Shown: piece after piece, positions 1 through 64,000 of the stretch
How positions within the stretch are numbered: position 1 is the first letter of the stretch
Layout: every line of letters begins with the position of its first letter
Virus record (IMG/VR): IMGVR_UViG_3300044451_000434
Span: 1-64,000 of that record
DNA length: 64,000 bases
Origin: a virus
Strand: one strand, 5' to 3'
Position numbers and translations under genes: made by a program
The notes under the pieces: model-generated
What the model saw: only the letters and a program-made list of their open reading frames with translations
Told to the model about the DNA's origin: nothing
The model's database searches: none

Positions 1-3000
1 AATCTGTTTCACATGCCTCTCCCCCCTGAGGCGGCTGCGGCTGCTGACCGCATGGATAGGGCGGTAACCTAAGAATCTTCCAATTCAAGTCTCCAGAAGC
101 AACTCCTATAATTGACTTGGGATCATTGAGAGACATCAGACATGGTCGAACGCATACAGTGTGCGGAGCCATCTCACAACCATAAATTACCTCCCTATCG
201 GCTTCGGGAGGATTAACTCCATTTTCTATCAAGAAAGACACAGGAACCATCTGCTCCCAACATATTTCTAATTTTTCCCAATCGATGTTGCCGTTGCACG
301 GCATTGGATAAGCAACTTGACCAGTACCAAAAGCCTGCTGCTCAGAGACTTCATTTAATGGGTATGAAACAATAATTCTGTACTCTCCAACCTGATATTT
401 TGTTTCAGTTTGGTCGTATGAAGACACTTCAACATAGTATATTTGATTGGATAATGTATTGACATCTATAAGAATACCTGTTGATGCAAAAAAACTGTTA
501 TCTGGCGGCGATGTATGATCTCCATTTTCGTCAAAATAAGCCCTGTATATCGGTTTCAAATTAATGTCTGTCAAAGACTCAAATTTTACCAACTGCCTTT
601 CTTCATTGTATATGCGTATAGAGCTGCGAAGTGTGCTTATTCCCCTAGGTTCGATACATATGTCAACTATGCCATTAATAGGCGCAACAAAAGAGTAAAG
701 ATCAGTGTCACCAATGCCAGATATGACTCCTATCGCAGTGGAAACAAAAGCTTCAACCCCATCATTAGAAGAGGCTCCTCGAATTGGCAGCATCCCACTT
801 ATTCTTCTTACCGAGAATACGGGCATGACTGCAGCATAATCAAATTCACCAGCATCAGCATATCTGTCTTCGTCAGAAAGCTCTGGGAATGAGAGTTCGT
901 TTTCTGTTGCTTGATCTGCCTCTGCACTTGGATCAAATTCTGTACTGCCGTAGTAAAAATTATCAACTATCCTTGCTGCCACAATTACTTGATATGGAAA
1001 GCGTGTTTTCCCTTGACGAATCGAGATGGTGTTATCTAGCTCATCAGTAGCTGCCAAAGTATCCACAACCCCAATATCAGCACTAGTTATAACGCTGCTG
1101 CCAAGCAGAGTTACTATATCACTTAATGGTCTGAAAGGATCTTCAGATCTTGGAGCCAATCTTGCATAGCCAATACCAGACGATATGTTAACAATACGGT
1201 CATCTATCCTCACAGGGAATATTTTTGTTCCCTTCCTTTTCCTTCGCCTAAATATATTACCAGTTCCTCCTCCGCTAGGAATGCCTCCAGTGCCTACCGA
1301 CAGCTCTTCTAAATCATTACCTTGAAATTTTATGTAGCCATCAAGTTCTACAACAACATCATCATCAAGAGGTCTACCCTCATCGTCGAAAACCCTAATC
1401 CTGAGATCAACTCCAGAAATTCCATCTAGCCTAGCACTTGCCTGGACATCCTCAATTCTTAATCCATCCTGTATAGGCTGAACATTGGACTCAGTCTGTT
1501 CTCCGAACGCTTCGACTGCAATTTGGCAAAATCCTGGCGCCTTGCCATTGGTTATGCCTCCAGAAACCATAACCAAAGACTCTCCGTCCCAAGTGGATGC
1601 TAGCAACAACCTGCCACCAATAAGAGACCTTCCTTGAGATTTAACATAAAGACCGTTGGATAACTCAAGTATTTCCATTCTCTTGGTGGCATTGGTTCCA
1701 AGATATTTTCCAATTGGAGGAAGTTTTCCACCAATGATTATTAAAGTGCCATCGCAATCAACATGCGCAGCCTTCCCTCGAGGATCAGGTATATCAGCAA
1801 AAATAGAATCTGCAGAATATATATCAAACGGTCTAGCAGTACTTGTTGAAGAACTACTAGAAGAATTGTTGCTTGAAGAAGAAGAAGAAGAAGAAAGTGA
1901 ACTAAAGTAGGAGTCAATATTTGACACATCAAACATGAAAGAATCGGCGAAATAAACCTCCCTTGATTCCTCAACGGTTACTACACTATCCGCATTCCCA
2001 AATGTATAGGAAACCTCTTCATTGATTATACTGCTTCCCCCTGTAAATGCCCATTTAGCATCATCAATTTTTACAGCTGCAGGATACAAACGACCATAGG
2101 TGGCAAGATCGTTATCAAGAACCAAGAAAGAGCCAAGCCACTTATTAGCTGATATGCTGAAAATATGAACATATTTAGAAACTTCTGCAACCTCTAGTAC
2201 GTTTTGCTCGACATTGCTTGCCCCACACAGGGCAAAAATGTAGTCTCCAGCAACTATGCACTTCCCGAACGCATGACCATGTCTAATAACAGGAGGTGAT
2301 CCAGAATTTGATCCTGAGCCACCGAAACCTCCAGAAGAGGGAGAAGGAGGCAAATCAGTTCTCTGTGGCAGGGGGGGCATCTCTTGCCACTCATCTGCCT
2401 CTATACTATATCTGAAGAAATAACTTGAACATTTTGGTTTGTAACCTCCTGAAGAGCCAGATCCGAGGAAAACCATTTCAACTCCGCCAACGACATAGAT
2501 GTATTGATCGTCGTTTGCTACCGACATACCCATCAATGGCTTCGGCATTTTGGCGCAACTTTTCCACCTGTTCTCTGATGACGACCACCGCTCCATGTAG
2601 TTGGTCACTCCAGCAGATGTCAATCCTCCTATAGAGTAAAAATGACCATGTGCATACGCCATCCCGTGCCAGCATTTCTTGAAACCCATATCTGCGGTTC
2701 TTGTCCAACCGCTGTCTGCATCATTAAGGTCGTGTATGTAGCATGTGGCTGTTAGTGGCAAGACGATCTCATTTCTAAAAATCAGACCCGCCTCATCAGT
2801 CAATTCTGAAGGATCTGGGCGTGGTATAGGCGATCCAGAAGATCCATCACCCGAACCTCCGTCGCCACCTCCGTCGCCACCTCCGTCGCCACCTCCGTCG
2901 CCACCTCCGTCGCCACCTCCGTCGCCACCTCCGTCGCCACCTCCGTCGCCACCTCCGTCGCCACCTCCGTCGCCACCTCCGTCGCCACCCATCAGCGCTG

Positions 3001-6000
3001 CAAAAGAACCACCCTGATATGACAAGGATACTCCATGGACACGTTGTCTATAAACGAATCCAAAGTTTCCTTTATCATAGTTGCATTCGGCAAATACTGT
3101 TGTGCTAAAAGACATGCCTGGAGATATTGGCAAAATGGCAACTTTCACAACAGAAGATAGAGCAGGAACCTCGCCTATTTCATTTGGCTCATACCAAGAT
3201 CCGCTTTCATTTACAACTTGAGTCTTGAGTGTTTGTGCAGATACTCCTGGCAATTCACTTCCGCAAGATGTGATATATACATCTACATCTGCTGGCACAG
3301 GATTATTTGCGAATGTAACGACAAATACCAAATTGTGATGTGCTTCTCCATCAGCAAGTACTTCATTGGTAAACAACCTTTGCCCATCCCTCTCTATCCA
3401 TCCAAAGTGGACATTGAGTGGCTCTCTAAATTTTATGAGTTTTTCAGGCACCCCCATGCCCTTTCTGCCCTCTCCATAAACTGTGGAGGTATAGATAGAG
3501 GAGTTGACAAAAAGATTCGCCGCAACAGATACGGCAATATCATAATCAATCCAGTTGTTGGGGTTTTCAGGATCTGATGATGGCAAATCAGACCAGCCAG
3601 CAACTGAAAAAGTTTCGCAAGTCACATTACCTGTTCTTGCAGTTGTTGGCTTGCCAAACCTATTCCACTTGAGAGGTATAAATGCGTTGCTTAAAACTCT
3701 AAAATAGGTTTGATTACCCGGTTCAAGTTGCAGAGTGGAATCATTCGTGTATACAAGTCCGCCTTTTATTATTTTGACAGGGCTACTCCAATAGGGTATA
3801 GATGTCGACCCCTCTTCAGTGAAACGCACTGGCCGATGAATCTTGACATCGATTACTGTATTTTCAGACATCGGCACATAAGTGGCATTCGGCAAAGACC
3901 CGTATAAAGAGCCGTCATCAGATATGTAACAACTCTTAAAATTATCAGTATTGATGTTTTGATCGATTTGATCTAAAGACATTACATCTCTTACAGTTCT
4001 GAATATAGCACTCTGCTCTCCATCGCTATATATAATTTGTGTATTTCTGTATCCAAAAGATTGCACCGGACCGTCAGCATAAATCGCTGCTGTCTGTAAA
4101 GAATTTTCTACTATAGGGTCTTCTACCTCCTCATTTTGATAAGGAATCAAGCAAGCTACGGTGCTTACGGAAGCCGACTGGCCAGAGAGAGAAACACTAA
4201 CCCTTATCACATACTCCTCAGGAATTATGTAGTAGACTGACTGAGAACCGCCAAAGTTTACGTCCCCATTATCTCCTATACTACTTCCAGGTGATGATCG
4301 GGTCACTATTGAGGTTACCACATCAGAAGCTGGGCCGAAGTACACCCTATCTGACTTGCCACCAACTGTAAAATCCCAAACTCCAAAGGCATATCTTGGG
4401 TCATCTGATTGTGATGTTGAATAGAATGGACGGTTTCTGCTGTTTCTGAAGCCTATCAATTCCCACCTGACGGGAGTGCCGTCTGGACTCGGCTTACGTA
4501 AAACTGTTGTGGCATTAGATTTATCTGGGTCTATTATGGAAATTTCAGCCACCTGCTGAGCAATATCAAGACCGTTAGCAATTGGAGATCGTGCAGTAAA
4601 ATCCACACGAAGGGTGGGAGCAACAACTATATATTTGTGAACTGTCCTTCTGAGTCCATTGATTGAAACTGTCGCGCACACCTCTGCAGCACAAGATACA
4701 TCAGGAACTTGGATGTAAAAGTCAGCTACTGACATACCACCAGTCAAGGTGGTGCTATAATAAATAATTTCTGTAGGAGAACTGAAGTAGGCGACTGGAG
4801 AACTAGGTATCAGTATGGTAGAATCTTTATAAGTGGCTGTATCAATAATATTTGTAGCAGCTTCAACCCTCTGCCACAAACTAGGCCCTGGAAGATCAAC
4901 CTGTTCAGCAACACCAAAAAATTCACGATTGTTTATATTACTGCAAACTTCAGTAAAAGCACCTTCATCACCTACCGAACTGCTATACTTAGGCATGTCG
5001 GCATCAAAACTGTTTATTGTGCATACAGAACCGGCAGGAAGACCCTTTTTGCGGTATTGCGCAAATACAGCAAAAGAGAGCGGCAACTTTCTTCCTGCAT
5101 AAGCACCCACCTCAACCGTTGTCGGATTTACAGTCGACGCGGGGGAACCACAAAATGACTGCCCATTAAGCGAAGATCTTGCTAGACCTGTACACTCGTA
5201 AGAAACAGAATCTCCAGCCCCGGCTGTAAGAGTTATACCTATGGGGTTTTGAAATGCTATCCTAATTGGCTGGGTGACGAATGCGAACGACCTATCAGAA
5301 GTGGCCGTTGAGTCAGATCCTAAAATATTTACAGAATCTCCAACAGCATTTTGCCTAATTGTGATACCAACCTTGGCTGAAAAGAAAATACTTTCCAAAC
5401 ATGCAAGTCGCTCGGGAGACGCAGGAGCAAGGCTGATGTCAAAACGTGTCCAACCATTTGCCAAGCTGACTTGGTTAAATCGTACAGTATCTCTAAATTT
5501 AAAAAGTTGCACAGACGCACTTCTAGTTAATGCGTCAAAAGTAAAATCTGTATTTGTGAAACAAAAACCAGGAATTGTGACTGATCCCTGATCGGAAGAA
5601 GAGTATACGAATTCGGTCGTGATTGTGAAGTTGTTCTGATCAGGCAGTGCATTACCGTATTGATCAGTAACCCTGCAATACAAATACACCCTCTCATCAA
5701 ACCATGCATTTACATCAAAAAAGAGTCTTGGAAGCAAAGGGTTGAACCATCTTACAGTGGTAGTTCTAGAATCGATTCGGTCGTATCTTAAACCATAAAC
5801 AGCCTCTGGACCCACCCCTATCGGTGATTCAGATTGTGGAATAATGACCTCAATTGACTCTGGTGAGCTCAAATTGCCATATCTATCTCTAGTGTACACA
5901 GAGAAATATGCTTTTTTTCCTGGCTCTATATCTTGAGCACAATCTTCTCCCAAAAGTGAAAGTTCACCGAAAAAATCATTAATAGAAGCAAGTGGTCTAT

Positions 6001-9000
6001 CAGCAACGCAAATTCTACCCGAACGTAGAACGCATGAATTGTCCTGAGGATCACCAACAAAAATTGGGTAATACCCAGAAGAAAGTCCGCCATCTTGCTC
6101 AACTATAGGAAAATCATTCTTTTGGTAATAAACAATTATGCTTGAAACATCTGAAGAAATCGGAGGAATCCAGTTAAGTATAACCTTGCTCCTGCTTGCC
6201 CTCGCCGACAGTACAGAAACTGGAGGCAATGACACTGATGGCCTCTCGTTTTCTAGCACCATGCGTGGAGTGTATTGAAAAAGCCCACTGTCTTCGGGAG
6301 CAGAAAAATCACTGCTGCCATCACTAGAAGAGGAAAAAATTCTGAAGAAGTGTCTCATGCCTCCCCAAATAAGTCTTCCCCTCTGCCCTTGTGCCCCAGG
6401 TGTTAACGGGCTGTCAAAGTCATCGTTAAACATGAACTCGTGCTCACCGATGCCAAAAAAGTCATCAACAACTGTGTCCCCCTGATCAACATCGCATGGA
6501 CCAACATCGTCTCCTAACGCCATGCGAACCCTCAAGTCGCTTTGCGAAATATCCTGATTACCTGAACCTGGTGGTCTCGAATTAACAGAGCCCAAATAAG
6601 ATCCGACGTTAGAGGCTCCTGCTATGTCTTGATTGAGAACTCGTAGATGCCCTAGTTCTTTAGTTCTCTTTATTTTTATGCGAACATTTTCACCTTCGCC
6701 AACTGCATGAGGCCCAACAAACCAACTGAGCACGACAGCTCTATCTCCGTTATCTTGCAAAACACCAGAAGACAAAGAGGACTGAACCTGAACTTCCAAG
6801 AAAGATGCATGCACGGAAAACTCAGAAACTCTGCCAAACCATCGGGCAAATTTGCCATCGGGATCAGCACCAACACATACTCCACCAATGTAGAAAGACT
6901 GGACAGTATTGCAGGATATTTCTGCAAAATCAGCACCAACATACAACCTGATTACTGAAGAGTCCTTTGAATAAGACCAAGCAACCCTGTGCCAGTTGTC
7001 GGCGCTCATGGGCATGCTTAGAGAATTACCAGACCAATAACTATGAACTTGGGATCCATCCCAATAAATTATCAGTGGGTCTCCATTGACAATAGTAAAT
7101 ATTATCGATTTATTACCTGAAGAAGATGTTCCATAAACCCATATGGCAAAAGTAAGATCCCCAACTATATTTCCTACATCAGAGTTCGTCTTTATATATT
7201 GGTCTCTACCATTGAGACGCAAAGCAAAACCTTTGCCTTCACCAGTTGGCGTGGGCGGAGACTGATCGCCCCCCACCCATAGAGGCGGCACAGGTCCATA
7301 AAAAACAGACGCATGATTGCTGTTATATGAAAAATCATATAATTTCTCTCCTCCGCCCTCGTCCATGTGCAGTATCAGAGCTGCATCTTGCGATCTCTTG
7401 ACCCCAGTTCCAACCATCTCCTTACCGATCAAACTCTTGATTCCAGGTGGTCTTGGGCCGCCTATTGGCACACGAATATAGCTAGCTTCACCGAAAACAC
7501 CTCGAGAATCATAGGGATAAATGCCGTAGTACACATTGGACACGCCACTAGGAGATATATTGACATGCATATCCACCAAACCATTTGCAACTATGTCTCC
7601 ATCTGTGGGAGATACAGGATAACGGTCGTATCTTCTGACGACTTGAACTCCATAAAAATCAGTTCCTTCGTCCTTGAGCGCCCCACCCTTTGCCACAAGA
7701 GGGTTTGAGGGTGTAGATATTTGCTCCTCAGTAGCAGCGAACCACTCAACTTTGATTGTATCACCTTGAAAGGTGGATATCACTGAATTGAGACGACCAG
7801 GATATGCATTATTTATTGCAGATAATATGTTTGAAGCAACATCATATCTTGCCTTGCTTTTATCTGACCAACTCATAGAACCGCTTTGATCAACAACAAA
7901 AACTATCGTCCTTTCTGGCAGATTGAGAGCCAAGCCACCTTCTACAGATGCAGTATTAGTGAATTTAGGTTTCAAAGAAGCATTATCAAAATCAGTTATT
8001 GTAATTGATTTTTGAATCGCAGGACTTGTCTGTATACAGACATCAGAAGACGGTGATGCCGCGTACACCCTAATAGCCATCCTGTTAGGAACTTCATAAT
8101 TACCACTAGTACTATAAATCAGTGTTTTGGTTGCCTGATCAGATGCAGATACGGCATCTTCATCCCAAACAAAATAACGAGAAGGACTTGCAGGGCTTTG
8201 GATTACGGCTACGCCAAATTTAGTTGGCATCGCAGGTACATCAAACCCGGGGAGTGATCGTAAACCAAAATTGACCCATCCATCCTCGGCATAAGGGGTG
8301 ACATCAGACTCCACTCCAACTATTGGATATTCGCCAACAACAGTGTTGTCATCTGCGACATCTAGAATTTTAATATGCACAGTGGTGTATGCTGAAGAAA
8401 AACTATCTATAATAGTGTTTTTATTGAAGTCAGACACAACAACTTCATCAATAATAGCGAATTTCCCCCCACTAGTAGCGGTGTGTATAGATATTATTGC
8501 AGCCTGATTCTCCTCTTCCAAAAAAAGATTTTCTACTGCAATGATAAAACAATCTACAACATAGCCGCTACCATAAAACATCATCTCTACATCTTGCTCG
8601 CCTGCCTCAGGAGGAAGCCAATTAAGCCTTATCCAAAACCATTCAGGATTCTGAGCTTCCATTATGTCTTCAGGAGATATTTGGATACTACTGAATGTCG
8701 AATGACCACATTTTACAACCACCCTAATATTTGTAAATACGGCATATGGTGATATACGTAAAAATAAATTGTGAAGCACCGATACAGAAGCTTTTATTCT
8801 ATATCTACAAACAGATGGTAAACCCAAATCTTCAAAAAACATATCAAAAGCACATGATCCATATGCCTCTGGATAGTCAAATCTAAATCTAGAGGCATGG
8901 TTCCCGAATTCAAAATCTACAACATTTCCTACATCAATATATGTCTTCCCAGAAACAAGTATGGGGGCGCCATGCCCGGCTCCACCAACGCCATGCAGAT

Positions 9001-9034
9001 GAAGAGAAATTCTAGAAAATTCTTGCGACGACAT
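1..9034 (-). CDS. Giant modular surface/adhesin-like protein, C-terminus cut by left edge
   Basis: The frame is open from an ATG at 9034 to the left edge without a stop, giving about 3011 visible residues. A GAGG ribosome site lies 7 bases before the ATG. Visible modules, in order: an unrecognised beta-rich start (1-370); a von Willebrand A-like segment with the metal-site motif DQSGSMS (D382, S384, S386); an FN3-like stretch near 465-535; a LamG/concanavalin-type domain near 555-730 (IYWDGS and NWHRVAWSY segments); FN3/Ig-like material; a GGDG repeat at about 2017-2060; Kelch-type repeats near 2110-2490 (IYVVGG, LIIIGGK), interrupted by a poly-serine tract near 2377-2395. No signal peptide is seen. 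I infer a virion adhesin or tail-fibre-like protein that binds the host surface. The exact role is unknown and the true C-terminus is outside the window. The vWA segment looks short for the family. Confidence 0.85.
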   Translation of the reverse strand, partial: MSSQEFSRISLHLHGVGGAGHGAPILVSGKTYIDVGNVVDFEFGNHASRFRFDYPEAYGSCAFDMFFEDLGLPSVCRYRIKASVSVLHNLFLRISPYAVFTNIRVVVKCGHSTFSSIQISPEDIMEAQNPEWFWIRLNWLPPEAGEQDVEMMFYGSGYVVDCFIIAVENLFLEEENQAAIISIHTATSGGKFAIIDEVVVSDFNKNTIIDSFSSAYTTVHIKILDVADDNTVVGEYPIVGVESDVTPYAEDGWVNFGLRSLPGFDVPAMPTKFGVAVIQSPASPSRYFVWDEDAVSASDQATKTLIYSTSGNYEVPNRMAIRVYAASPSSDVCIQTSPAIQKSITITDFDNASLKPKFTNTASVEGGLALNLPERTIVFVVDQSGSMSWSDKSKARYDVASNILSAINNAYPGRLNSVISTFQGDTIKVEWFAATEEQISTPSNPLVAKGGALKDEGTDFYGVQVVRRYDRYPVSPTDGDIVANGLVDMHVNISPSGVSNVYYGIYPYDSRGVFGEASYIRVPIGGPRPPGIKSLIGKEMVGTGVKRSQDAALILHMDEGGGEKLYDFSYNSNHASVFYGPVPPLWVGGDQSPPTPTGEGKGFALRLNGRDQYIKTNSDVGNIVGDLTFAIWVYGTSSSGNKSIIFTIVNGDPLIIYWDGSQVHSYWSGNSLSMPMSADNWHRVAWSYSKDSSVIRLYVGADFAEISCNTVQSFYIGGVCVGADPDGKFARWFGRVSEFSVHASFLEVQVQSSLSSGVLQDNGDRAVVLSWFVGPHAVGEGENVRIKIKRTKELGHLRVLNQDIAGASNVGSYLGSVNSRPPGSGNQDISQSDLRVRMALGDDVGPCDVDQGDTVVDDFFGIGEHEFMFNDDFDSPLTPGAQGQRGRLIWGGMRHFFRIFSSSSDGSSDFSAPEDSGLFQYTPRMVLENERPSVSLPPVSVLSARASRSKVILNWIPPISSDVSSIIVYYQKNDFPIVEQDGGLSSGYYPIFVGDPQDNSCVLRSGRICVADRPLASINDFFGELSLLGEDCAQDIEPGKKAYFSVYTRDRYGNLSSPESIEVIIPQSESPIGVGPEAVYGLRYDRIDSRTTTVRWFNPLLPRLFFDVNAWFDERVYLYCRVTDQYGNALPDQNNFTITTEFVYSSSDQGSVTIPGFCFTNTDFTFDALTRSASVQLFKFRDTVRFNQVSLANGWTRFDISLAPASPERLACLESIFFSAKVGITIRQNAVGDSVNILGSDSTATSDRSFAFVTQPIRIAFQNPIGITLTAGAGDSVSYECTGLARSSLNGQSFCGSPASTVNPTTVEVGAYAGRKLPLSFAVFAQYRKKGLPAGSVCTINSFDADMPKYSSSVGDEGAFTEVCSNINNREFFGVAEQVDLPGPSLWQRVEAATNIIDTATYKDSTILIPSSPVAYFSSPTEIIYYSTTLTGGMSVADFYIQVPDVSCAAEVCATVSINGLRRTVHKYIVVAPTLRVDFTARSPIANGLDIAQQVAEISIIDPDKSNATTVLRKPSPDGTPVRWELIGFRNSRNRPFYSTSQSDDPRYAFGVWDFTVGGKSDRVYFGPASDVVTSIVTRSSPGSSIGDNGDVNFGGSQSVYYIIPEEYVIRVSVSLSGQSASVSTVACLIPYQNEEVEDPIVENSLQTAAIYADGPVQSFGYRNTQIIYSDGEQSAIFRTVRDVMSLDQIDQNINTDNFKSCYISDDGSLYGSLPNATYVPMSENTVIDVKIHRPVRFTEEGSTSIPYWSSPVKIIKGGLVYTNDSTLQLEPGNQTYFRVLSNAFIPLKWNRFGKPTTARTGNVTCETFSVAGWSDLPSSDPENPNNWIDYDIAVSVAANLFVNSSIYTSTVYGEGRKGMGVPEKLIKFREPLNVHFGWIERDGQRLFTNEVLADGEAHHNLVFVVTFANNPVPADVDVYITSCGSELPGVSAQTLKTQVVNESGSWYEPNEIGEVPALSSVVKVAILPISPGMSFSTTVFAECNYDKGNFGFVYRQRVHGVSLSYQGGSFAALMGGDGGGDGGGDGGGDGGGDGGGDGGGDGGGDGGGDGGGDGGGDGGSGDGSSGSPIPRPDPSELTDEAGLIFRNEIVLPLTATCYIHDLNDADSGWTRTADMGFKKCWHGMAYAHGHFYSIGGLTSAGVTNYMERWSSSENRWKSCAKMPKPLMGMSVANDDQYIYVVGGVEMVFLGSGSSGGYKPKCSSYFFRYSIEADEWQEMPPLPQRTDLPPSPSSGGFGGSGSNSGSPPVIRHGHAFGKCIVAGDYIFALCGASNVEQNVLEVAEVSKYVHIFSISANKWLGSFLVLDNDLATYGRLYPAAVKIDDAKWAFTGGSSIINEEVSYTFGNADSVVTVEESREVYFADSFMFDVSNIDSYFSSLSSSSSSSSNNSSSSSSTSTARPFDIYSADSIFADIPDPRGKAAHVDCDGTLIIIGGKLPPIGKYLGTNATKRMEILELSNGLYVKSQGRSLIGGRLLLASTWDGESLVMVSGGITNGKAPGFCQIAVEAFGEQTESNVQPIQDGLRIEDVQASARLDGISGVDLRIRVFDDEGRPLDDDVVVELDGYIKFQGNDLEELSVGTGGIPSGGGTGNIFRRRKRKGTKIFPVRIDDRIVNISSGIGYARLAPRSEDPFRPLSDIVTLLGSSVITSADIGVVDTLAATDELDNTISIRQGKTRFPYQVIVAARIVDNFYYGSTEFDPSAEADQATENELSFPELSDEDRYADAGEFDYAAVMPVFSVRRISGMLPIRGASSNDGVEAFVSTAIGVISGIGDTDLYSFVAPINGIVDICIEPRGISTLRSSIRIYNEERQLVKFESLTDINLKPIYRAYFDENGDHTSPPDNSFFASTGILIDVNTLSNQIYYVEVSSYDQTETKYQVGEYRIIVSYPLNEVSEQQAFGTGQVAYPMPCNGNIDWEKLEICWEQMVPVSFLIENGVNPPEADREVIYGCEMAPHTVCVRPCLMSLNDPKSIIGVASGDLNWKILRLPPYPCGQQPQPPQGGEACETD
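1850..1905 (-). repeat. Poly-serine/asparagine tract inside the Kelch region
   Basis: In the coding frame this encodes about 18 residues, almost all serine with two asparagines, between Kelch-type blades. Serine codons are mixed (TCT, TCA, AGC, AGT). Confidence 0.85.
2856..2987 (-). repeat. Eleven perfect tandem copies of a 12-base unit encoding a GGDG linker
   Basis: The plus strand shows CCTCCGTCGCCA eleven times without a mismatch. In the coding frame on the minus strand this gives a repeating Gly-Gly-Asp-Gly linker of about 44 residues. None of the three minus-strand frames has a stop in the unit, and 12 is a multiple of three, so copy-number change keeps the gene in frame. It precedes the Kelch-like region. 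Confidence 0.95.
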
Positions 9035-9094
9035 TTCTAAACCTCTATTTCTGCAAAATTATTCTCTACCCTCGCCAAATGATTTATCGCTATT
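9035..9094 (-). promoter_or_regulatory. 60-base gap before the Kelch/vWA gene, with shared motif
   Basis: This is one of only three gaps longer than two bases in the window. It holds the GAGG ribosome site for the downstream gene (complement of 9042-9045). It also holds the minus-strand motif TTTTGCAGAAATA (complement of 9046-9058), which recurs with one mismatch in the gap at 30752-30829. No convincing hairpin terminator or -35/-10 pair is visible. The motif could be a promoter element or a processing site, but that is not established. Confidence 0.35.
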
Positions 9095-12000
9095 TTAAGT
9101 AGACAAATCGTCTATGTCTGGTATTTCAGACACCGAAATTACCAATTTAGGTATTCTTGTTGGCAAGCCAATTTCCAAAAGTCCTTTAATAGGTGGATTT
9201 GAGCTTGAGCTAGAACTCGAAGATCCAGATTGGCTACAGCAGTCTTCTGGAATGTCTAGGATATCACTAAGAAATTCACATACAGACAATTGAGAGAACT
9301 CGAAATTCACTATAGAGAAACCAGAGCATGGACCATCATAGGTTGCCAAAGAAACATATGGATTGTCAGTATCTATCCGACTCGATCCAAGTGGCGCAGA
9401 GAGTATTTTAAACATATCAATCACTTTAGAAGTGCGATATATTCTTGTGTAAGAATTATTGGTGCATATTGAAGTCACGCTCAAAAAAGTATCATCGTTG
9501 AGATTTTCAAGCTCTACAATAATCGCTGCTACATCAAGAGTAACACTAGAAGGTATGCATGGCGTCTCATAAGCATAACTGCTAGAAGACGAACTTGAGG
9601 AACTGCTTCTTGAAGATGAAGAACTGCTGCTCGAAGATGAACTTGACGAATTGCTGCTAGAAGATGAGGAATTGCTGTTAAAAGATGAAGAACTACTGCT
9701 TGAAGATGAACTTGAGGAACTGCTGCTTGAAGACGAACTTGAAGAACTCTTGCTAGAACTACTGCTAGAGGAGGACAAATAACTACTAGATGACGAACTA
9801 GATGATGAACTTGAAGACGAAAAATCAGTAGTTATTAGTGGAGGACTAGAGGTGTCTGTCACAAACCAAGCTCCTCCGTCAGCGTCCATATTTATTAAAC
9901 CAACTCCTGTTTCATAAAGTTGTATACTATCTGATGATCTAGTAACGCGCCACACCCATTTGCTAATGTTTTGTCCAGCAACTGCTTGAGCGCCGCTTAC
10001 GATAAAATCCGAATTAAAAGACAGGCGCTGATTAGCCGCAACATACGGCGAGAAGCCTCCAAGACGCTCGTTGATGTCTATTAGTATAGAATTTATTCTT
10101 GAAAAAGTATCTGCCCTCGAATTTTGAGGGAATTCATCTGGCTCCCAAGAATATATATGATCAATTCCAGTTATGCACGCATGACGCAGCAACTCGTCCC
10201 ACATGGAAGAATTCACAAAACCAACTTCTCCACTATCGTCGCCATCCCACGACCTTGGAGCTATCCATGGCCTGATCGGCGAACCGCCACAGCTTCTGTT
10301 GATGGCACGCAGGGTCTGCAGAGCCAACAAAAGAGAATTCCAAGGAGTCCGTCCAAAGGGAGTCGTGGTGGCATTTGACTGGTCCAGGCGAACTAGCCTT
10401 GTGGGGTCATCAGTTGCCACAGAGTATGTATTTGGAAAATACCATTGACCGTAAAGATAGGGAGAAGAAGCATTGCCAGCAAGACCCTGCTGCATGTCAT
10501 AATGCCCGTTGGCGTCATAGGAGTGGTCCCATGGGGCAATAGAATATGCATGGTAGTTTGTCATGCTCAAACCTGGATATTGAGCCTTGCCTATTGGCAT
10601 AAATGCCTCGTAGAGGTTTGCTGCATCAATAGCAGATACACCGCGATTCCAATAGTGATATGCAGGGGTGTTTTGGGGGTGTGGCCCAGAAAGACTGCTT
10701 ATCAATTGTTCCAATTGAGCGTTAAAATCAAAACGACCGCCATCGGTGAACCAGTATTTCCAAGAGGCAACGCCAAACCAAGACTTGGAGAATTCTGGCC
10801 TATTGGCATATGAATTAACCCTGTCTGCATCAAGACTCCAGTTGGTAAATATCCCCCTCATTTCGTAATCAAAAACCAAATGATCGAGTGGAGCACTTTG
10901 GTTCTTCAGGGCTCCTACGATGGTTGTCCAGGCATTCTTTACAGCAGTGACTCCGTTGGAGGCCCATATGGAAGGAACGTTCACTCCACTAGAAATGACA
11001 AATTGATCTGGAGTACCAAGGTTGTCATAGAACATTCTCTTGTTGACGCCAGCTTTATAGAAATAATGCATACGAAGAGATCGCATGCCAGATGGAAGTT
11101 TTTTGAGCAACGACACAACCGCGTTGAACCTATCTGTATTTATGAATGTTGCAGGGGCACTCTGACCACCATCAGTGAAGGTACTTGTGCTAGTGGGTCC
11201 GTACAAGGGAACAATAGGCTTGACATATGTGTACATTGTCAAATCCGCAGACGTTTGATCTATTACATCAGCATCCAAGCTTGCAGACACTGGGCCACGC
11301 CAGGTACCAGCCCAGATTGGGCGCACAATCCGAGTTGGATCTGCAGTCCTGTTTGCAAGCTCTGAAACCATCGACTGAATGTTGTAAGAAGCTACATATT
11401 CGGCCTTGGCAATCGATGAACACGTCACCGTTCCAAGCTCCCAGCATGTCTTTGAGAAAATGGCGCCACCAACAAGTGGACAACCTGCGAAATCAGATCT
11501 CTTCAGATCTCTTTCTATGGCATCAAATATGAATCCATCAATTTTGTGCCTCATGAACGGCTGTATGCAAGATGAATTGAATTGAGATTTTGACATCTTG
11601 CAGTTGTGCGTCGCGTAAGAAGGAATGGTAGGAAAAATAAATACGCCAATATTGGTGACATATATAGGCCTGGGTGTTTTCTTTGATTGGCTGTAGTGAT
11701 GCAGTATGGCGTCTGTTGCCACACCCACCTTGGTAGAAATTTGTTGCCTGCTTATTATGGTTGGGGATGCAGGCGTGCATTCAACAGCAACGAAATCAAC
11801 CGCGTCTAGAAGAGGCCCATAAGCTTCCGATATGCGTGTTGCAACACCCTGCCTTGCCCAAGATGAACTCTGCCTTATATCGACATTGGTTTCTGCTGAG
11901 ACAAACCTCGATGACTCAAAATAGGCAGCCCCGACATTTCCATTTATTGTAAAATTACCAAGCCCACAGATACCAAATTTTACAGATGGATGGATTGTCT

Positions 12001-15000
12001 TGAGTTTGGCAATGGTCTCTAGCAGCAAGCCATTAATTGCCGCCAACTCTCGCAATATTTGATCCCTGCTGCCGAGCGTGTCATTTGGATCAATCATGTC
12101 AATCGGATTTGAAACCCACCTAGAATGGCGATTGAATACATCAGAATCGACATTGTCAGAACGGAAAATGCTCTTCAGGTCTATGATGACATGTGTTATT
12201 TCAGACGCAAAACCAATCGCAGTGTCACTGGCAATATTCGACTTGAGATCATTCACATATCTAATAATTCCTGAGGGGATCGGCATGCCGTTGTCGTCTA
12301 TGTTCCTGTATTGAGATGATGGTGATGAATCTTCTCGTACAAATAGCATTGGTTTTGCACCAAGAGAGTTCGCCCAAGAACGTTTGGCAAGAATGTGATC
12401 CCTCATCAGCTGGTCTTCTGGAGTGAGGGTGTACACTGCCTCACTGTCAGAACAGAATACCTCAGGCGGTAGCGGACTCTCTGAAGAGCAATATGGCACG
12501 ATCCCAGCAAGCGAGGGAAGCATGCCTGCAAGTGTTGAACTGCCATAGCTCCCTCTAAACTCAATACCAGTGACAATCCTGGTGACATCTGTCGGACTAG
12601 AAGGGTTGCCCACCCTGTCCCTCGCGACCACAAATCCTAATGGGCAATACGAAGAAAAACCTGTTAAGCTATTTGGCTCATCGATCACACGCTGCCAAGC
12701 CGATGGGTTCGCAACAACACTTGCGTGCAGATCTTCGAAGATCGGCTTTGCAAGGACTATCTTGGATACATCGGGGTCATTCTCGGATCCGTCACAGTAC
12801 ATTCTTACGATGATCTTGTCATCTTCTTCAGCAGCATTCGCTAGCCAGTCAAACAGACACCTCAACATGTTGATGGAGTTGCAAGAAAGCCCTGGATAGG
12901 GGCACGGATCAAATTGGGACCCCTGTCCTGCTCTGACTATAAATTCAGTGACATCGTCATCTTTAACCCTATCGCGCAACTGCACGTCTATTACCGAACC
13001 AAGATCATATGAACATGGGGTGATCGACACACCTTCGACGGTGCGCACCCCAATCATGTCGTTCATTTCTGAATAACCACCTTCTATGACCATGTCTATA
13101 GGATCAAATTTTCCACGTTCCTTGTTGAGCAGGAACTGTCTTGCACGCACAGGTAGCTGTGTTGATGAGAATTTAAAATTGAACCTTACATACCTTCCCC
13201 ATGTTCTTGGAGTTCCTGCATAGAAATTCAATTTGCCTAGCAATGGCATGTGCTCGAGCGGAATAAGCTGATCAGATCCTGTGTAGGTGGTCTTGTAGAA
13301 GCTGTCAGCTACGATAAACGCTGAAGAACTGCACATGCTGAGTATTGACCTTGCACCCGAAGGAATGTTTTCTAGCAGATGCTTTCGTGTTGAATACTGG
13401 ATCGGGTTCATGTGCTTCGTCATGTCCGTCCAGCCAAGATCTGTAGCTGATGTGATTATCATGTGTTGCGCACTACCGTCTCCAACACACACCTCAAATC
13501 CGTGACATGGAACAGCGAGAGGATTGGGAAACTCGCCACCTGAAGATGGCCCGATTGTCGCCGAGATGGGTGGCTCGCCACCACGGATTTTTATGAGGTT
13601 CCAGAGAAGATTTCTGGAATTCTTCGCTTTGGTTATGGACAATCCAGCCATGAGTGAGGTGTCATAGAACTCATTCTTTAATGTTGCCAGCGGCGGTGGC
13701 ACCAATGCTCCAGGATCAGGGCTGTCGAGGAACTCCTCCTGCATCCATATGACACCACCATTGAACCTATTCAATATTTTAGCAGTTGCTGCTGGAACTG
13801 CAGAACGGGCAAAAGGTATAACCAAAACTCCAATCCCCAATTCATCATAAAGGTCTAGAGAGTCATCCTGCACCACAGAAACAGGCACGCCATTATCAAC
13901 ACATGTGTGGATTGCACCCATGAGTGGCCAATAGTATTGCTGCCACTTGGCGTTTGCGACGCCTCCCTGTATAGAAGCCCCAAAAGCAGCTTCCGGGCTG
14001 TGAACCACTGCCACCCAAGGCACCCTACTTCTCTTGGCTTTAGGCAGGCCACCGTCCTTAAGACTTGAAGCCATGGATGCTAGTCTTCTGATGTATACAG
14101 AGGCGTTATCCGAAGGCAATGAAGTGTCGTTGTTTTCCACCCCCGTTAGGGAATCAGGATTTTCTCCTGAATATCCAGCGCCAGAGAAATACATCGCATC
14201 AAAAATGTTACCGCATGCCCATGTTATGAGCAGTTTGTTCTCTAGGAAACCCCTGATTGCATGATCGCGAACAATCCCCTTCCCGCCCAAGAATGTGAAT
14301 CTACCGCTCGCTGCTTGATAGGCGGAGTCCAAATTGCTTGTGCATGTCACCAAACTCTGCTCTGTGTCCGTTGGAGGTCTGAGCGCATCTGACTCTGAGG
14401 GGCTCCACAGAGTCAGCGGCTGCCACATCAGGGATGGCTTACCATCCCTGCTCCTTGACATAAGCATGTCTGCAATTTGTGCCAACCACATGTCAGGAGG
14501 AGTTGATGGGCTGGTATTGTTGCTTGGCATCCGCAGATCGAGTATCTGCTCCACACCAAGTTCAGACTTGAAACCAGCAGAGTAATATGCAGAGTCATGC
14601 TGATTGGCAAAAATTGAGTAGGAATGACCAGAATGTATGCCGGCTGGAATGATTGCAAAATCGGGATGCCCATAAGACTTCATCGTGTCCGCGATGAAAT
14701 TCATGAATTCTTTTTCCTTCTTCCTCAACCATTCTAAGTATCTTCGGACTTCAGATTTAAAAGTAACAGGGTTGGTCTGGCTTGATTCTATCCAGTTCAC
14801 AGAAGGATTATCAAGAGATAAAAGATCGGTTATATTTGTTGTGTTTTGATTGCTGAGCCAAGTCCACAGTGAGACAAGACCTAAATTATTTGCTTTTTCG
14901 TAAGTGAGGGGGAATGGGAAAATTGATGGATCTGGCTTGGGTATTTGGAATTCTTGGTTGAAATTTTCAAAAAGGCCCTCATACGTTGCCCAACTCACGG

Positions 15001-18000
15001 TGTCTTCAGAAAAGTCTCCCCTAAAAGGATCTATCGGCATGCTATCCCAATACATGCCGCGAACACCAAGCGGATATCCGTCAGATCCAAGAATTGGTTC
15101 GTTAGAAACATCCTTTGCTAGACCTTGCCTTGCAACCTCTTTGCACCAATCAGCCATCAAAGCTCTTGTCGACGGAGACATGATGGACAGGAGAGTCATG
15201 CCAGAATTGCCATGCTCACTTGCAGTGATCAGATTGCCAAATATATCAGTAGCCTTGTGGAAAACCTCTGATATTTTCCATCCACCAGAAGGTGCAGTAA
15301 TTCCGAACCTCGTTAAACTTGTATTTGTGTTGTTTGCCTGAACATCCAACTCTATAGAAGAGAACATCTTGAAGTATGCAATCAGGCGAATTCCATATTT
15401 AATAGAAGCCGCCACATATTCAGCCATTGGGTCCATAGCCATCCCAACCGCTCCCGCCACAGTTCCATCATTTGCGAACAACTTCCACTGATTAAAAGTA
15501 GCACCATCTCTGCTCCAATCCCAATCTGTAGATGGCGTTGAAGCAGGCTTTGGGAACCACATAGGCTCGTCTGAACTCCTCAAAAATACAATAGCAAAAT
15601 CAGGATTCCACTGTGCTGCAGCCCTAACCTGAGCATCTATGTTGAAAGCAGAACTAAAAGCAGCACGAGCGCCAGCCAACTTAGCAGCCGTGGCCGCACC
15701 GCAAGACGGCAAAGAAGACGACTCAAATGTCGAGGACCCAGTGGAGTGCTTGCGCTTATAGAATGAAAGGGATGCGGAAGAAAGATTTGGAGCAGAGCAG
15801 TTGCTCAGCAAACAAACCTCGCAGTCAGAACCGCTTATGGCAGCACCCTTCATGTTTCTGACATTTTGATCATAGAGCAAGACGCAGTTTAATCCGCTCC
15901 ACTGGGTATGAAGGCTGAATCTTGATTCTCTGTACCAAGATGTATCCTTGACACCAGAGGTAGTTGCAGATGCATTTGCATACCCTGCGACCTTGGTTCC
16001 TTCGAGCCTGTAGGTGGTCAAGCCATCTCGTCGGCTTACCACCCCAGTGTCTTCCACCATCTCGAACGTGGGCGGAGTCATGCCCTCCTCATATGGCATG
16101 CTGAACCACATGCCACAAGGACGCTTCGGGTTCGGACGCAATCTAGCGATCTCTTCAGATCCAGACCTGACCGAAACAACGAATTTCTTCAGATTCAGTA
16201 TCCTGTTATTCGGAGGATACTGCTCATTGGGACTTATGTCGGGGACTTCGGTCGGGGTGGGAACAGAAAGTCTGAAGAGCAAATACGCAGGAGATGAGCC
16301 ATCATCTGTCTCCTCTACCTTGACACATGTGATGCATGGCTTCATCTGTGCATCAGTGAGTGGCGGGATGGTGCCATCCACAAGAGATTGAGGCGTGTCG
16401 GAAGAGTCTGTTTCCGCAAAACTAAACTGATATTCGTGTCGGAATGCAATACTCCAACGACGACGTGAGCCAACAGCACGCTCTATATCTCCCAAAACTG
16501 CGTTAACGGTTGTGCTGTTGAATACCGTGTCTTCTATGCCTTCAGCAACCACTGCATATTTGCCTGTAAATATTCTTTCTGCGCTTCCATACCAGAATGT
16601 AAATAGAGGGTGGCCCTGGGCTACTAGCATGGCATGAACCATCTTTTCCCACCACATCCAGCCGTGCACCAGTTCCCTGCTGCGCACGCCCCCTCCATGC
16701 CATCGACTTGGCCAACTCTCGCCTGGCAGTTGCCTGTCTGCCTCATTCCATATGAATCCAACTGGAGAAACATCTGGACGGGCAAAGCCGCCAGGCCACT
16801 CGACCCATGCAAGACAAGTTTGGGATGGATGGCTGTATGCGCACTGCTTGATCGCGTAGATGCCATACTTGAGATCAGCAAATGGCTCCATGGCGCTACG
16901 TGCTGGAGTTGGAGGAGATATGAAGTTGTCAGATTGTACGAGAGCCAGCGCCTTGGTAAACGAACTGAATCCGTTTGCGGTTGGGACATTCTGCCTGGCG
17001 CCGTTACCCACCCATGTCAGTCTAGACCCCGGCAACTGAGTTTGGTTGAAAGTCTCCTCAGGCCCAGACCTGTCATCCGAGTTCGTGCCGCTTGACAATT
17101 TTCCATCTGTTTTCAGCCTCAAGAAACCACCGTAATTACCAGAGCCTCCCATCAAAACAAGCGGCCAAGAACTTTGGTCATCTATTGTTCCCACTTCATA
17201 TTGACTAGAACCATGATAAAAAGTGTTAATCAAACCACTCTGCATATTAGAAACATCAACAAACTGCGTAAAGAGCCAGTACTGACTATAACCGCTGTAG
17301 ATTACATCAGTCGGGATGTCTCCAGCGCATTCAAAAAGAGAATACTTGCCCTGCCAACTAAGTTGATTTGATATGGTACCATCAGAGCCAGGGTTGGCAG
17401 AAATGAGCGGAGTCCCTGGAAGGTATATCCTCTCCGCGAGATTGATCCGCATACCTTGGGTGCTAGACGAAACCAATTTCGACAGGTCTCCCCAAGCATA
17501 TAGGGTTCCATCTGCTTTGAGCGCAACGGTGAATCTTTGGCCTGCGCCAACCCACACACAGTCGGAGGTAGTGGCGTTCTGAAACTGGACGGGCACAACG
17601 CATTCACCGTCGTTATTTTCTCCCCAACAAGCAACAGTTCCATCTCTGCGCAGGGCAACCGCATGGTGGTAACCGCCAGCTACCTGCTTGAATGGGCCTG
17701 ATGGGATGCCGCCATTCGGCAGAGATTCTCCCCATTCGTTCCTGTCCCATGCAAATATAGAACCATCTGGTCTGATTGCATAGTTGTTGTAATATCCGCA
17801 TGATATTGCAGAAACTGAATTTGCAGTGGTTTTTAGGGTCTTTACAGTTGGAGCTGTATTGTCCCCAGGGGGAGCATTTGGATATGGATATTCCCTGCCA
17901 TTTTCTATCCACTTGCTAGTTGATGCTTCAGCAGTTGCGTTAGGCCGGCCAGACCCCATCCTGACATATTCATTGGTCTGTAGGCCGCTGCCAGTTACTG

Positions 18001-21000
18001 CGTAGAAGAAATTACCACCCCATGTCTCTATGTTCCCGTCATCAGTGAGAAGAAGATTGTGGAATCTGCCAGCAGAGATGTCAATATACGACTGACCGGA
18101 TGTCCCGAATATGGAGTTAGGTATCAAAGATCCTGATGAATTAGTATATCCTTGACTGTTCCCCGTGCTTATATTCTCTGCAGAACTTAACCAAGACCCA
18201 TCTAGGCTGACGTTGACACCAGAAGCAACAGTTGATCTGGCAAACTGGTAGTCATTTGGAGCACCTGTGTCCGTTTCCCAGTTGACTATGCCTGCCCAAG
18301 AAGTTGCGCTGGGAGCAGGATAAGATGTAGATGGAGTGTCAAAATTGCTGTTGGGAAGATCGCCGCCACGGAATGGACATCCCAAAGAGTTGAATCTGAA
18401 AAGCCTATACTTTCTGTTCTGGGGACTAATTTGACAAGAATTGCCCTGCAGCACAGGGTCGCCAGAAGCATCAAGAACGCAACTGTCCTGATCATCTGTG
18501 ATGCATGGGAAATACCCTAGATATGAGGATGCGTCTTGCTTGTACTCGAAGTCGATGTATGGAATATGATTTGTAATGAGCGTCGCATCTCCTGCGGTGG
18601 GCCTAGGTATACTTCCCACCTTGGTCCAAACTGTATTGGGATCGCTCAGTTGGGCAGATGAATTGTCCCCCCAGGCAACTACAGATCCGTTGTCTAGCAG
18701 CGCCAAGAAATGAGATCCACCTGCAGCGATTTTCTTTACTGTACGACCAAGTGAAGCCAACTGTTCTGTGAAGGCTTCGGCAGCTTCTGAAGCAGTAACA
18801 TCACAATGCTCTAGAGCAGGTCCACCCCATGCCACAACATTTCCATCTGTTGTCAAACCGACAACAACACCATATCCAACTGCTATCTGCCTGTATTTGA
18901 GAGAAGCAAGTTCAGAAGGTGGCAGCAGATCATATCCTGCAAAATTATCTTGCGTGGTAACCCATCTTAAAGACCCGTCTTTCAGGGTGTAGAATATTAT
19001 TGGCGAATGACCTACAGATATCGATGTGTAGTTTTCTCCATACCTCTCAGGGAACTGACCAACCTTAAAAGTGGTGTCTGCATCCAATCTTGAAACACAC
19101 TGGTAGCCATAATATGGAAGGCTACTTTCTGGACGCATGCACCCTTCTGCCTTAAGAGTAACCTCTATGGCTTTGGTTATGAGCGCAAAAACTTCATTTT
19201 CTAGTATTGAAACCACAAGCTGGAGACGACTCAGCATGGGATGCTCCACCGAGCCATCCCATCGAGTCTCAACCAGAGAACGCAACCCTTCAGATATGCT
19301 CCTAGAGCCAGTCAAACTAGACCCGTATCTGCCATTACCTGCTTCTAGTATAGATATCACACCAGTAAAGCCGTTCCAAGATAGGTTGCTCCATTTTGGA
19401 TTGGTGGTCTGTCTAATCAACCATTCATCCATCAGTCCATAGCCACGCACCACTTGTATCCAATCCCAAAGTGTGCCAGTCTTGTCTCCTGCGAACTCAA
19501 CTATGAAATCATAAATGATGTAGTCAAGAAGGTTGCCATCCCTAGATAGGTCAAATGGCAACCTGTATGGATCAGAGCCGATGCTAGAGGCATCAACATT
19601 CGCAAATAGCCTTTGACCAATTGCATTCACATTTGGAACGTTAGGTGGCTGCTTCGCATACCAGCAGAGTTTCCTGATCATGTACTGTATGAATCCACCA
19701 CCGCTTGCGGTCGGCTGCCCACTAGCATCGAGAGTCCCGCAATAGAACTTGATCAGATTATCGTGGAAAAGTGATGGCAGACGAACTGTTCTGCTTGATC
19801 CCCCAAAATCCGTGTATGTATACTCCTGCAGATCTGGCTGAAACCATACTGGATATCTCCAAGAGTGAGGGTCAGATGGCTCAACGCGAGAACGATAGTC
19901 TCCCTTCCACGAGTGGCAGAAAGGAATATCAACGGGATAATATCCCCTTTGGCCAGATGGTATTGGCTTGGGCTGGGGGTTGGATGCATCAAACCCGAAA
20001 TAACCCCTGTCGCACAAAAGCCCAGGCATGATTATGTCGTTCATGTTGCCACCATCGATGGCATATCTGACAGCATCGTAAAAAACACTATGTGTGATTG
20101 TCGCAGACCATGGAAGCTGAGAAGCCGGTGGCGTGCTGCTGTGACTGTTGATGAGCCACCTGTTCACTGCATAATTTTGAGGACGATTGCCATCTCCAGC
20201 AAAAGCTGGATCAGTAACCTTGAATGAATAATCACCAGCAGAAGCATTAACACATATGCTGTCTATTTGTGCATCTTTCTGGCAAGTAAATACTTCGCTA
20301 ACATCTTCAACAATATGACTTTCTCCTGAAAATTTCAATCTCTTGTATTTGAGAGTAAGATTGTCAAAATCGTTGTTAGGAGGGGCTGTGGGGTGCGGAC
20401 TCCCCCATCTGTCGATGACCACAAACGGCCTCACCCTCCTGCTGATGGGGCTTCTCCCAGATGGCTTCTGGTATGGCCAGCCCCTCAGCCAAAGGTAGCC
20501 TCCCGAGGATGTCTCAGATTGGTTCCACCCAGTGTCCCACATATTGAAACCATTGAAGTCATCAAGGGACATGAAATCAACTGCAGGCCAAGGGTCGAAA
20601 TCACAGTTCAACCTGCATCCCGCTGCGGCAAACAAGGGATCTAGTAGGTTTAGTCTGTGGGCTACCGCAAGAAAGGGCTTGCCAACACTGAAAGAGGTTG
20701 CAGTTGCTCCAGTGCTCCAGTCGCCCTCGGTCTTGAAGATGCGTAAAAAGTCGGTTTCATGATCAAATGAGGCGGCAGAGAAAAGATCTTCATATGCTGA
20801 TATTGGATTGATTCCATAATCAGAAGACAAAACCTGGAACAAAACAGACAGCACCTGCCCAAGATCCCCACGATCAGACTTTACAAAATGGTTTGGGTCG
20901 TGCATAACAAGTGCATCAGTTTGACATCCGGTCGTTCCCGATGCGATCAATAATACAGCTGTTTTTGCTTCTTCAAAAGTTGTGACGGTTTGCTGTGAAA

Positions 21001-21373
21001 GCACACAACTTGCACCCAACACAGATCTTGCCATAAAATCGAAATCAACTCTTGCAAAATTGTCCGAATCAACCAATACCACACCAGCGCCAGCATTAAA
21101 AACCCCAGCAATTACAGCGGAGCCAGTCTCAACCGACAAACCAACACCAGTATTAGAAGAGTATAACCCAATTGTTTTTGCATCAGGAGAGACTCCAGAA
21201 GACAGATTTCCCGATAGGGGCTGTGCCTTTGATGGGTCAGAAGAAAAACCCTCGAGGTAAGCAACAGGAGCGTAAGAAGATGAGGTTGCGCCCAAGGATC
21301 CCTTGGCAATCTTCACATATCCGTCTTGGACGAGCCTGTTGAGCAGATCAAACTGATCGTAGTCAGACTTCAT
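9095..21373 (-). CDS. 4092-residue tail/adhesin giant with RCC1-like propeller and glycosidase-like barrels
   Basis: The ATG overlaps the upstream stop as ATGA, and the gene ends at TAA. Visible modules: an unrecognised N-terminal region (1-770); RCC1-type repeats at about 780-1480 (units such as HFLALLDNGSVVAWGDN and HAVALRRDGTVACWGEN); a barrel-like region near 1900-2440 with glycosidase-like strands (YGIRLIAYF, GMYWDSMP); then a segment near 2450-2530 that resembles the trimerisation domain of GH42-type beta-galactosidases (VPVSVVQDDSLDLYDEL, IGVLVIP). Two more barrel-like stretches lie near 3000-3370 and 3400-3830 (HLVFDYEM). Poly-serine tracts lie at about 3849-3932 and 4050-4060. No signal peptide is seen. 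I infer a host-surface-binding and possibly polysaccharide-cleaving tail protein. Catalytic residues cannot be assigned by eye, so enzymatic activity is tentative. Confidence 0.9.
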   Translation of the reverse strand: MKSDYDQFDLLNRLVQDGYVKIAKGSLGATSSSYAPVAYLEGFSSDPSKAQPLSGNLSSGVSPDAKTIGLYSSNTGVGLSVETGSAVIAGVFNAGAGVVLVDSDNFARVDFDFMARSVLGASCVLSQQTVTTFEEAKTAVLLIASGTTGCQTDALVMHDPNHFVKSDRGDLGQVLSVLFQVLSSDYGINPISAYEDLFSAASFDHETDFLRIFKTEGDWSTGATATSFSVGKPFLAVAHRLNLLDPLFAAAGCRLNCDFDPWPAVDFMSLDDFNGFNMWDTGWNQSETSSGGYLWLRGWPYQKPSGRSPISRRVRPFVVIDRWGSPHPTAPPNNDFDNLTLKYKRLKFSGESHIVEDVSEVFTCQKDAQIDSICVNASAGDYSFKVTDPAFAGDGNRPQNYAVNRWLINSHSSTPPASQLPWSATITHSVFYDAVRYAIDGGNMNDIIMPGLLCDRGYFGFDASNPQPKPIPSGQRGYYPVDIPFCHSWKGDYRSRVEPSDPHSWRYPVWFQPDLQEYTYTDFGGSSRTVRLPSLFHDNLIKFYCGTLDASGQPTASGGGFIQYMIRKLCWYAKQPPNVPNVNAIGQRLFANVDASSIGSDPYRLPFDLSRDGNLLDYIIYDFIVEFAGDKTGTLWDWIQVVRGYGLMDEWLIRQTTNPKWSNLSWNGFTGVISILEAGNGRYGSSLTGSRSISEGLRSLVETRWDGSVEHPMLSRLQLVVSILENEVFALITKAIEVTLKAEGCMRPESSLPYYGYQCVSRLDADTTFKVGQFPERYGENYTSISVGHSPIIFYTLKDGSLRWVTTQDNFAGYDLLPPSELASLKYRQIAVGYGVVVGLTTDGNVVAWGGPALEHCDVTASEAAEAFTEQLASLGRTVKKIAAGGSHFLALLDNGSVVAWGDNSSAQLSDPNTVWTKVGSIPRPTAGDATLITNHIPYIDFEYKQDASSYLGYFPCITDDQDSCVLDASGDPVLQGNSCQISPQNRKYRLFRFNSLGCPFRGGDLPNSNFDTPSTSYPAPSATSWAGIVNWETDTGAPNDYQFARSTVASGVNVSLDGSWLSSAENISTGNSQGYTNSSGSLIPNSIFGTSGQSYIDISAGRFHNLLLTDDGNIETWGGNFFYAVTGSGLQTNEYVRMGSGRPNATAEASTSKWIENGREYPYPNAPPGDNTAPTVKTLKTTANSVSAISCGYYNNYAIRPDGSIFAWDRNEWGESLPNGGIPSGPFKQVAGGYHHAVALRRDGTVACWGENNDGECVVPVQFQNATTSDCVWVGAGQRFTVALKADGTLYAWGDLSKLVSSSTQGMRINLAERIYLPGTPLISANPGSDGTISNQLSWQGKYSLFECAGDIPTDVIYSGYSQYWLFTQFVDVSNMQSGLINTFYHGSSQYEVGTIDDQSSWPLVLMGGSGNYGGFLRLKTDGKLSSGTNSDDRSGPEETFNQTQLPGSRLTWVGNGARQNVPTANGFSSFTKALALVQSDNFISPPTPARSAMEPFADLKYGIYAIKQCAYSHPSQTCLAWVEWPGGFARPDVSPVGFIWNEADRQLPGESWPSRWHGGGVRSRELVHGWMWWEKMVHAMLVAQGHPLFTFWYGSAERIFTGKYAVVAEGIEDTVFNSTTVNAVLGDIERAVGSRRRWSIAFRHEYQFSFAETDSSDTPQSLVDGTIPPLTDAQMKPCITCVKVEETDDGSSPAYLLFRLSVPTPTEVPDISPNEQYPPNNRILNLKKFVVSVRSGSEEIARLRPNPKRPCGMWFSMPYEEGMTPPTFEMVEDTGVVSRRDGLTTYRLEGTKVAGYANASATTSGVKDTSWYRESRFSLHTQWSGLNCVLLYDQNVRNMKGAAISGSDCEVCLLSNCSAPNLSSASLSFYKRKHSTGSSTFESSSLPSCGAATAAKLAGARAAFSSAFNIDAQVRAAAQWNPDFAIVFLRSSDEPMWFPKPASTPSTDWDWSRDGATFNQWKLFANDGTVAGAVGMAMDPMAEYVAASIKYGIRLIAYFKMFSSIELDVQANNTNTSLTRFGITAPSGGWKISEVFHKATDIFGNLITASEHGNSGMTLLSIMSPSTRALMADWCKEVARQGLAKDVSNEPILGSDGYPLGVRGMYWDSMPIDPFRGDFSEDTVSWATYEGLFENFNQEFQIPKPDPSIFPFPLTYEKANNLGLVSLWTWLSNQNTTNITDLLSLDNPSVNWIESSQTNPVTFKSEVRRYLEWLRKKEKEFMNFIADTMKSYGHPDFAIIPAGIHSGHSYSIFANQHDSAYYSAGFKSELGVEQILDLRMPSNNTSPSTPPDMWLAQIADMLMSRSRDGKPSLMWQPLTLWSPSESDALRPPTDTEQSLVTCTSNLDSAYQAASGRFTFLGGKGIVRDHAIRGFLENKLLITWACGNIFDAMYFSGAGYSGENPDSLTGVENNDTSLPSDNASVYIRRLASMASSLKDGGLPKAKRSRVPWVAVVHSPEAAFGASIQGGVANAKWQQYYWPLMGAIHTCVDNGVPVSVVQDDSLDLYDELGIGVLVIPFARSAVPAATAKILNRFNGGVIWMQEEFLDSPDPGALVPPPLATLKNEFYDTSLMAGLSITKAKNSRNLLWNLIKIRGGEPPISATIGPSSGGEFPNPLAVPCHGFEVCVGDGSAQHMIITSATDLGWTDMTKHMNPIQYSTRKHLLENIPSGARSILSMCSSSAFIVADSFYKTTYTGSDQLIPLEHMPLLGKLNFYAGTPRTWGRYVRFNFKFSSTQLPVRARQFLLNKERGKFDPIDMVIEGGYSEMNDMIGVRTVEGVSITPCSYDLGSVIDVQLRDRVKDDDVTEFIVRAGQGSQFDPCPYPGLSCNSINMLRCLFDWLANAAEEDDKIIVRMYCDGSENDPDVSKIVLAKPIFEDLHASVVANPSAWQRVIDEPNSLTGFSSYCPLGFVVARDRVGNPSSPTDVTRIVTGIEFRGSYGSSTLAGMLPSLAGIVPYCSSESPLPPEVFCSDSEAVYTLTPEDQLMRDHILAKRSWANSLGAKPMLFVREDSSPSSQYRNIDDNGMPIPSGIIRYVNDLKSNIASDTAIGFASEITHVIIDLKSIFRSDNVDSDVFNRHSRWVSNPIDMIDPNDTLGSRDQILRELAAINGLLLETIAKLKTIHPSVKFGICGLGNFTINGNVGAAYFESSRFVSAETNVDIRQSSSWARQGVATRISEAYGPLLDAVDFVAVECTPASPTIISRQQISTKVGVATDAILHHYSQSKKTPRPIYVTNIGVFIFPTIPSYATHNCKMSKSQFNSSCIQPFMRHKIDGFIFDAIERDLKRSDFAGCPLVGGAIFSKTCWELGTVTCSSIAKAEYVASYNIQSMVSELANRTADPTRIVRPIWAGTWRGPVSASLDADVIDQTSADLTMYTYVKPIVPLYGPTSTSTFTDGGQSAPATFINTDRFNAVVSLLKKLPSGMRSLRMHYFYKAGVNKRMFYDNLGTPDQFVISSGVNVPSIWASNGVTAVKNAWTTIVGALKNQSAPLDHLVFDYEMRGIFTNWSLDADRVNSYANRPEFSKSWFGVASWKYWFTDGGRFDFNAQLEQLISSLSGPHPQNTPAYHYWNRGVSAIDAANLYEAFMPIGKAQYPGLSMTNYHAYSIAPWDHSYDANGHYDMQQGLAGNASSPYLYGQWYFPNTYSVATDDPTRLVRLDQSNATTTPFGRTPWNSLLLALQTLRAINRSCGGSPIRPWIAPRSWDGDDSGEVGFVNSSMWDELLRHACITGIDHIYSWEPDEFPQNSRADTFSRINSILIDINERLGGFSPYVAANQRLSFNSDFIVSGAQAVAGQNISKWVWRVTRSSDSIQLYETGVGLINMDADGGAWFVTDTSSPPLITTDFSSSSSSSSSSSSSYLSSSSSSSSKSSSSSSSSSSSSSSSSSSSSSSFNSNSSSSSSNSSSSSSSSSSSSSRSSSSSSSSSSYAYETPCIPSSVTLDVAAIIVELENLNDDTFLSVTSICTNNSYTRIYRTSKVIDMFKILSAPLGSSRIDTDNPYVSLATYDGPCSGFSIVNFEFSQLSVCEFLSDILDIPEDCCSQSGSSSSSSSSNPPIKGLLEIGLPTRIPKLVISVSEIPDIDDLST
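9195..9221 (-). repeat. Short C-terminal poly-serine tract of the 4092-residue protein
   Basis: This encodes eight to nine serines at about residues 4050-4060, between two small C-terminal segments, using mixed serine codons. Confidence 0.8.
9579..9830 (-). repeat. Long poly-serine linker of the 4092-residue protein
   Basis: This encodes about 84 residues, nearly all serine, broken by a few Asn, Tyr, Leu, Lys, Phe and Arg residues, at about 3849-3932. Serine codons are freely mixed, with imperfect local duplication of nucleotide blocks. It separates the last barrel-like domain from a small C-terminal domain. Confidence 0.92.
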
Positions 21374-23085
21374 CGCACTATATCAACCGTTCCTGCTGAG
21401 GAAACAGACCAATCAGTAGACGCTGAAGCCATATGTCTAGCGTTTGTGTCGGCGAGCGCCCTGAGGTGGCGGGTTAGAAGATGTGTCCATTCCACCTTCT
21501 CCCATCTCAAGATGGCAACAATTTGCCTTGTAATGAGTGATGAACTTGAGGCAACATAATTTGCATTTTTATTATTATACCGACCAGATGATACGGACAT
21601 GCCCTGCACAGGATTTTTTACAGGCAAATCTGGATAAATAAATCTCAAAGACGACCATGCTGCTTGATCGTCTACACAAGAAGATATTGTACCTTTCCAG
21701 TCAATCATGCGAGATCCGTCCAAGTCCGACCAAAATATGTCATGCATGCAGTTGCCAAGTTCTGGATCTGCAAGTTCGTGGTTCCATGCAAAACCAACTG
21801 CATTTTCGTGACCAAGCTCATCTCTTTTTTCGTCAATCGGCCTAGAAATCATCCTTCTCCCCAAAAATTGATACTCAAGAGACCTTCTTGCGGTAAATCT
21901 GTCGGAATTTGAGCTTGAGGTGGCTGCAGATATAATTTCTTCCATATTGTCGCCAATAACAAAATCTAAGACCTTGCCGCCGCCGTCATAAATTCCGCGT
22001 AGAAGAGGCCTTATATATTCGTCTATAAAATATTCAGGGATTGGCAGCATACCATACCATGAGCTACCCATCAAGGCGTTCGGCAAAACTGAAGAAACGC
22101 AAAGTATGATAGAATCTTGCTGACCTATGGTTTTTGCAAAACGCGCCAAAGAGAGACCAGACTCCCTAGCTGCCAATTTGCAAGAATCAGACAATATCTG
22201 ATATTGAAAATTTGTTTTTGCATCTTTTGCGCCAACTGCCCTGAATGTGGAACCGTGAGGAAGTTTTGTTGAATTTATCAAATCTACCCAACCATGTGGC
22301 ATCCCAGAACTCATATGAACAAAAAAATTGCCTCGAGAATTTGAATTATACAAATATGAGCCCTTGGAGGAGGTGAAAGCTTCCACAAATGGCATCTTCA
22401 AGCCAAATCCAGAAATCCCGCAAGCAATCGCAAAGTTTTTTTGCAATTCAGATCTGAAGTTGCTGTTGCCAATACTGAAAGCAGCATCCCTGATCACCCC
22501 ATATGACATCGTTGAATCAGAACTTATGAAATCAGCACATGCCGGAGGTATCACGCTAGTTTTTTTCCTTGTGGCAGCCAAAGCCAAATCGCAATTTCTT
22601 CTTGCATCCATAACCAAAGATTCAATAACAGAAAAATACATCTCATCAGATGTCAAAGAAATATTTGATATGCCTTCAGTTCTCCTGAAGCCACGAACCA
22701 CCTCATGCGCCCTGCGCAGGTGTGCGCCAGACTCAGAAGTCATACCTTTGATCATTTCTTGAGCATTGAACCTTCTGCCGGTTATAATTTTTAGATATTC
22801 GGAATTTGGCTGCAAAAAAAGATTTTCACCTTCACAATCACGAAATTGATTGTTAGACAATTTGTCATTCAAGCTTGGCAAGCCGTCACCATTACCATAA
22901 GATCCAGCAAATCCATCAATGCACGGCGTGACGGTACACCCAACAGAGGATAGCGACTCCACAGATGTGCTACCTACAACACCATACGGCACACCTGATG
23001 CACTGCAGAAACATCCGACGAAATTTTCGGCCTGCTCTGAATCGCACCTGAATCCAAGCCTGTTAGATGGCATCAAAACCCTCAT
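21370..23085 (-). CDS. Unrecognised 571-residue structural-run protein
   Basis: The start is ATG, overlapping the upstream stop by four bases, and the stop overlaps the start of the 4092-residue gene in the same way, so translation is probably coupled on both sides. I do not recognise the family. The sequence alternates hydrophobic strands and charged helices (for example VVRGFRRTEGI and VIESLVMDARRNCDLALAA near 130-170). It carries many cysteines and has a C-terminal helix-rich stretch near 520-550 (ILRWEKVEWTHLLTRHLRAL). There is no signal peptide or membrane segment. Its place between a 776-residue barrel-like protein and the glycosidase-like giant suggests a component of the same structure or a split-off module of it. 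No function is assigned. Confidence 0.8.
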   Translation of the reverse strand: MRVLMPSNRLGFRCDSEQAENFVGCFCSASGVPYGVVGSTSVESLSSVGCTVTPCIDGFAGSYGNGDGLPSLNDKLSNNQFRDCEGENLFLQPNSEYLKIITGRRFNAQEMIKGMTSESGAHLRRAHEVVRGFRRTEGISNISLTSDEMYFSVIESLVMDARRNCDLALAATRKKTSVIPPACADFISSDSTMSYGVIRDAAFSIGNSNFRSELQKNFAIACGISGFGLKMPFVEAFTSSKGSYLYNSNSRGNFFVHMSSGMPHGWVDLINSTKLPHGSTFRAVGAKDAKTNFQYQILSDSCKLAARESGLSLARFAKTIGQQDSIILCVSSVLPNALMGSSWYGMLPIPEYFIDEYIRPLLRGIYDGGGKVLDFVIGDNMEEIISAATSSSNSDRFTARRSLEYQFLGRRMISRPIDEKRDELGHENAVGFAWNHELADPELGNCMHDIFWSDLDGSRMIDWKGTISSCVDDQAAWSSLRFIYPDLPVKNPVQGMSVSSGRYNNKNANYVASSSSLITRQIVAILRWEKVEWTHLLTRHLRALADTNARHMASASTDWSVSSAGTVDIVR

Positions 23086-25412
23086 TGGTAATATTCCTCA
23101 TCATCAGATTTGGAAGTTCGCAGGTAAACAGTTGGATTGAAATTACCAGCATAAACTCCCCACCACGGGGCCTGGTCTATAGGTTGAGCAGTCCCGCCAG
23201 AATATCCTTGTATGGCTACAGGGTTGGGATCGCCATCATCCACAACAATTTCAGAGTCATCCACCCCAAAACCAAACCTTTCTCTTTCTCCGCCAAAACG
23301 CCATGAGCAGTCACCGACGGGAGAAGAGAGATACCAATCTGAAAGCTGATCTCCATCAGATGAGCATTTGGTCAAAACACGAACCCCTTCTGACAGAGGA
23401 GGCACATCCTTATGTCCCTGTCCGAATATACCGACATGTGGAATACCAATACGTGGAGATGGAGTAAGTGATGGTGAACTAAAATTATTGTACTGCACCA
23501 TGCTGAATAGCGGAGATGCATCTTTATGATCGCATATATTTTGAGAAGATTTCGGAGTTAATCCTGGAGAAGAAACAGAACATCCAACAAAATGATGAAC
23601 CAACATTTTGCCTACAGATTCGTTAAGAGCAAAAGCAGCAGCAGCTCGGGCTACATCCATGTACCACTTTGCAAACGCTCTGTTACCAACAAAATCAAAT
23701 GCAGATCTGTTCTGAAATACATTATTTGCGGTGAATGTTTTGTCTAACTGACCACCTGGCAAGTAAGATTTTACTGAGTAGATTCTTGAAAATTCCGAAC
23801 ATGCTAACAGCGTTTTCTCTGATCCAAAAATATCTGCAATCACTTCCCGCTCCCACCTGCTGTCAAAAATATGGCTTTCCCAATTTCCATAATATGTTAT
23901 GCCGTCCACGACTTTTGGCTGAGATACTGCACTGTTGATATCTACGGGCAATTTTGAATTGAAAACAACACACCAAGGAGATTGGACGCCTACGCCTATA
24001 AAAACAGCCCACCTCTGGCGCACAGTCTCAAACCTGTATATGAATTTTGACATCCAAGATCTGCAAGATAAAATCCCATTATAGTTGAACAAGCTATCTC
24101 TAGGATTCTGTATAGATTTGCCAGATGGAGGCAAAGACAAGGCATCTCCAGCATGTTCGGTGAGCCTGCACTCCTCGTAATGTGTATCTACGACTTGAGA
24201 AGAACCGCCACGCCCCCAATCTGAAAAAACTAACACGGAAGCAAACTCGCCCAAGTAATCACGCTGGGGATGACTACTCCACTCTTCCGCAAGAATGCCT
24301 ATAGCAGCATCAGCAGCTTTGCATGCCCCATAAGAGCCATATGCAGATGGCGAAGAAATCTTGGAAGACAAGATTCCAGCACTAGTAAATGGCATCAATG
24401 GATCTTCGTAGTACGGCTGTCTTGCTGCATAATACGAAGGAAGATTACAGACACCACCTGCTTCATTCGCGCTACTTGAGCAGTCTATGTTTGCAGGTGC
24501 GACTATACTCGGAATAGACTTCGCGATACTGCTAAAAAATGAATGACAAGAACCAACGCCAACATGAGATCTGCGACCGGCTAGAGATGGGACAATAAAT
24601 TTCTTAGATTTTGCGCCCAAATCTTTAACACGACGCTCTTCGTCAAGATAGGCATCTACTATATATTTCCAATCAGACGAAAGAGAAGAAACAGATGGTT
24701 TCCAGCATGGAACATATCCCCAATTTACACAAGAGCGAATCACTCTTTCTGACAAGTCTTCCGATTCTATCGTCACAACTGATTCAACTGAAGCCCTCAC
24801 ATTAGCACTCGCCCATCCACTTACTGGTAAAGTGCTGTCAGAAACAGCCACTGGTAGGTCGTACCACTCAGGCAAATCACACGCTCCGCTAGTGGACACA
24901 TACGGATTGCCAGAATTGTCTCGCCACAAGTAAAACAACATATGTCGTTCAAGTATTTGCTTTAAAAGGCGATTTGTGCAACTGTCATACGGATCGTATG
25001 GATCAGAGGGCTTTGGCATGTTGTCCGACACTATAGCGGTGATTCCGTTGTTTACAAGCTTAGGTAACTCATAATCCATAAAACTGCCACTAAGCAAACT
25101 AGTTTGAGCGGCCATATGGTAGCCTAAATCATAGCGCACACCGACAGTAACGGGATGACTGCAAGACTGAACAAAAGAATACACCAAACTAAGCCAAGAT
25201 GTGCAAATCTCGTTTTGCACTTCATAATAGGGATCGGATGCAATTCCAATTGCGTTGCCGCATGGTGATACCACAAACCTTCTCACACCCCACCCATACG
25301 CTTTTTTTAAAGAAGAAATAAAAAAATCTTCGGACATATACAGTCTAGAAAAATCTACAATAAATCTCCTATCTATTGCATAATGCGCATAAGTAGTTGC
25401 AATTTCAGTCAT
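23082..25412 (-). CDS. 776-residue protein with barrel-like N-terminus, possible hydrolase-like module
   Basis: Both ends overlap neighbouring genes by four bases (ATGA). The N-terminal 200 residues read like an alternating strand/helix barrel: FIVDFSRLY, then WGVRRFVVSP, then VTVGVRYDLG. This is the rhythm of glycosidase-like TIM barrels, but no catalytic signature is clear. Near residue 452 it has the pattern W-M-x-K-F-x-x-R-F followed by a P-W strand. Near 600 it has NRAFAKWY. Both recur in the 1333-residue protein at 45393-49394, which points to paralogous modules. The C-terminus is acidic. No signal peptide is seen. I infer a tail-associated protein of the same family of modules. Enzymatic activity is not demonstrated. 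Confidence 0.82.
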   Translation of the reverse strand: MTEIATTYAHYAIDRRFIVDFSRLYMSEDFFISSLKKAYGWGVRRFVVSPCGNAIGIASDPYYEVQNEICTSWLSLVYSFVQSCSHPVTVGVRYDLGYHMAAQTSLLSGSFMDYELPKLVNNGITAIVSDNMPKPSDPYDPYDSCTNRLLKQILERHMLFYLWRDNSGNPYVSTSGACDLPEWYDLPVAVSDSTLPVSGWASANVRASVESVVTIESEDLSERVIRSCVNWGYVPCWKPSVSSLSSDWKYIVDAYLDEERRVKDLGAKSKKFIVPSLAGRRSHVGVGSCHSFFSSIAKSIPSIVAPANIDCSSSANEAGGVCNLPSYYAARQPYYEDPLMPFTSAGILSSKISSPSAYGSYGACKAADAAIGILAEEWSSHPQRDYLGEFASVLVFSDWGRGGSSQVVDTHYEECRLTEHAGDALSLPPSGKSIQNPRDSLFNYNGILSCRSWMSKFIYRFETVRQRWAVFIGVGVQSPWCVVFNSKLPVDINSAVSQPKVVDGITYYGNWESHIFDSRWEREVIADIFGSEKTLLACSEFSRIYSVKSYLPGGQLDKTFTANNVFQNRSAFDFVGNRAFAKWYMDVARAAAAFALNESVGKMLVHHFVGCSVSSPGLTPKSSQNICDHKDASPLFSMVQYNNFSSPSLTPSPRIGIPHVGIFGQGHKDVPPLSEGVRVLTKCSSDGDQLSDWYLSSPVGDCSWRFGGERERFGFGVDDSEIVVDDGDPNPVAIQGYSGGTAQPIDQAPWWGVYAGNFNPTVYLRTSKSDDEEYYQ

Positions 25413-28400
25413 GATAATGGAACTCCAGAAACAATCCTGTTTAATCTGTTTTCATCTATATACTTCCACATGTTGAATCCAACAACAGCGATCCTACCAC
25501 CAACTTCTATCAAATGATGCACGCAATCTATTCCAGTCGCCTGAGGCGTTTCTGCCTCAAAACTTGTTTGCGAAAATTCTATATTATTGTCAAAAGTATA
25601 CTTTACAACGCATGTATAACCATTTGCGAATCCGCAAATCATGTAATCATCTCGCAAAGAACCGTTTTGAGAAATTGACCTGAACACCAATATAGAATTG
25701 CAAGCAACTCCAGACATAGAAACTCCATCAGGAGATTCGGGTATTTCTAAAAGTCTTGGTGGATTATTAGAGTTACTAGAGGCACCAACAGCCAACATTT
25801 TATCATAAACCACACCACTTTTTCCTCCATAAACCAAAAACTCTTCCTCGGAGTGGAGGCCTTGATATGTACGATGGCCTCTGAATTTTACAAGAACATA
25901 AGGTGTAGTAAGAAGTGAATCTCGTGATTTTGCAAATCTTAAACCGTCTAGAGACCAGGCAAAATTTGATCCTGAAGAAATCACAGTAGGCGTGCCATCG
26001 AATATATGGTTTATTTTTTCGAGCTGATTGTCTTCATTAAAATCTAAACCTCCACGACGAACAAATGAAATTGAAACATTTGTTTTGGAGTATATGATAT
26101 TTGATGTTGCCACAATGTATGTTTGTCCGTTTTTTCCGCCGGCGACAATCAATCCGACAACACCTTCGAGGGGCACAACTCGACTAGACATCTCAAATTG
26201 ATCATATTCAAGTATTTTGCTTGGGCTATAGGCAACAATTAGGTTGCCGTAAATAGCCAACTTGAAAGCGAATCCGTGATCAAGCCAGCCTGGTGGAGCG
26301 GATGTCATATGACCAGAAGATGCATCAACGAACAAAACTCCAACATCGGTAGAAAATGCGATCAAATTGTGGTTTATCAAATATACTGCAGAAAGAACAA
26401 AAGAAGGCGATTTAGAAAGGCCATACGACCACCTCACGGCTGTATGACCAACAGTAGATATTTTAGCGTCCATCCAAGACATATCTGCTGCATCATGCAG
26501 TGATGTTTTTTCTGTGCCCCTCGTGGGATCAACGCCTGTTTCTATTTTAATTGATGCTGCATTATGAAGCATGTTTATTCGCATAGCTTCTGCCATCTTT
26601 AATGTAAGTCCTGAATTACTGCCTTCAAGACTATCTTCTATAACCCTGTGAGTAACCTCTCCAGAATCATTCCATCTCTTTGCCAAAACTACGCCCTCAA
26701 CCTTATCTCCCTTGCCAACTCTAGAGCCATCTATGAAACGCATTTGACCCAAGGTCGGCAACGCCTGCCCAACCACAACTGCCCCAGCTTGCTCAAAATC
26801 TATGGGCAAAGAATCTCCGTGCCCACCTCCAAAAATAGATGTTTCAGTCAATATTCCAAATTCTGAATCTATTGTGGATTGGCTATTTGAAGCTAGATAT
26901 GCTTCTCTGTCAAAATAGTCGGGACACTGAGAGATATCAAAAGGCGGGTTGCAATTAACTCCATAAATTGAGCTAGAACTAGAAGAACTAGAAATAGAAG
27001 AACTAGAACTTGAAGAAGATGAAGAAGACGAAGAGTAGGATGAATCTAAATCTACAAAAAAAGCGCTCGTGTGAATAATATCTGTATCTGATATGTTTTT
27101 GTCAGGATTACTGTTTTGTGTATTAGTGATTTGCCAAGATAAATCACTTAATATTATCTCTAGAACTCTTTTCATGTTAGGGGTCAAGAGAGAAACACCA
27201 GTACTTATGGTAGAAGTTATTGCTCTGTCATCAAAACTACATATGGAATTACCGTCAAACGCAGGCGGCGTGCAAGAAAAAAATCCATTAGAATTTATAG
27301 TTAATCCGTAAGTGGTTCCGCCCCACAAAGCCGCACCCATAAAAATCGTGCCCTCGCTGTGTTTATGAAGAAAAAGACTTCCAGAATCGCCAGCTGCCAC
27401 GCAGTGTTGCATGTCTGTAAGTTGAACCCCCGACGGCATGGCTGCCCAAGGGGAATTTACAGAATTAGCCTGAGTGATCTGACCAGAACTGGTTAATCTC
27501 ATAGCTGAAACAGTAAACCAAGAATTATTTACAAAAGCTAGAGCGCTATTGGTAGGGAAATGAATGTTTGGATATTGAGTGAAGCCAAGCCGTATTGGAT
27601 TTATTTCATTAGGAACTGGATTTTTAAATACCTGAACAACTGCATCGTGAAATTGATTCCAAGTAATTGCCGGAATATCTGGATATCTTTGACTTACAGT
27701 ATTTCCATTATTGTTCTCGTACCATTCAGGATATCTATTCAATACCATGACGCCGTTGCCAAGAGTAGTGTATCTGCAACAATCAGTAGATCCCTGCTCT
27801 GTGTTAGTTCTCTTGATGATAGTAAATCTCGTGCTGTCAGTGCATGCATACATGGTGCTTGTGGTCGGAGGGTAATGCTCGCACATGAGCAGATGCTGTC
27901 TAGTAATTAGTACGGCGATCCTTGACCCCATACCATTTCTGTGACCCCTAGGTGTTTCTGTCCTTCTCGCATACACCAAACCAGTGTAGTCCATAGACAG
28001 CGGACTGAAATTAGATCCAGACATACACGCCAAATTAATTTGCGATGGGGTGAATCCATCAGACTCATAATTAAGCAAATCATGTCTTTCTGTATCATAG
28101 TTTGGCTCATCTATAGATTTGCCGAAACGCGGAGAGCCGTCGTTAAAATTTATGAAATCTCCAATAATTTCTGAATAAACATCTGGATTTAACAAGAGTC
28201 GTAGAACATCTCCTTGTTCTATGTGGTCATTTATATCTATTGGTAAAGAACCGAATGTCAAATAAACAGTGTCGCCCAAAACTGAAGAGACCATTGCCAA
28301 AGATCCAACACGCCTACCGGCACCACCCTCTCTAAATGTAAAAATCTCACAAACATCTGTTCTAGAAAATTTTATTGCATCAGCAACTTTGAGACTGACT

Positions 28401-28426
28401 ATGAGGTTGGTGCCAGTGTAATACAT
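25409..28426 (-). CDS. 1005-residue protein: trypsin-like domain, poly-serine linker, propeller-like C-terminus
   Basis: ATG start, one base after the upstream TAA. The stop overlaps the next start by four bases. Residues of about 160-390 resemble a chymotrypsin-fold serine protease: the strand AVLITRQHLLMCEHY places a histidine at 184 where the family has its catalytic histidine, and AAGDSGSLFLH gives the nucleophile motif with S348. The expected aspartate position, about 40 residues after the histidine, reads GNGVMVLN with N224, so the triad may be incomplete. A poly-serine linker follows at about 462-485. Residues of about 620-1005 look like a beta-propeller (VYLINHNLIAFSTDVGVLFVD, IYGNLIVAYSPSKILEYD). 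Possible roles are a structural protease fold, self-processing, or degradation of host surface protein. No signal peptide is seen. Confidence 0.87.
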   Translation of the reverse strand: MYYTGTNLIVSLKVADAIKFSRTDVCEIFTFREGGAGRRVGSLAMVSSVLGDTVYLTFGSLPIDINDHIEQGDVLRLLLNPDVYSEIIGDFINFNDGSPRFGKSIDEPNYDTERHDLLNYESDGFTPSQINLACMSGSNFSPLSMDYTGLVYARRTETPRGHRNGMGSRIAVLITRQHLLMCEHYPPTTSTMYACTDSTRFTIIKRTNTEQGSTDCCRYTTLGNGVMVLNRYPEWYENNNGNTVSQRYPDIPAITWNQFHDAVVQVFKNPVPNEINPIRLGFTQYPNIHFPTNSALAFVNNSWFTVSAMRLTSSGQITQANSVNSPWAAMPSGVQLTDMQHCVAAGDSGSLFLHKHSEGTIFMGAALWGGTTYGLTINSNGFFSCTPPAFDGNSICSFDDRAITSTISTGVSLLTPNMKRVLEIILSDLSWQITNTQNSNPDKNISDTDIIHTSAFFVDLDSSYSSSSSSSSSSSSSISSSSSSSSIYGVNCNPPFDISQCPDYFDREAYLASNSQSTIDSEFGILTETSIFGGGHGDSLPIDFEQAGAVVVGQALPTLGQMRFIDGSRVGKGDKVEGVVLAKRWNDSGEVTHRVIEDSLEGSNSGLTLKMAEAMRINMLHNAASIKIETGVDPTRGTEKTSLHDAADMSWMDAKISTVGHTAVRWSYGLSKSPSFVLSAVYLINHNLIAFSTDVGVLFVDASSGHMTSAPPGWLDHGFAFKLAIYGNLIVAYSPSKILEYDQFEMSSRVVPLEGVVGLIVAGGKNGQTYIVATSNIIYSKTNVSISFVRRGGLDFNEDNQLEKINHIFDGTPTVISSGSNFAWSLDGLRFAKSRDSLLTTPYVLVKFRGHRTYQGLHSEEEFLVYGGKSGVVYDKMLAVGASSNSNNPPRLLEIPESPDGVSMSGVACNSILVFRSISQNGSLRDDYMICGFANGYTCVVKYTFDNNIEFSQTSFEAETPQATGIDCVHHLIEVGGRIAVVGFNMWKYIDENRLNRIVSGVPLS
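26972..27044 (-). repeat. Poly-serine linker of the trypsin-like protein
   Basis: This encodes about 24 residues of almost pure serine, broken by one isoleucine, at about 462-485. It joins the trypsin-like half to the propeller-like half. Serine codons are mixed. Confidence 0.9.
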
Positions 28427-28427
28427 T

Positions 28428-29930
28428 TTATTGCAAGTCCTCTAATGGCATCACATCCAAAACAACGACATGCCTTCCCGACATAGGATGCACGAGAGCA
28501 CTAACTGAATATGGAACTATCATGCTAATCCCATATGACTGCGCCCTCGATACGGTTTTATCTTCTATAGCAATTATGTATATATCTCTGTGCGAATTGG
28601 AGACATAGTCACGCAAAACAGACAGGCAAGCATCAGTCGTTTTTGAGTTTACATAGCAAGCCCACTTAATTGGAGGAGTTGTATTTGCCATAGCAGACTT
28701 CATATATGAGTCTATGGATGGAATGTCATCTTCTCTAAGTCCATACGGGAAAGCACAAGCGAATGCGTGATTGCCGTTCCTAGAAAATCTCTCAAGCCAG
28801 CGAGATAAATACATGAAAGAACTTGATGAGAACTTAAATTCTCTGCTCAGTATTCCAGGCTCTACAAAAGCTATATAAGAATCTAAAGATTCGCTGCCTC
28901 TCAATTTTTCACTCAAATAAAAAAAATCATCAGAATATGTATTTTTTTTCCACACGCCATCAGTAAGTCTTGCGCCTCCAGACCACAAACATGAGGAAGT
29001 CCGAAACGTGTTTATTGAATTACTAAGAACAGAACATGATGCACAACATGGCGCATGCATGGCTGCAAAATTTATCATACAGAAATTTCCGACTGGCAAA
29101 TTACTGATACTGTTGATAGAACTTGTGGAATTGCCGACACATGCAGACCAAGGCGTCCCCAAGGGCATTTGTGAAGAGATATAAACACGACCGCCGCTTT
29201 GAGGATTGTTGACCATTCCGTACCAAAGTTTTTCACTGCTTCTAGATATCCAATAAGGAACATCTATAGATTCCCTGCTTGTTCTTAAAATTACTGAATT
29301 AGCCTGCATGCGGTGATCTGAGCAGATGGCAAATTGAGAAATGTCTAAAACTCCATCTGAACGTAAATTGTAGGACTCAAGAGGTTTCAAATACATTACA
29401 CTGTTCTGAACTCCATTAATGCCAATCGCACTGCTGCTTCCGCTGTCGTAAAAATGATGATTAGTCATTTTGGGTTCAAAAGAAATAAGCAATTCTTTTG
29501 TGGATGAAACATGACCATCTTCAAAAGTAAATGGAGCAGATGGGTTAATATAATATGCAGAACCGCCACTTAAGTCAGCCATCGGGAGAACTGATAGCTG
29601 TATATCAACCCCATAAGCATGAATAAAACCAGTACAAGACGATTTAAAAATACCCAAAATACACGAATTTGATGAGCAATTTCCTGTACTATTAGAACAA
29701 TTCCATTCTACATCAACATCCCTATCAAAAAATAAGGTGATGTTTATATCTGTGGGCAAAACAATTTTATTTGGAATGTTCTTTTCTGAAATATACAAAC
29801 GCATATCGGTGAGCCAAGAAGGTCTTACAGCAGATAGGAGTAGGCGAGAAGAACCTACAAATGAAACCTTGTCTCTTTGACTCCAAGAGTAATGTTGTCC
29901 AGGATCAAATTGAAACTTAAGGTCTGCCAT
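28428..29930 (-). CDS. Unrecognised cysteine-rich 500-residue protein
   Basis: ATG start, two bases after the upstream TAA; its own TAA is one base before the next gene. I do not recognise the family. The first 200 residues look beta-rich. Cysteines cluster near 78-100 (NCSNSTGNCSSNSC) and again near 290-315 (CCASCSVLSNS), which could form disulfides outside the cell or bind metal. Near residue 373 a helix RWLERFSRNGN is followed by a short hydrophobic strand, resembling a motif in the 776-, 1333- and 4092-residue proteins. The C-terminus has strands (DIYIIAIED, HVVVLDVMP). There is no signal peptide or membrane segment. It is probably a virion component by context. No function is assigned. 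Confidence 0.8.
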   Translation of the reverse strand: MADLKFQFDPGQHYSWSQRDKVSFVGSSRLLLSAVRPSWLTDMRLYISEKNIPNKIVLPTDINITLFFDRDVDVEWNCSNSTGNCSSNSCILGIFKSSCTGFIHAYGVDIQLSVLPMADLSGGSAYYINPSAPFTFEDGHVSSTKELLISFEPKMTNHHFYDSGSSSAIGINGVQNSVMYLKPLESYNLRSDGVLDISQFAICSDHRMQANSVILRTSRESIDVPYWISRSSEKLWYGMVNNPQSGGRVYISSQMPLGTPWSACVGNSTSSINSISNLPVGNFCMINFAAMHAPCCASCSVLSNSINTFRTSSCLWSGGARLTDGVWKKNTYSDDFFYLSEKLRGSESLDSYIAFVEPGILSREFKFSSSSFMYLSRWLERFSRNGNHAFACAFPYGLREDDIPSIDSYMKSAMANTTPPIKWACYVNSKTTDACLSVLRDYVSNSHRDIYIIAIEDKTVSRAQSYGISMIVPYSVSALVHPMSGRHVVVLDVMPLEDLQ

Positions 29931-29932
29931 AT

Positions 29933-30751
29933 TTATAAGTTTCTATCTACACATGGGTCACAGTCTTCACCACCGCAAGAACCTCCACCATCCTGCTGAA
30001 GTTTCTTTCTCGTTCTAGCACGCTGAAGACATTTGTAAACATTTCCAAGACCCAAGTCAGACTTGATCATGCCGATGGGTTTTGCCGTGTTTGTGTCTGG
30101 CCTTATAGACTGTAGCAGCTGCGGTATTGCCGAAGATTGGTCGTTGGTACGAAGGGCCGCCACGACCCTCAAAAGAACTTTTGCCTTATTGCTTCTGCAC
30201 GAGGAGACATTAGATTTTCTCGAGCATATTGGATCAACACCCAATGTATTAGACAACGAAGATACGACATCTAGTATTTGCTGCCTGACCCTAGGATGAA
30301 GAGAAAACCAAAAAGAAAAGTAAGAGTTTTGAGTGAATGATGACTCCCTAGTTGCTGCAGAGGTAATTGATTTAATGTGTTGAGAAGGACTAATTTCTCC
30401 GTAATCTTCTGAGGCCACAGCACTATAGCCCGCAGTACGCTTGCTTGCTGCTGTGCCTAAGTATATCAAAATGGGAACTGTAGCATTAAACAATTTTGCT
30501 ATCTTCGACTCCGATGGCTGTAGCGCTAGATTAGAATCTTCAGGTGCATACTGCGTGTAGTCGTATTCTAGATTTGGATTAATATAAAAAGACTCGTTGC
30601 AAAAATTAAAAAGAGAAGTATCCACATCTGATCTAAAACATATTGGTCTCTGCCTATTGAGAGACATCTCAAGTAGGTTTCTAGACCTGGCAACATTAAG
30701 AAGTCTCTGAAAATCAGAATCCGATTCATATCTGGTGTCGTTGTGTGGCAT
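29933..30751 (-). CDS. Unrecognised 272-residue protein with cysteine-containing basic tail
   Basis: ATG start with AGGA eight bases upstream. It follows one of the few real intergenic gaps, so it may be the first gene of a transcription sub-unit. The family is not recognised. The N-terminus is charged and polar; a hydrophobic stretch near 88-98 (ATVPILIYLG) is too short for a clear membrane segment. The middle is helical (HPRVRQQILDVVSSLSNTLG and KAKVLLRVVAALRT). The end is basic and then glycine/cysteine-rich (ARTRKKLQQ followed by GGGSCGGEDCDPC). It is the smallest gene in the window and unlike its beta-rich neighbours. It could be a connector or an assembly factor, but this is only positional inference. 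Confidence 0.78.
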   Translation of the reverse strand: MPHNDTRYESDSDFQRLLNVARSRNLLEMSLNRQRPICFRSDVDTSLFNFCNESFYINPNLEYDYTQYAPEDSNLALQPSESKIAKLFNATVPILIYLGTAASKRTAGYSAVASEDYGEISPSQHIKSITSAATRESSFTQNSYFSFWFSLHPRVRQQILDVVSSLSNTLGVDPICSRKSNVSSCRSNKAKVLLRVVAALRTNDQSSAIPQLLQSIRPDTNTAKPIGMIKSDLGLGNVYKCLQRARTRKKLQQDGGGSCGGEDCDPCVDRNL

Positions 30752-30829
30752 TTAAAAATTCCTGACAAAATGTTATTTCTGCAGAATCACCCTACTACCT
30801 ACCGCCACTACATTATAGAACTACTAAAC
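30752..30829 (-). promoter_or_regulatory. 78-base gap: possible promoter and shared motif
   Basis: This is the largest gap in the window. On the minus strand it contains a perfect TATAAT hexamer (complement of 30812-30817) but no good -35 box at normal spacing. It also contains TTCTGCAGAAATA (complement of 30774-30786), nearly identical to a motif in the gap at 9035-9094. TTCTGCAGAA within it is a 10-base palindrome. AGGA (complement of 30760-30763) serves the downstream ATG. No hairpin followed by a T run is seen. An internal promoter is plausible but unproven. Confidence 0.3.
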
Positions 30830-33800
30830 CTACTGGGACATGATTTCGGGCAATACGGTTGATGGACCATCTAGGATTTGACCTCTAAACTTTCTTCTTC
30901 CGAAGAACCTTAATACACTAGGGATTATTCCAAAATAGGTGAATTCTCCAGTGAATGCAAGATCTTCAATAGGAATGGAAAGCGCTGAAGCGTCTTCGGG
31001 TAAAAGCTCGTAATTCGGCTCAAGAGAACCCTCTGGTGAATCTTTTGGGAAAATTGGCGGCAGACGGTAGCCGATGTCTTCGGCGTCGTAAACACCCTTG
31101 TTGCCAACTATGGTCTCTGAAAATGGGTATGAAACAACACCCAACGAGGACAAGAGAGAGGATCTGACACCATATGGTGACTCAAATGCATTAGCAAGCA
31201 AATCAACCTTGATCATAGGATCAGGAAGCCTATAAGTAGCATCAATACCCAAGAATGCCAAAGCCTGTCTGTCATACACAAAACGATTGGCTCTCTCAAT
31301 CTTGCTCAGCAAAATGCGCATATTGCTTCTAGAAAATCTGTGAACACCATAAGATTCGGGCTCGCCAGTTTCTGTGTTTTCTGAATTTATCAACATGAAT
31401 TTAGCATGATCCCGCATTTCTTGAAAAGCCAAATCAAATGATTTTTTGGCGGATGACTCCTCGCCAAATGTTGGGTTTAAGCTAGATATGAAAGCAATAT
31501 CATCATATGGTCTTTTTGCTCGGCTACCATCATTAATTTTCTTACCGTTGACTTTTAGTGCAATTGGGGCTGCATAATCTAAATGAGCCCATCGACCTTT
31601 AGGGTGCCTCCACGCATGATAACTTCTAGCAACCTCTATTTCAAAAAATTCCTCAGGAGGCTCCTCTAAAAATACGCATTCTGGCAACCCGGTTTCAAGT
31701 TGAGATTCATACTCCTGATCAGCAGCAAGCCTAGGAAAAACTCTTGATCCATTCGCAACGAACTGAAAATAAATACCAATGTGCCTAGGCTTGCCATTAA
31801 TATAAAGTGTTGGTGACTCTTTGACGTCAAAAATACTAATTCCAAAATAAAGATCACAATAATTAGCCCATCTATTGAAATTGACTGCAGAGATAGCACC
31901 CCCCTCACCCCCAACCCACAGGCGTCCAGAATGGGACTTCACAGTCAATGGCAAGAAGAAGCGACCATCGGTAAATTTTGGCATAGACATTTTGCGGAGG
32001 ACATACCTATCTGATTCCCTTAAATTGGTGTCTGAGTTAGTTCTGAGCAAGCCGTCGTCGGAGCAGACAAACAGCCCGTCTTCATGTACGGCACACCTAC
32101 CGAGCCTGATGTCCGATTGAAACATCTTTGATACAGAAGAATTATCAAGTCTCCATATTGAATTAGTTGCAATTAACAAGACAAAATCTTGTTCAATATA
32201 AGTGTCTATTATTTTGAGCCTTCCTGGTAAATTATCTAGTAGAGAAAACTCTGAACCACTTGAATCTCCAACGAAAAGACCGTCTTCCGAATAGATGTAC
32301 GGTAATCCATTCCAAGAGAAACAAGACCATATCAAAGTTGCCTCTGAAGATATGGAGGGTAGTTGCCGAAAATATATCTGAGAATTTAGCTGTATAGATA
32401 TCTTCCATATGGCATTTGCAGCGACTGCTATGAAGTTTAAATCATCAATTCTAATGACATCTCGGAAGCACTTAACTCCCCTCTGCATCCCTAATCCCGT
32501 AGCCAAAGGAGTCAAATTGCCATCTGCTTGAATTCTAGCCATGTCTATACCCCTAAAGGCAATTATGAACACAATGTCGCCAAATATTCTTATCCTGAAT
32601 GGACAACCCGCATCATCAGGAGGCAAAGATGAGGATATTTCAACAATCGTTCCAATGTCAGAAGTGTTTTTATACATCCAACTGCCAACACTTGATGCAA
32701 CAAAGCCAATATTTCCAAAGAACTCCATGTCATGTATAAATGCACGAGCACTGCCTCTAGATATGGGGAATGAACTAGGGACAGAACCAAGATGGGTATC
32801 AACCTCTGCACCAGCCAACTCAATAGCGACTTCTGAATATTGGGAGTCAGATTCAGAATATAATCTAATCTTGTTTCTTTCGTTTACAGTAGCAAACCAT
32901 CTAAAATTGTCTGCTGATTGCATGATGCATGTCATAGGCAGCATGTCCATGAATGTCTCGTCATGATTTACGGATGGGATAACACCCCTACTGACAGTCC
33001 CAGATGTTAATTGACCTGCAGAAAGTATGCCAATCTGCTCCCCGTCCAAAACTCCTTCGACTTCAGAAGTTCCAAAAACTACAGATTTAACTACAGAATC
33101 ATCTGGAAGCTCTTCCACAAAATTTATGGATCCATCACCGAATATTTGATAACCAACAGAAGTTACTGAATTGTTTACAAATACAACACCATGAGATGGG
33201 TCAATTCCAACCTCAATAGGCGATGAAGGGATGTATGTCAACCTGTCTTCAGAAACATATTTATCTATCAAATATAGATCACTCAAATCTATTCTGAAAT
33301 CGTTGTTATCATCCAATCTGAAATGTCTGTGCTCGGCAATCAATTCTTCAGCATTCTCAACAACAGGATCAATCATGTTAGAAAGCAATCTACGCTCGTC
33401 TTTTAATGATCCATTTTGAGATCTTGAGAACAATAGCATGCTACTATCTGGAGGGTTGGTGATTTGAGCCGTGACCACTGAGCATTCAGACACAATAGAC
33501 CTGATAGCAAACCTGTATTCTCCGTTGGCTAGTTTAAAATTTCTTAAGGTGTATGTTTTTGATTTACTATCTGAAGAACCAACTCTAGAGAATCTACCTG
33601 TAGAAGGATCAGAAACATACAACTCAAATCCATCTACAGGTATTGTGTATTCATTCCAAGACAATACATAGTCGTCATTTATAAATTGTGAAGAAAGACC
33701 AGTAGGTCCTGGATTTTCTGACCTGCTCACAAAAGTGGTAAGAACTCCGATTTTACCCTCTAATTCGTATGTTTCTGGACGCATGCTCCTAGCGCCCCAA

Positions 33801-36163
33801 AAATTTTCATATCCTATGCGGTAGGAGTAGGAATTCCCGTCCAGAACCATGAGATCTAGATATTCATAAGAACTTGGATCAATCTCCGCAATCAGCCCAT
33901 ATGGACCAAGAGAGCCAGATGAGTCAACTTGACTTCTGTATACTAAAAACTTCCTTGCGGGAAGTCGTGATTTTCCATTCCACGTAACCATGATGCCATC
34001 TTGTACAACTGCAGAGAAAACTCCATCCAACTCCCCAGGAGCAGGCATGTCATCAATGAAGGGGCTAAAAAGATCAAAAGAAGATGCGATGGATTTATTG
34101 TTATACTCATCAACCGCAACAATCGATATACTATATTTTGTTTTTGGTTTTGTCAGTCCTGAGGGGAGCAAATATGTCCTCAGTTTTGTTTTTTGAGAAA
34201 CCTGTGCGATTTGCTGACCTGTCGTATATGTGTAAGTTGTTGGTGAAGCTGAAGAATCTTTAACCTGTAAAATTATGCCGCCAGAAGCAAAAAAGCCTCC
34301 AGTTCCATCGTCGGTGATGTCCGAATTAAATTCCCCCATTCTAAAAAGAATAGGTGATGTATCCGCCAATCTTGCATTACTCGTTGCTGCCAACTTTTGT
34401 GCAGGAAGAGATGGCGAAGATATATTTATCCCGTCACGAGTTAAAGCAGGATTAAACCAAAAAGAAAAAGCAGGTCTTGCTTCTATAAGTTGAAACATGC
34501 TGTAAGTAATACCCGTAACTTTAGATTTCATCCTAATGTTGGCATAGTTAATAAACGCAATGACATCTGTTATGTTCTTGTCAGTCAAATCGAAGGACAC
34601 TTCAGAAAAACCATCTACAGGCGTAAAGTTGCTATCATCAACTCCCTGTATCCTTAATGTAACCCCGGATATGGTAAAATTAAAATCACACATGTTGCCC
34701 GAATAACGCCTTGCTATATAAATCGAATCAGATGGATCTTCATTTAAAATTTCTATCCTTTCTTGTATCTGATATGAAACCACAGACAGTTCATAGTAAG
34801 AAACATCAGAAGGGTCTTGATGAGCCCAATTAAACCTTACTGATCCGCCGACGGAAAAAAATCCTGATATGTCAACAACGGGTGGTGGGGGCGTAGAATC
34901 TCCAGAAATTACCCTTGTAAATCTTCCCCTTGTCTGAGACTGACCGACTTTTCTGAACAAAACAATCGTGTAAGTTGACTTGTCTTCAAAATACTGAGTA
35001 GTAAAAGAAGAACCCTGCATAGCCTGCACGGTATAAAGTTCGATATTGCCACTATTTGGCATCTTGATATCTTTAGATGTCCAAACAAAACCAAAGTTAC
35101 CGTTCTTGTGTATCCTTAAATAAAGATTATTCATGGGATCATATGGATCATATCCATCAACAGATATGGCAGATACTGAAAGATAAAAACTACCAAGTGG
35201 GTTTCTCAAAATGATGGCATCAATATCATCGACATCTCCAATTTGCGCAGCAGATGTTGGAACAAGATATTTGTTTACCGAAGCTGATGTCTTTCCGTAG
35301 ATTGACCTGTTATATATAGATACTCTATATCTAAATCCATTAATCAAATCTCTTATAATAAAATGTGATTTAGAGACAGGCACTTCAATAGAAAATTCAT
35401 CACCAACTTCATTCCCAAAAACATCCACCCGTCTCCAAGAGACAATTTTTTTATCAATCAACCCGGACGCAGACTTGTCAAAAACAACACAAATAGATGC
35501 ATTGTTTTCTACGGCGGCAACACCAGTTGGAATTGGCGGAATCACATCCGCAAATGGCCTACTTACTAATACTTCTTCCGAAAACAATCCAGGAGTGTCA
35601 TCACGTCCGAAAGCTTGCATCTTCAGAGATATGGAAGATCCTTCGCTAATCGGGTGCTGAAAAATATCATCAGATCTTGATATTTGTGCAACATAAATAT
35701 TATCAATGATCAGATATGCATATGATGTTGTTATAGAAGCTTCATTCCAATTAAAATAAATAAAAGCAAAATCGTCTGATACGTATGCATTAAAAGTTGG
35801 TGGGGATGCAGGAGATGCATCGTTAACAACAACTTTTCGGCTTGAAGAAAAATTACCAACCTTAGAAATCATATTGGTCTGCTTCTTCAAGAACACCCCC
35901 TCGCCAACATTTGGATATTGGCAATAGCGCTCAAGCATGAGCTGCGAAAAGATTCCGTTAATGAAAGCCGCACCGCTAGATATGAAAACATATTCACCAA
36001 TCAAACTAAAATCCAAACCGTATGCAACGCCATCACCAATAGCAGAATAAAATGCGTGCAACTGCTCGTCTATCATCATCATCCTGCTCTTATCAACGGT
36101 AGCAGAATATCTGTCCCCTCTTTCGAAGTATGGAAGTTGCAGTGATGGAGTTGGTCTAGTCAT
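30830..36163 (-). CDS. 1777-residue FN3-rich tail-fibre-like protein with dockerin-like calcium loop
   Basis: The ATG overlaps the upstream stop by four bases. It ends at TAG, with two further in-frame TAG codons within the next three codons. The first 75 residues (YFERGDRYSATVD, then GDGVAYGL and ISSGAAFINGI) resemble N-terminal attachment regions of phage tail-fibre or baseplate proteins; this is a loose match. FN3-like domains follow at about 205-300, 424-490, 704-808 and 814-898. At 951-962 the loop DDNNDFRIDLSD has acidic or amide residues at positions 1, 3, 5, 9 and 12, as in dockerin-type calcium loops. Residues of about 1000-1430 look like a beta-propeller (GLFVGDSSG, GLFVCSDDGLL). 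The C-terminal 350 residues are unrecognised. I infer a long fibre or spacer protein. Confidence 0.87.
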   Translation of the reverse strand: MTRPTPSLQLPYFERGDRYSATVDKSRMMMIDEQLHAFYSAIGDGVAYGLDFSLIGEYVFISSGAAFINGIFSQLMLERYCQYPNVGEGVFLKKQTNMISKVGNFSSSRKVVVNDASPASPPTFNAYVSDDFAFIYFNWNEASITTSYAYLIIDNIYVAQISRSDDIFQHPISEGSSISLKMQAFGRDDTPGLFSEEVLVSRPFADVIPPIPTGVAAVENNASICVVFDKSASGLIDKKIVSWRRVDVFGNEVGDEFSIEVPVSKSHFIIRDLINGFRYRVSIYNRSIYGKTSASVNKYLVPTSAAQIGDVDDIDAIILRNPLGSFYLSVSAISVDGYDPYDPMNNLYLRIHKNGNFGFVWTSKDIKMPNSGNIELYTVQAMQGSSFTTQYFEDKSTYTIVLFRKVGQSQTRGRFTRVISGDSTPPPPVVDISGFFSVGGSVRFNWAHQDPSDVSYYELSVVSYQIQERIEILNEDPSDSIYIARRYSGNMCDFNFTISGVTLRIQGVDDSNFTPVDGFSEVSFDLTDKNITDVIAFINYANIRMKSKVTGITYSMFQLIEARPAFSFWFNPALTRDGINISSPSLPAQKLAATSNARLADTSPILFRMGEFNSDITDDGTGGFFASGGIILQVKDSSASPTTYTYTTGQQIAQVSQKTKLRTYLLPSGLTKPKTKYSISIVAVDEYNNKSIASSFDLFSPFIDDMPAPGELDGVFSAVVQDGIMVTWNGKSRLPARKFLVYRSQVDSSGSLGPYGLIAEIDPSSYEYLDLMVLDGNSYSYRIGYENFWGARSMRPETYELEGKIGVLTTFVSRSENPGPTGLSSQFINDDYVLSWNEYTIPVDGFELYVSDPSTGRFSRVGSSDSKSKTYTLRNFKLANGEYRFAIRSIVSECSVVTAQITNPPDSSMLLFSRSQNGSLKDERRLLSNMIDPVVENAEELIAEHRHFRLDDNNDFRIDLSDLYLIDKYVSEDRLTYIPSSPIEVGIDPSHGVVFVNNSVTSVGYQIFGDGSINFVEELPDDSVVKSVVFGTSEVEGVLDGEQIGILSAGQLTSGTVSRGVIPSVNHDETFMDMLPMTCIMQSADNFRWFATVNERNKIRLYSESDSQYSEVAIELAGAEVDTHLGSVPSSFPISRGSARAFIHDMEFFGNIGFVASSVGSWMYKNTSDIGTIVEISSSLPPDDAGCPFRIRIFGDIVFIIAFRGIDMARIQADGNLTPLATGLGMQRGVKCFRDVIRIDDLNFIAVAANAIWKISIQLNSQIYFRQLPSISSEATLIWSCFSWNGLPYIYSEDGLFVGDSSGSEFSLLDNLPGRLKIIDTYIEQDFVLLIATNSIWRLDNSSVSKMFQSDIRLGRCAVHEDGLFVCSDDGLLRTNSDTNLRESDRYVLRKMSMPKFTDGRFFLPLTVKSHSGRLWVGGEGGAISAVNFNRWANYCDLYFGISIFDVKESPTLYINGKPRHIGIYFQFVANGSRVFPRLAADQEYESQLETGLPECVFLEEPPEEFFEIEVARSYHAWRHPKGRWAHLDYAAPIALKVNGKKINDGSRAKRPYDDIAFISSLNPTFGEESSAKKSFDLAFQEMRDHAKFMLINSENTETGEPESYGVHRFSRSNMRILLSKIERANRFVYDRQALAFLGIDATYRLPDPMIKVDLLANAFESPYGVRSSLLSSLGVVSYPFSETIVGNKGVYDAEDIGYRLPPIFPKDSPEGSLEPNYELLPEDASALSIPIEDLAFTGEFTYFGIIPSVLRFFGRRKFRGQILDGPSTVLPEIMSQ

Positions 36164-39100
36164 TGTGTCAGAGAATTGAACTTAACCAAAGATCCGTTTT
36201 CCAATTCAAACATCATACTGAATCCTTTTAGTATTGGTACATTCACCTGATCTCCACAATCAAAGCCTGTTTCTATGATATTCATAAATGTCAATCCAAC
36301 AAAAGCGAAACTGAAATTATGTCCGTTAAAAGATTCGATTGTTATGAAATAACGATTATTTACCTCAATATCACCTGATGGAGGAGTGAAGGTAACTCTC
36401 GTTGGATCTTGAGTTCCGAAGAATGGCGGCTGTGTTGGCAACCAAGGATCATCCGAATCGCCAGCTGTCCATCCAGAGCTGTTTGCTAATGAAAAATAGG
36501 ACCCCACCATCTGGGTGAGTGCCTCATCTTCATATATGCGTATTCTGAAATCATATGCGCCAGCAAAGCCATCACTAGGCACAAACTCAAAAGCAATTAT
36601 GTTATACATAGATACAGATGCTTCTTTTATAAACGGTCTACTCAATTCAGAAAGATTTTGTTCAACTCCATTTCGTATCACATCAATATCTACATAATAT
36701 GTCGTGCCTGACACAAGAGAAAATGCATATGGTAGCATAGCAAATGAACCTATACGCCCCAAAAGTATAGTGGCACCGTTTGCATTGGGGAATGGAAGAC
36801 CGTCGAATAAGAAATATTGAGGAGAATCTATGGTGTTTGCAGATGCACGAAGAGATGTTCTTTCTTGGTCATCATAAAAATAAACAGAAAAATCCACAAC
36901 ATCATCTATTTGTGAATGTGAATTGTCTATATTCCAAAGCACAGTGTTACTATAAATATCTTGAGAATTTCCTGATGAAGTACCGTCATCTATAAATGAA
37001 GCAGGAGTCAAGAACTTGAATCCAACACGCAATTTGGTGCCATACTGAGATCCATCAACTGAAAAAAGCCTGTTTTCAGGAAGTTCTTGGAAGTCGGCTA
37101 TAGAAACACGATCAAGAGTATCCAAACATGGAACAATCATAGCAGATACAGGAACAAGCTTATCCATGCTCAAAATTCCCCGTTTTACAGGCGAAGGCAA
37201 GACAAAAGTAGTCGTTATAAATTGACTAGTTGAATTTGTAAGCGACTCTATTGATATCTGCTGCATGATAGGGTTGCTATTAGGACTAGTAGACATGAGA
37301 ACTATTTTTATCTGTATGAACTGGCCTACTTGGCCGCTCATGTCAAACTCTTCGACTACAGATGTAATTGGCGTGCCGTACTCTGCAGAAGCACACTGGT
37401 CTCTAGTTCTGCCAACCTTGAAGTATATCCATATTTCAGAGTCGGGTGGGGTGACAGAAACCCAAGACATTGTCCCCCAAGCCACATGTCCATCGCTTGC
37501 GTTTAGTATCTCAGTTTCTACGACCGCAGATTCACGACGAATTCGATCTGCAGAAAAGAACGGAGCGTCACCATTCCCGATCACGACCGTTGTATCTCCG
37601 TTGCCTTCAAATTCTATTATTTGACCGGATATAGCTGAAGATCTGAGCAAACTAGAACTTATGTCCAATACCAAATTGTCATTTATCCCGTCTCCGTTTT
37701 CATCTGGCTCAGAAGCCAAGACTGTTGAGTTGCCAGCCTTGTCAGCAAGCCTGAGGTAGACACGACGTACAGCTCCAGAAACATTGACAGCGTAGAGAGA
37801 AGACGCTGTCCAAAAAACCACCTGATTATCCGTAGACTGACCGATACCAACTATGTCTGCATCAGACTGCCCCATGACAACCCAGCCGTTGGCATATCTG
37901 TATATTTGTCTACCTACTGACGCGAAAATATTATCTCGCCCTGCAAGGACAATCTTCTTGACTGCATGTATTGGAGCAGTAGTGGATCTGAAAGATGCTA
38001 AGAATGGCTCGTCTTCGTCAACTGACCGCATGATGCGACCGGAAGAGGCAGTACCGACATAAATATTTGTACCAAGGCTGTCAACTGTTGTCAAGGCATC
38101 CGAATCGTAATGCAGACTCTCAACAACTATGGGAACAGATCCCAAATCTGCTCGGTATATCCGCTTGTCTTGCCCGGTGGCTACCACCACAAACCTATCA
38201 AAGCCTGATATTCCAGATCCTCTGTCGGCGACAAAGTTAACTTTAGCTGATGGGGAGCCTGAACCTGTATAATAATATATTCTTGCTGGAGAGTCTGTAA
38301 GCATATATAGGGAGTTGTCATAATCACTCAGGAAGAAGCCTGCAAACCCTTCGGCTTCAAGGTGTGACACACTAACAAATTGAGCTCCATCTGAAGACTT
38401 GTAAATAGCCACATTTTCTCCACTTTTAACAACAGCAACATAAAGCTCATTGCGAAAAACAATAACACCTGCAATTTCAGAATTGACAGGATCAGTTCCA
38501 ATCATGGTTTGTGTTTCCGAAAAATTGTCGCCTGTCTTTGACCTGCAAGCCGCAGGAACACTAGTGAAGACAAAATCTCTTGCTGAAAGAGCAGACGCTG
38601 GTCGGAAAGATACGAATCCACTTATCCTACCGCTTGTCTCATTCCAAATAAGTCCACTCAGAGCACTCAAATTGAGTAGACTATGATCGAACTGCGCTGT
38701 AAACGGCTTCGGCTCAACTGGAGTTACTCCGTTAGTGGTGAAATTAGAAAAATTACTGATTTCATAGGTGGACACCCCGCTAGTTGCATCATACGGTAAT
38801 TGACCATCTTCGCTGCCGAGAGTATCTATAGACAACCTGACTACATTGGCGCTAATTTGGCTCACAAAATTCAATTTGCCTTGCGGTGGCTCGGTGTCCA
38901 AGACAACCTCGTCCGATGGCAGGCCAGAAGAAGAAGACAGTTTTACCACAGATCTTTCGCCAGCATCTGCCACGGCATAAAATTCCAAACCTCCGTCAGC
39001 CACATGATTCAATTTTCTCGTTGAAGAGTAGCCAGACGCAACCTCTGCACGGTTTGGATTAAGTTTTCTGATAAGTCGGAGATCGTCTCTCACAACTAAA

Positions 39101-42100
39101 GATACATTATCTTCAGCGAGAAGGGGGCATGCAAATTTAACAACGCGACGGCTAGCATCTTCTTGAGACACTCCAAAACCAACATTGACTAGGCGACCAT
39201 TAATAGACACCTGAAGCACAGAGTCGGACTCTATAGTCTCGCTAGCTGGCATACTGAACTCATACGATGATGTGTCAATCGGCCTCGAAGGAGGCACAAT
39301 ATATAGTGAAGAATTCGCTATCATAGATCCCACCATATAACCGCCTGATGGTCTTGACTCAAACACTCCATATTCGCAGGCAACCATCAATTTATCAGCC
39401 AATTTACTTATGCTGAATATTTGCCCAAGATTGGTGCGAGATCCTGAAGATGAAGCCAATAATAGTGGAGTCCACCTTGAGCCATCAAGGCGGAAAACTC
39501 TAGAACTAGTTGCGCAGTACACATTTCCATCATGACCGTCTATCAGCGACACAACGCGCTGAGATCCAAAAGATCCGAGTGATCCAACATCGACTGAAAA
39601 CCCATCCACGATTCTCCTGACTCCAAATTGACCGATCAGGCAAACGCCGAGAATATTTGAGTGTGCAACATCGCCACCATTGAAATCGCAAATCTCTTCC
39701 ATATCATCTTCTGCAACTGCTATTGCTGAAGATGGCTGAGAAGACGGTATTTGAGATACATACCTATTCCAGTTTTTGATATAGAAAAGTTTAGATGACC
39801 TTACTATGTATAGACCGTCAGATTTTACAATCTTGACCACGGGAGCGCCGAAATTGAATGGCACAAATCGGAAAAGATCATATGAGACATAGACATCACC
39901 AGCTTGTGTGAGCACAAGCATGTTGCCATCGCTGTCAAAATAACAAGATTGCGCCTCTGCAGCAGGTGCTGGCAAATGAGTAATTGCTCTCGCAGTTTCA
40001 GAGCTCATGTCAAATAGCGATTCTGATTGCCAGTCATAATGGAAAACATGACCATCAGAAACTATAAAAGCATCGCCAGATGCACCTATGTCAACATCTG
40101 ATGGGTTTTTGGCTGGCAAGGATTGGGCAGCAGATCCAATAAAGGTAATTTGTCTAGGCGCATATCCGCCGCCAACAAATACACGCAATTTGTATAGAGC
40201 CAATTTTGCAGACCTGAATGAACTCATGTCTCCGAACCTGATATATGGCTCATTGACTCTGGCCAGGTAAACATCGTCTGTGGATTCAGACGCAGACCCC
40301 AGTTCTAGGAATTGTTGTGTAATTGATGCAAAAAATACTGCCAACGATACGCGACCGTATGCAGTCGTGTCATTGTTCAAGAATTCTCTTTGAGACCTGT
40401 CCTGCCTAGATATGGAGCTGAATCCGTAAACAAAATGGAGATTCTTAAATGTTGATGAGGCCAAATTAACGGAGCTTACTATGCGTGCCGTTGAAGCCAC
40501 CACTAGCTTGTGTTCATCCATACCAGGCCAGCCTGAAGAAGTTATTTGAGTGCTTATGCGCTGAGTTAGATGAATAGTCGGAACATCTCCCAACTGTTCT
40601 TGACGTACGCCTGACAATCCTGAAACAGAGACTGATCTTTTCAAGTATGCCAAAGCAACTAGAACAGGATCTGTTGGGCAAGAAACAGAGGCATGGGTAC
40701 AATCTCTACTATCATCATTAGCAACCATCACGATGGTGCTTAGTGTTGTCAATGACGGGTTGAAAGATCTGTACATTATGCATCTGTGAGAAGATGGTGT
40801 TGTTCCTTTTCTTATAAAGTCGTCCCAGCACACATGGCAGTTACCGTCTTGCGATGATGCAATGGATGGTCTAGAAGAAGCAAATGAGTCCATGGCTGAA
40901 GACAGTTGTATGTCTACTAACCCTGCACCACTGCTTTCCCATCTTGATTTGCTAACCAAATAGCGAGCCATGGCGATCTTGGAGCCACCAACCCCGTCAA
41001 GACTTTCAAAAACAACAAATAAATTGTTACTTGAATATACAATTTTGTGATTCTTCACCCCTCCAAGAGTTGATGTAACCTTATAGCCATTGCTACCGCC
41101 AGAAGACCACCCACCGGAATCTGGAAGATATGCATGATACAACTCGTCATGCCCTGAAATATTGTCATTCCACACAACATGAACTGCATCCACACCGTCT
41201 ACGGAAACTTGGCCACTACAAGTGGCTGACCTTGCAAGAGCAACACGACTGTATGGCTGAATCTTCGGCAATTTTCCAGAAATAAATATAGCGGAATGCA
41301 TGATGGCTGCAGACGATCCATCAAGAGATGTTAGGCACACCTGATAGACGCCCAAAGATGAACTCCAAAGTATATCTGGTCTCGAAGAAGGCATGTCTCC
41401 GTACATCCTGGTTGGCAATGACCACCCCGAATCTTGAGACCACCAAGACATCCACGAAACAGGTTGATTGCCGCCATCGTCGGACCACCACACCGCAACC
41501 ATGCTCGCACCATCAGAAGAACATGCTATTTTGGGGTCAAAACATGTACCAGAAACCATGTCGCCAGTGCTTTCGGCGATTTCAAAAGGCCCATTCCACT
41601 CCATAGAGCCGCCAAGTTTCATGAATGCAGATGTGCCCGTGGAATTTTTGGATATCAACACATCTATCTGCTGACCCGCCTCAGAAAGCGCGACTTGGTT
41701 GCCGTCGATAATAACTTTTTCAGTTTCTATATTTATATTATGCTTTGTCTTTCCATCAAACCAAGAGAGACCTATGCCGCTCTCATCTACAGAGTCAGAT
41801 GCCAAACTCTCCTCTATCTTTTCATACGCAAAAGACAACTCCATGGTGTATCCGCCTTCATCAAGTGCATATTGCGACCAGATAGTGCTACCACGCATAG
41901 TTTCTATATATGCCTTCCTACCTGAAGCAGACCCCATTGGGACAAGTCCAGCAAAAATAGTTTTAGAAAGCACCTGAAGCAGCAAAGGTGACGACTCAGT
42001 AAGATCAAAATCATTTATAAACGATGCATTAACGCCCTCATACCCAGATGTTACAGAGGCGTTGTAGTACAGAGAGAAGGGGATGACATCGGCGTTTGCA

Positions 42101-44340
42101 CCGATGTCTACCTGATTAAGTTGCTGTATTACTGATGCAATATTTGAATCAATTAAAGATATAGAAAAATGATTCTTAAAAGTGTCTGTAAACTCGTTAC
42201 TAGCAATTTCGGCACTGAGCACACCAGAACTCAATGAAAATTTATAAACTTCTATGCCAAGTCTGTTTTCTATTTTTGCCACATTAACCACAGCATTTTG
42301 ACTTGACGCCTCCACCCCCACATTGGAGAAAGTTGTGTCTATAATTAAGTAATCGTTTTGTTGATACGCAAATGGGGCAGTTCCGTGCGACGACACAGAA
42401 GAGAATCCCGACGCGTCCAATGATGACTTACTAGTAAAATTGCAGGACAGGCTCCATTCATCGACCGCAGATCCAGAAATCACTGTTGCACCAAACGGGT
42501 GAGCAACAATGACATGTTGACCGTATGAATCTCCAGAAATCAAAGATATTCCCGATCCTGATTGACCAATCACACTGCAGTCATAGACTCTCGGATAAAC
42601 AGATGGAGAAACAAAATACACCGTGTCACTTGAAGCAGTACCATCGGAGCCAACAACAGAAAATCCACTACTAGACTGACTTATATGTGACACAGAACTG
42701 CAAGGTAGAGACCCTAGTGGATATGCGCCCATCTCTTGTGCTGGAGAAAAACTTTTTGCAAAACTAACGCTTGATATCGTCAAGTCATACGAGGTGGAAT
42801 CTCTAGATCGCGGAGAAATCTGAACATACTTGGAGGTGGAAAAAATCTCTTGACCCGATATAGACCCGTTAAAAACCTGTACTGAATTAACATGCACAGC
42901 AACAGTCTTCCCGATGCATGACAATCCAACTTGCTTTTCTACAGTCATATCAAAAATGCCAGTGTATACAATATTACTCCCACTCCTCAAACGCAAAGCC
43001 GATGGGGATATGTCTAGTGAAATTAACAAAATATCATCTGAAACATCTAGAGAATACGGATATAATACCGTTGGACTAGAATCTGAATTCTTAACGCAGA
43101 ACATCCCAAATTGCAACCTCCAACCATCTGAATTAGAGGCACTAGAAAGCCAAGGATTTCCCGGGGTAGAAAAGCGAACCACATCCGAAATTGACTCCGA
43201 CCCGTCAATTGACAAGGTGATGTAGTATGTCAAACCTGGCAGCAAAACTCCCTCGGGAACAACTGCGATTCCCGATGACGCGGGCACCGTCTCTTCCCAA
43301 TAGAATCCATCACTAGGCAGACTTCCTATTTTTACCCGCATTTCCAAATCATCTGCATCGGGATATCGCCACGTTATTGTAGGAGACAAACTGTTGGATG
43401 TATTGTCTGATGCTCTACCATCAACAAGAACTGGGCTGAAAGATCTCGATGAAGCGCCTATCTCAACCGACTCAGATGTTGAAATTTGTCCTTCAGCGCC
43501 AGCAACCAAAGACTGAACCTGAACAAAAACTTCGTCTCCAGGGACAACCCTAAGTCGTGCCCATCTGCCTCCGTCTGTGTCGGATTCGTTAGTAGGTGGC
43601 GAAACCATCTCGTTGTTAACGAACCATCTATGTATAAAAGATACAGCATTTTGATTTACATCTGCAAAAGTTGAAGCATCGTAAGATGCATACAGAATAT
43701 CGTCTGAAGTGGGATTGGTCGGATGGATGGTAATATAAGAAGAAAAAGAAGAAACAGCGTCCACCGTCAGAGCTGACAGCACTACTGGAGCCCCAGATTC
43801 TAAAGAGTCAAACGGAATAACTCTAGCGAACCACTCATCGCCGAATCTGAGATAAGAAGAAGGCAGACTTGGTCTATCGTCTATAGCGAAAATTCTTGTA
43901 CCATTACAGTACCACTCTATTCTGTATTCCGCATCATTTGAGTAAGGAGTCACATCAATAGAAAGTATCGTATTTATACCCAAAGAGTTTTCAGAGTAAT
44001 TTGCAGAAACTTGAGGAACCGTCTTTATCCGTATTTTGAATTTTAGCCAAGATCCATTGTTTAAAAGCTTCAATTGGCCAAAAAACACTTTGGCACGCAC
44101 GAGCCCTCCTGCGAAATTGAAAGCATGCTCCGAGGAAGGCAAACTTGGCTGAAACACATTTGCGATGTTTCCATCAAAATTGTCGCTGCCCCATTCATCT
44201 TCTGAAGATCCTATCCTTATTTGATATCCATCATATTCAGCAGTGCAATCCCACGAAATGACGAATCCCTTTGGCAGCACATCGGATGGTGTTGCCGATA
44301 TTGGGTTACCGTCTATGCGGACATTTTCTAGTTCAGCCAT
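36160..44340 (-). CDS. 2726-residue FN3/beta-propeller protein, adhesin-like
   Basis: ATG start after a 42-base gap. The stop overlaps the next ATG by four bases. The N-terminus is FN3-like (GFVISWDCTAEYDGYQIRIG), and further FN3/Ig-like stretches follow to about residue 400. Residues of about 930-1200 hold four or five sialidase-like repeats of the form R-P-x-I-x-x-S-x-D-G-x-x-H-V-x-W (for example SRPSIASSQDGNCHVCWDD). Later propeller-like regions read GLYIVRSSKLFYI and NVYCATSSRVFRLDG. Near 2213-2222 DENGDGINDN matches a thrombospondin-3 type calcium loop. The C-terminal 400 residues are beta-sandwich-like. No signal peptide is seen. The sequence suggests a rod of binding domains presenting propellers. 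There is no evidence of sialidase activity, since the catalytic arginines and tyrosine cannot be assigned by eye. Confidence 0.88.
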   Translation of the reverse strand: MAELENVRIDGNPISATPSDVLPKGFVISWDCTAEYDGYQIRIGSSEDEWGSDNFDGNIANVFQPSLPSSEHAFNFAGGLVRAKVFFGQLKLLNNGSWLKFKIRIKTVPQVSANYSENSLGINTILSIDVTPYSNDAEYRIEWYCNGTRIFAIDDRPSLPSSYLRFGDEWFARVIPFDSLESGAPVVLSALTVDAVSSFSSYITIHPTNPTSDDILYASYDASTFADVNQNAVSFIHRWFVNNEMVSPPTNESDTDGGRWARLRVVPGDEVFVQVQSLVAGAEGQISTSESVEIGASSRSFSPVLVDGRASDNTSNSLSPTITWRYPDADDLEMRVKIGSLPSDGFYWEETVPASSGIAVVPEGVLLPGLTYYITLSIDGSESISDVVRFSTPGNPWLSSASNSDGWRLQFGMFCVKNSDSSPTVLYPYSLDVSDDILLISLDISPSALRLRSGSNIVYTGIFDMTVEKQVGLSCIGKTVAVHVNSVQVFNGSISGQEIFSTSKYVQISPRSRDSTSYDLTISSVSFAKSFSPAQEMGAYPLGSLPCSSVSHISQSSSGFSVVGSDGTASSDTVYFVSPSVYPRVYDCSVIGQSGSGISLISGDSYGQHVIVAHPFGATVISGSAVDEWSLSCNFTSKSSLDASGFSSVSSHGTAPFAYQQNDYLIIDTTFSNVGVEASSQNAVVNVAKIENRLGIEVYKFSLSSGVLSAEIASNEFTDTFKNHFSISLIDSNIASVIQQLNQVDIGANADVIPFSLYYNASVTSGYEGVNASFINDFDLTESSPLLLQVLSKTIFAGLVPMGSASGRKAYIETMRGSTIWSQYALDEGGYTMELSFAYEKIEESLASDSVDESGIGLSWFDGKTKHNINIETEKVIIDGNQVALSEAGQQIDVLISKNSTGTSAFMKLGGSMEWNGPFEIAESTGDMVSGTCFDPKIACSSDGASMVAVWWSDDGGNQPVSWMSWWSQDSGWSLPTRMYGDMPSSRPDILWSSSLGVYQVCLTSLDGSSAAIMHSAIFISGKLPKIQPYSRVALARSATCSGQVSVDGVDAVHVVWNDNISGHDELYHAYLPDSGGWSSGGSNGYKVTSTLGGVKNHKIVYSSNNLFVVFESLDGVGGSKIAMARYLVSKSRWESSGAGLVDIQLSSAMDSFASSRPSIASSQDGNCHVCWDDFIRKGTTPSSHRCIMYRSFNPSLTTLSTIVMVANDDSRDCTHASVSCPTDPVLVALAYLKRSVSVSGLSGVRQEQLGDVPTIHLTQRISTQITSSGWPGMDEHKLVVASTARIVSSVNLASSTFKNLHFVYGFSSISRQDRSQREFLNNDTTAYGRVSLAVFFASITQQFLELGSASESTDDVYLARVNEPYIRFGDMSSFRSAKLALYKLRVFVGGGYAPRQITFIGSAAQSLPAKNPSDVDIGASGDAFIVSDGHVFHYDWQSESLFDMSSETARAITHLPAPAAEAQSCYFDSDGNMLVLTQAGDVYVSYDLFRFVPFNFGAPVVKIVKSDGLYIVRSSKLFYIKNWNRYVSQIPSSQPSSAIAVAEDDMEEICDFNGGDVAHSNILGVCLIGQFGVRRIVDGFSVDVGSLGSFGSQRVVSLIDGHDGNVYCATSSRVFRLDGSRWTPLLLASSSGSRTNLGQIFSISKLADKLMVACEYGVFESRPSGGYMVGSMIANSSLYIVPPSRPIDTSSYEFSMPASETIESDSVLQVSINGRLVNVGFGVSQEDASRRVVKFACPLLAEDNVSLVVRDDLRLIRKLNPNRAEVASGYSSTRKLNHVADGGLEFYAVADAGERSVVKLSSSSGLPSDEVVLDTEPPQGKLNFVSQISANVVRLSIDTLGSEDGQLPYDATSGVSTYEISNFSNFTTNGVTPVEPKPFTAQFDHSLLNLSALSGLIWNETSGRISGFVSFRPASALSARDFVFTSVPAACRSKTGDNFSETQTMIGTDPVNSEIAGVIVFRNELYVAVVKSGENVAIYKSSDGAQFVSVSHLEAEGFAGFFLSDYDNSLYMLTDSPARIYYYTGSGSPSAKVNFVADRGSGISGFDRFVVVATGQDKRIYRADLGSVPIVVESLHYDSDALTTVDSLGTNIYVGTASSGRIMRSVDEDEPFLASFRSTTAPIHAVKKIVLAGRDNIFASVGRQIYRYANGWVVMGQSDADIVGIGQSTDNQVVFWTASSLYAVNVSGAVRRVYLRLADKAGNSTVLASEPDENGDGINDNLVLDISSSLLRSSAISGQIIEFEGNGDTTVVIGNGDAPFFSADRIRRESAVVETEILNASDGHVAWGTMSWVSVTPPDSEIWIYFKVGRTRDQCASAEYGTPITSVVEEFDMSGQVGQFIQIKIVLMSTSPNSNPIMQQISIESLTNSTSQFITTTFVLPSPVKRGILSMDKLVPVSAMIVPCLDTLDRVSIADFQELPENRLFSVDGSQYGTKLRVGFKFLTPASFIDDGTSSGNSQDIYSNTVLWNIDNSHSQIDDVVDFSVYFYDDQERTSLRASANTIDSPQYFLFDGLPFPNANGATILLGRIGSFAMLPYAFSLVSGTTYYVDIDVIRNGVEQNLSELSRPFIKEASVSMYNIIAFEFVPSDGFAGAYDFRIRIYEDEALTQMVGSYFSLANSSGWTAGDSDDPWLPTQPPFFGTQDPTRVTFTPPSGDIEVNNRYFITIESFNGHNFSFAFVGLTFMNIIETGFDCGDQVNVPILKGFSMMFELENGSLVKFNSLTQ

Positions 44341-44382
44341 ATGGTTTCAGCCCGATACAGCATTTTACAAACATGCGGAGAA
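44341..44382 (-). other. 42-base gap upstream of the 2726-residue gene
   Basis: This is a short spacer between the TGA of the LamG-like gene and the ATG at 44340. I see no strong ribosome site before this ATG, no hairpin and no promoter-like pair. It lacks the TGCAGAAATA motif of the other two gaps. Confidence 0.3.
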
Positions 44383-45396
44383 TCAGCCTCCGTCAAAGAA
44401 TTTAGCTCCTGAACCTGTAAGTTTCAAGCCTTGAGTTGGAGAGTTGCTAAAAGTTGAGTTTTCAACAACCTTGAAAGGCTTAATATCTACGGGAAAATTG
44501 ACAGATTTCAAATTTCGGACAGCATCAAACTGCGAACCAGTAATGCCAAATAATTTCCCATCTTCACGCACCGCAAATGTGCCATAAGAAGTTTCTGCCA
44601 CCCCAGCAACCCCAACAAAATATTCTGGAATCCCAGGTATAACCTGCTGAAGGATACTTTTTGCAGCCACGAACGCATCTGAAGCCCCAACAGCAGAAAC
44701 CAAATCATACATAAAACTAGCATCCTCTATATCCATAGTAGTTACAACAAGATCTTTCATGCAATCACCCATAGAGGGAACAGACACTACGCCTGGGATG
44801 AAGCTAGCAAATTGACGATTGACTCTTAGATTTCTAGCATTACTTTTGATACCGAAAGGCGCCGGTATGCCTTCCGTATCTTTTTCTAGAATATGACCGT
44901 CTACATGCACATTCATTTTTTGATCCGAACCTGTTTTCAACTGCAAGACAACAAATTGCCATACAAAAGTATCATTGCCAGAAAATCTAAATGATGACGT
45001 CACTCCGCCTTCATTTTGAGAAAATAGGTAATCGCTTATTCCGTCTGTTCTTTGAATCCTAGAAAATGCCCACCCCCCTTGCTCAAATATATCTCCAGAT
45101 GAAGATTCAGAGCAAGACAAAAGGGTGGCTTGAATCTCACTAGGAACTCCGTCTGAGTTTACGGCAGGTCTAAAGGTATCGGTTCTCAGCCAAAAACAGA
45201 ATGTTAGATACTCGTTGACAGCTTGAGGCATGAGGCAGGAGACAACACATCCAGGAGTCATGACAAAAGCTGCACCAAAATCCGTGCTAGAAATGGTTGG
45301 TGAAGATGAAACATAAACAGGATTAGAAAAGACTTCAACGATTGGGGACGCTGAAAGGGCAAATCCTAAAGATGTTTCTTGCGTGGGACGAATCAT
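44383..45396 (-). CDS. 337-residue LamG/concanavalin-like lectin-fold protein
   Basis: The ATG overlaps the upstream stop by four bases. Residues of about 35-215 read as a laminin-G/concanavalin-type sandwich: AVNEYLTFCFWLRTD is the typical strand at the start of such domains, followed by WQFVVLQLKTG and MNVHVDGHILEKD, the usual 'measure, then value of the displayed label' strands. Near 265-290 there is a single RCC1-like unit (SYGTFAVREDGKLFGITGS), as in the propellers of neighbouring genes. The C-terminus is short and polar. The fold commonly binds sugars or surface proteins, so a receptor-binding or capping role is plausible. No signal peptide or catalytic motif is seen. Confidence 0.83.
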   Translation of the reverse strand: MIRPTQETSLGFALSASPIVEVFSNPVYVSSSPTISSTDFGAAFVMTPGCVVSCLMPQAVNEYLTFCFWLRTDTFRPAVNSDGVPSEIQATLLSCSESSSGDIFEQGGWAFSRIQRTDGISDYLFSQNEGGVTSSFRFSGNDTFVWQFVVLQLKTGSDQKMNVHVDGHILEKDTEGIPAPFGIKSNARNLRVNRQFASFIPGVVSVPSMGDCMKDLVVTTMDIEDASFMYDLVSAVGASDAFVAAKSILQQVIPGIPEYFVGVAGVAETSYGTFAVREDGKLFGITGSQFDAVRNLKSVNFPVDIKPFKVVENSTFSNSPTQGLKLTGSGAKFFDGG

Positions 45397-48300
45397 TTTG
45401 GATCAATCCTGAATGATACTGTATTTTCGGCTGCAAAAGACTTCTTATTAATTGCTAGCCAAACATACGCGCAAAATCCAGTTTCAAAATTTGACAAATC
45501 AAACGATACTGAACCTTCTAAAACATTATTTACGATGCCGATATTTTTTGCAATCACATCGTACATTGAGAATCTAGAAGGTGAAGGCATGCACCAGAAT
45601 TGATAAGAACCAAGAGCGGCCCGCGTGGTCAAATTAACCTTATCAGCACTTACACTTGAAACTATATGACGCTTGTCAAATTTTCCACCTTTTAATTCAA
45701 CAAGCACATCGCCAGGGGCAATTGCAGATGGCCTGTCTATCGCAGACAGGGTAAAACCATCAGACCTACCAACGTTAATCATAAAACCTTGTCTATTAGG
45801 CAATTCTAGAACAGCATGAGACTTGCTGGGCAATCCTGTCAAATTAACAGTAGCGCTATGCTTCTTTGTGTCAAAAATACCGTCAACGATGGCAATGCAT
45901 CTGACAGCATATTTACCATCTTGATATATGTGATCCAATATATTGCTGCTCAGCAAATAAATAGACTCACCTTGACGATGAACCGAATGCCTAAATCTTT
46001 TATCTATTGACATGACATTATTTAATACATTAACGCGCATCAATTCTCGACCAACATAAACAAACTGATCAACAAGATCAGGACATGTAACTGGCAGGCG
46101 AATGGCTCGATTAGAAAGCTCCTTGTTTACAAATATGCCATGACCATCAGCTGAATTTTTAGGAAAGAAGCCGAAACCCTGATTTATTTTTCCGATCTCT
46201 ACCTGTAAGGGATCTCCAACATAACCGCCAGTCGAAAGTCTTGAAGCTTGCGTCGGATCTGGCGAAGTAGTATATATAGCCATTTCAAATACAGACGAAG
46301 GCTCAGGAGCATCAACCCTATTTACAGATGCTGAATAGGATGAGCCCAAGCCCAAAGATGTCTCGAATGTTCCAAGAGAAGAAACCGACTGCGTCCTCAA
46401 GGCATGTGGGAGTTGAACATCGATGCCCAAAGTTGCTAATTTTTTGGAAAATTCTGTCAAGTTATCTGCGACTATCCTCATTCTAGATATTTCGCCACCA
46501 TTAGCATCTATATTCTTTATCAAGACACTACCATTAGTGAAAGACATTTTTACTGATTTGGCCTGATTGTTTTTACTGCTAGATGTGTAAGATATTTTTA
46601 AGGACTCTCCTGAAGTCGGCTCTTCAGAGGATTCTTCAGCAAGTGGTCGTGTCACGAGAGACTTGACAAGCTCTTCCCACTCTGCCCTACTTCGCACCTG
46701 ATCGATATCATAAAATACTTGACCCTTATGCATGTCAATTATTTGACTAAACTTACTAGCAGATATGTGATATTTTGTAGATTCAAAACCATCTGGCAAG
46801 GCCCGATTTGAAGAATTGAAGCCAGAACGCATATCTCCAAAACCACCCTTGGGGCGCAATCCGACGAGTGGCATATAACAAATCTTAGTATTTGGAAGTC
46901 CTGATCCTGAAATCCATCTTCTTACATATGAAGCGTGTAAATTTTGCATATTCGTTCGTAAAGTATCAAAATCACGATATTTGATGCTGGCTGAAACGAC
47001 TCCCACTAACACTTCTCTGTTGGAGCCGCCGATTACCCAATCAGTTCTATTGCTGCCATCTTTAATTTGCCTATTGCCAAAGACCTCGTATGAGTTGTAG
47101 CACCCCACAGATGGGACGAATGGGCTTTGTATCAACTCAGAACCAAATTGAGAAGTATTTATGTATGAAAAAATAGGAGAATTTATCAATCTAGAATCAG
47201 CAATACTATTCACTCCCTGCCTGTCCGCAACAAACTCTGAAGCAAGGTTTGGTATAAAATCTGTATAGCTGCAAGATATACCAGGTATGGCAAATTTACA
47301 CTTTGGATAAACATTCTTGATGTTATCAAGCACAGCATGCCGCAATGATGCTAGCGCAACATTTCTCATCGTTAGGTCATACCACAAGCTGAATGCCCTA
47401 TTTTGAGGATACATTTTTGCATCTTTGTCATATCTAATATCAGAAGCCGAGTACAATCCAACTACAGATCCACTTCTTGAAATTTGATCGACCACCACAT
47501 CGGATGAAGAAAATTCTTCTTTCATTGTTCCAAATGAAAGACCAGGAATTTTCTCTGTTGAAAATCTTCCTGAAGATGAAATACCTTGCCAGACGCCCGC
47601 AAATGGAGAGTTAGGAGCACATGAAGTTTCCGACCCCAATTCGGCAGCACAAGCAGCATGCACAGAAGATGGATGAGATATGTTATCAAAAGATATAAGG
47701 TTTACCCACGGCACAAATGGAGAATTACCTGCAGCAATAGATCTTCTGTTTGACCTTGCTGAAAATCTATTCAAAAATTTCCTTATCCATAAAGAAGATT
47801 GCTTAATTCCGTTTGCCATGAACGGAGTCATAAGCGGAAACTTGGAGAGCACAGACGCAGAAGACAACGGATCTGCGAATTGATATATGGCATCTGCAGG
47901 ATGCATAAACAAGAAGGGGTATATGTCAAGCAGTCCTTCATCTACTGTCTCACAATAATCTGCTGGAAGTGGAGAGCCAAAATACTCAAAAGACAAATGT
48001 ATCCCGTTTTCGAACAACGATTCGGCAGAGCCTGCCGCAAGAGGGGACAGCGTGAGCAACAAATCGAACGCGATGTCAGCAGCTTTCTCTGCCCCAACTG
48101 TACCGTATGGACTTACAATCTTCAAGTCTGCCTGCGAAAGACCCGTAACCCAGCCAGAAGCCACTAGCGACTTCGCTGCAGAGTCAACACATTTTTGTGG
48201 ATTTCCTGAAAACCACCAAGCTGGTATGCGCGACCTAGCGACATCAGCATTAATATTTGGGTTTTCTAGACATGATACTGCAACACATGGTCTAATTTTT

Positions 48301-49394
48301 GGGCATCCACTCGCAGAGGATGCAAGATAGTGATTGTTTGAAGACATGGTTCCAGATAATGTTCTAGAATCACAAGCAAGTTTTGATATTATAGAGACAT
48401 TATGATAAAATTCCAAAGGCTTTCCTACATTCACCGTCTCCCCAGGAGACATTTCTGTATGAACTCCATCGTTTACAATGTGCTGCTTAGACCATCCAGA
48501 GTCGTAACTGTCTGAGGCTAGATGAATCTCTCTTCCAACTGCTAGAGATGAATCTGACCTAATTATAGATTGCATCGGAGAAGATTCTTTGTATCTCATT
48601 ATTATTGGCGCGGAGTTCAAAAACCACTGAGGCAGATTTACCCCGCTGTCAATGTCCAATTCTGGATCCAACCAAATGACTCTCATGCCAAAATTTATCA
48701 TCAGATGGTTAGATAATTCAACACACTGACCATATGTAAGAGACCTAGTGGGAGAAAATGCGCCATAAATAGCCACACAATCAACCACCCCAACAAACGG
48801 CTGCAGATTTTGCCTAAGCCATTCCCTAGTTAGAGAATCAAAAAGATTTGGAAACTCAGAACCCTCCCATGTATTCAGTTGCAAAACCCTGTTGGTCTGG
48901 GAACTGCTGCTTGAAGATGAACTTGAAGAACTACTACTAGAAGACGAGTTGCTAGAAGATGAAAGCGTGACAGGCAGCGACCATCGCAAACCCACAATGA
49001 CCTGCAAGCCGAATGCAGACTTGCCATCGCGAAGAGCCGCTATAAGTGCACCCGATCCACCATCCATGGGTGGCTGATATGCTGATCCTAAATGGAGCAC
49101 TGATGAATCCCATCCAGCTATTAAGTTGGCAGCGGGGTTGCCGTCATAAGTTCCCATAGGCGCAACCATAAAAAATCTTCCGTAGCCTGCTAAATTCGCA
49201 CCCTCCATCATTCCATAAACATGCGAATAAAGACTTCCAGTGGAACCTAAGTACCAACTGCCAATATTATCTTCACACTCTTTTATGCCCCAGTCGCACA
49301 TGGGCATATGAGCAATAGATCTTCCATCAGGCATGTACTTGACAGGCAAGACAGCATATGAGTCATCTTCACGGATGCTGACGAACGATGTCAT
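45393..49394 (-). CDS. 1333-residue protein with poly-serine linker and hydrolase-like module
   Basis: ATG start and TGA stop, both in four-base overlaps. An N-terminal domain (1-140) is joined by a poly-serine linker at about 143-165 to a large alternating strand/helix region at 170-950 that reads like a TIM barrel: VVDCVAIYGAF, then GMRVIWLDPELD, then IHLSFEYFGSPL. Near 534 WIRKFLNRFSARSNRR is followed by a strand ending PWVNLISFD; related patterns occur in the 776-, 500- and 4092-residue proteins. NRAFSLWYD near 668 is shared with the 776-residue protein. A beta-rich C-terminal part (980-1333) follows. A polysaccharide-cleaving role is possible, but no known catalytic signature is visible, so I call only the module resemblance. 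Confidence 0.86.
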   Translation of the reverse strand: MTSFVSIREDDSYAVLPVKYMPDGRSIAHMPMCDWGIKECEDNIGSWYLGSTGSLYSHVYGMMEGANLAGYGRFFMVAPMGTYDGNPAANLIAGWDSSVLHLGSAYQPPMDGGSGALIAALRDGKSAFGLQVIVGLRWSLPVTLSSSSNSSSSSSSSSSSSSSSSQTNRVLQLNTWEGSEFPNLFDSLTREWLRQNLQPFVGVVDCVAIYGAFSPTRSLTYGQCVELSNHLMINFGMRVIWLDPELDIDSGVNLPQWFLNSAPIIMRYKESSPMQSIIRSDSSLAVGREIHLASDSYDSGWSKQHIVNDGVHTEMSPGETVNVGKPLEFYHNVSIISKLACDSRTLSGTMSSNNHYLASSASGCPKIRPCVAVSCLENPNINADVARSRIPAWWFSGNPQKCVDSAAKSLVASGWVTGLSQADLKIVSPYGTVGAEKAADIAFDLLLTLSPLAAGSAESLFENGIHLSFEYFGSPLPADYCETVDEGLLDIYPFLFMHPADAIYQFADPLSSASVLSKFPLMTPFMANGIKQSSLWIRKFLNRFSARSNRRSIAAGNSPFVPWVNLISFDNISHPSSVHAACAAELGSETSCAPNSPFAGVWQGISSSGRFSTEKIPGLSFGTMKEEFSSSDVVVDQISRSGSVVGLYSASDIRYDKDAKMYPQNRAFSLWYDLTMRNVALASLRHAVLDNIKNVYPKCKFAIPGISCSYTDFIPNLASEFVADRQGVNSIADSRLINSPIFSYINTSQFGSELIQSPFVPSVGCYNSYEVFGNRQIKDGSNRTDWVIGGSNREVLVGVVSASIKYRDFDTLRTNMQNLHASYVRRWISGSGLPNTKICYMPLVGLRPKGGFGDMRSGFNSSNRALPDGFESTKYHISASKFSQIIDMHKGQVFYDIDQVRSRAEWEELVKSLVTRPLAEESSEEPTSGESLKISYTSSSKNNQAKSVKMSFTNGSVLIKNIDANGGEISRMRIVADNLTEFSKKLATLGIDVQLPHALRTQSVSSLGTFETSLGLGSSYSASVNRVDAPEPSSVFEMAIYTTSPDPTQASRLSTGGYVGDPLQVEIGKINQGFGFFPKNSADGHGIFVNKELSNRAIRLPVTCPDLVDQFVYVGRELMRVNVLNNVMSIDKRFRHSVHRQGESIYLLSSNILDHIYQDGKYAVRCIAIVDGIFDTKKHSATVNLTGLPSKSHAVLELPNRQGFMINVGRSDGFTLSAIDRPSAIAPGDVLVELKGGKFDKRHIVSSVSADKVNLTTRAALGSYQFWCMPSPSRFSMYDVIAKNIGIVNNVLEGSVSFDLSNFETGFCAYVWLAINKKSFAAENTVSFRIDPK
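48898..48966 (-). repeat. Poly-serine linker of the 1333-residue protein
   Basis: This encodes about 23 residues, all serine but for one asparagine, at about 143-165. It joins a small N-terminal domain to the barrel-like region. Nucleotide blocks resemble those of the tract at 9579-9830. Confidence 0.9.
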
Positions 49395-50851
49395 AATGTC
49401 ACAACCTGTACAATTGATGTATTATTTACAATCACAATCTTGTTGAAATTGCCCACAGAAACCGCCAAATTGCCAGATTTCAAAAATCTTACAGAAGAAA
49501 CAGGACCACCCATGAATCCAATTGATGTCAGAACTCCTGTCGATATTCTGAAAGCATTACCTGTCTGATCAAAGACAAAAACACCACCAGAATTAGCAGC
49601 CAATTTAACCGCAACCTGATTGGTGGTGGTACCGACGAAGACATCTGTCACTCCAACTGGTGATACCGCTGCAACATGCATCTTTTGTTGGATATCTTCC
49701 AAAGAAAAATAATACAAACCTTCAAATTCTGAAATTGCAATCGGTTTAGATGGAACAAATCCCAAAAATACCCTTGAATCTGTAATTTTGTAAAGCCTGA
49801 ATCCTGTATTGTATGGCTCTACAGAAACTATAGACGATTGCGTAGAAAGTTCAAAAAAATTAGAACTATCACTCAAGACCTGTACGGTTTTTATGGTACT
49901 CATGATTTCTCTCGGCTTATTACACCCGACGTCTATGGCTGTCACTGCGACATTCTTGACTCCGTCGCCTTCTGGCAGTGTGATTACATTGTCCAAGAAA
50001 GGCTGTCTTGGTTCTCCCTCATAATCCAAAACAATTTGACCATTATCATATCTGAAAATATTGAACTTACATGAAGAAACTGAAGTGGTTTCATCAAATG
50101 CATAAAGTTTGGCAATAATATCTTTAGAGTTGACATACAGAGCACCTTGAGCAAGTTCAATACTCAAATCTGGGCCTATTGTGTCCAATACGAAAGTTCC
50201 AGTGTTTCTGATTTTTAATTTTTCTATATTAACTGCAGAAGATATTCTATTTGCAGAGTCTCTTGTATATAGGGATATCATGCCATCATCGCAATTACCA
50301 ATCCTGCTTAGGTCTATAGAATATCTGTCTAGAAGCCTTACGGAATCTAGTATTGGGAATTGATAGATGCCTAGACTCTGACTTGAAAAATTCACAAACA
50401 ATCTCACATATTTATGTGTAGATTTCATTCTACCAAGATTGAGTTTAATAAAAAATGATCCGTTCAATTCTTGACCTGCTATCGGTTCCAAAACCTCAAT
50501 TTGATCAAGTTCGAATCCGTAAATTGAAACTGCTGAACGGTTAAAAGATATTTCAGATCTAAATCCATTTGAAGAAACCAATCGCACCCCTATATGCACT
50601 GAATTAGAATTCAAATAACTTGGCGGCAACCATGAAAATGAAGTTGATTGTGCAGGAACTGACGCAATAACTATCCATTTTGAATTTTGTGCATCTTTGG
50701 CATCAAGATTTAATGTTGTTAATATTTCAAATGTATAAGAGGCAATTTGAGAAGCCGTTAAAGAAGGTGAAAGCCAAGATATATCAACATTGGTGCAATT
50801 AATAACACTGCCGCCAACAGGCGTCAAAATGGAAGGACGAGGCACTGTCAC
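49391..50851 (-). CDS. 486-residue Ig/FN3-like protein with propeller-like C-terminus, GTG start
   Basis: The start codon is GTG at 50851, overlapping the upstream TGA as GTGA. It is supported by GGAGG five bases upstream. The protein opens PRPSILTPVGGSVINC and continues with Ig/FN3-like strands (VDISWLSPS, YTFEILTTL). A second domain lies near 120-215 and a third, bacterial-Ig-like, near 225-320 (LDTIGPDLSIEL, AKLYAFDETTSVSSCKFNI). The last 130 residues show short repeated strands (GLYYFSLEDI, GVFVFDQTGNAFRI, GNLAVSVGNFNKIVIV) as in a propeller fragment. No signal peptide is seen. It is likely a spacer or connector in the same structure, with no enzymatic motif. Confidence 0.85.
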   Translation of the reverse strand: MTVPRPSILTPVGGSVINCTNVDISWLSPSLTASQIASYTFEILTTLNLDAKDAQNSKWIVIASVPAQSTSFSWLPPSYLNSNSVHIGVRLVSSNGFRSEISFNRSAVSIYGFELDQIEVLEPIAGQELNGSFFIKLNLGRMKSTHKYVRLFVNFSSQSLGIYQFPILDSVRLLDRYSIDLSRIGNCDDGMISLYTRDSANRISSAVNIEKLKIRNTGTFVLDTIGPDLSIELAQGALYVNSKDIIAKLYAFDETTSVSSCKFNIFRYDNGQIVLDYEGEPRQPFLDNVITLPEGDGVKNVAVTAIDVGCNKPREIMSTIKTVQVLSDSSNFFELSTQSSIVSVEPYNTGFRLYKITDSRVFLGFVPSKPIAISEFEGLYYFSLEDIQQKMHVAAVSPVGVTDVFVGTTTNQVAVKLAANSGGVFVFDQTGNAFRISTGVLTSIGFMGGPVSSVRFLKSGNLAVSVGNFNKIVIVNNTSIVQVVTL

Positions 50852-52083
50852 GAGTTCCTCCAGTAGGAGGCATCTCCGAACGCATTCTTCCTATCCTTGG
50901 GATCTGAAAATCCTCTGTAGGAAGGCAGGGGGCTATCATCTTCTGTCTTTATATTGTTTCCAAGACCTGCAAAATCTATTCCCTCAGCAACAAGATCAAA
51001 TCTAGTTATAGACATATCTATGCACTCATTTGGTACACTCGGATAGAAAGCAGCAATACCATCAGAAGTAAGAACTCCATCCGATATCAGTGGTTCGAAT
51101 TCTGCTTTGTAAACTCCAGCATCGGCATCTTCAGCAGACATAATCGAAGAGAACTTTTTGACACCTCGGGTTACCATATGAGCCATAATCTTGTCATTAT
51201 CTGAACCCAAGGCTCCTATAGAGCCAAGTTGTATAAGTCTCTTGACGCGCTCAGGCTGAAAAAACTTGAATCTAACCACCAACTTTTCTATTTCTTTTTC
51301 CTCACCAACCTCAAGAGCATCTATGTCGTCTGGAGTAGCCGCCCTACCCGACGGCATCACAATAACTTGTGAAGATATAACGGGGTACCCATTAAACCTA
51401 GGCGGATCTATTTCTAATGTTTCATCATTATCTTCGCCACTAGCGATCTTTACTTTAATGCTTGCTGAGTATGAAGGTGGTCGATAATTGGCCAAAACAT
51501 CGAGACTCATGGTTTCACTTCGCCCAAAAAAAGTCAAAACTTCTGCAAAAACCTGCTTTTGACCAGATGATGGACTGAGCACCCAAGGAACCAAAAATTC
51601 ATCCTTAGCGAAAAAAATAGGCCTGAATGCAGAAGCAAGATTGTTGTTTGTTATGGCGGATTTTTGACCAACCGCTATCCAGTCAGAGAACGCGACATCA
51701 TTCTCATTTTTAAGCCTTACTGCATATGTGCCAGGAGTTCCTATGATGCTGAGCATTACCATGCAATCTTCAACCTCTGCCACGAAACCGCCTTCACCAC
51801 TCGTGTCTATAAGTCTTGAGACATAATCCTTAGAAACACGCATCTTTAGAAATTCAGAATCAGAACTTGGAATCAACGAAGAGTTAAGAACATCCGTCAT
51901 CATACACTGACTAAAGGAAGACTTAGATTTAGGCGCCACTGGAACTATCTTACATGCAGAAGAGGCAATAACACAATCAAGACCAGAGCCATTCATAACG
52001 AACGATGTCAATCCCCCAGTCCAGTCGGAGACTGATCCAAGAGAAAAAGATTCTGGTCTAATTGGCGTTGGCATGGCTGTCAA
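50848..52083 (-). CDS. Unrecognised 411-residue protein, TTG or downstream ATG start
   Basis: The most upstream start is TTG at 52083, overlapping the previous stop as TTGA and matching the four-base overlaps of its neighbours. An ATG three codons later (52074) is an equally good candidate. No strong ribosome site separates them. The family is not recognised. A beta-rich N-terminal half includes MVMLSIIGTPGTYAVRLKNE and FAEVLTFFGRSETMSLDVLA. The second half has an acidic helix and strand stretch (VGEEKEIEKLVVRFKFFQPE near 255-275) and an aspartate-rich region near 315-330. No signal peptide or membrane segment is seen. By position it is a small structural partner of the large proteins on either side. 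Confidence 0.8.
   Translation of the reverse strand: MTAMPTPIRPESFSLGSVSDWTGGLTSFVMNGSGLDCVIASSACKIVPVAPKSKSSFSQCMMTDVLNSSLIPSSDSEFLKMRVSKDYVSRLIDTSGEGGFVAEVEDCMVMLSIIGTPGTYAVRLKNENDVAFSDWIAVGQKSAITNNNLASAFRPIFFAKDEFLVPWVLSPSSGQKQVFAEVLTFFGRSETMSLDVLANYRPPSYSASIKVKIASGEDNDETLEIDPPRFNGYPVISSQVIVMPSGRAATPDDIDALEVGEEKEIEKLVVRFKFFQPERVKRLIQLGSIGALGSDNDKIMAHMVTRGVKKFSSIMSAEDADAGVYKAEFEPLISDGVLTSDGIAAFYPSVPNECIDMSITRFDLVAEGIDFAGLGNNIKTEDDSPLPSYRGFSDPKDRKNAFGDASYWRNS
50857..50861 (-). promoter_or_regulatory. Strong ribosome binding site for the GTG-start gene
   Basis: The minus strand reads GGAGG, then five bases, then GTG at 50851. This decides the start of the 486-residue gene despite its non-ATG codon. 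The site lies inside the end of the upstream gene. Confidence 0.6.
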
Positions 52084-55000
52084 GAATCATACAAAGGCCT
52101 AGAACCACCTTCGCCGTCAACAGAAGACCACCTTCCAGAAGACGAATCGTAGGTCGAAAATCTGCACTCCGAACGGAAACCCGAAGGGTTATCTACACTA
52201 TATGAACTTCCTGCCCTCCCATCCTGCCAAGATATATAGAACAAGCCTAAATCAGAACCCGCTACACTCGGGTTTTTTGCATCAGATTGCAGGGAAGACA
52301 GGTATGATATTCTTCCGTCAACCCCTGACCAACTGATAGATCTTAAAAAATAAGAAGATGGATCGCACATTATCTCGGTATCACCTGAATCAAGTTGTTC
52401 AATAGAATTTGAGATTTTGGCTTCAACAGACACATAGTACCTAGTGTGAGGCAATATAGAAAGTCTCTGCAATTCAGAAACTCTTAAACTTGGTTCTATT
52501 ATTTCTGAAGAAATTGAAGACATGTCAGCAAAAGCAGATTGAACACTCGAAGGTGGGGAAAATCTAGGTATGAAACTAGCTGATATGGTGTTGCCTGGAT
52601 AGCACACAACGCCACCAGAGGGGAACGATCCCCTGCCCGCGTCCCAATAGGTGGGATAATTTAACGAATCAAACACAGCAATTGGATTTTTCTTTTCAGC
52701 ATCAGTGAATATTTTTGCCGTGAAATGAACCAATTTATTTTCAGAACCCCTATTTGTGTAAGAGGCTGGAACAGAACATCTTTGCTGCTTGACAAAAGGA
52801 CAGAATATGTAACCTTTCTTTTTTATAGACTGAGCTTGACCTGCAGCAGTTACAACTCTTATTTGGGTGTACATAGATTCAGATTTCTTTTTTACTCTGA
52901 AATCTATGGTGCGAAGATTTGCGCTGAGAGTAATGTATTCGCCATCAGCAAATCTTATGGCCCTTGATCCAGCAGACTCCCATTGCGTACCAGGCAGGCC
53001 AAGAATCCCATCAGTAACAGCCAAATCCGAAGGAGTGGCGACTATTGCAACTATTGGCGCAGAAAATGTTATTGTCGACTGAACAAATTCTTCCACATCT
53101 ATCGTGTTTCCAGAATGTATGACCTGTGTAGGTGCATGTATTATAAAAGATCTATATTGAGAACCAAATGCAAACCCTGCGATAGAAGTAACACCAGATG
53201 GCAGGGAGAGGTTAGAGGTTATCTCCCCGTTGATGAGACTTACATAGTCTGAAGGTTGCCTGCTTGGGAAAGACACAGGAGCAGAACCGGCACTTTCCTG
53301 CACAACAACAAGCCTGATACTTGCAGTTGTCACTGTTGGATTCGTTCCTGTGAGAACTCCTATTATAGATTGCCATGTGCTTTCATTTGACGAATCTAGT
53401 TGCTCCACATTTGGTCCTGATTTTTGACTTATGATGCCAACAGACTCCTGTTGAGTTGCAGAAACCATGGGCTGCAACTCAAGCTCCCATCTAATTACGC
53501 CCTGATTTTTTATATCTTGCGGTATTGAATCAAACTGGATTTCATAATCGTTAGATGCATCGAGTGCCTGACCCTCAGAACTTAATGTGTTTCCATTCAG
53601 AAGCCAGCCATTAGGATTTTGCGTTGATGATGCTTGATATAAAAGTTGTGAGCCGTCCTCAAGATAGAAATTGACAACAAACTTGAATGTTGATGTCTGT
53701 GTTGGTCTAACCGTAGCAAATACTCCACACCTAAAAAATCTAGTGGGCAAATATGGATCATAAGGATCAGCATCAAAAGTTCTTATGAAACCGACCGCCC
53801 TGTCTAGCAGGCAGCCGTCGGATATGTCTGGATCTTTACTACTGCTTACTGATGCTGCTATTCTTGAATTATTGCCGTTCCTTTCCTGCCATGCAACAAG
53901 CAGGCGCCCATCGCCATCAGCGGAAATAGACGGAACATTCGAAACATGATTGGGCCTAGATATAGCCTGTGAAACCTTCATAGCCTCATCCCAGTCTCTC
54001 ATCGAACATACATTTATCTGCCATGTGCCTGTTTCATTACTTTCATAGGCGACATGCAACTTTGCCAATTTATCAACAACTATGGCTGGACTCCGCTGAA
54101 TGCCTTCTCCTTGCCCAATCCTTGACACCGACAGCCCACCTGTAGTGAAAGGACTACCAAACTGACACACAGCAGGGAGCGCGAACACATACATTTCATC
54201 AACACTCTGTAGAGTGAATTCGTCATTCGCATACTCGGATGCAACGGCAGATACATGTTCTATAGCTATATTGCTTCTGAATGGATCTTTGTATGTATCC
54301 ACAATAAGGTCATTAATTTCTACAGTAATATTGGAGTTCTTCTGATATTTCAATACTCTTCTTGACAAGTTAGGTGCTGAAAGATAAACACGGAAGGGCC
54401 CTTGGAAGCAAACTATTGGGGTAGAACCTGCAACATCTTGCTCAGCTTCGCCACCTTGAATTAAATAACCATCAGCGTTAACAACTTTGGGGCTTTCAGT
54501 CGGATCAACTAAAGATGTGGCAAGAGATTTTGCGTCTGGTACATCAAAGCCGTCACCGTTTACTGCATGGTGATCTGACCGCAGATACAATTCAGAGCCT
54601 AGCGACAAGAATGTACCTGATGGCAGCGACAATGAGGCGCCCCAACTGACAAGTTGTCCGTCTTCCCTTAAGGCGACGCAATAGTTGCTGCCGCAACTCA
54701 CCGCGACAAATCTACCAGAAGGCAGCGAAGAAAGATCATGCCCACCAGGGGGCTCAACTCCGATGAATACAAGATTGCCTGTGCCATCCACACATACGGC
54801 AAAAGTAGAACCCACGGAAATGTCTCTCCACGAAGATCCTCGTGATGTAAGATCCGATGTAAAAGCCTCAACCACTGCGTCCTGTAATTCGACGTCAGGA
54901 GAATAAACTTCCTCAATCCTAACAAACCCCCTTAATATACCTGAATCTGAAATCATCAACATGATCAGCAAATAATTTAAACCATCATAACTGCTATGAG

Positions 55001-58000
55001 CGGCATTGGTCACCAAGGCAAGACAGCCACTATCCAAAGCATCACTAAAGAATTGTTTCAAGTCATCCGAAGATCCATCGGTTTGCAATTTGCCTTCGGA
55101 ATTAACATAAGCACAGCCATTGTCTGTTTCTGATATTTTAATATTCGCGGCACGCTTCTGATATAGTGGGTGGAGAGCAGAAAGACGAAGACTGCCGACA
55201 CCGGGAGTCAATTTGGCTGTTATTCCCATAAAATCATTTGTGCTTACCCTGACTATCTTGGCGCCCTGATCTCCGCCAAAAAACAAGAACGGACTGACCA
55301 TATCGACTGGACAAACTAGCGAACCGTCACCCCTATATGGCTCTATCCGCTTGGCACGCAAAAATATAGAATATTCAGTAGAGTCAGCAAACACTGCGCT
55401 TTGACTTATAGACCCAATTCCTCCGTGACCAATTTTGCCTCTGCGTACTTGATGCATCCATTGAAAATTGTAACTATCAGATTGATAAATCGAAGGAGAA
55501 AATTGGAAGTCAGAAGACGCATTCGGCTGAAGAACTACTGCTCTCGATTGACCTCCCTGCCTTGCAAACGACAGACCAGAATACATAAAACCTGTTGGTG
55601 ACGCCAACCAGTCATCAACTGCAGAAAAATTGAAAGCCATATTGATCCAGTCACCGGGATCTGAAGTCGCGCTCAAATAGTCTATGTTGCGAGCCTGTTC
55701 AAAAGAATTGGTCTGCTGAACAAATCCGCTTGGCATGCTCATGTCAAAAGCACTTAATTGAGAACCATTCGCCATAGACAACTTATTATCCGATATGTCT
55801 ATGGAACTTATTCTCACAGCAAATCTGCCTGCTGCCAAACCATTTCTGTAGCCAACGTCGTGATGGCGGAACCAAGATATCGAAGATATGAAAGACCCGA
55901 AACACAGGTCAAATTGTCTGCGACCATCAGAAACATCCACACGCCAATCGTGAGAGATTTGCGGGTCTCCGTTCGCCATGCAAAAAATCATGTTTCTGTG
56001 TGCTAACGGGACAAGATCTTCAGCTTTCTCTGGCCCTTCAAACCTGAGGGGATCAAGGTGTGCTCTAGATGTGCGTATGGCATGTTCGTGGTCTTTTATT
56101 AGCATGGATCCAACAGTCAACCTAAACTGTTTGGAAACATCTATGATGTGGCTTGACTCATGAATTTCAAACGCATATGGAACGCCGCCATTCCCAGATG
56201 AAGATTCGCTAGACACACAATATGCAACAACCTTTGCACGACCAGTATATGCTGTTCTCACCAACCCCTCATAATATCTATCACAAGACCCGCCAGCAGA
56301 CATAACTTCATTACACAAGTCATCCCAAGTTTGCGTATTCCTTGCAAAGAATCTGACTGTCTCAAGCATTACGCCAACAGTGTAATGACAAACCACCCCG
56401 TCGACACCATCAGCGGCAGGTCTTGTAAATGTCGATAAAGATGGAGTTCTCCAATACGATCCAACCATATCAGAACACTGAAGATTGAAGGAACTTGAAC
56501 CGCCACTTTCTAGGTATCCTAGTCCTGAAGTCTGAACAACCCCACTAGGGTTGTAGTGTATGTCGTTCAGTCGCAAACTAGAAATCAGCGGAATGAAGTC
56601 TGAAAATTCTCTTGCGCTCTTTCCTACTGACATGACGTTGTTATCAAAATTAAACAAACCATCATCTCGAACACTGAAGCCTCTCAAGAAATTCTTAAAT
56701 TCATCGTCCACTGCATCTTCAGAAGAATTTCTCAAGAATGCGCCTGTGCTAGGCATCTTTGTGTACACAAGCGCGTATTGCCAGTATTCTGATTGAGCAA
56801 TAGTAATTACAGCACTTCTTGCTGCATGCTTGACGAGTATTGAAGAATAAAATGTAGATGCATTATCTAAAGTCCTACTTGACAGAGATGCATGACGGCC
56901 CAAAACAGTACCGCGATCTGTTTCAACACCTAATATGTCTGTTGTAAATGATATAGAACATGTAGTTGGTCTATAATCTGGAGGTATTGCAACTAGATGG
57001 GCCGCTATGTAATCACCGACCCTGAAACCCGAAAGTTTGTTAGTGTCATCAGCCAATTCCGTATTTACAAAGATTCTATCTTGCTCGCCCCTGAAGAACG
57101 GAGATGTCCCATAGAAATCAGTTCTGATTTGCACTCCATCGCTAGCAGAAAAAACATCGGATATGACTGGATTGATTATTATTGCAGAGCCAGGCAGTAT
57201 GTGGGCATCAAATGAAAACGATGGCTGTATATCAATGTCTGCATCAACCATGTAGCCTATCGACTTATGTGTTCCATCAAACTGCCTTCCTGAATCATCA
57301 GTGTAGTATGGAATAATTGCGCAACATTTTGATTGAAGCGGACTGTAATCTAGGCACACCGAGTCTGACCTTGGCATTGCCACGGATGCCCCTGCATCTG
57401 CAACCTTTATCCACCCCGTCCTAATTGATATTGGAGTCGAGGATGCGGCAACAATCAACCTCACCTGGAAAATGTCGTCAACAGGATGAAGCATTAAGGA
57501 GAAATCAAAACTCTTCTTATCCGAAGAGAGTGTGAATTCGCCATTTGAAAAACTTGCACTACCTGCTCTGCTTGGGAATGTTATACCTGTAGGACTAAAT
57601 ATTTTGTCAGTGAAAGACATCTCAGACTTCTGCCCTGCTATTGACAATATAACTCCATTGAAAGATATTCTGCCACTGTATTGCTGATTTGAAGTATTGG
57701 CAGATGGGTCTATATGGAGGATAACAGTCTCGACTAGGTCTCCATTTGAGACTTGTTGAAATTGTGCTATATTCCCATCCGTGTCGAGCACATTGGAAAT
57801 AAAAGAACTTGGGTTATCTCCATCAAACATAATATTAAATGGACAGGCTCCCAAAAACTCTCTTTTTATATATGCGGAAGAAGACGGTATCACATTACGC
57901 AAAAAGTTTGAAGAGTTGAACGGCAACTCTAAAATTCCACTTGAAGACTCGAGCGACAGCACGGATGACACGCGTTTTTCTGGCGCAACAATAGGGCTTG

Positions 58001-60062
58001 TGTCTTCAGATGATGATCTACAGAAATCGGCAACAAGCGCTTTAGATGAAAATATAGGAGAATCTGGACCTATGACGGCATACGCAACAAAAGTGCCATC
58101 TCCGACATCTCGCTCCCAAGCTATATGCATGTTCCCATATCTATCATCAAACACGCGTGGGCGCCTATTATCTCCATTATAAGTCAGTTGCAGCCAAGAT
58201 CCGTTGGATGCCCGTTCCTTATCTATTGGAAGCTCAGAGTACATAAACAATTGGTTAAAGCTATCGACTTGACTCTGACACAACACGCGACAAGATGACG
58301 ATATGGCCGGATAAACACAGGATGCGGGTTGTCCAAGATTATCCTCACGAACATTCAAAGAAATTTCTGACACGGAGGCTGCTTCACTTTCCAAGCCAGA
58401 CAAGAACGCAACATGAACGCACGGGATGTCATCGGAAATGACTATGCCGCCCGGTCTGTTTATGCCAGGGCAAGCCTGAAGCCTCACTGAGTCTGAGCTA
58501 GATTTGACGTAAGAAAATACAGTACCCCTGAAGGGACCACTCAAGAATGCGAGCGTACCCATGTCGCTGACGCCATGTTCAGATAAATCTTTTATCGTGG
58601 TACACCTGAAAGTTGCCGATGCTCCACTGAATTGCTGAACAGTTATGGCGTTGCCACCCAAACTACTGAGAACCTGCCCAGCAAGAAGAGAGAACCTAGA
58701 CTCAGAATATACATCTATTCTATCATTAATAATTTCTGCATAAATCCCTGAAGACTTCAAGACGATGTCTTCGTTTATCTGGTCAGCAAGTGATTGCAAG
58801 GCAGAAGGAGACCATATTGCACTGAGAGATATCTCCTGACTTTCACGCAACCTTATAACTATAGCGGCGACTCCAGATGGATTTTGGTTTGGACGCACGG
58901 AATGCGTGAAGGCGGGAGGCTTAATAATCAGTCCACGTCCAATTGCCGCCGGCATCACCTTGGCTGCAGAAGATGAACTTGCCACAAAAACCTGTGTCAC
59001 AGGCATAGACTGCCTCACCGAGACATCGCAATCGCTAGCCTGCGAAGATTCTTCTATGTATGGCTTGCAGTATGAAACCCAAGCACCATGATTGAAGATA
59101 TTCAAACCCCTGTCATCCGAATCATGTGCAGGAAAAAGAGATGAATAAGACTGAGACTTAGGATCGAAGAATTTTGCAGCAACCGACACATGGTCGATGA
59201 GATTACACCCACCAGATATGGATGCAAACTTGCTGCTGAAACCTTCACCGACACTTATATATTGCGAGTCTAAATGTGTAAGTTCTTGCTCGGTTTCAGA
59301 CCCATAGGGGTCATACAGCCGACCAACAATAGCCAAATCAGAGCAAGGTGCCTCTTGAGATACAAACCTGAGACCTTGGTCTGGAGATGATGTTGGATCT
59401 AGAACCACACAACCAGGTCTTGCTGGATCATTTGTGGCGGCAAGTGTCCTCAGCACAGAAGGTACAAAGTGCACATCAGATCCACCGTAAAACCAGTTTT
59501 CTTCATTGTCAGATATGTTGATCGGAACACGAACCAATGAATATGCCGACATCTGATCTTGTGAGAAAATTTGGTTGGCGGTGAACTTAAATACAGACCT
59601 GCCTTTCTTGTTGGTGCGACCTGCATATTTCTTTTCTCCGATTCCTATTCTGAAAACTGACGAGGCAGGCCCGTCCACAACGATATTGCACTTGTCGCCA
59701 TGAGCCACAAATTCTGGAGAAGCGCGCACATAAAAATTTTTGCTCTTACCCGTTTTGGGCCTATTAACAAGGGTTGCACATATAGCCTCGGATCCAAATC
59801 CATCTTCCACATGGCAAAATATTGCGAAATCATCGCTAGTCGGACGAACCTTTACAACTCCAACAATAGACGCTGACTCAGCAGTTGATTTATGTAGCCA
59901 TGTCTTACCGCCATCGGTTGAGACTGGCAAAGAACCACCACGAGAGGCATCCTCTATAGAGAATTTGCAACCCACTGCGCCATCAAGATCTAAATTGAAA
60001 TGAACCTCCCTGCCACCTTGGTAAGATTTCACATCAGTAATGTAGAGTTTTGGCTGTTCCAT
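52080..60062 (-). CDS. 2660-residue protein with sialidase-like and RCC1-like repeats
   Basis: ATG at 60062, two bases after the glycosyltransferase stop, with GGAGG about 13 bases upstream. The N-terminal 250 residues are beta-sandwich-like (GGREVHFNLDLDG). Sialidase/BNR-like units appear near 630-665 (RPRVFDDRYGNMHIAWERD), 1988-2070 (RSPAIVVDKLAKLHVAYES and VPSISADGDGRLLVAWQER) and again at the extreme C-terminus (NPSVAGSDLGLFYISWQDG). RCC1-like repeats lie near 1738-1820 (FVAVSCGSNYCVALREDG). Many other stretches are beta-rich and unrecognised. No signal peptide is seen. It shares its repeat types with the 2726- and 4092-residue proteins, so I infer a large multi-propeller adhesin of the same apparatus. 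Enzymatic sialidase residues are not assignable. Confidence 0.88.
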   Translation of the reverse strand: MEQPKLYITDVKSYQGGREVHFNLDLDGAVGCKFSIEDASRGGSLPVSTDGGKTWLHKSTAESASIVGVVKVRPTSDDFAIFCHVEDGFGSEAICATLVNRPKTGKSKNFYVRASPEFVAHGDKCNIVVDGPASSVFRIGIGEKKYAGRTNKKGRSVFKFTANQIFSQDQMSAYSLVRVPINISDNEENWFYGGSDVHFVPSVLRTLAATNDPARPGCVVLDPTSSPDQGLRFVSQEAPCSDLAIVGRLYDPYGSETEQELTHLDSQYISVGEGFSSKFASISGGCNLIDHVSVAAKFFDPKSQSYSSLFPAHDSDDRGLNIFNHGAWVSYCKPYIEESSQASDCDVSVRQSMPVTQVFVASSSSAAKVMPAAIGRGLIIKPPAFTHSVRPNQNPSGVAAIVIRLRESQEISLSAIWSPSALQSLADQINEDIVLKSSGIYAEIINDRIDVYSESRFSLLAGQVLSSLGGNAITVQQFSGASATFRCTTIKDLSEHGVSDMGTLAFLSGPFRGTVFSYVKSSSDSVRLQACPGINRPGGIVISDDIPCVHVAFLSGLESEAASVSEISLNVREDNLGQPASCVYPAISSSCRVLCQSQVDSFNQLFMYSELPIDKERASNGSWLQLTYNGDNRRPRVFDDRYGNMHIAWERDVGDGTFVAYAVIGPDSPIFSSKALVADFCRSSSEDTSPIVAPEKRVSSVLSLESSSGILELPFNSSNFLRNVIPSSSAYIKREFLGACPFNIMFDGDNPSSFISNVLDTDGNIAQFQQVSNGDLVETVILHIDPSANTSNQQYSGRISFNGVILSIAGQKSEMSFTDKIFSPTGITFPSRAGSASFSNGEFTLSSDKKSFDFSLMLHPVDDIFQVRLIVAASSTPISIRTGWIKVADAGASVAMPRSDSVCLDYSPLQSKCCAIIPYYTDDSGRQFDGTHKSIGYMVDADIDIQPSFSFDAHILPGSAIIINPVISDVFSASDGVQIRTDFYGTSPFFRGEQDRIFVNTELADDTNKLSGFRVGDYIAAHLVAIPPDYRPTTCSISFTTDILGVETDRGTVLGRHASLSSRTLDNASTFYSSILVKHAARSAVITIAQSEYWQYALVYTKMPSTGAFLRNSSEDAVDDEFKNFLRGFSVRDDGLFNFDNNVMSVGKSAREFSDFIPLISSLRLNDIHYNPSGVVQTSGLGYLESGGSSSFNLQCSDMVGSYWRTPSLSTFTRPAADGVDGVVCHYTVGVMLETVRFFARNTQTWDDLCNEVMSAGGSCDRYYEGLVRTAYTGRAKVVAYCVSSESSSGNGGVPYAFEIHESSHIIDVSKQFRLTVGSMLIKDHEHAIRTSRAHLDPLRFEGPEKAEDLVPLAHRNMIFCMANGDPQISHDWRVDVSDGRRQFDLCFGSFISSISWFRHHDVGYRNGLAAGRFAVRISSIDISDNKLSMANGSQLSAFDMSMPSGFVQQTNSFEQARNIDYLSATSDPGDWINMAFNFSAVDDWLASPTGFMYSGLSFARQGGQSRAVVLQPNASSDFQFSPSIYQSDSYNFQWMHQVRRGKIGHGGIGSISQSAVFADSTEYSIFLRAKRIEPYRGDGSLVCPVDMVSPFLFFGGDQGAKIVRVSTNDFMGITAKLTPGVGSLRLSALHPLYQKRAANIKISETDNGCAYVNSEGKLQTDGSSDDLKQFFSDALDSGCLALVTNAAHSSYDGLNYLLIMLMISDSGILRGFVRIEEVYSPDVELQDAVVEAFTSDLTSRGSSWRDISVGSTFAVCVDGTGNLVFIGVEPPGGHDLSSLPSGRFVAVSCGSNYCVALREDGQLVSWGASLSLPSGTFLSLGSELYLRSDHHAVNGDGFDVPDAKSLATSLVDPTESPKVVNADGYLIQGGEAEQDVAGSTPIVCFQGPFRVYLSAPNLSRRVLKYQKNSNITVEINDLIVDTYKDPFRSNIAIEHVSAVASEYANDEFTLQSVDEMYVFALPAVCQFGSPFTTGGLSVSRIGQGEGIQRSPAIVVDKLAKLHVAYESNETGTWQINVCSMRDWDEAMKVSQAISRPNHVSNVPSISADGDGRLLVAWQERNGNNSRIAASVSSSKDPDISDGCLLDRAVGFIRTFDADPYDPYLPTRFFRCGVFATVRPTQTSTFKFVVNFYLEDGSQLLYQASSTQNPNGWLLNGNTLSSEGQALDASNDYEIQFDSIPQDIKNQGVIRWELELQPMVSATQQESVGIISQKSGPNVEQLDSSNESTWQSIIGVLTGTNPTVTTASIRLVVVQESAGSAPVSFPSRQPSDYVSLINGEITSNLSLPSGVTSIAGFAFGSQYRSFIIHAPTQVIHSGNTIDVEEFVQSTITFSAPIVAIVATPSDLAVTDGILGLPGTQWESAGSRAIRFADGEYITLSANLRTIDFRVKKKSESMYTQIRVVTAAGQAQSIKKKGYIFCPFVKQQRCSVPASYTNRGSENKLVHFTAKIFTDAEKKNPIAVFDSLNYPTYWDAGRGSFPSGGVVCYPGNTISASFIPRFSPPSSVQSAFADMSSISSEIIEPSLRVSELQRLSILPHTRYYVSVEAKISNSIEQLDSGDTEIMCDPSSYFLRSISWSGVDGRISYLSSLQSDAKNPSVAGSDLGLFYISWQDGRAGSSYSVDNPSGFRSECRFSTYDSSSGRWSSVDGEGGSRPLYDS

Positions 60063-60064
60063 GG

Positions 60065-61123
60065 TCAGTTCAAAGCCTCCGACATTCGCTTTCTAACCGC
60101 AGCAAGCGAAAACATTTCTTCGGCCCTTTTTTTTGCATTTTTTGCCTTTTGGGATGCAATGTCATAGTATTTTTCAACAGCTTCAGCGACTGCCCTCCCC
60201 ACCGACTCCGATGTAATAACTGGCCAATATTTTGAAGAAAATTGCGGGTATCCATCCATAGAAGCCTGCTCCAAACCTGATGGTTCTATTACTAGACCGC
60301 AAGAATCGTCAAAAAAATCAGAAATTCCACCCGACCGTGTGCTCAACACGGGAACACCAGCCGCCATGGCCTGAGCAACGGGTAGACAAAATCCCTCACC
60401 CCTTGAAGCGCATAGAAAGGCGTGGCAAGACGAATACAGCCCTGCCATGCTTTTCTCCGTCAACTCACCCTCAACAATCATAAAACGGTTCCTAAGCGAT
60501 TCAGGCACGATCCTGACCACCTCCGCACGTGCGGCATGGGGTCTGTCTGTCTTTAAGACAAGACAAACCGGATGCCCGGCAGACATAGCGATAGAACATC
60601 CAAGAATTAGTGAAGACCAATTTTTTCTAGCTTTCCAAGCACCCACTGACAATATGACAAAATCGCCTCCATCATAACCCTTGGGATAGGAACGAAAATA
60701 TAGATCTCCGACCATGTGATTTATCACAGAAGATGGTTTTTCTACCCCCGCTTTTTCAAATACTGACTTACAAAACTTGCTTGGATACCAAATGTTGGAA
60801 CATTTTGAGTTTATAGTTTTTATCCAATCTGCAGGAGGATTTTCGCATTCAAATGTGCATATTCCCACCGTCATTTCCGAGCCCTGAGAGAGACCATTCC
60901 ATCTTGGCGGTATAGAGTGCCATATGCTCACTTGGGCGACTCCTGAAAAGTCATGCTGCAATGCTTGGGTGTCTTCATGCGACATCCATGGCTGATTTAT
61001 CATTGGATGCATACTTTTGACCCTAACCTTATGCCCACAAGACCTGAGCACATGTAAATAGCCAAGGGCGGCATGCCCGAACCCCGTGTTGTTTATGAAA
61101 CAGGCATATTCTACTTTAAGCAT
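60065..61123 (-). CDS. GT4-type (GT-B fold) glycosyltransferase
   Basis: ATG start, one base after the upstream TGA, with no clear ribosome site, so translation is probably coupled. At 352 residues the length is normal for the family. The N-terminal domain begins with strand and glycine loop YACFINNTGFGHAAL. The C-terminal domain begins VILSVGAWKARKNWSSLI, with R166 and K167 where GT4 enzymes bind the nucleotide-sugar phosphates. The donor-site motif is GEGFCLPVAQAMAAGVPVLS: E243 is present, but the second glutamate of the E-x7-E motif is Q251. The end is a charged helix. It should transfer a sugar from a nucleotide donor in the cytoplasm. It is the only clear enzyme of metabolism in the run. 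Likely targets are the co-made structural proteins, host surface glycan or DNA; none is proven. Confidence 0.88.
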   Translation of the reverse strand: MLKVEYACFINNTGFGHAALGYLHVLRSCGHKVRVKSMHPMINQPWMSHEDTQALQHDFSGVAQVSIWHSIPPRWNGLSQGSEMTVGICTFECENPPADWIKTINSKCSNIWYPSKFCKSVFEKAGVEKPSSVINHMVGDLYFRSYPKGYDGGDFVILSVGAWKARKNWSSLILGCSIAMSAGHPVCLVLKTDRPHAARAEVVRIVPESLRNRFMIVEGELTEKSMAGLYSSCHAFLCASRGEGFCLPVAQAMAAGVPVLSTRSGGISDFFDDSCGLVIEPSGLEQASMDGYPQFSSKYWPVITSESVGRAVAEAVEKYYDIASQKAKNAKKRAEEMFSLAAVRKRMSEALN

Positions 61124-61124
61124 T

Positions 61125-64000
61125 TCATGTGCTGATCATCGTCAGTCCAGGGAGGGTTTCTCGAGCGTCATGGATAATCCCAAGAGTTCCATTAGAAAGA
61201 TTTTCCACAACCTGTCCAAAAGAATCCACCCTAACAATCCTACCAGCACTTGAACCTATAGCGCTTTCAGCCACAAGAAAAAGACCATCAGCAGTCACGG
61301 AAACATCAGAGGCGTACAGTCCATCAGGACATGTGTACTGAAATGCCCTAGTTCCATCAGACTCGTTCACCACGACTACCCTACCCCTGTAACTCGCGTG
61401 CTTGGCAAGTGCCTGACCGACGAATGCATCAACCTCCCAAAAGTTTATCGGAGGTTCCGTTCCTGACTCAAAATCCACACCAGAAAGCAAAAGTCTGCCA
61501 TCGTCAAATATAACAGCACTGCCAAGAGTAAAATCAGAAACAGCAAAACTTGTGGCTCCACCAAACGCAAAAACTCCAGCCCAATCTGACTTTCTCAATT
61601 TGACAACGGTAGGTACAGTAGGCTGCTGACCTTCTTCTTCATCATCTACCTCCTCTTCAATAACCGTAATTCTCAATTGTATATCAGAAGGAGAAAAATT
61701 AGTCTCAACAAGAGTGCCATTGTCCTCCTGCTCAATACGAACCCGCAAATTTAGAAGATAGGTCGTTCCGACCATCGCTTGGGCGTTCGCACCTGAGGTT
61801 ATGGTCAATATGGAACTAAAAGCACGATCTTGTTTTACTTTGACAGTCCCAGAAAAAGCCGGAGTGCCCTGGAGCACAGGGGGGATGTGTCCGGGTTTTT
61901 CTGGATCATTGATGAAAGAAACTACGTATGGATTTCCATTAGGGTCTATTGATTGATCATCTGGGAATCGATATAAAACTCTAAATTCGAGACCATCACC
62001 TTCGGCAGCTATGTTGAGAAAATATTCGTCTGAGTCTGGACGCAAACCAGCACGTATCCTGTCAAAATTAATTGTACTGTTGCAAACTAACCAATAATCT
62101 CCAGCATCCTCAGCAGATACAGGATGGTACACTGAATTTAGGTAGGTGAAATCACCCACAAACAACCTAAGACCATTGAGTGTGTAATTTGCGGCAAGCA
62201 GACTAGAATTAGTATACGATGTTCTACCAACTACAGAAGGTTCCAATCTGCAGAAAATTTGCAAACCTGCGTCTCTTCCCTGGGTGGCAAGGAGCACTTT
62301 GTCGGTGGACAATTTTATCTGAAACACATTAGGTGGTCTACCATCAGTTATCACCTCATCAAGAGCATTTCCTTTAACCGAGGTTGATCCAATCACAAGT
62401 GTGAACTTACTCTTGTCTGCATTTGCTGCAAAAATTACATCGTCAGAAAAAACCATTTGTAAAATTCTAGTGAAGGGATTCAGAACAGCACACAATGGAA
62501 CAAACTGGCCTCCAGTTGGAAGAGGCTCTGCATTGCCGACGCCCCTAACGAATTTTGCGTCTCTAGATATCTGAAGAACTCTGTTATTGTATGTATCAGA
62601 AACTAAATAACTCTTATCTGAAACTCGTGATATTGAACTGACTTGGTCGAATCCAATAGTAGGCAATCCATTTGCAGACAAGACGCTAGATGGTCTTGAA
62701 GACTGAGAAGGAGATATGGGAAGATCAGCACCCATATATCCAAATTCTGAGAAAAGACTATCATCAAGTTGCTGTATAGAGTCGTTTGAAGCATAAAAAA
62801 TCTTTTTAATTTCTAGCGGAGGCTTAATTCGCACGCTAGCAAGACCAGAATTGGAATCAACAATTTCTGCATTACTCAATGTGCATAAAGACCATTGATC
62901 TCTGCGAGAAAAAACAAATCCAGATTCATTCCCAGTAGTTTTGATCAATATAGAAAAATCTTTGAATAATGGGGCTTCAGATCGATCACTATTTGCCCTC
63001 AAAGACACCTCAATATCCACTATCGTTGCAGAAACATTCAATAATTCTCCCGTTGGCGGAAGAGGCCCTTCGAAAAGCGCAGCATCCACATCTGCAAATG
63101 AATTCCCGTATCTGTATCGCAATTCAATAGCAGAAGTTGGGGGTATATTACTAGAATTCCATTCTATTGCCTGAATAATAAATGGGGAGTTTGCCACATA
63201 TCTGTAGCGTGCAAAGCCTGCTGCTTTAAAAATAACCTCAGTAGCACTCGCAGTGGATGTTCGCACATCGTCTATGTTGAAAGAAAAATCAACCGATCCA
63301 TCTTCTACCTCAAATACCATGGAAGTTATTGATTCGCGCTCAAATGGCGTGAGATTGTATTCAATCAACTTGAAGTTATCCATAGCGGGGTCTGAATTGG
63401 TGGTGATCTCATTTGCAGTGAGAACTATTGCTTTTGCAGTAGTGGTAGCAGTGGTATCTGTCGTGCCTTGGTTGATCAGGTAAAAAGAAACTACAGGGTG
63501 AACATCTGCTATGCACCTGATGTACATGAACAACTTGTTAAAATTACTCCAGTTGCTATTGCTTGATATTATTTTACGGAATATGACTTTGTTTTTCACC
63601 CCAGATCGCAATTTAACTGACTTAACTCCATCGGTTTGCACAGAAACATCACCACTGATACCAACAGTGCTTCCGATATTATCAACCGCAAAAGAAAAAC
63701 CAGGAACTCCAGAATCAGCGCCATTTTCAAAACTATCAGCAAACAAAACAGTCTCTTCATTTATTGTTGATGCAAGCGTGATCCCCGTATTTTCGCCAGA
63801 TAGGACAAATATGTTTTGGTGGGCGTAGTGAGACTTCAATTCATCTTCAGTGTCAAATCTGATGATGCTTATGGTACCTGCGGTCTGCTTTTTGCCTGCT
63901 ATACATCCGCTATTAGGTGAATAAACTGCGGTTGTGGCTCCGAAATCCACAATACTGTCAGTGGATGTGCCAGGAACATAAGTTATCGTGTTGACATGGT
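61125..64000 (-). CDS. Beta-rich protein with NHL-type propeller, N-terminus cut by right edge
   Basis: The frame ends at TGA (61125) and stays open to the right edge. A GTG at 63950 would give 941 residues but has no ribosome site, and the codons above it read as protein (VNTITYVPGTSTDSIVDFG), so the true start is probably beyond 64000. Counting from the GTG, residues 60-340 are beta-sandwich-like. NHL-type propeller strands appear near 430-470 (YLVSDTYNNRVLQIS) and again at the C-terminus (GLYASDVSVTADGLFLVAES). An acidic stretch EEEVDDEEEGQQ lies near 760-775. NHL propellers usually bind proteins or glycans. I infer a structural or adhesin component upstream of the glycosyltransferase. Confidence 0.83.
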   Translation of the reverse strand, partial: HVNTITYVPGTSTDSIVDFGATTAVYSPNSGCIAGKKQTAGTISIIRFDTEDELKSHYAHQNIFVLSGENTGITLASTINEETVLFADSFENGADSGVPGFSFAVDNIGSTVGISGDVSVQTDGVKSVKLRSGVKNKVIFRKIISSNSNWSNFNKLFMYIRCIADVHPVVSFYLINQGTTDTTATTTAKAIVLTANEITTNSDPAMDNFKLIEYNLTPFERESITSMVFEVEDGSVDFSFNIDDVRTSTASATEVIFKAAGFARYRYVANSPFIIQAIEWNSSNIPPTSAIELRYRYGNSFADVDAALFEGPLPPTGELLNVSATIVDIEVSLRANSDRSEAPLFKDFSILIKTTGNESGFVFSRRDQWSLCTLSNAEIVDSNSGLASVRIKPPLEIKKIFYASNDSIQQLDDSLFSEFGYMGADLPISPSQSSRPSSVLSANGLPTIGFDQVSSISRVSDKSYLVSDTYNNRVLQISRDAKFVRGVGNAEPLPTGGQFVPLCAVLNPFTRILQMVFSDDVIFAANADKSKFTLVIGSTSVKGNALDEVITDGRPPNVFQIKLSTDKVLLATQGRDAGLQIFCRLEPSVVGRTSYTNSSLLAANYTLNGLRLFVGDFTYLNSVYHPVSAEDAGDYWLVCNSTINFDRIRAGLRPDSDEYFLNIAAEGDGLEFRVLYRFPDDQSIDPNGNPYVVSFINDPEKPGHIPPVLQGTPAFSGTVKVKQDRAFSSILTITSGANAQAMVGTTYLLNLRVRIEQEDNGTLVETNFSPSDIQLRITVIEEEVDDEEEGQQPTVPTVVKLRKSDWAGVFAFGGATSFAVSDFTLGSAVIFDDGRLLLSGVDFESGTEPPINFWEVDAFVGQALAKHASYRGRVVVVNESDGTRAFQYTCPDGLYASDVSVTADGLFLVAESAIGSSAGRIVRVDSFGQVVENLSNGTLGIIHDARETLPGLTMIST

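Follow-up and report, generated by a model that had tools for sequence, protein, structure and literature searches.

A 4092-residue protein in the tail block of a large phage, with glycosidase-like modules and a possible role in adsorption

A 4092-residue protein, hereinafter designated P0001, is encoded in the 64-kb stretch of DNA analysed here (the window), which is the first part of a virus record of 164,107 bases that may itself be a fragment. The P0001 gene is one of the occupants of an exchangeable slot in a conserved tail block. P0001 is best read as an RCC1 propeller combined with one or two glycosidase-like modules, and we give a probability of roughly 55% to its being a multi-domain adsorption protein (tail-fibre or baseplate-attached) of a large tailed phage, whose glycosidase-like modules would trim host glycans. 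This reading builds on the open reading frame, the conserved gene order around it, the homology of residues 3398–3841 to a bacterial family, the invariant acids of that family, and a modest similarity at residues 2427–2545. The coordinates of the features are collected in Table 1.

Table 1. Features of P0001 and of the surrounding tail block (positions in the window).
Feature	Position	Strand	Basis
P0001, giant adsorption/tail protein under study, 4092 aa	9095..21373	-	ORF list
RCC1-repeat beta-propeller, residues about 817–1300	17474..18925	-	Pfam RCC1_2 E 6.5e-39, WD40_RLD 9.6e-37
Putative GHL6/GH151-like (beta/alpha) barrel, residues 1883–2450	14024..15727	-	motif order only
Probable trimerisation/Rossmann-like domain, residues 2427–2545, similar to Glyco_hydro_42M of GHL6 proteins	13739..14095	-	L167 match and profile tests
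C-terminal glycosidase-like module, residues 3398–3841, secreted bacterial family	9851..11182	-	homology and invariant acids
DHLVFDYE, residues 3497–3504, putative catalytic DxE at strand end	10862..10885	-	conserved in 10/10 aligned sequences
Serine-rich linker, residues about 3852–3940, preceding a small C-terminal domain	9554..9820	-	
Five further slot genes (571, 776, 1005, 500 and 272 aa)	21370..30751	-	
Conserved tail-block protein upstream of slot, 1777 aa	30830..36163	-	homologues in G021, G022, G026, G030
Giant protein conserved downstream of slot, truncated by the contig end (at least 3018 aa)	2..9058	-	homologues in G021, G022, G026

Exchangeable slot in the tail block

The record encodes a terminase, a portal protein, a major head protein and a minor tail protein. 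Its very large genes form one block, every one of them on the minus strand. In IMG/VR the major head protein has relatives numbering 144, on contigs of up to 548 kb, and the phage is therefore one of a widespread group of large phages. A relative of this head protein is encoded on a contig of 1.36 Mb from an Armatimonadetes MAG (L166), which is a hint, and only a hint, at Armatimonadetes as the host phylum. The bacterial homologues described below come from the phylum of that MAG and are uninformative on the host, because the searches that recovered them were made in that phylum.

The slot is flanked by the same two neighbours but has different contents in G021, G022, G026 and G030. The upstream neighbour, the 1777-aa protein, has a homologue at L130:1745-6274 (E 1.9e-44), and the downstream giant protein has homologues with E values of 1.1e-90 to 6.7e-79 (10 viral loci). 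The slot of the present phage contains six genes, P0001 included, and the ATG start of P0001 overlaps the stop of the 571-aa gene upstream. Slot proteins of the relatives comprise 1096 aa (L100:15525-18812), 1204 aa (L132:114-3725), 2787 aa with PKD repeats (L130:6217-14577) and 1469 aa (L107/L147). The C-terminal part of the 1005-aa slot protein corresponds to that of the relatives' single slot protein (hhalign P 2e-4). A weak match was also noted for the 776-aa neighbour of P0001. The slot proteins searched against GenBank phages gave no match there. The initial annotation had pictured a giant adhesin, and the location of P0001 in the tail block, where a variable locus is bordered by conserved genes, agrees with such a tail-adsorption setting.

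In G021 and G022, the slot protein has a match to the Pfam GH56 hyaluronidase family (E 8e-9 and 1e-14, respectively), and for one GH56-like slot protein there is a weak alignment to human hyaluronidases (E 0.0014). The D-W-E motif of hyaluronidases reads D-Y-R in L100 and D-Y-S in L132, so that the catalytic glutamate is missing. Thus, glycosidase-like modules recur in the slot, some of them apparently without the catalytic residue. Unlike these slot proteins of the relatives, P0001 has no match to GH56 (PF01630).

The C-terminal DxE module

Pfam searches of P0001, as a whole and in pieces and at E values up to 10, recovered RCC1 repeats only, with no match to GH42, GHL6 or any other glycosidase family. 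For the RCC1 part, 50 of 181 genomes gave bacterial RCC1 matches. The N-terminal and C-terminal pieces of P0001 have no match in IMG/VR. Single-sequence AlphaFold models reached a pLDDT of 32 for both regions modelled, one of them the putative barrel at residues 1883–2450, and were discarded as useless; the barrels discussed below are therefore putative.

A six-frame search of bacterial genomes with residues 2946–3835 found matching proteins in nine genomes. The best match has an E value of 5.6e-16 per genome and 30% identity over residues 3468–3817, and the next matches to the same residues have E values of 2.5e-14 and 4.6e-14. A profile of this bacterial family (hereinafter the DxE family) built without P0001 recovers P0001 at an E value of 2.4e-29; the second-best phage ORF scores 0.65. 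Specifically, residues 3465–3844 of P0001 cover profile positions 100–451, with every invariant acid retained. The family alignment (A4) of 10 sequences shows no variation at D3456, D3497, D3502, E3504 (DxE) or E3727. The conserved acids found in P0001 lie in this module and not in the one named by the initial annotation (residues 1883–2450), a stretch whose searches yielded no homologues to align. By sequence, residues 3398–3841 are a member of a secreted bacterial family, and this assignment is the strongest evidence in P0001. The same search gave, separately, a match to L245 at residues 3344–3403 (E 6.8e-4).

The bacterial proteins of the DxE family are mostly 450–500 aa in length, and four of them have signal-peptide-like starts as judged by eye. 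A more distant group (L256–L259 and L263) also retains DWE. The family has no entry in Pfam and no solved relative in the PDB, where A4 gives matches at chance level (E 0.2). In other phages the family was not detected, in collection searches that are sensitive to close relatives only. In GH18 and GH56, the catalytic acids are arranged as a D-x-E at a strand end. Because of its acids and its secretion, we read the DxE family as a putative glycosidase family.

On sequence grounds, the DxE assignment takes the place of the idea that residues 3330–3830 are a GH56 domain, in which LVFDYEMRGIF was likened to the hyaluronidase DWE motif; hhalign against the GH56-like slot domains gave a P value of 0.016, which is not significant. 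Further barrel-like stretches had been proposed near residues 3000–3830. A glycosidase-like module is present at about residues 3400–3840, while no module was assigned at residues 2960–3330.

The C-terminal module has its relatives among free secreted proteins, as would suit a P0001 that is not part of the virion but is made late in infection and hydrolyses glycans, either after secretion or at the lysis stage. We consider this very improbable, given the size of 4092 aa, the RCC1 propeller, the serine linker, an N terminus without a visible signal peptide, and the placement of the gene between giant proteins that are conserved in the tail block.

Residues 1883–2545

The motifs quoted in the initial annotation are present in P0001 at the places given there, namely YGIRLIAYF at residue 1993, GMYWDSMP at residue 2106, the stretch beginning with WPLMGAIHTC at residue 2482, LYDELGIGVLVIP at residue 2508 and NGGVIWM at residue 2538. 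The span from YGIRLIAYF to NGGVIWM corresponds to positions 15397 to 13742 of the window. In the putative barrel the motifs occur in the expected order, with YGIRLIAYF as a beta-3-like strand, followed by VRGMYWD in the place of the 'DGfffD' of GHL6. By motif only, the candidate acids of this barrel are D2110 at beta-4 (in GMYWDSMP) and E2275 or D2279 at beta-6 (in GVEQILDL).

Similarity searches with this region returned little. P0001, whole or in pieces and at E values up to 10, has no match to the GHL6 family (PF14871), and a GHL6 barrel profile does not score above chance on the putative barrel, with 9 of 1000 shuffles scoring as well for the close set and 140 of 1000 for the broad set. 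No usable match was found for residues 1692–2658 in GenBank phages, IMG/VR, bacterial genomes or the PDB. Residues 1492–2924 have no match in 50 related phage records; for the closest relatives, G001 and G005, the record stops before the slot, and absence from these two is therefore uninformative. Likewise, a search of 380 genomes from a second phylum gave no match to residues 1883–2720.

In 291 genomes from one phylum, searched in six frames, residues 1883–2720 had a sole match, to L167, with 38% identity over residues 2450–2525 of P0001. Its E value of 9e-4 per genome amounts to about 0.26 over all 291 genomes and is not significant alone. L167, 676 aa long, matches GHL6 (E 5e-11) and, weakly, alpha-L-fucosidase, and it has a Glyco_hydro_42M domain at 375–464; the region matched by P0001 falls within that last domain. 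A profile was built from 30 GHL6/42M proteins (L167 and relatives) and restricted to the trimerisation domain. This profile scores 7.2 bits on P0001, compared with a maximum of 4.0 among 1000 shuffles. In hhalign, it aligns with P0001 over 90 columns with a score of 29.8 (P 4.7e-4), compared with best scores of 25.5 (n=700) and 19.9 (n=150) for control segments of other phage proteins. In plain hmmsearch with the same profile, P0001 ranks third of 2101 phage ORFs, at an E value of about 3. With modest support from these comparisons, residues 2427–2545 are probably a trimerisation-like domain like that which follows the barrel of GHL6 and GH151 proteins.

In the preferred reading, residues from about 1883 to 2545 are a putative GHL6/GH151/GH42-type barrel with a probable trimerisation-like domain. 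Of the two parts in the initial annotation, the trimerisation-like domain gains this modest support, and the barrel at residues 1883–2450 gains none from profiles. Alternatively, the whole stretch could be unrelated to GHL6, GH151 and GH42, the match reflecting a generic alpha/beta (Rossmann-like) pattern, so that only the C-terminal module would be glycosidase-like. The failure of the barrel half to rise above chance, the third rank in plain hmmsearch and the weakness of a single genome match all favour that explanation. Against it, the L167 match falls precisely on the 42M domain in a protein with the GHL6 plus 42M composition, the hhalign score tops those of about 850 real phage segments, and the D2110 strand lies upstream with the Rossmann-like domain after it, which is the expected order. 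We regard unrelatedness as a serious but somewhat doubtful alternative, with a probability that overlaps with those of the other readings.

A different question is whether the putative barrels of P0001 still cut. They may be catalytically dead or mainly sugar-binding, that is, glycosidase folds that now serve as lectins in recognising the host. Loss of catalytic residues has precedent at the slot locus, because the GH56-like modules of L100 and L132 deviate from D-W-E, and the barrel at residues 1883–2450 has diverged beyond recognition. The C-terminal module, however, retains all five family-invariant acids at about 25% identity, and we consider loss of activity unlikely overall.

Proposed role and comparison with known systems

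The position, size and modules of P0001 fit a role in the binding and trimming of host surface glycans during adsorption. We infer that P0001 is displayed on the tail and binds glycans of the host surface. Its glycosidase-like modules would then hydrolyse or trim the bound glycans, and this trimming would give the tail access to its final receptor. For a trimeric fibre, a trimerisation domain of the GH42 type would be fitting. A bolder and rather unlikely version is that this slot in the huge phages of the group is stocked with glycosidase modules other than beta-helices (GH56-like, DxE and possibly GH151-like) and that P0001 is a multi-enzyme fibre. Such a fibre could cut several linkages of one host glycan, and its enzyme-type trimerisation domain could double as the trimerisation element of the fibre.

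Most characterised phage depolymerases are beta-helix tailspikes. The composition of P0001 suggests that a host sugar coat is trimmed by parts unlike these usual depolymerases. If so, widespread large uncultured phages take glycan-cutting parts from secreted bacterial glycosidase-like families, one of them outside Pfam. Annotators would gain a locus where further glycosidases can be located by position alone, and enzymologists would gain a defined family with five invariant acids for assay.

The layout of a GHL6 domain with a trimerisation-like domain is that of the GH151 alpha-L-fucosidases Mfuc3 (PMC4723247) and ALfuk2 (PMC10154630). In ALfuk2, the barrel comprises residues 1–336 and the Rossmann domain residues 341–558, with the nucleophile D154 at beta-4 and the acid/base E235 at beta-6 (PMC10154630). 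Similarly, the region of P0001 is about 700 aa long, has a probable trimerisation/Rossmann-like domain after the putative barrel, and has an aspartate at the end of the putative beta-4 strand. By position only, D2110 would be the counterpart of the GH151 nucleophile. Unlike GHL6 and GH151 proteins, the barrel half of P0001 has no significant similarity to the family, its beta-6 acid is represented by candidates only, and the stretch forms part of a phage protein of 4092 aa. The order of a barrel and then a trimerisation domain (putative and probable, respectively, in P0001) is also that of GH42 beta-galactosidases, but the proposed GH42-type membership did not hold up: P0001 has no GH42 family match, and PF08532 is absent from the whole record in a search in which control genomes gave matches.

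The C-terminal module is similar to the bacterial DxE proteins of the phylum of the Armatimonadetes MAG (L238–L244, L246 and L247) and has all their invariant acids. Those proteins are free-standing, several with signal-peptide-like starts, whereas in P0001 the copy is one part of a giant protein and carries an insertion around residues 3540–3573. P0001 shares with the GH56-like proteins L100 and L132 both the slot and the presence of glycosidase-like modules; unlike theirs, its C-terminal module keeps the glutamate of D-x-E. The idea of a virion-carried glycosidase that eases infection is shared with phage virion-associated glycoside hydrolases. Gp255 is a separate GH25 protein, whereas the modules of P0001, which has no GH25 match, sit in a giant multi-domain protein.

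Giant proteins and a glycosyltransferase in the tail block

The open reading frame that runs off the contig contains a von Willebrand A-like sequence, VDQSGSMSW; around 2860–2990 it also has a tandem repeat of GDGG. A second RCC1 match lies at residues ~1785–1809 of the 2660-aa protein. In the counterpart of the 1333-aa protein from the related phage G001 (L088:15781-19998), two closely matching parts are separated by ~540 additional residues. The glycosyltransferase gene is conserved in relatives, with 35 matches.

Features of the tail block and of locus L002
Feature	Location	Strand	Motifs
ORF of at least 3018 codons, runs off contig	window 2-9058	-	
1005-aa slot protein	window 25409-28426	-	
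1333-aa protein	window 45393-49394	-	
Giant tail-block protein, 2660 aa	window 52080-60062	-	
Group 1 glycosyltransferase gene, within tail block	window 60065-61123	-	
Subtilisin-like serine protease pattern	L002:5680-6462	-	DTGAPTHRD, HGTSVSGI, GSSFANAFVAG
Portal protein	L002:17520-19730	-	

Head genes

At L002, the portal protein carries an endonuclease-like C-terminal stretch (phrog_559, residues 586–688, E 4e-5), and head genes lie near the subtilisin-like pattern. In an Armatimonadetes MAG, the 1.36-Mb contig L166 carries a relative of the major head protein, with 58% identity; this may point to a prophage or hint at the host.

Proteins of the exchangeable tail slot

In the 1005-aa slot protein, an N-terminal part bearing a trypsin-like pattern (TRQHLLMC ... 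AAGDSGSLF) precedes a serine linker and then a C-terminal part that is kept in the slot proteins of relatives. Slot proteins of the related phages G021 and G022 (L100:15525-18812 and L132:114-3725) contain GH56 hyaluronidase-like domains, in which D-Y-R or D-Y-S replaces the catalytic D-W-E.
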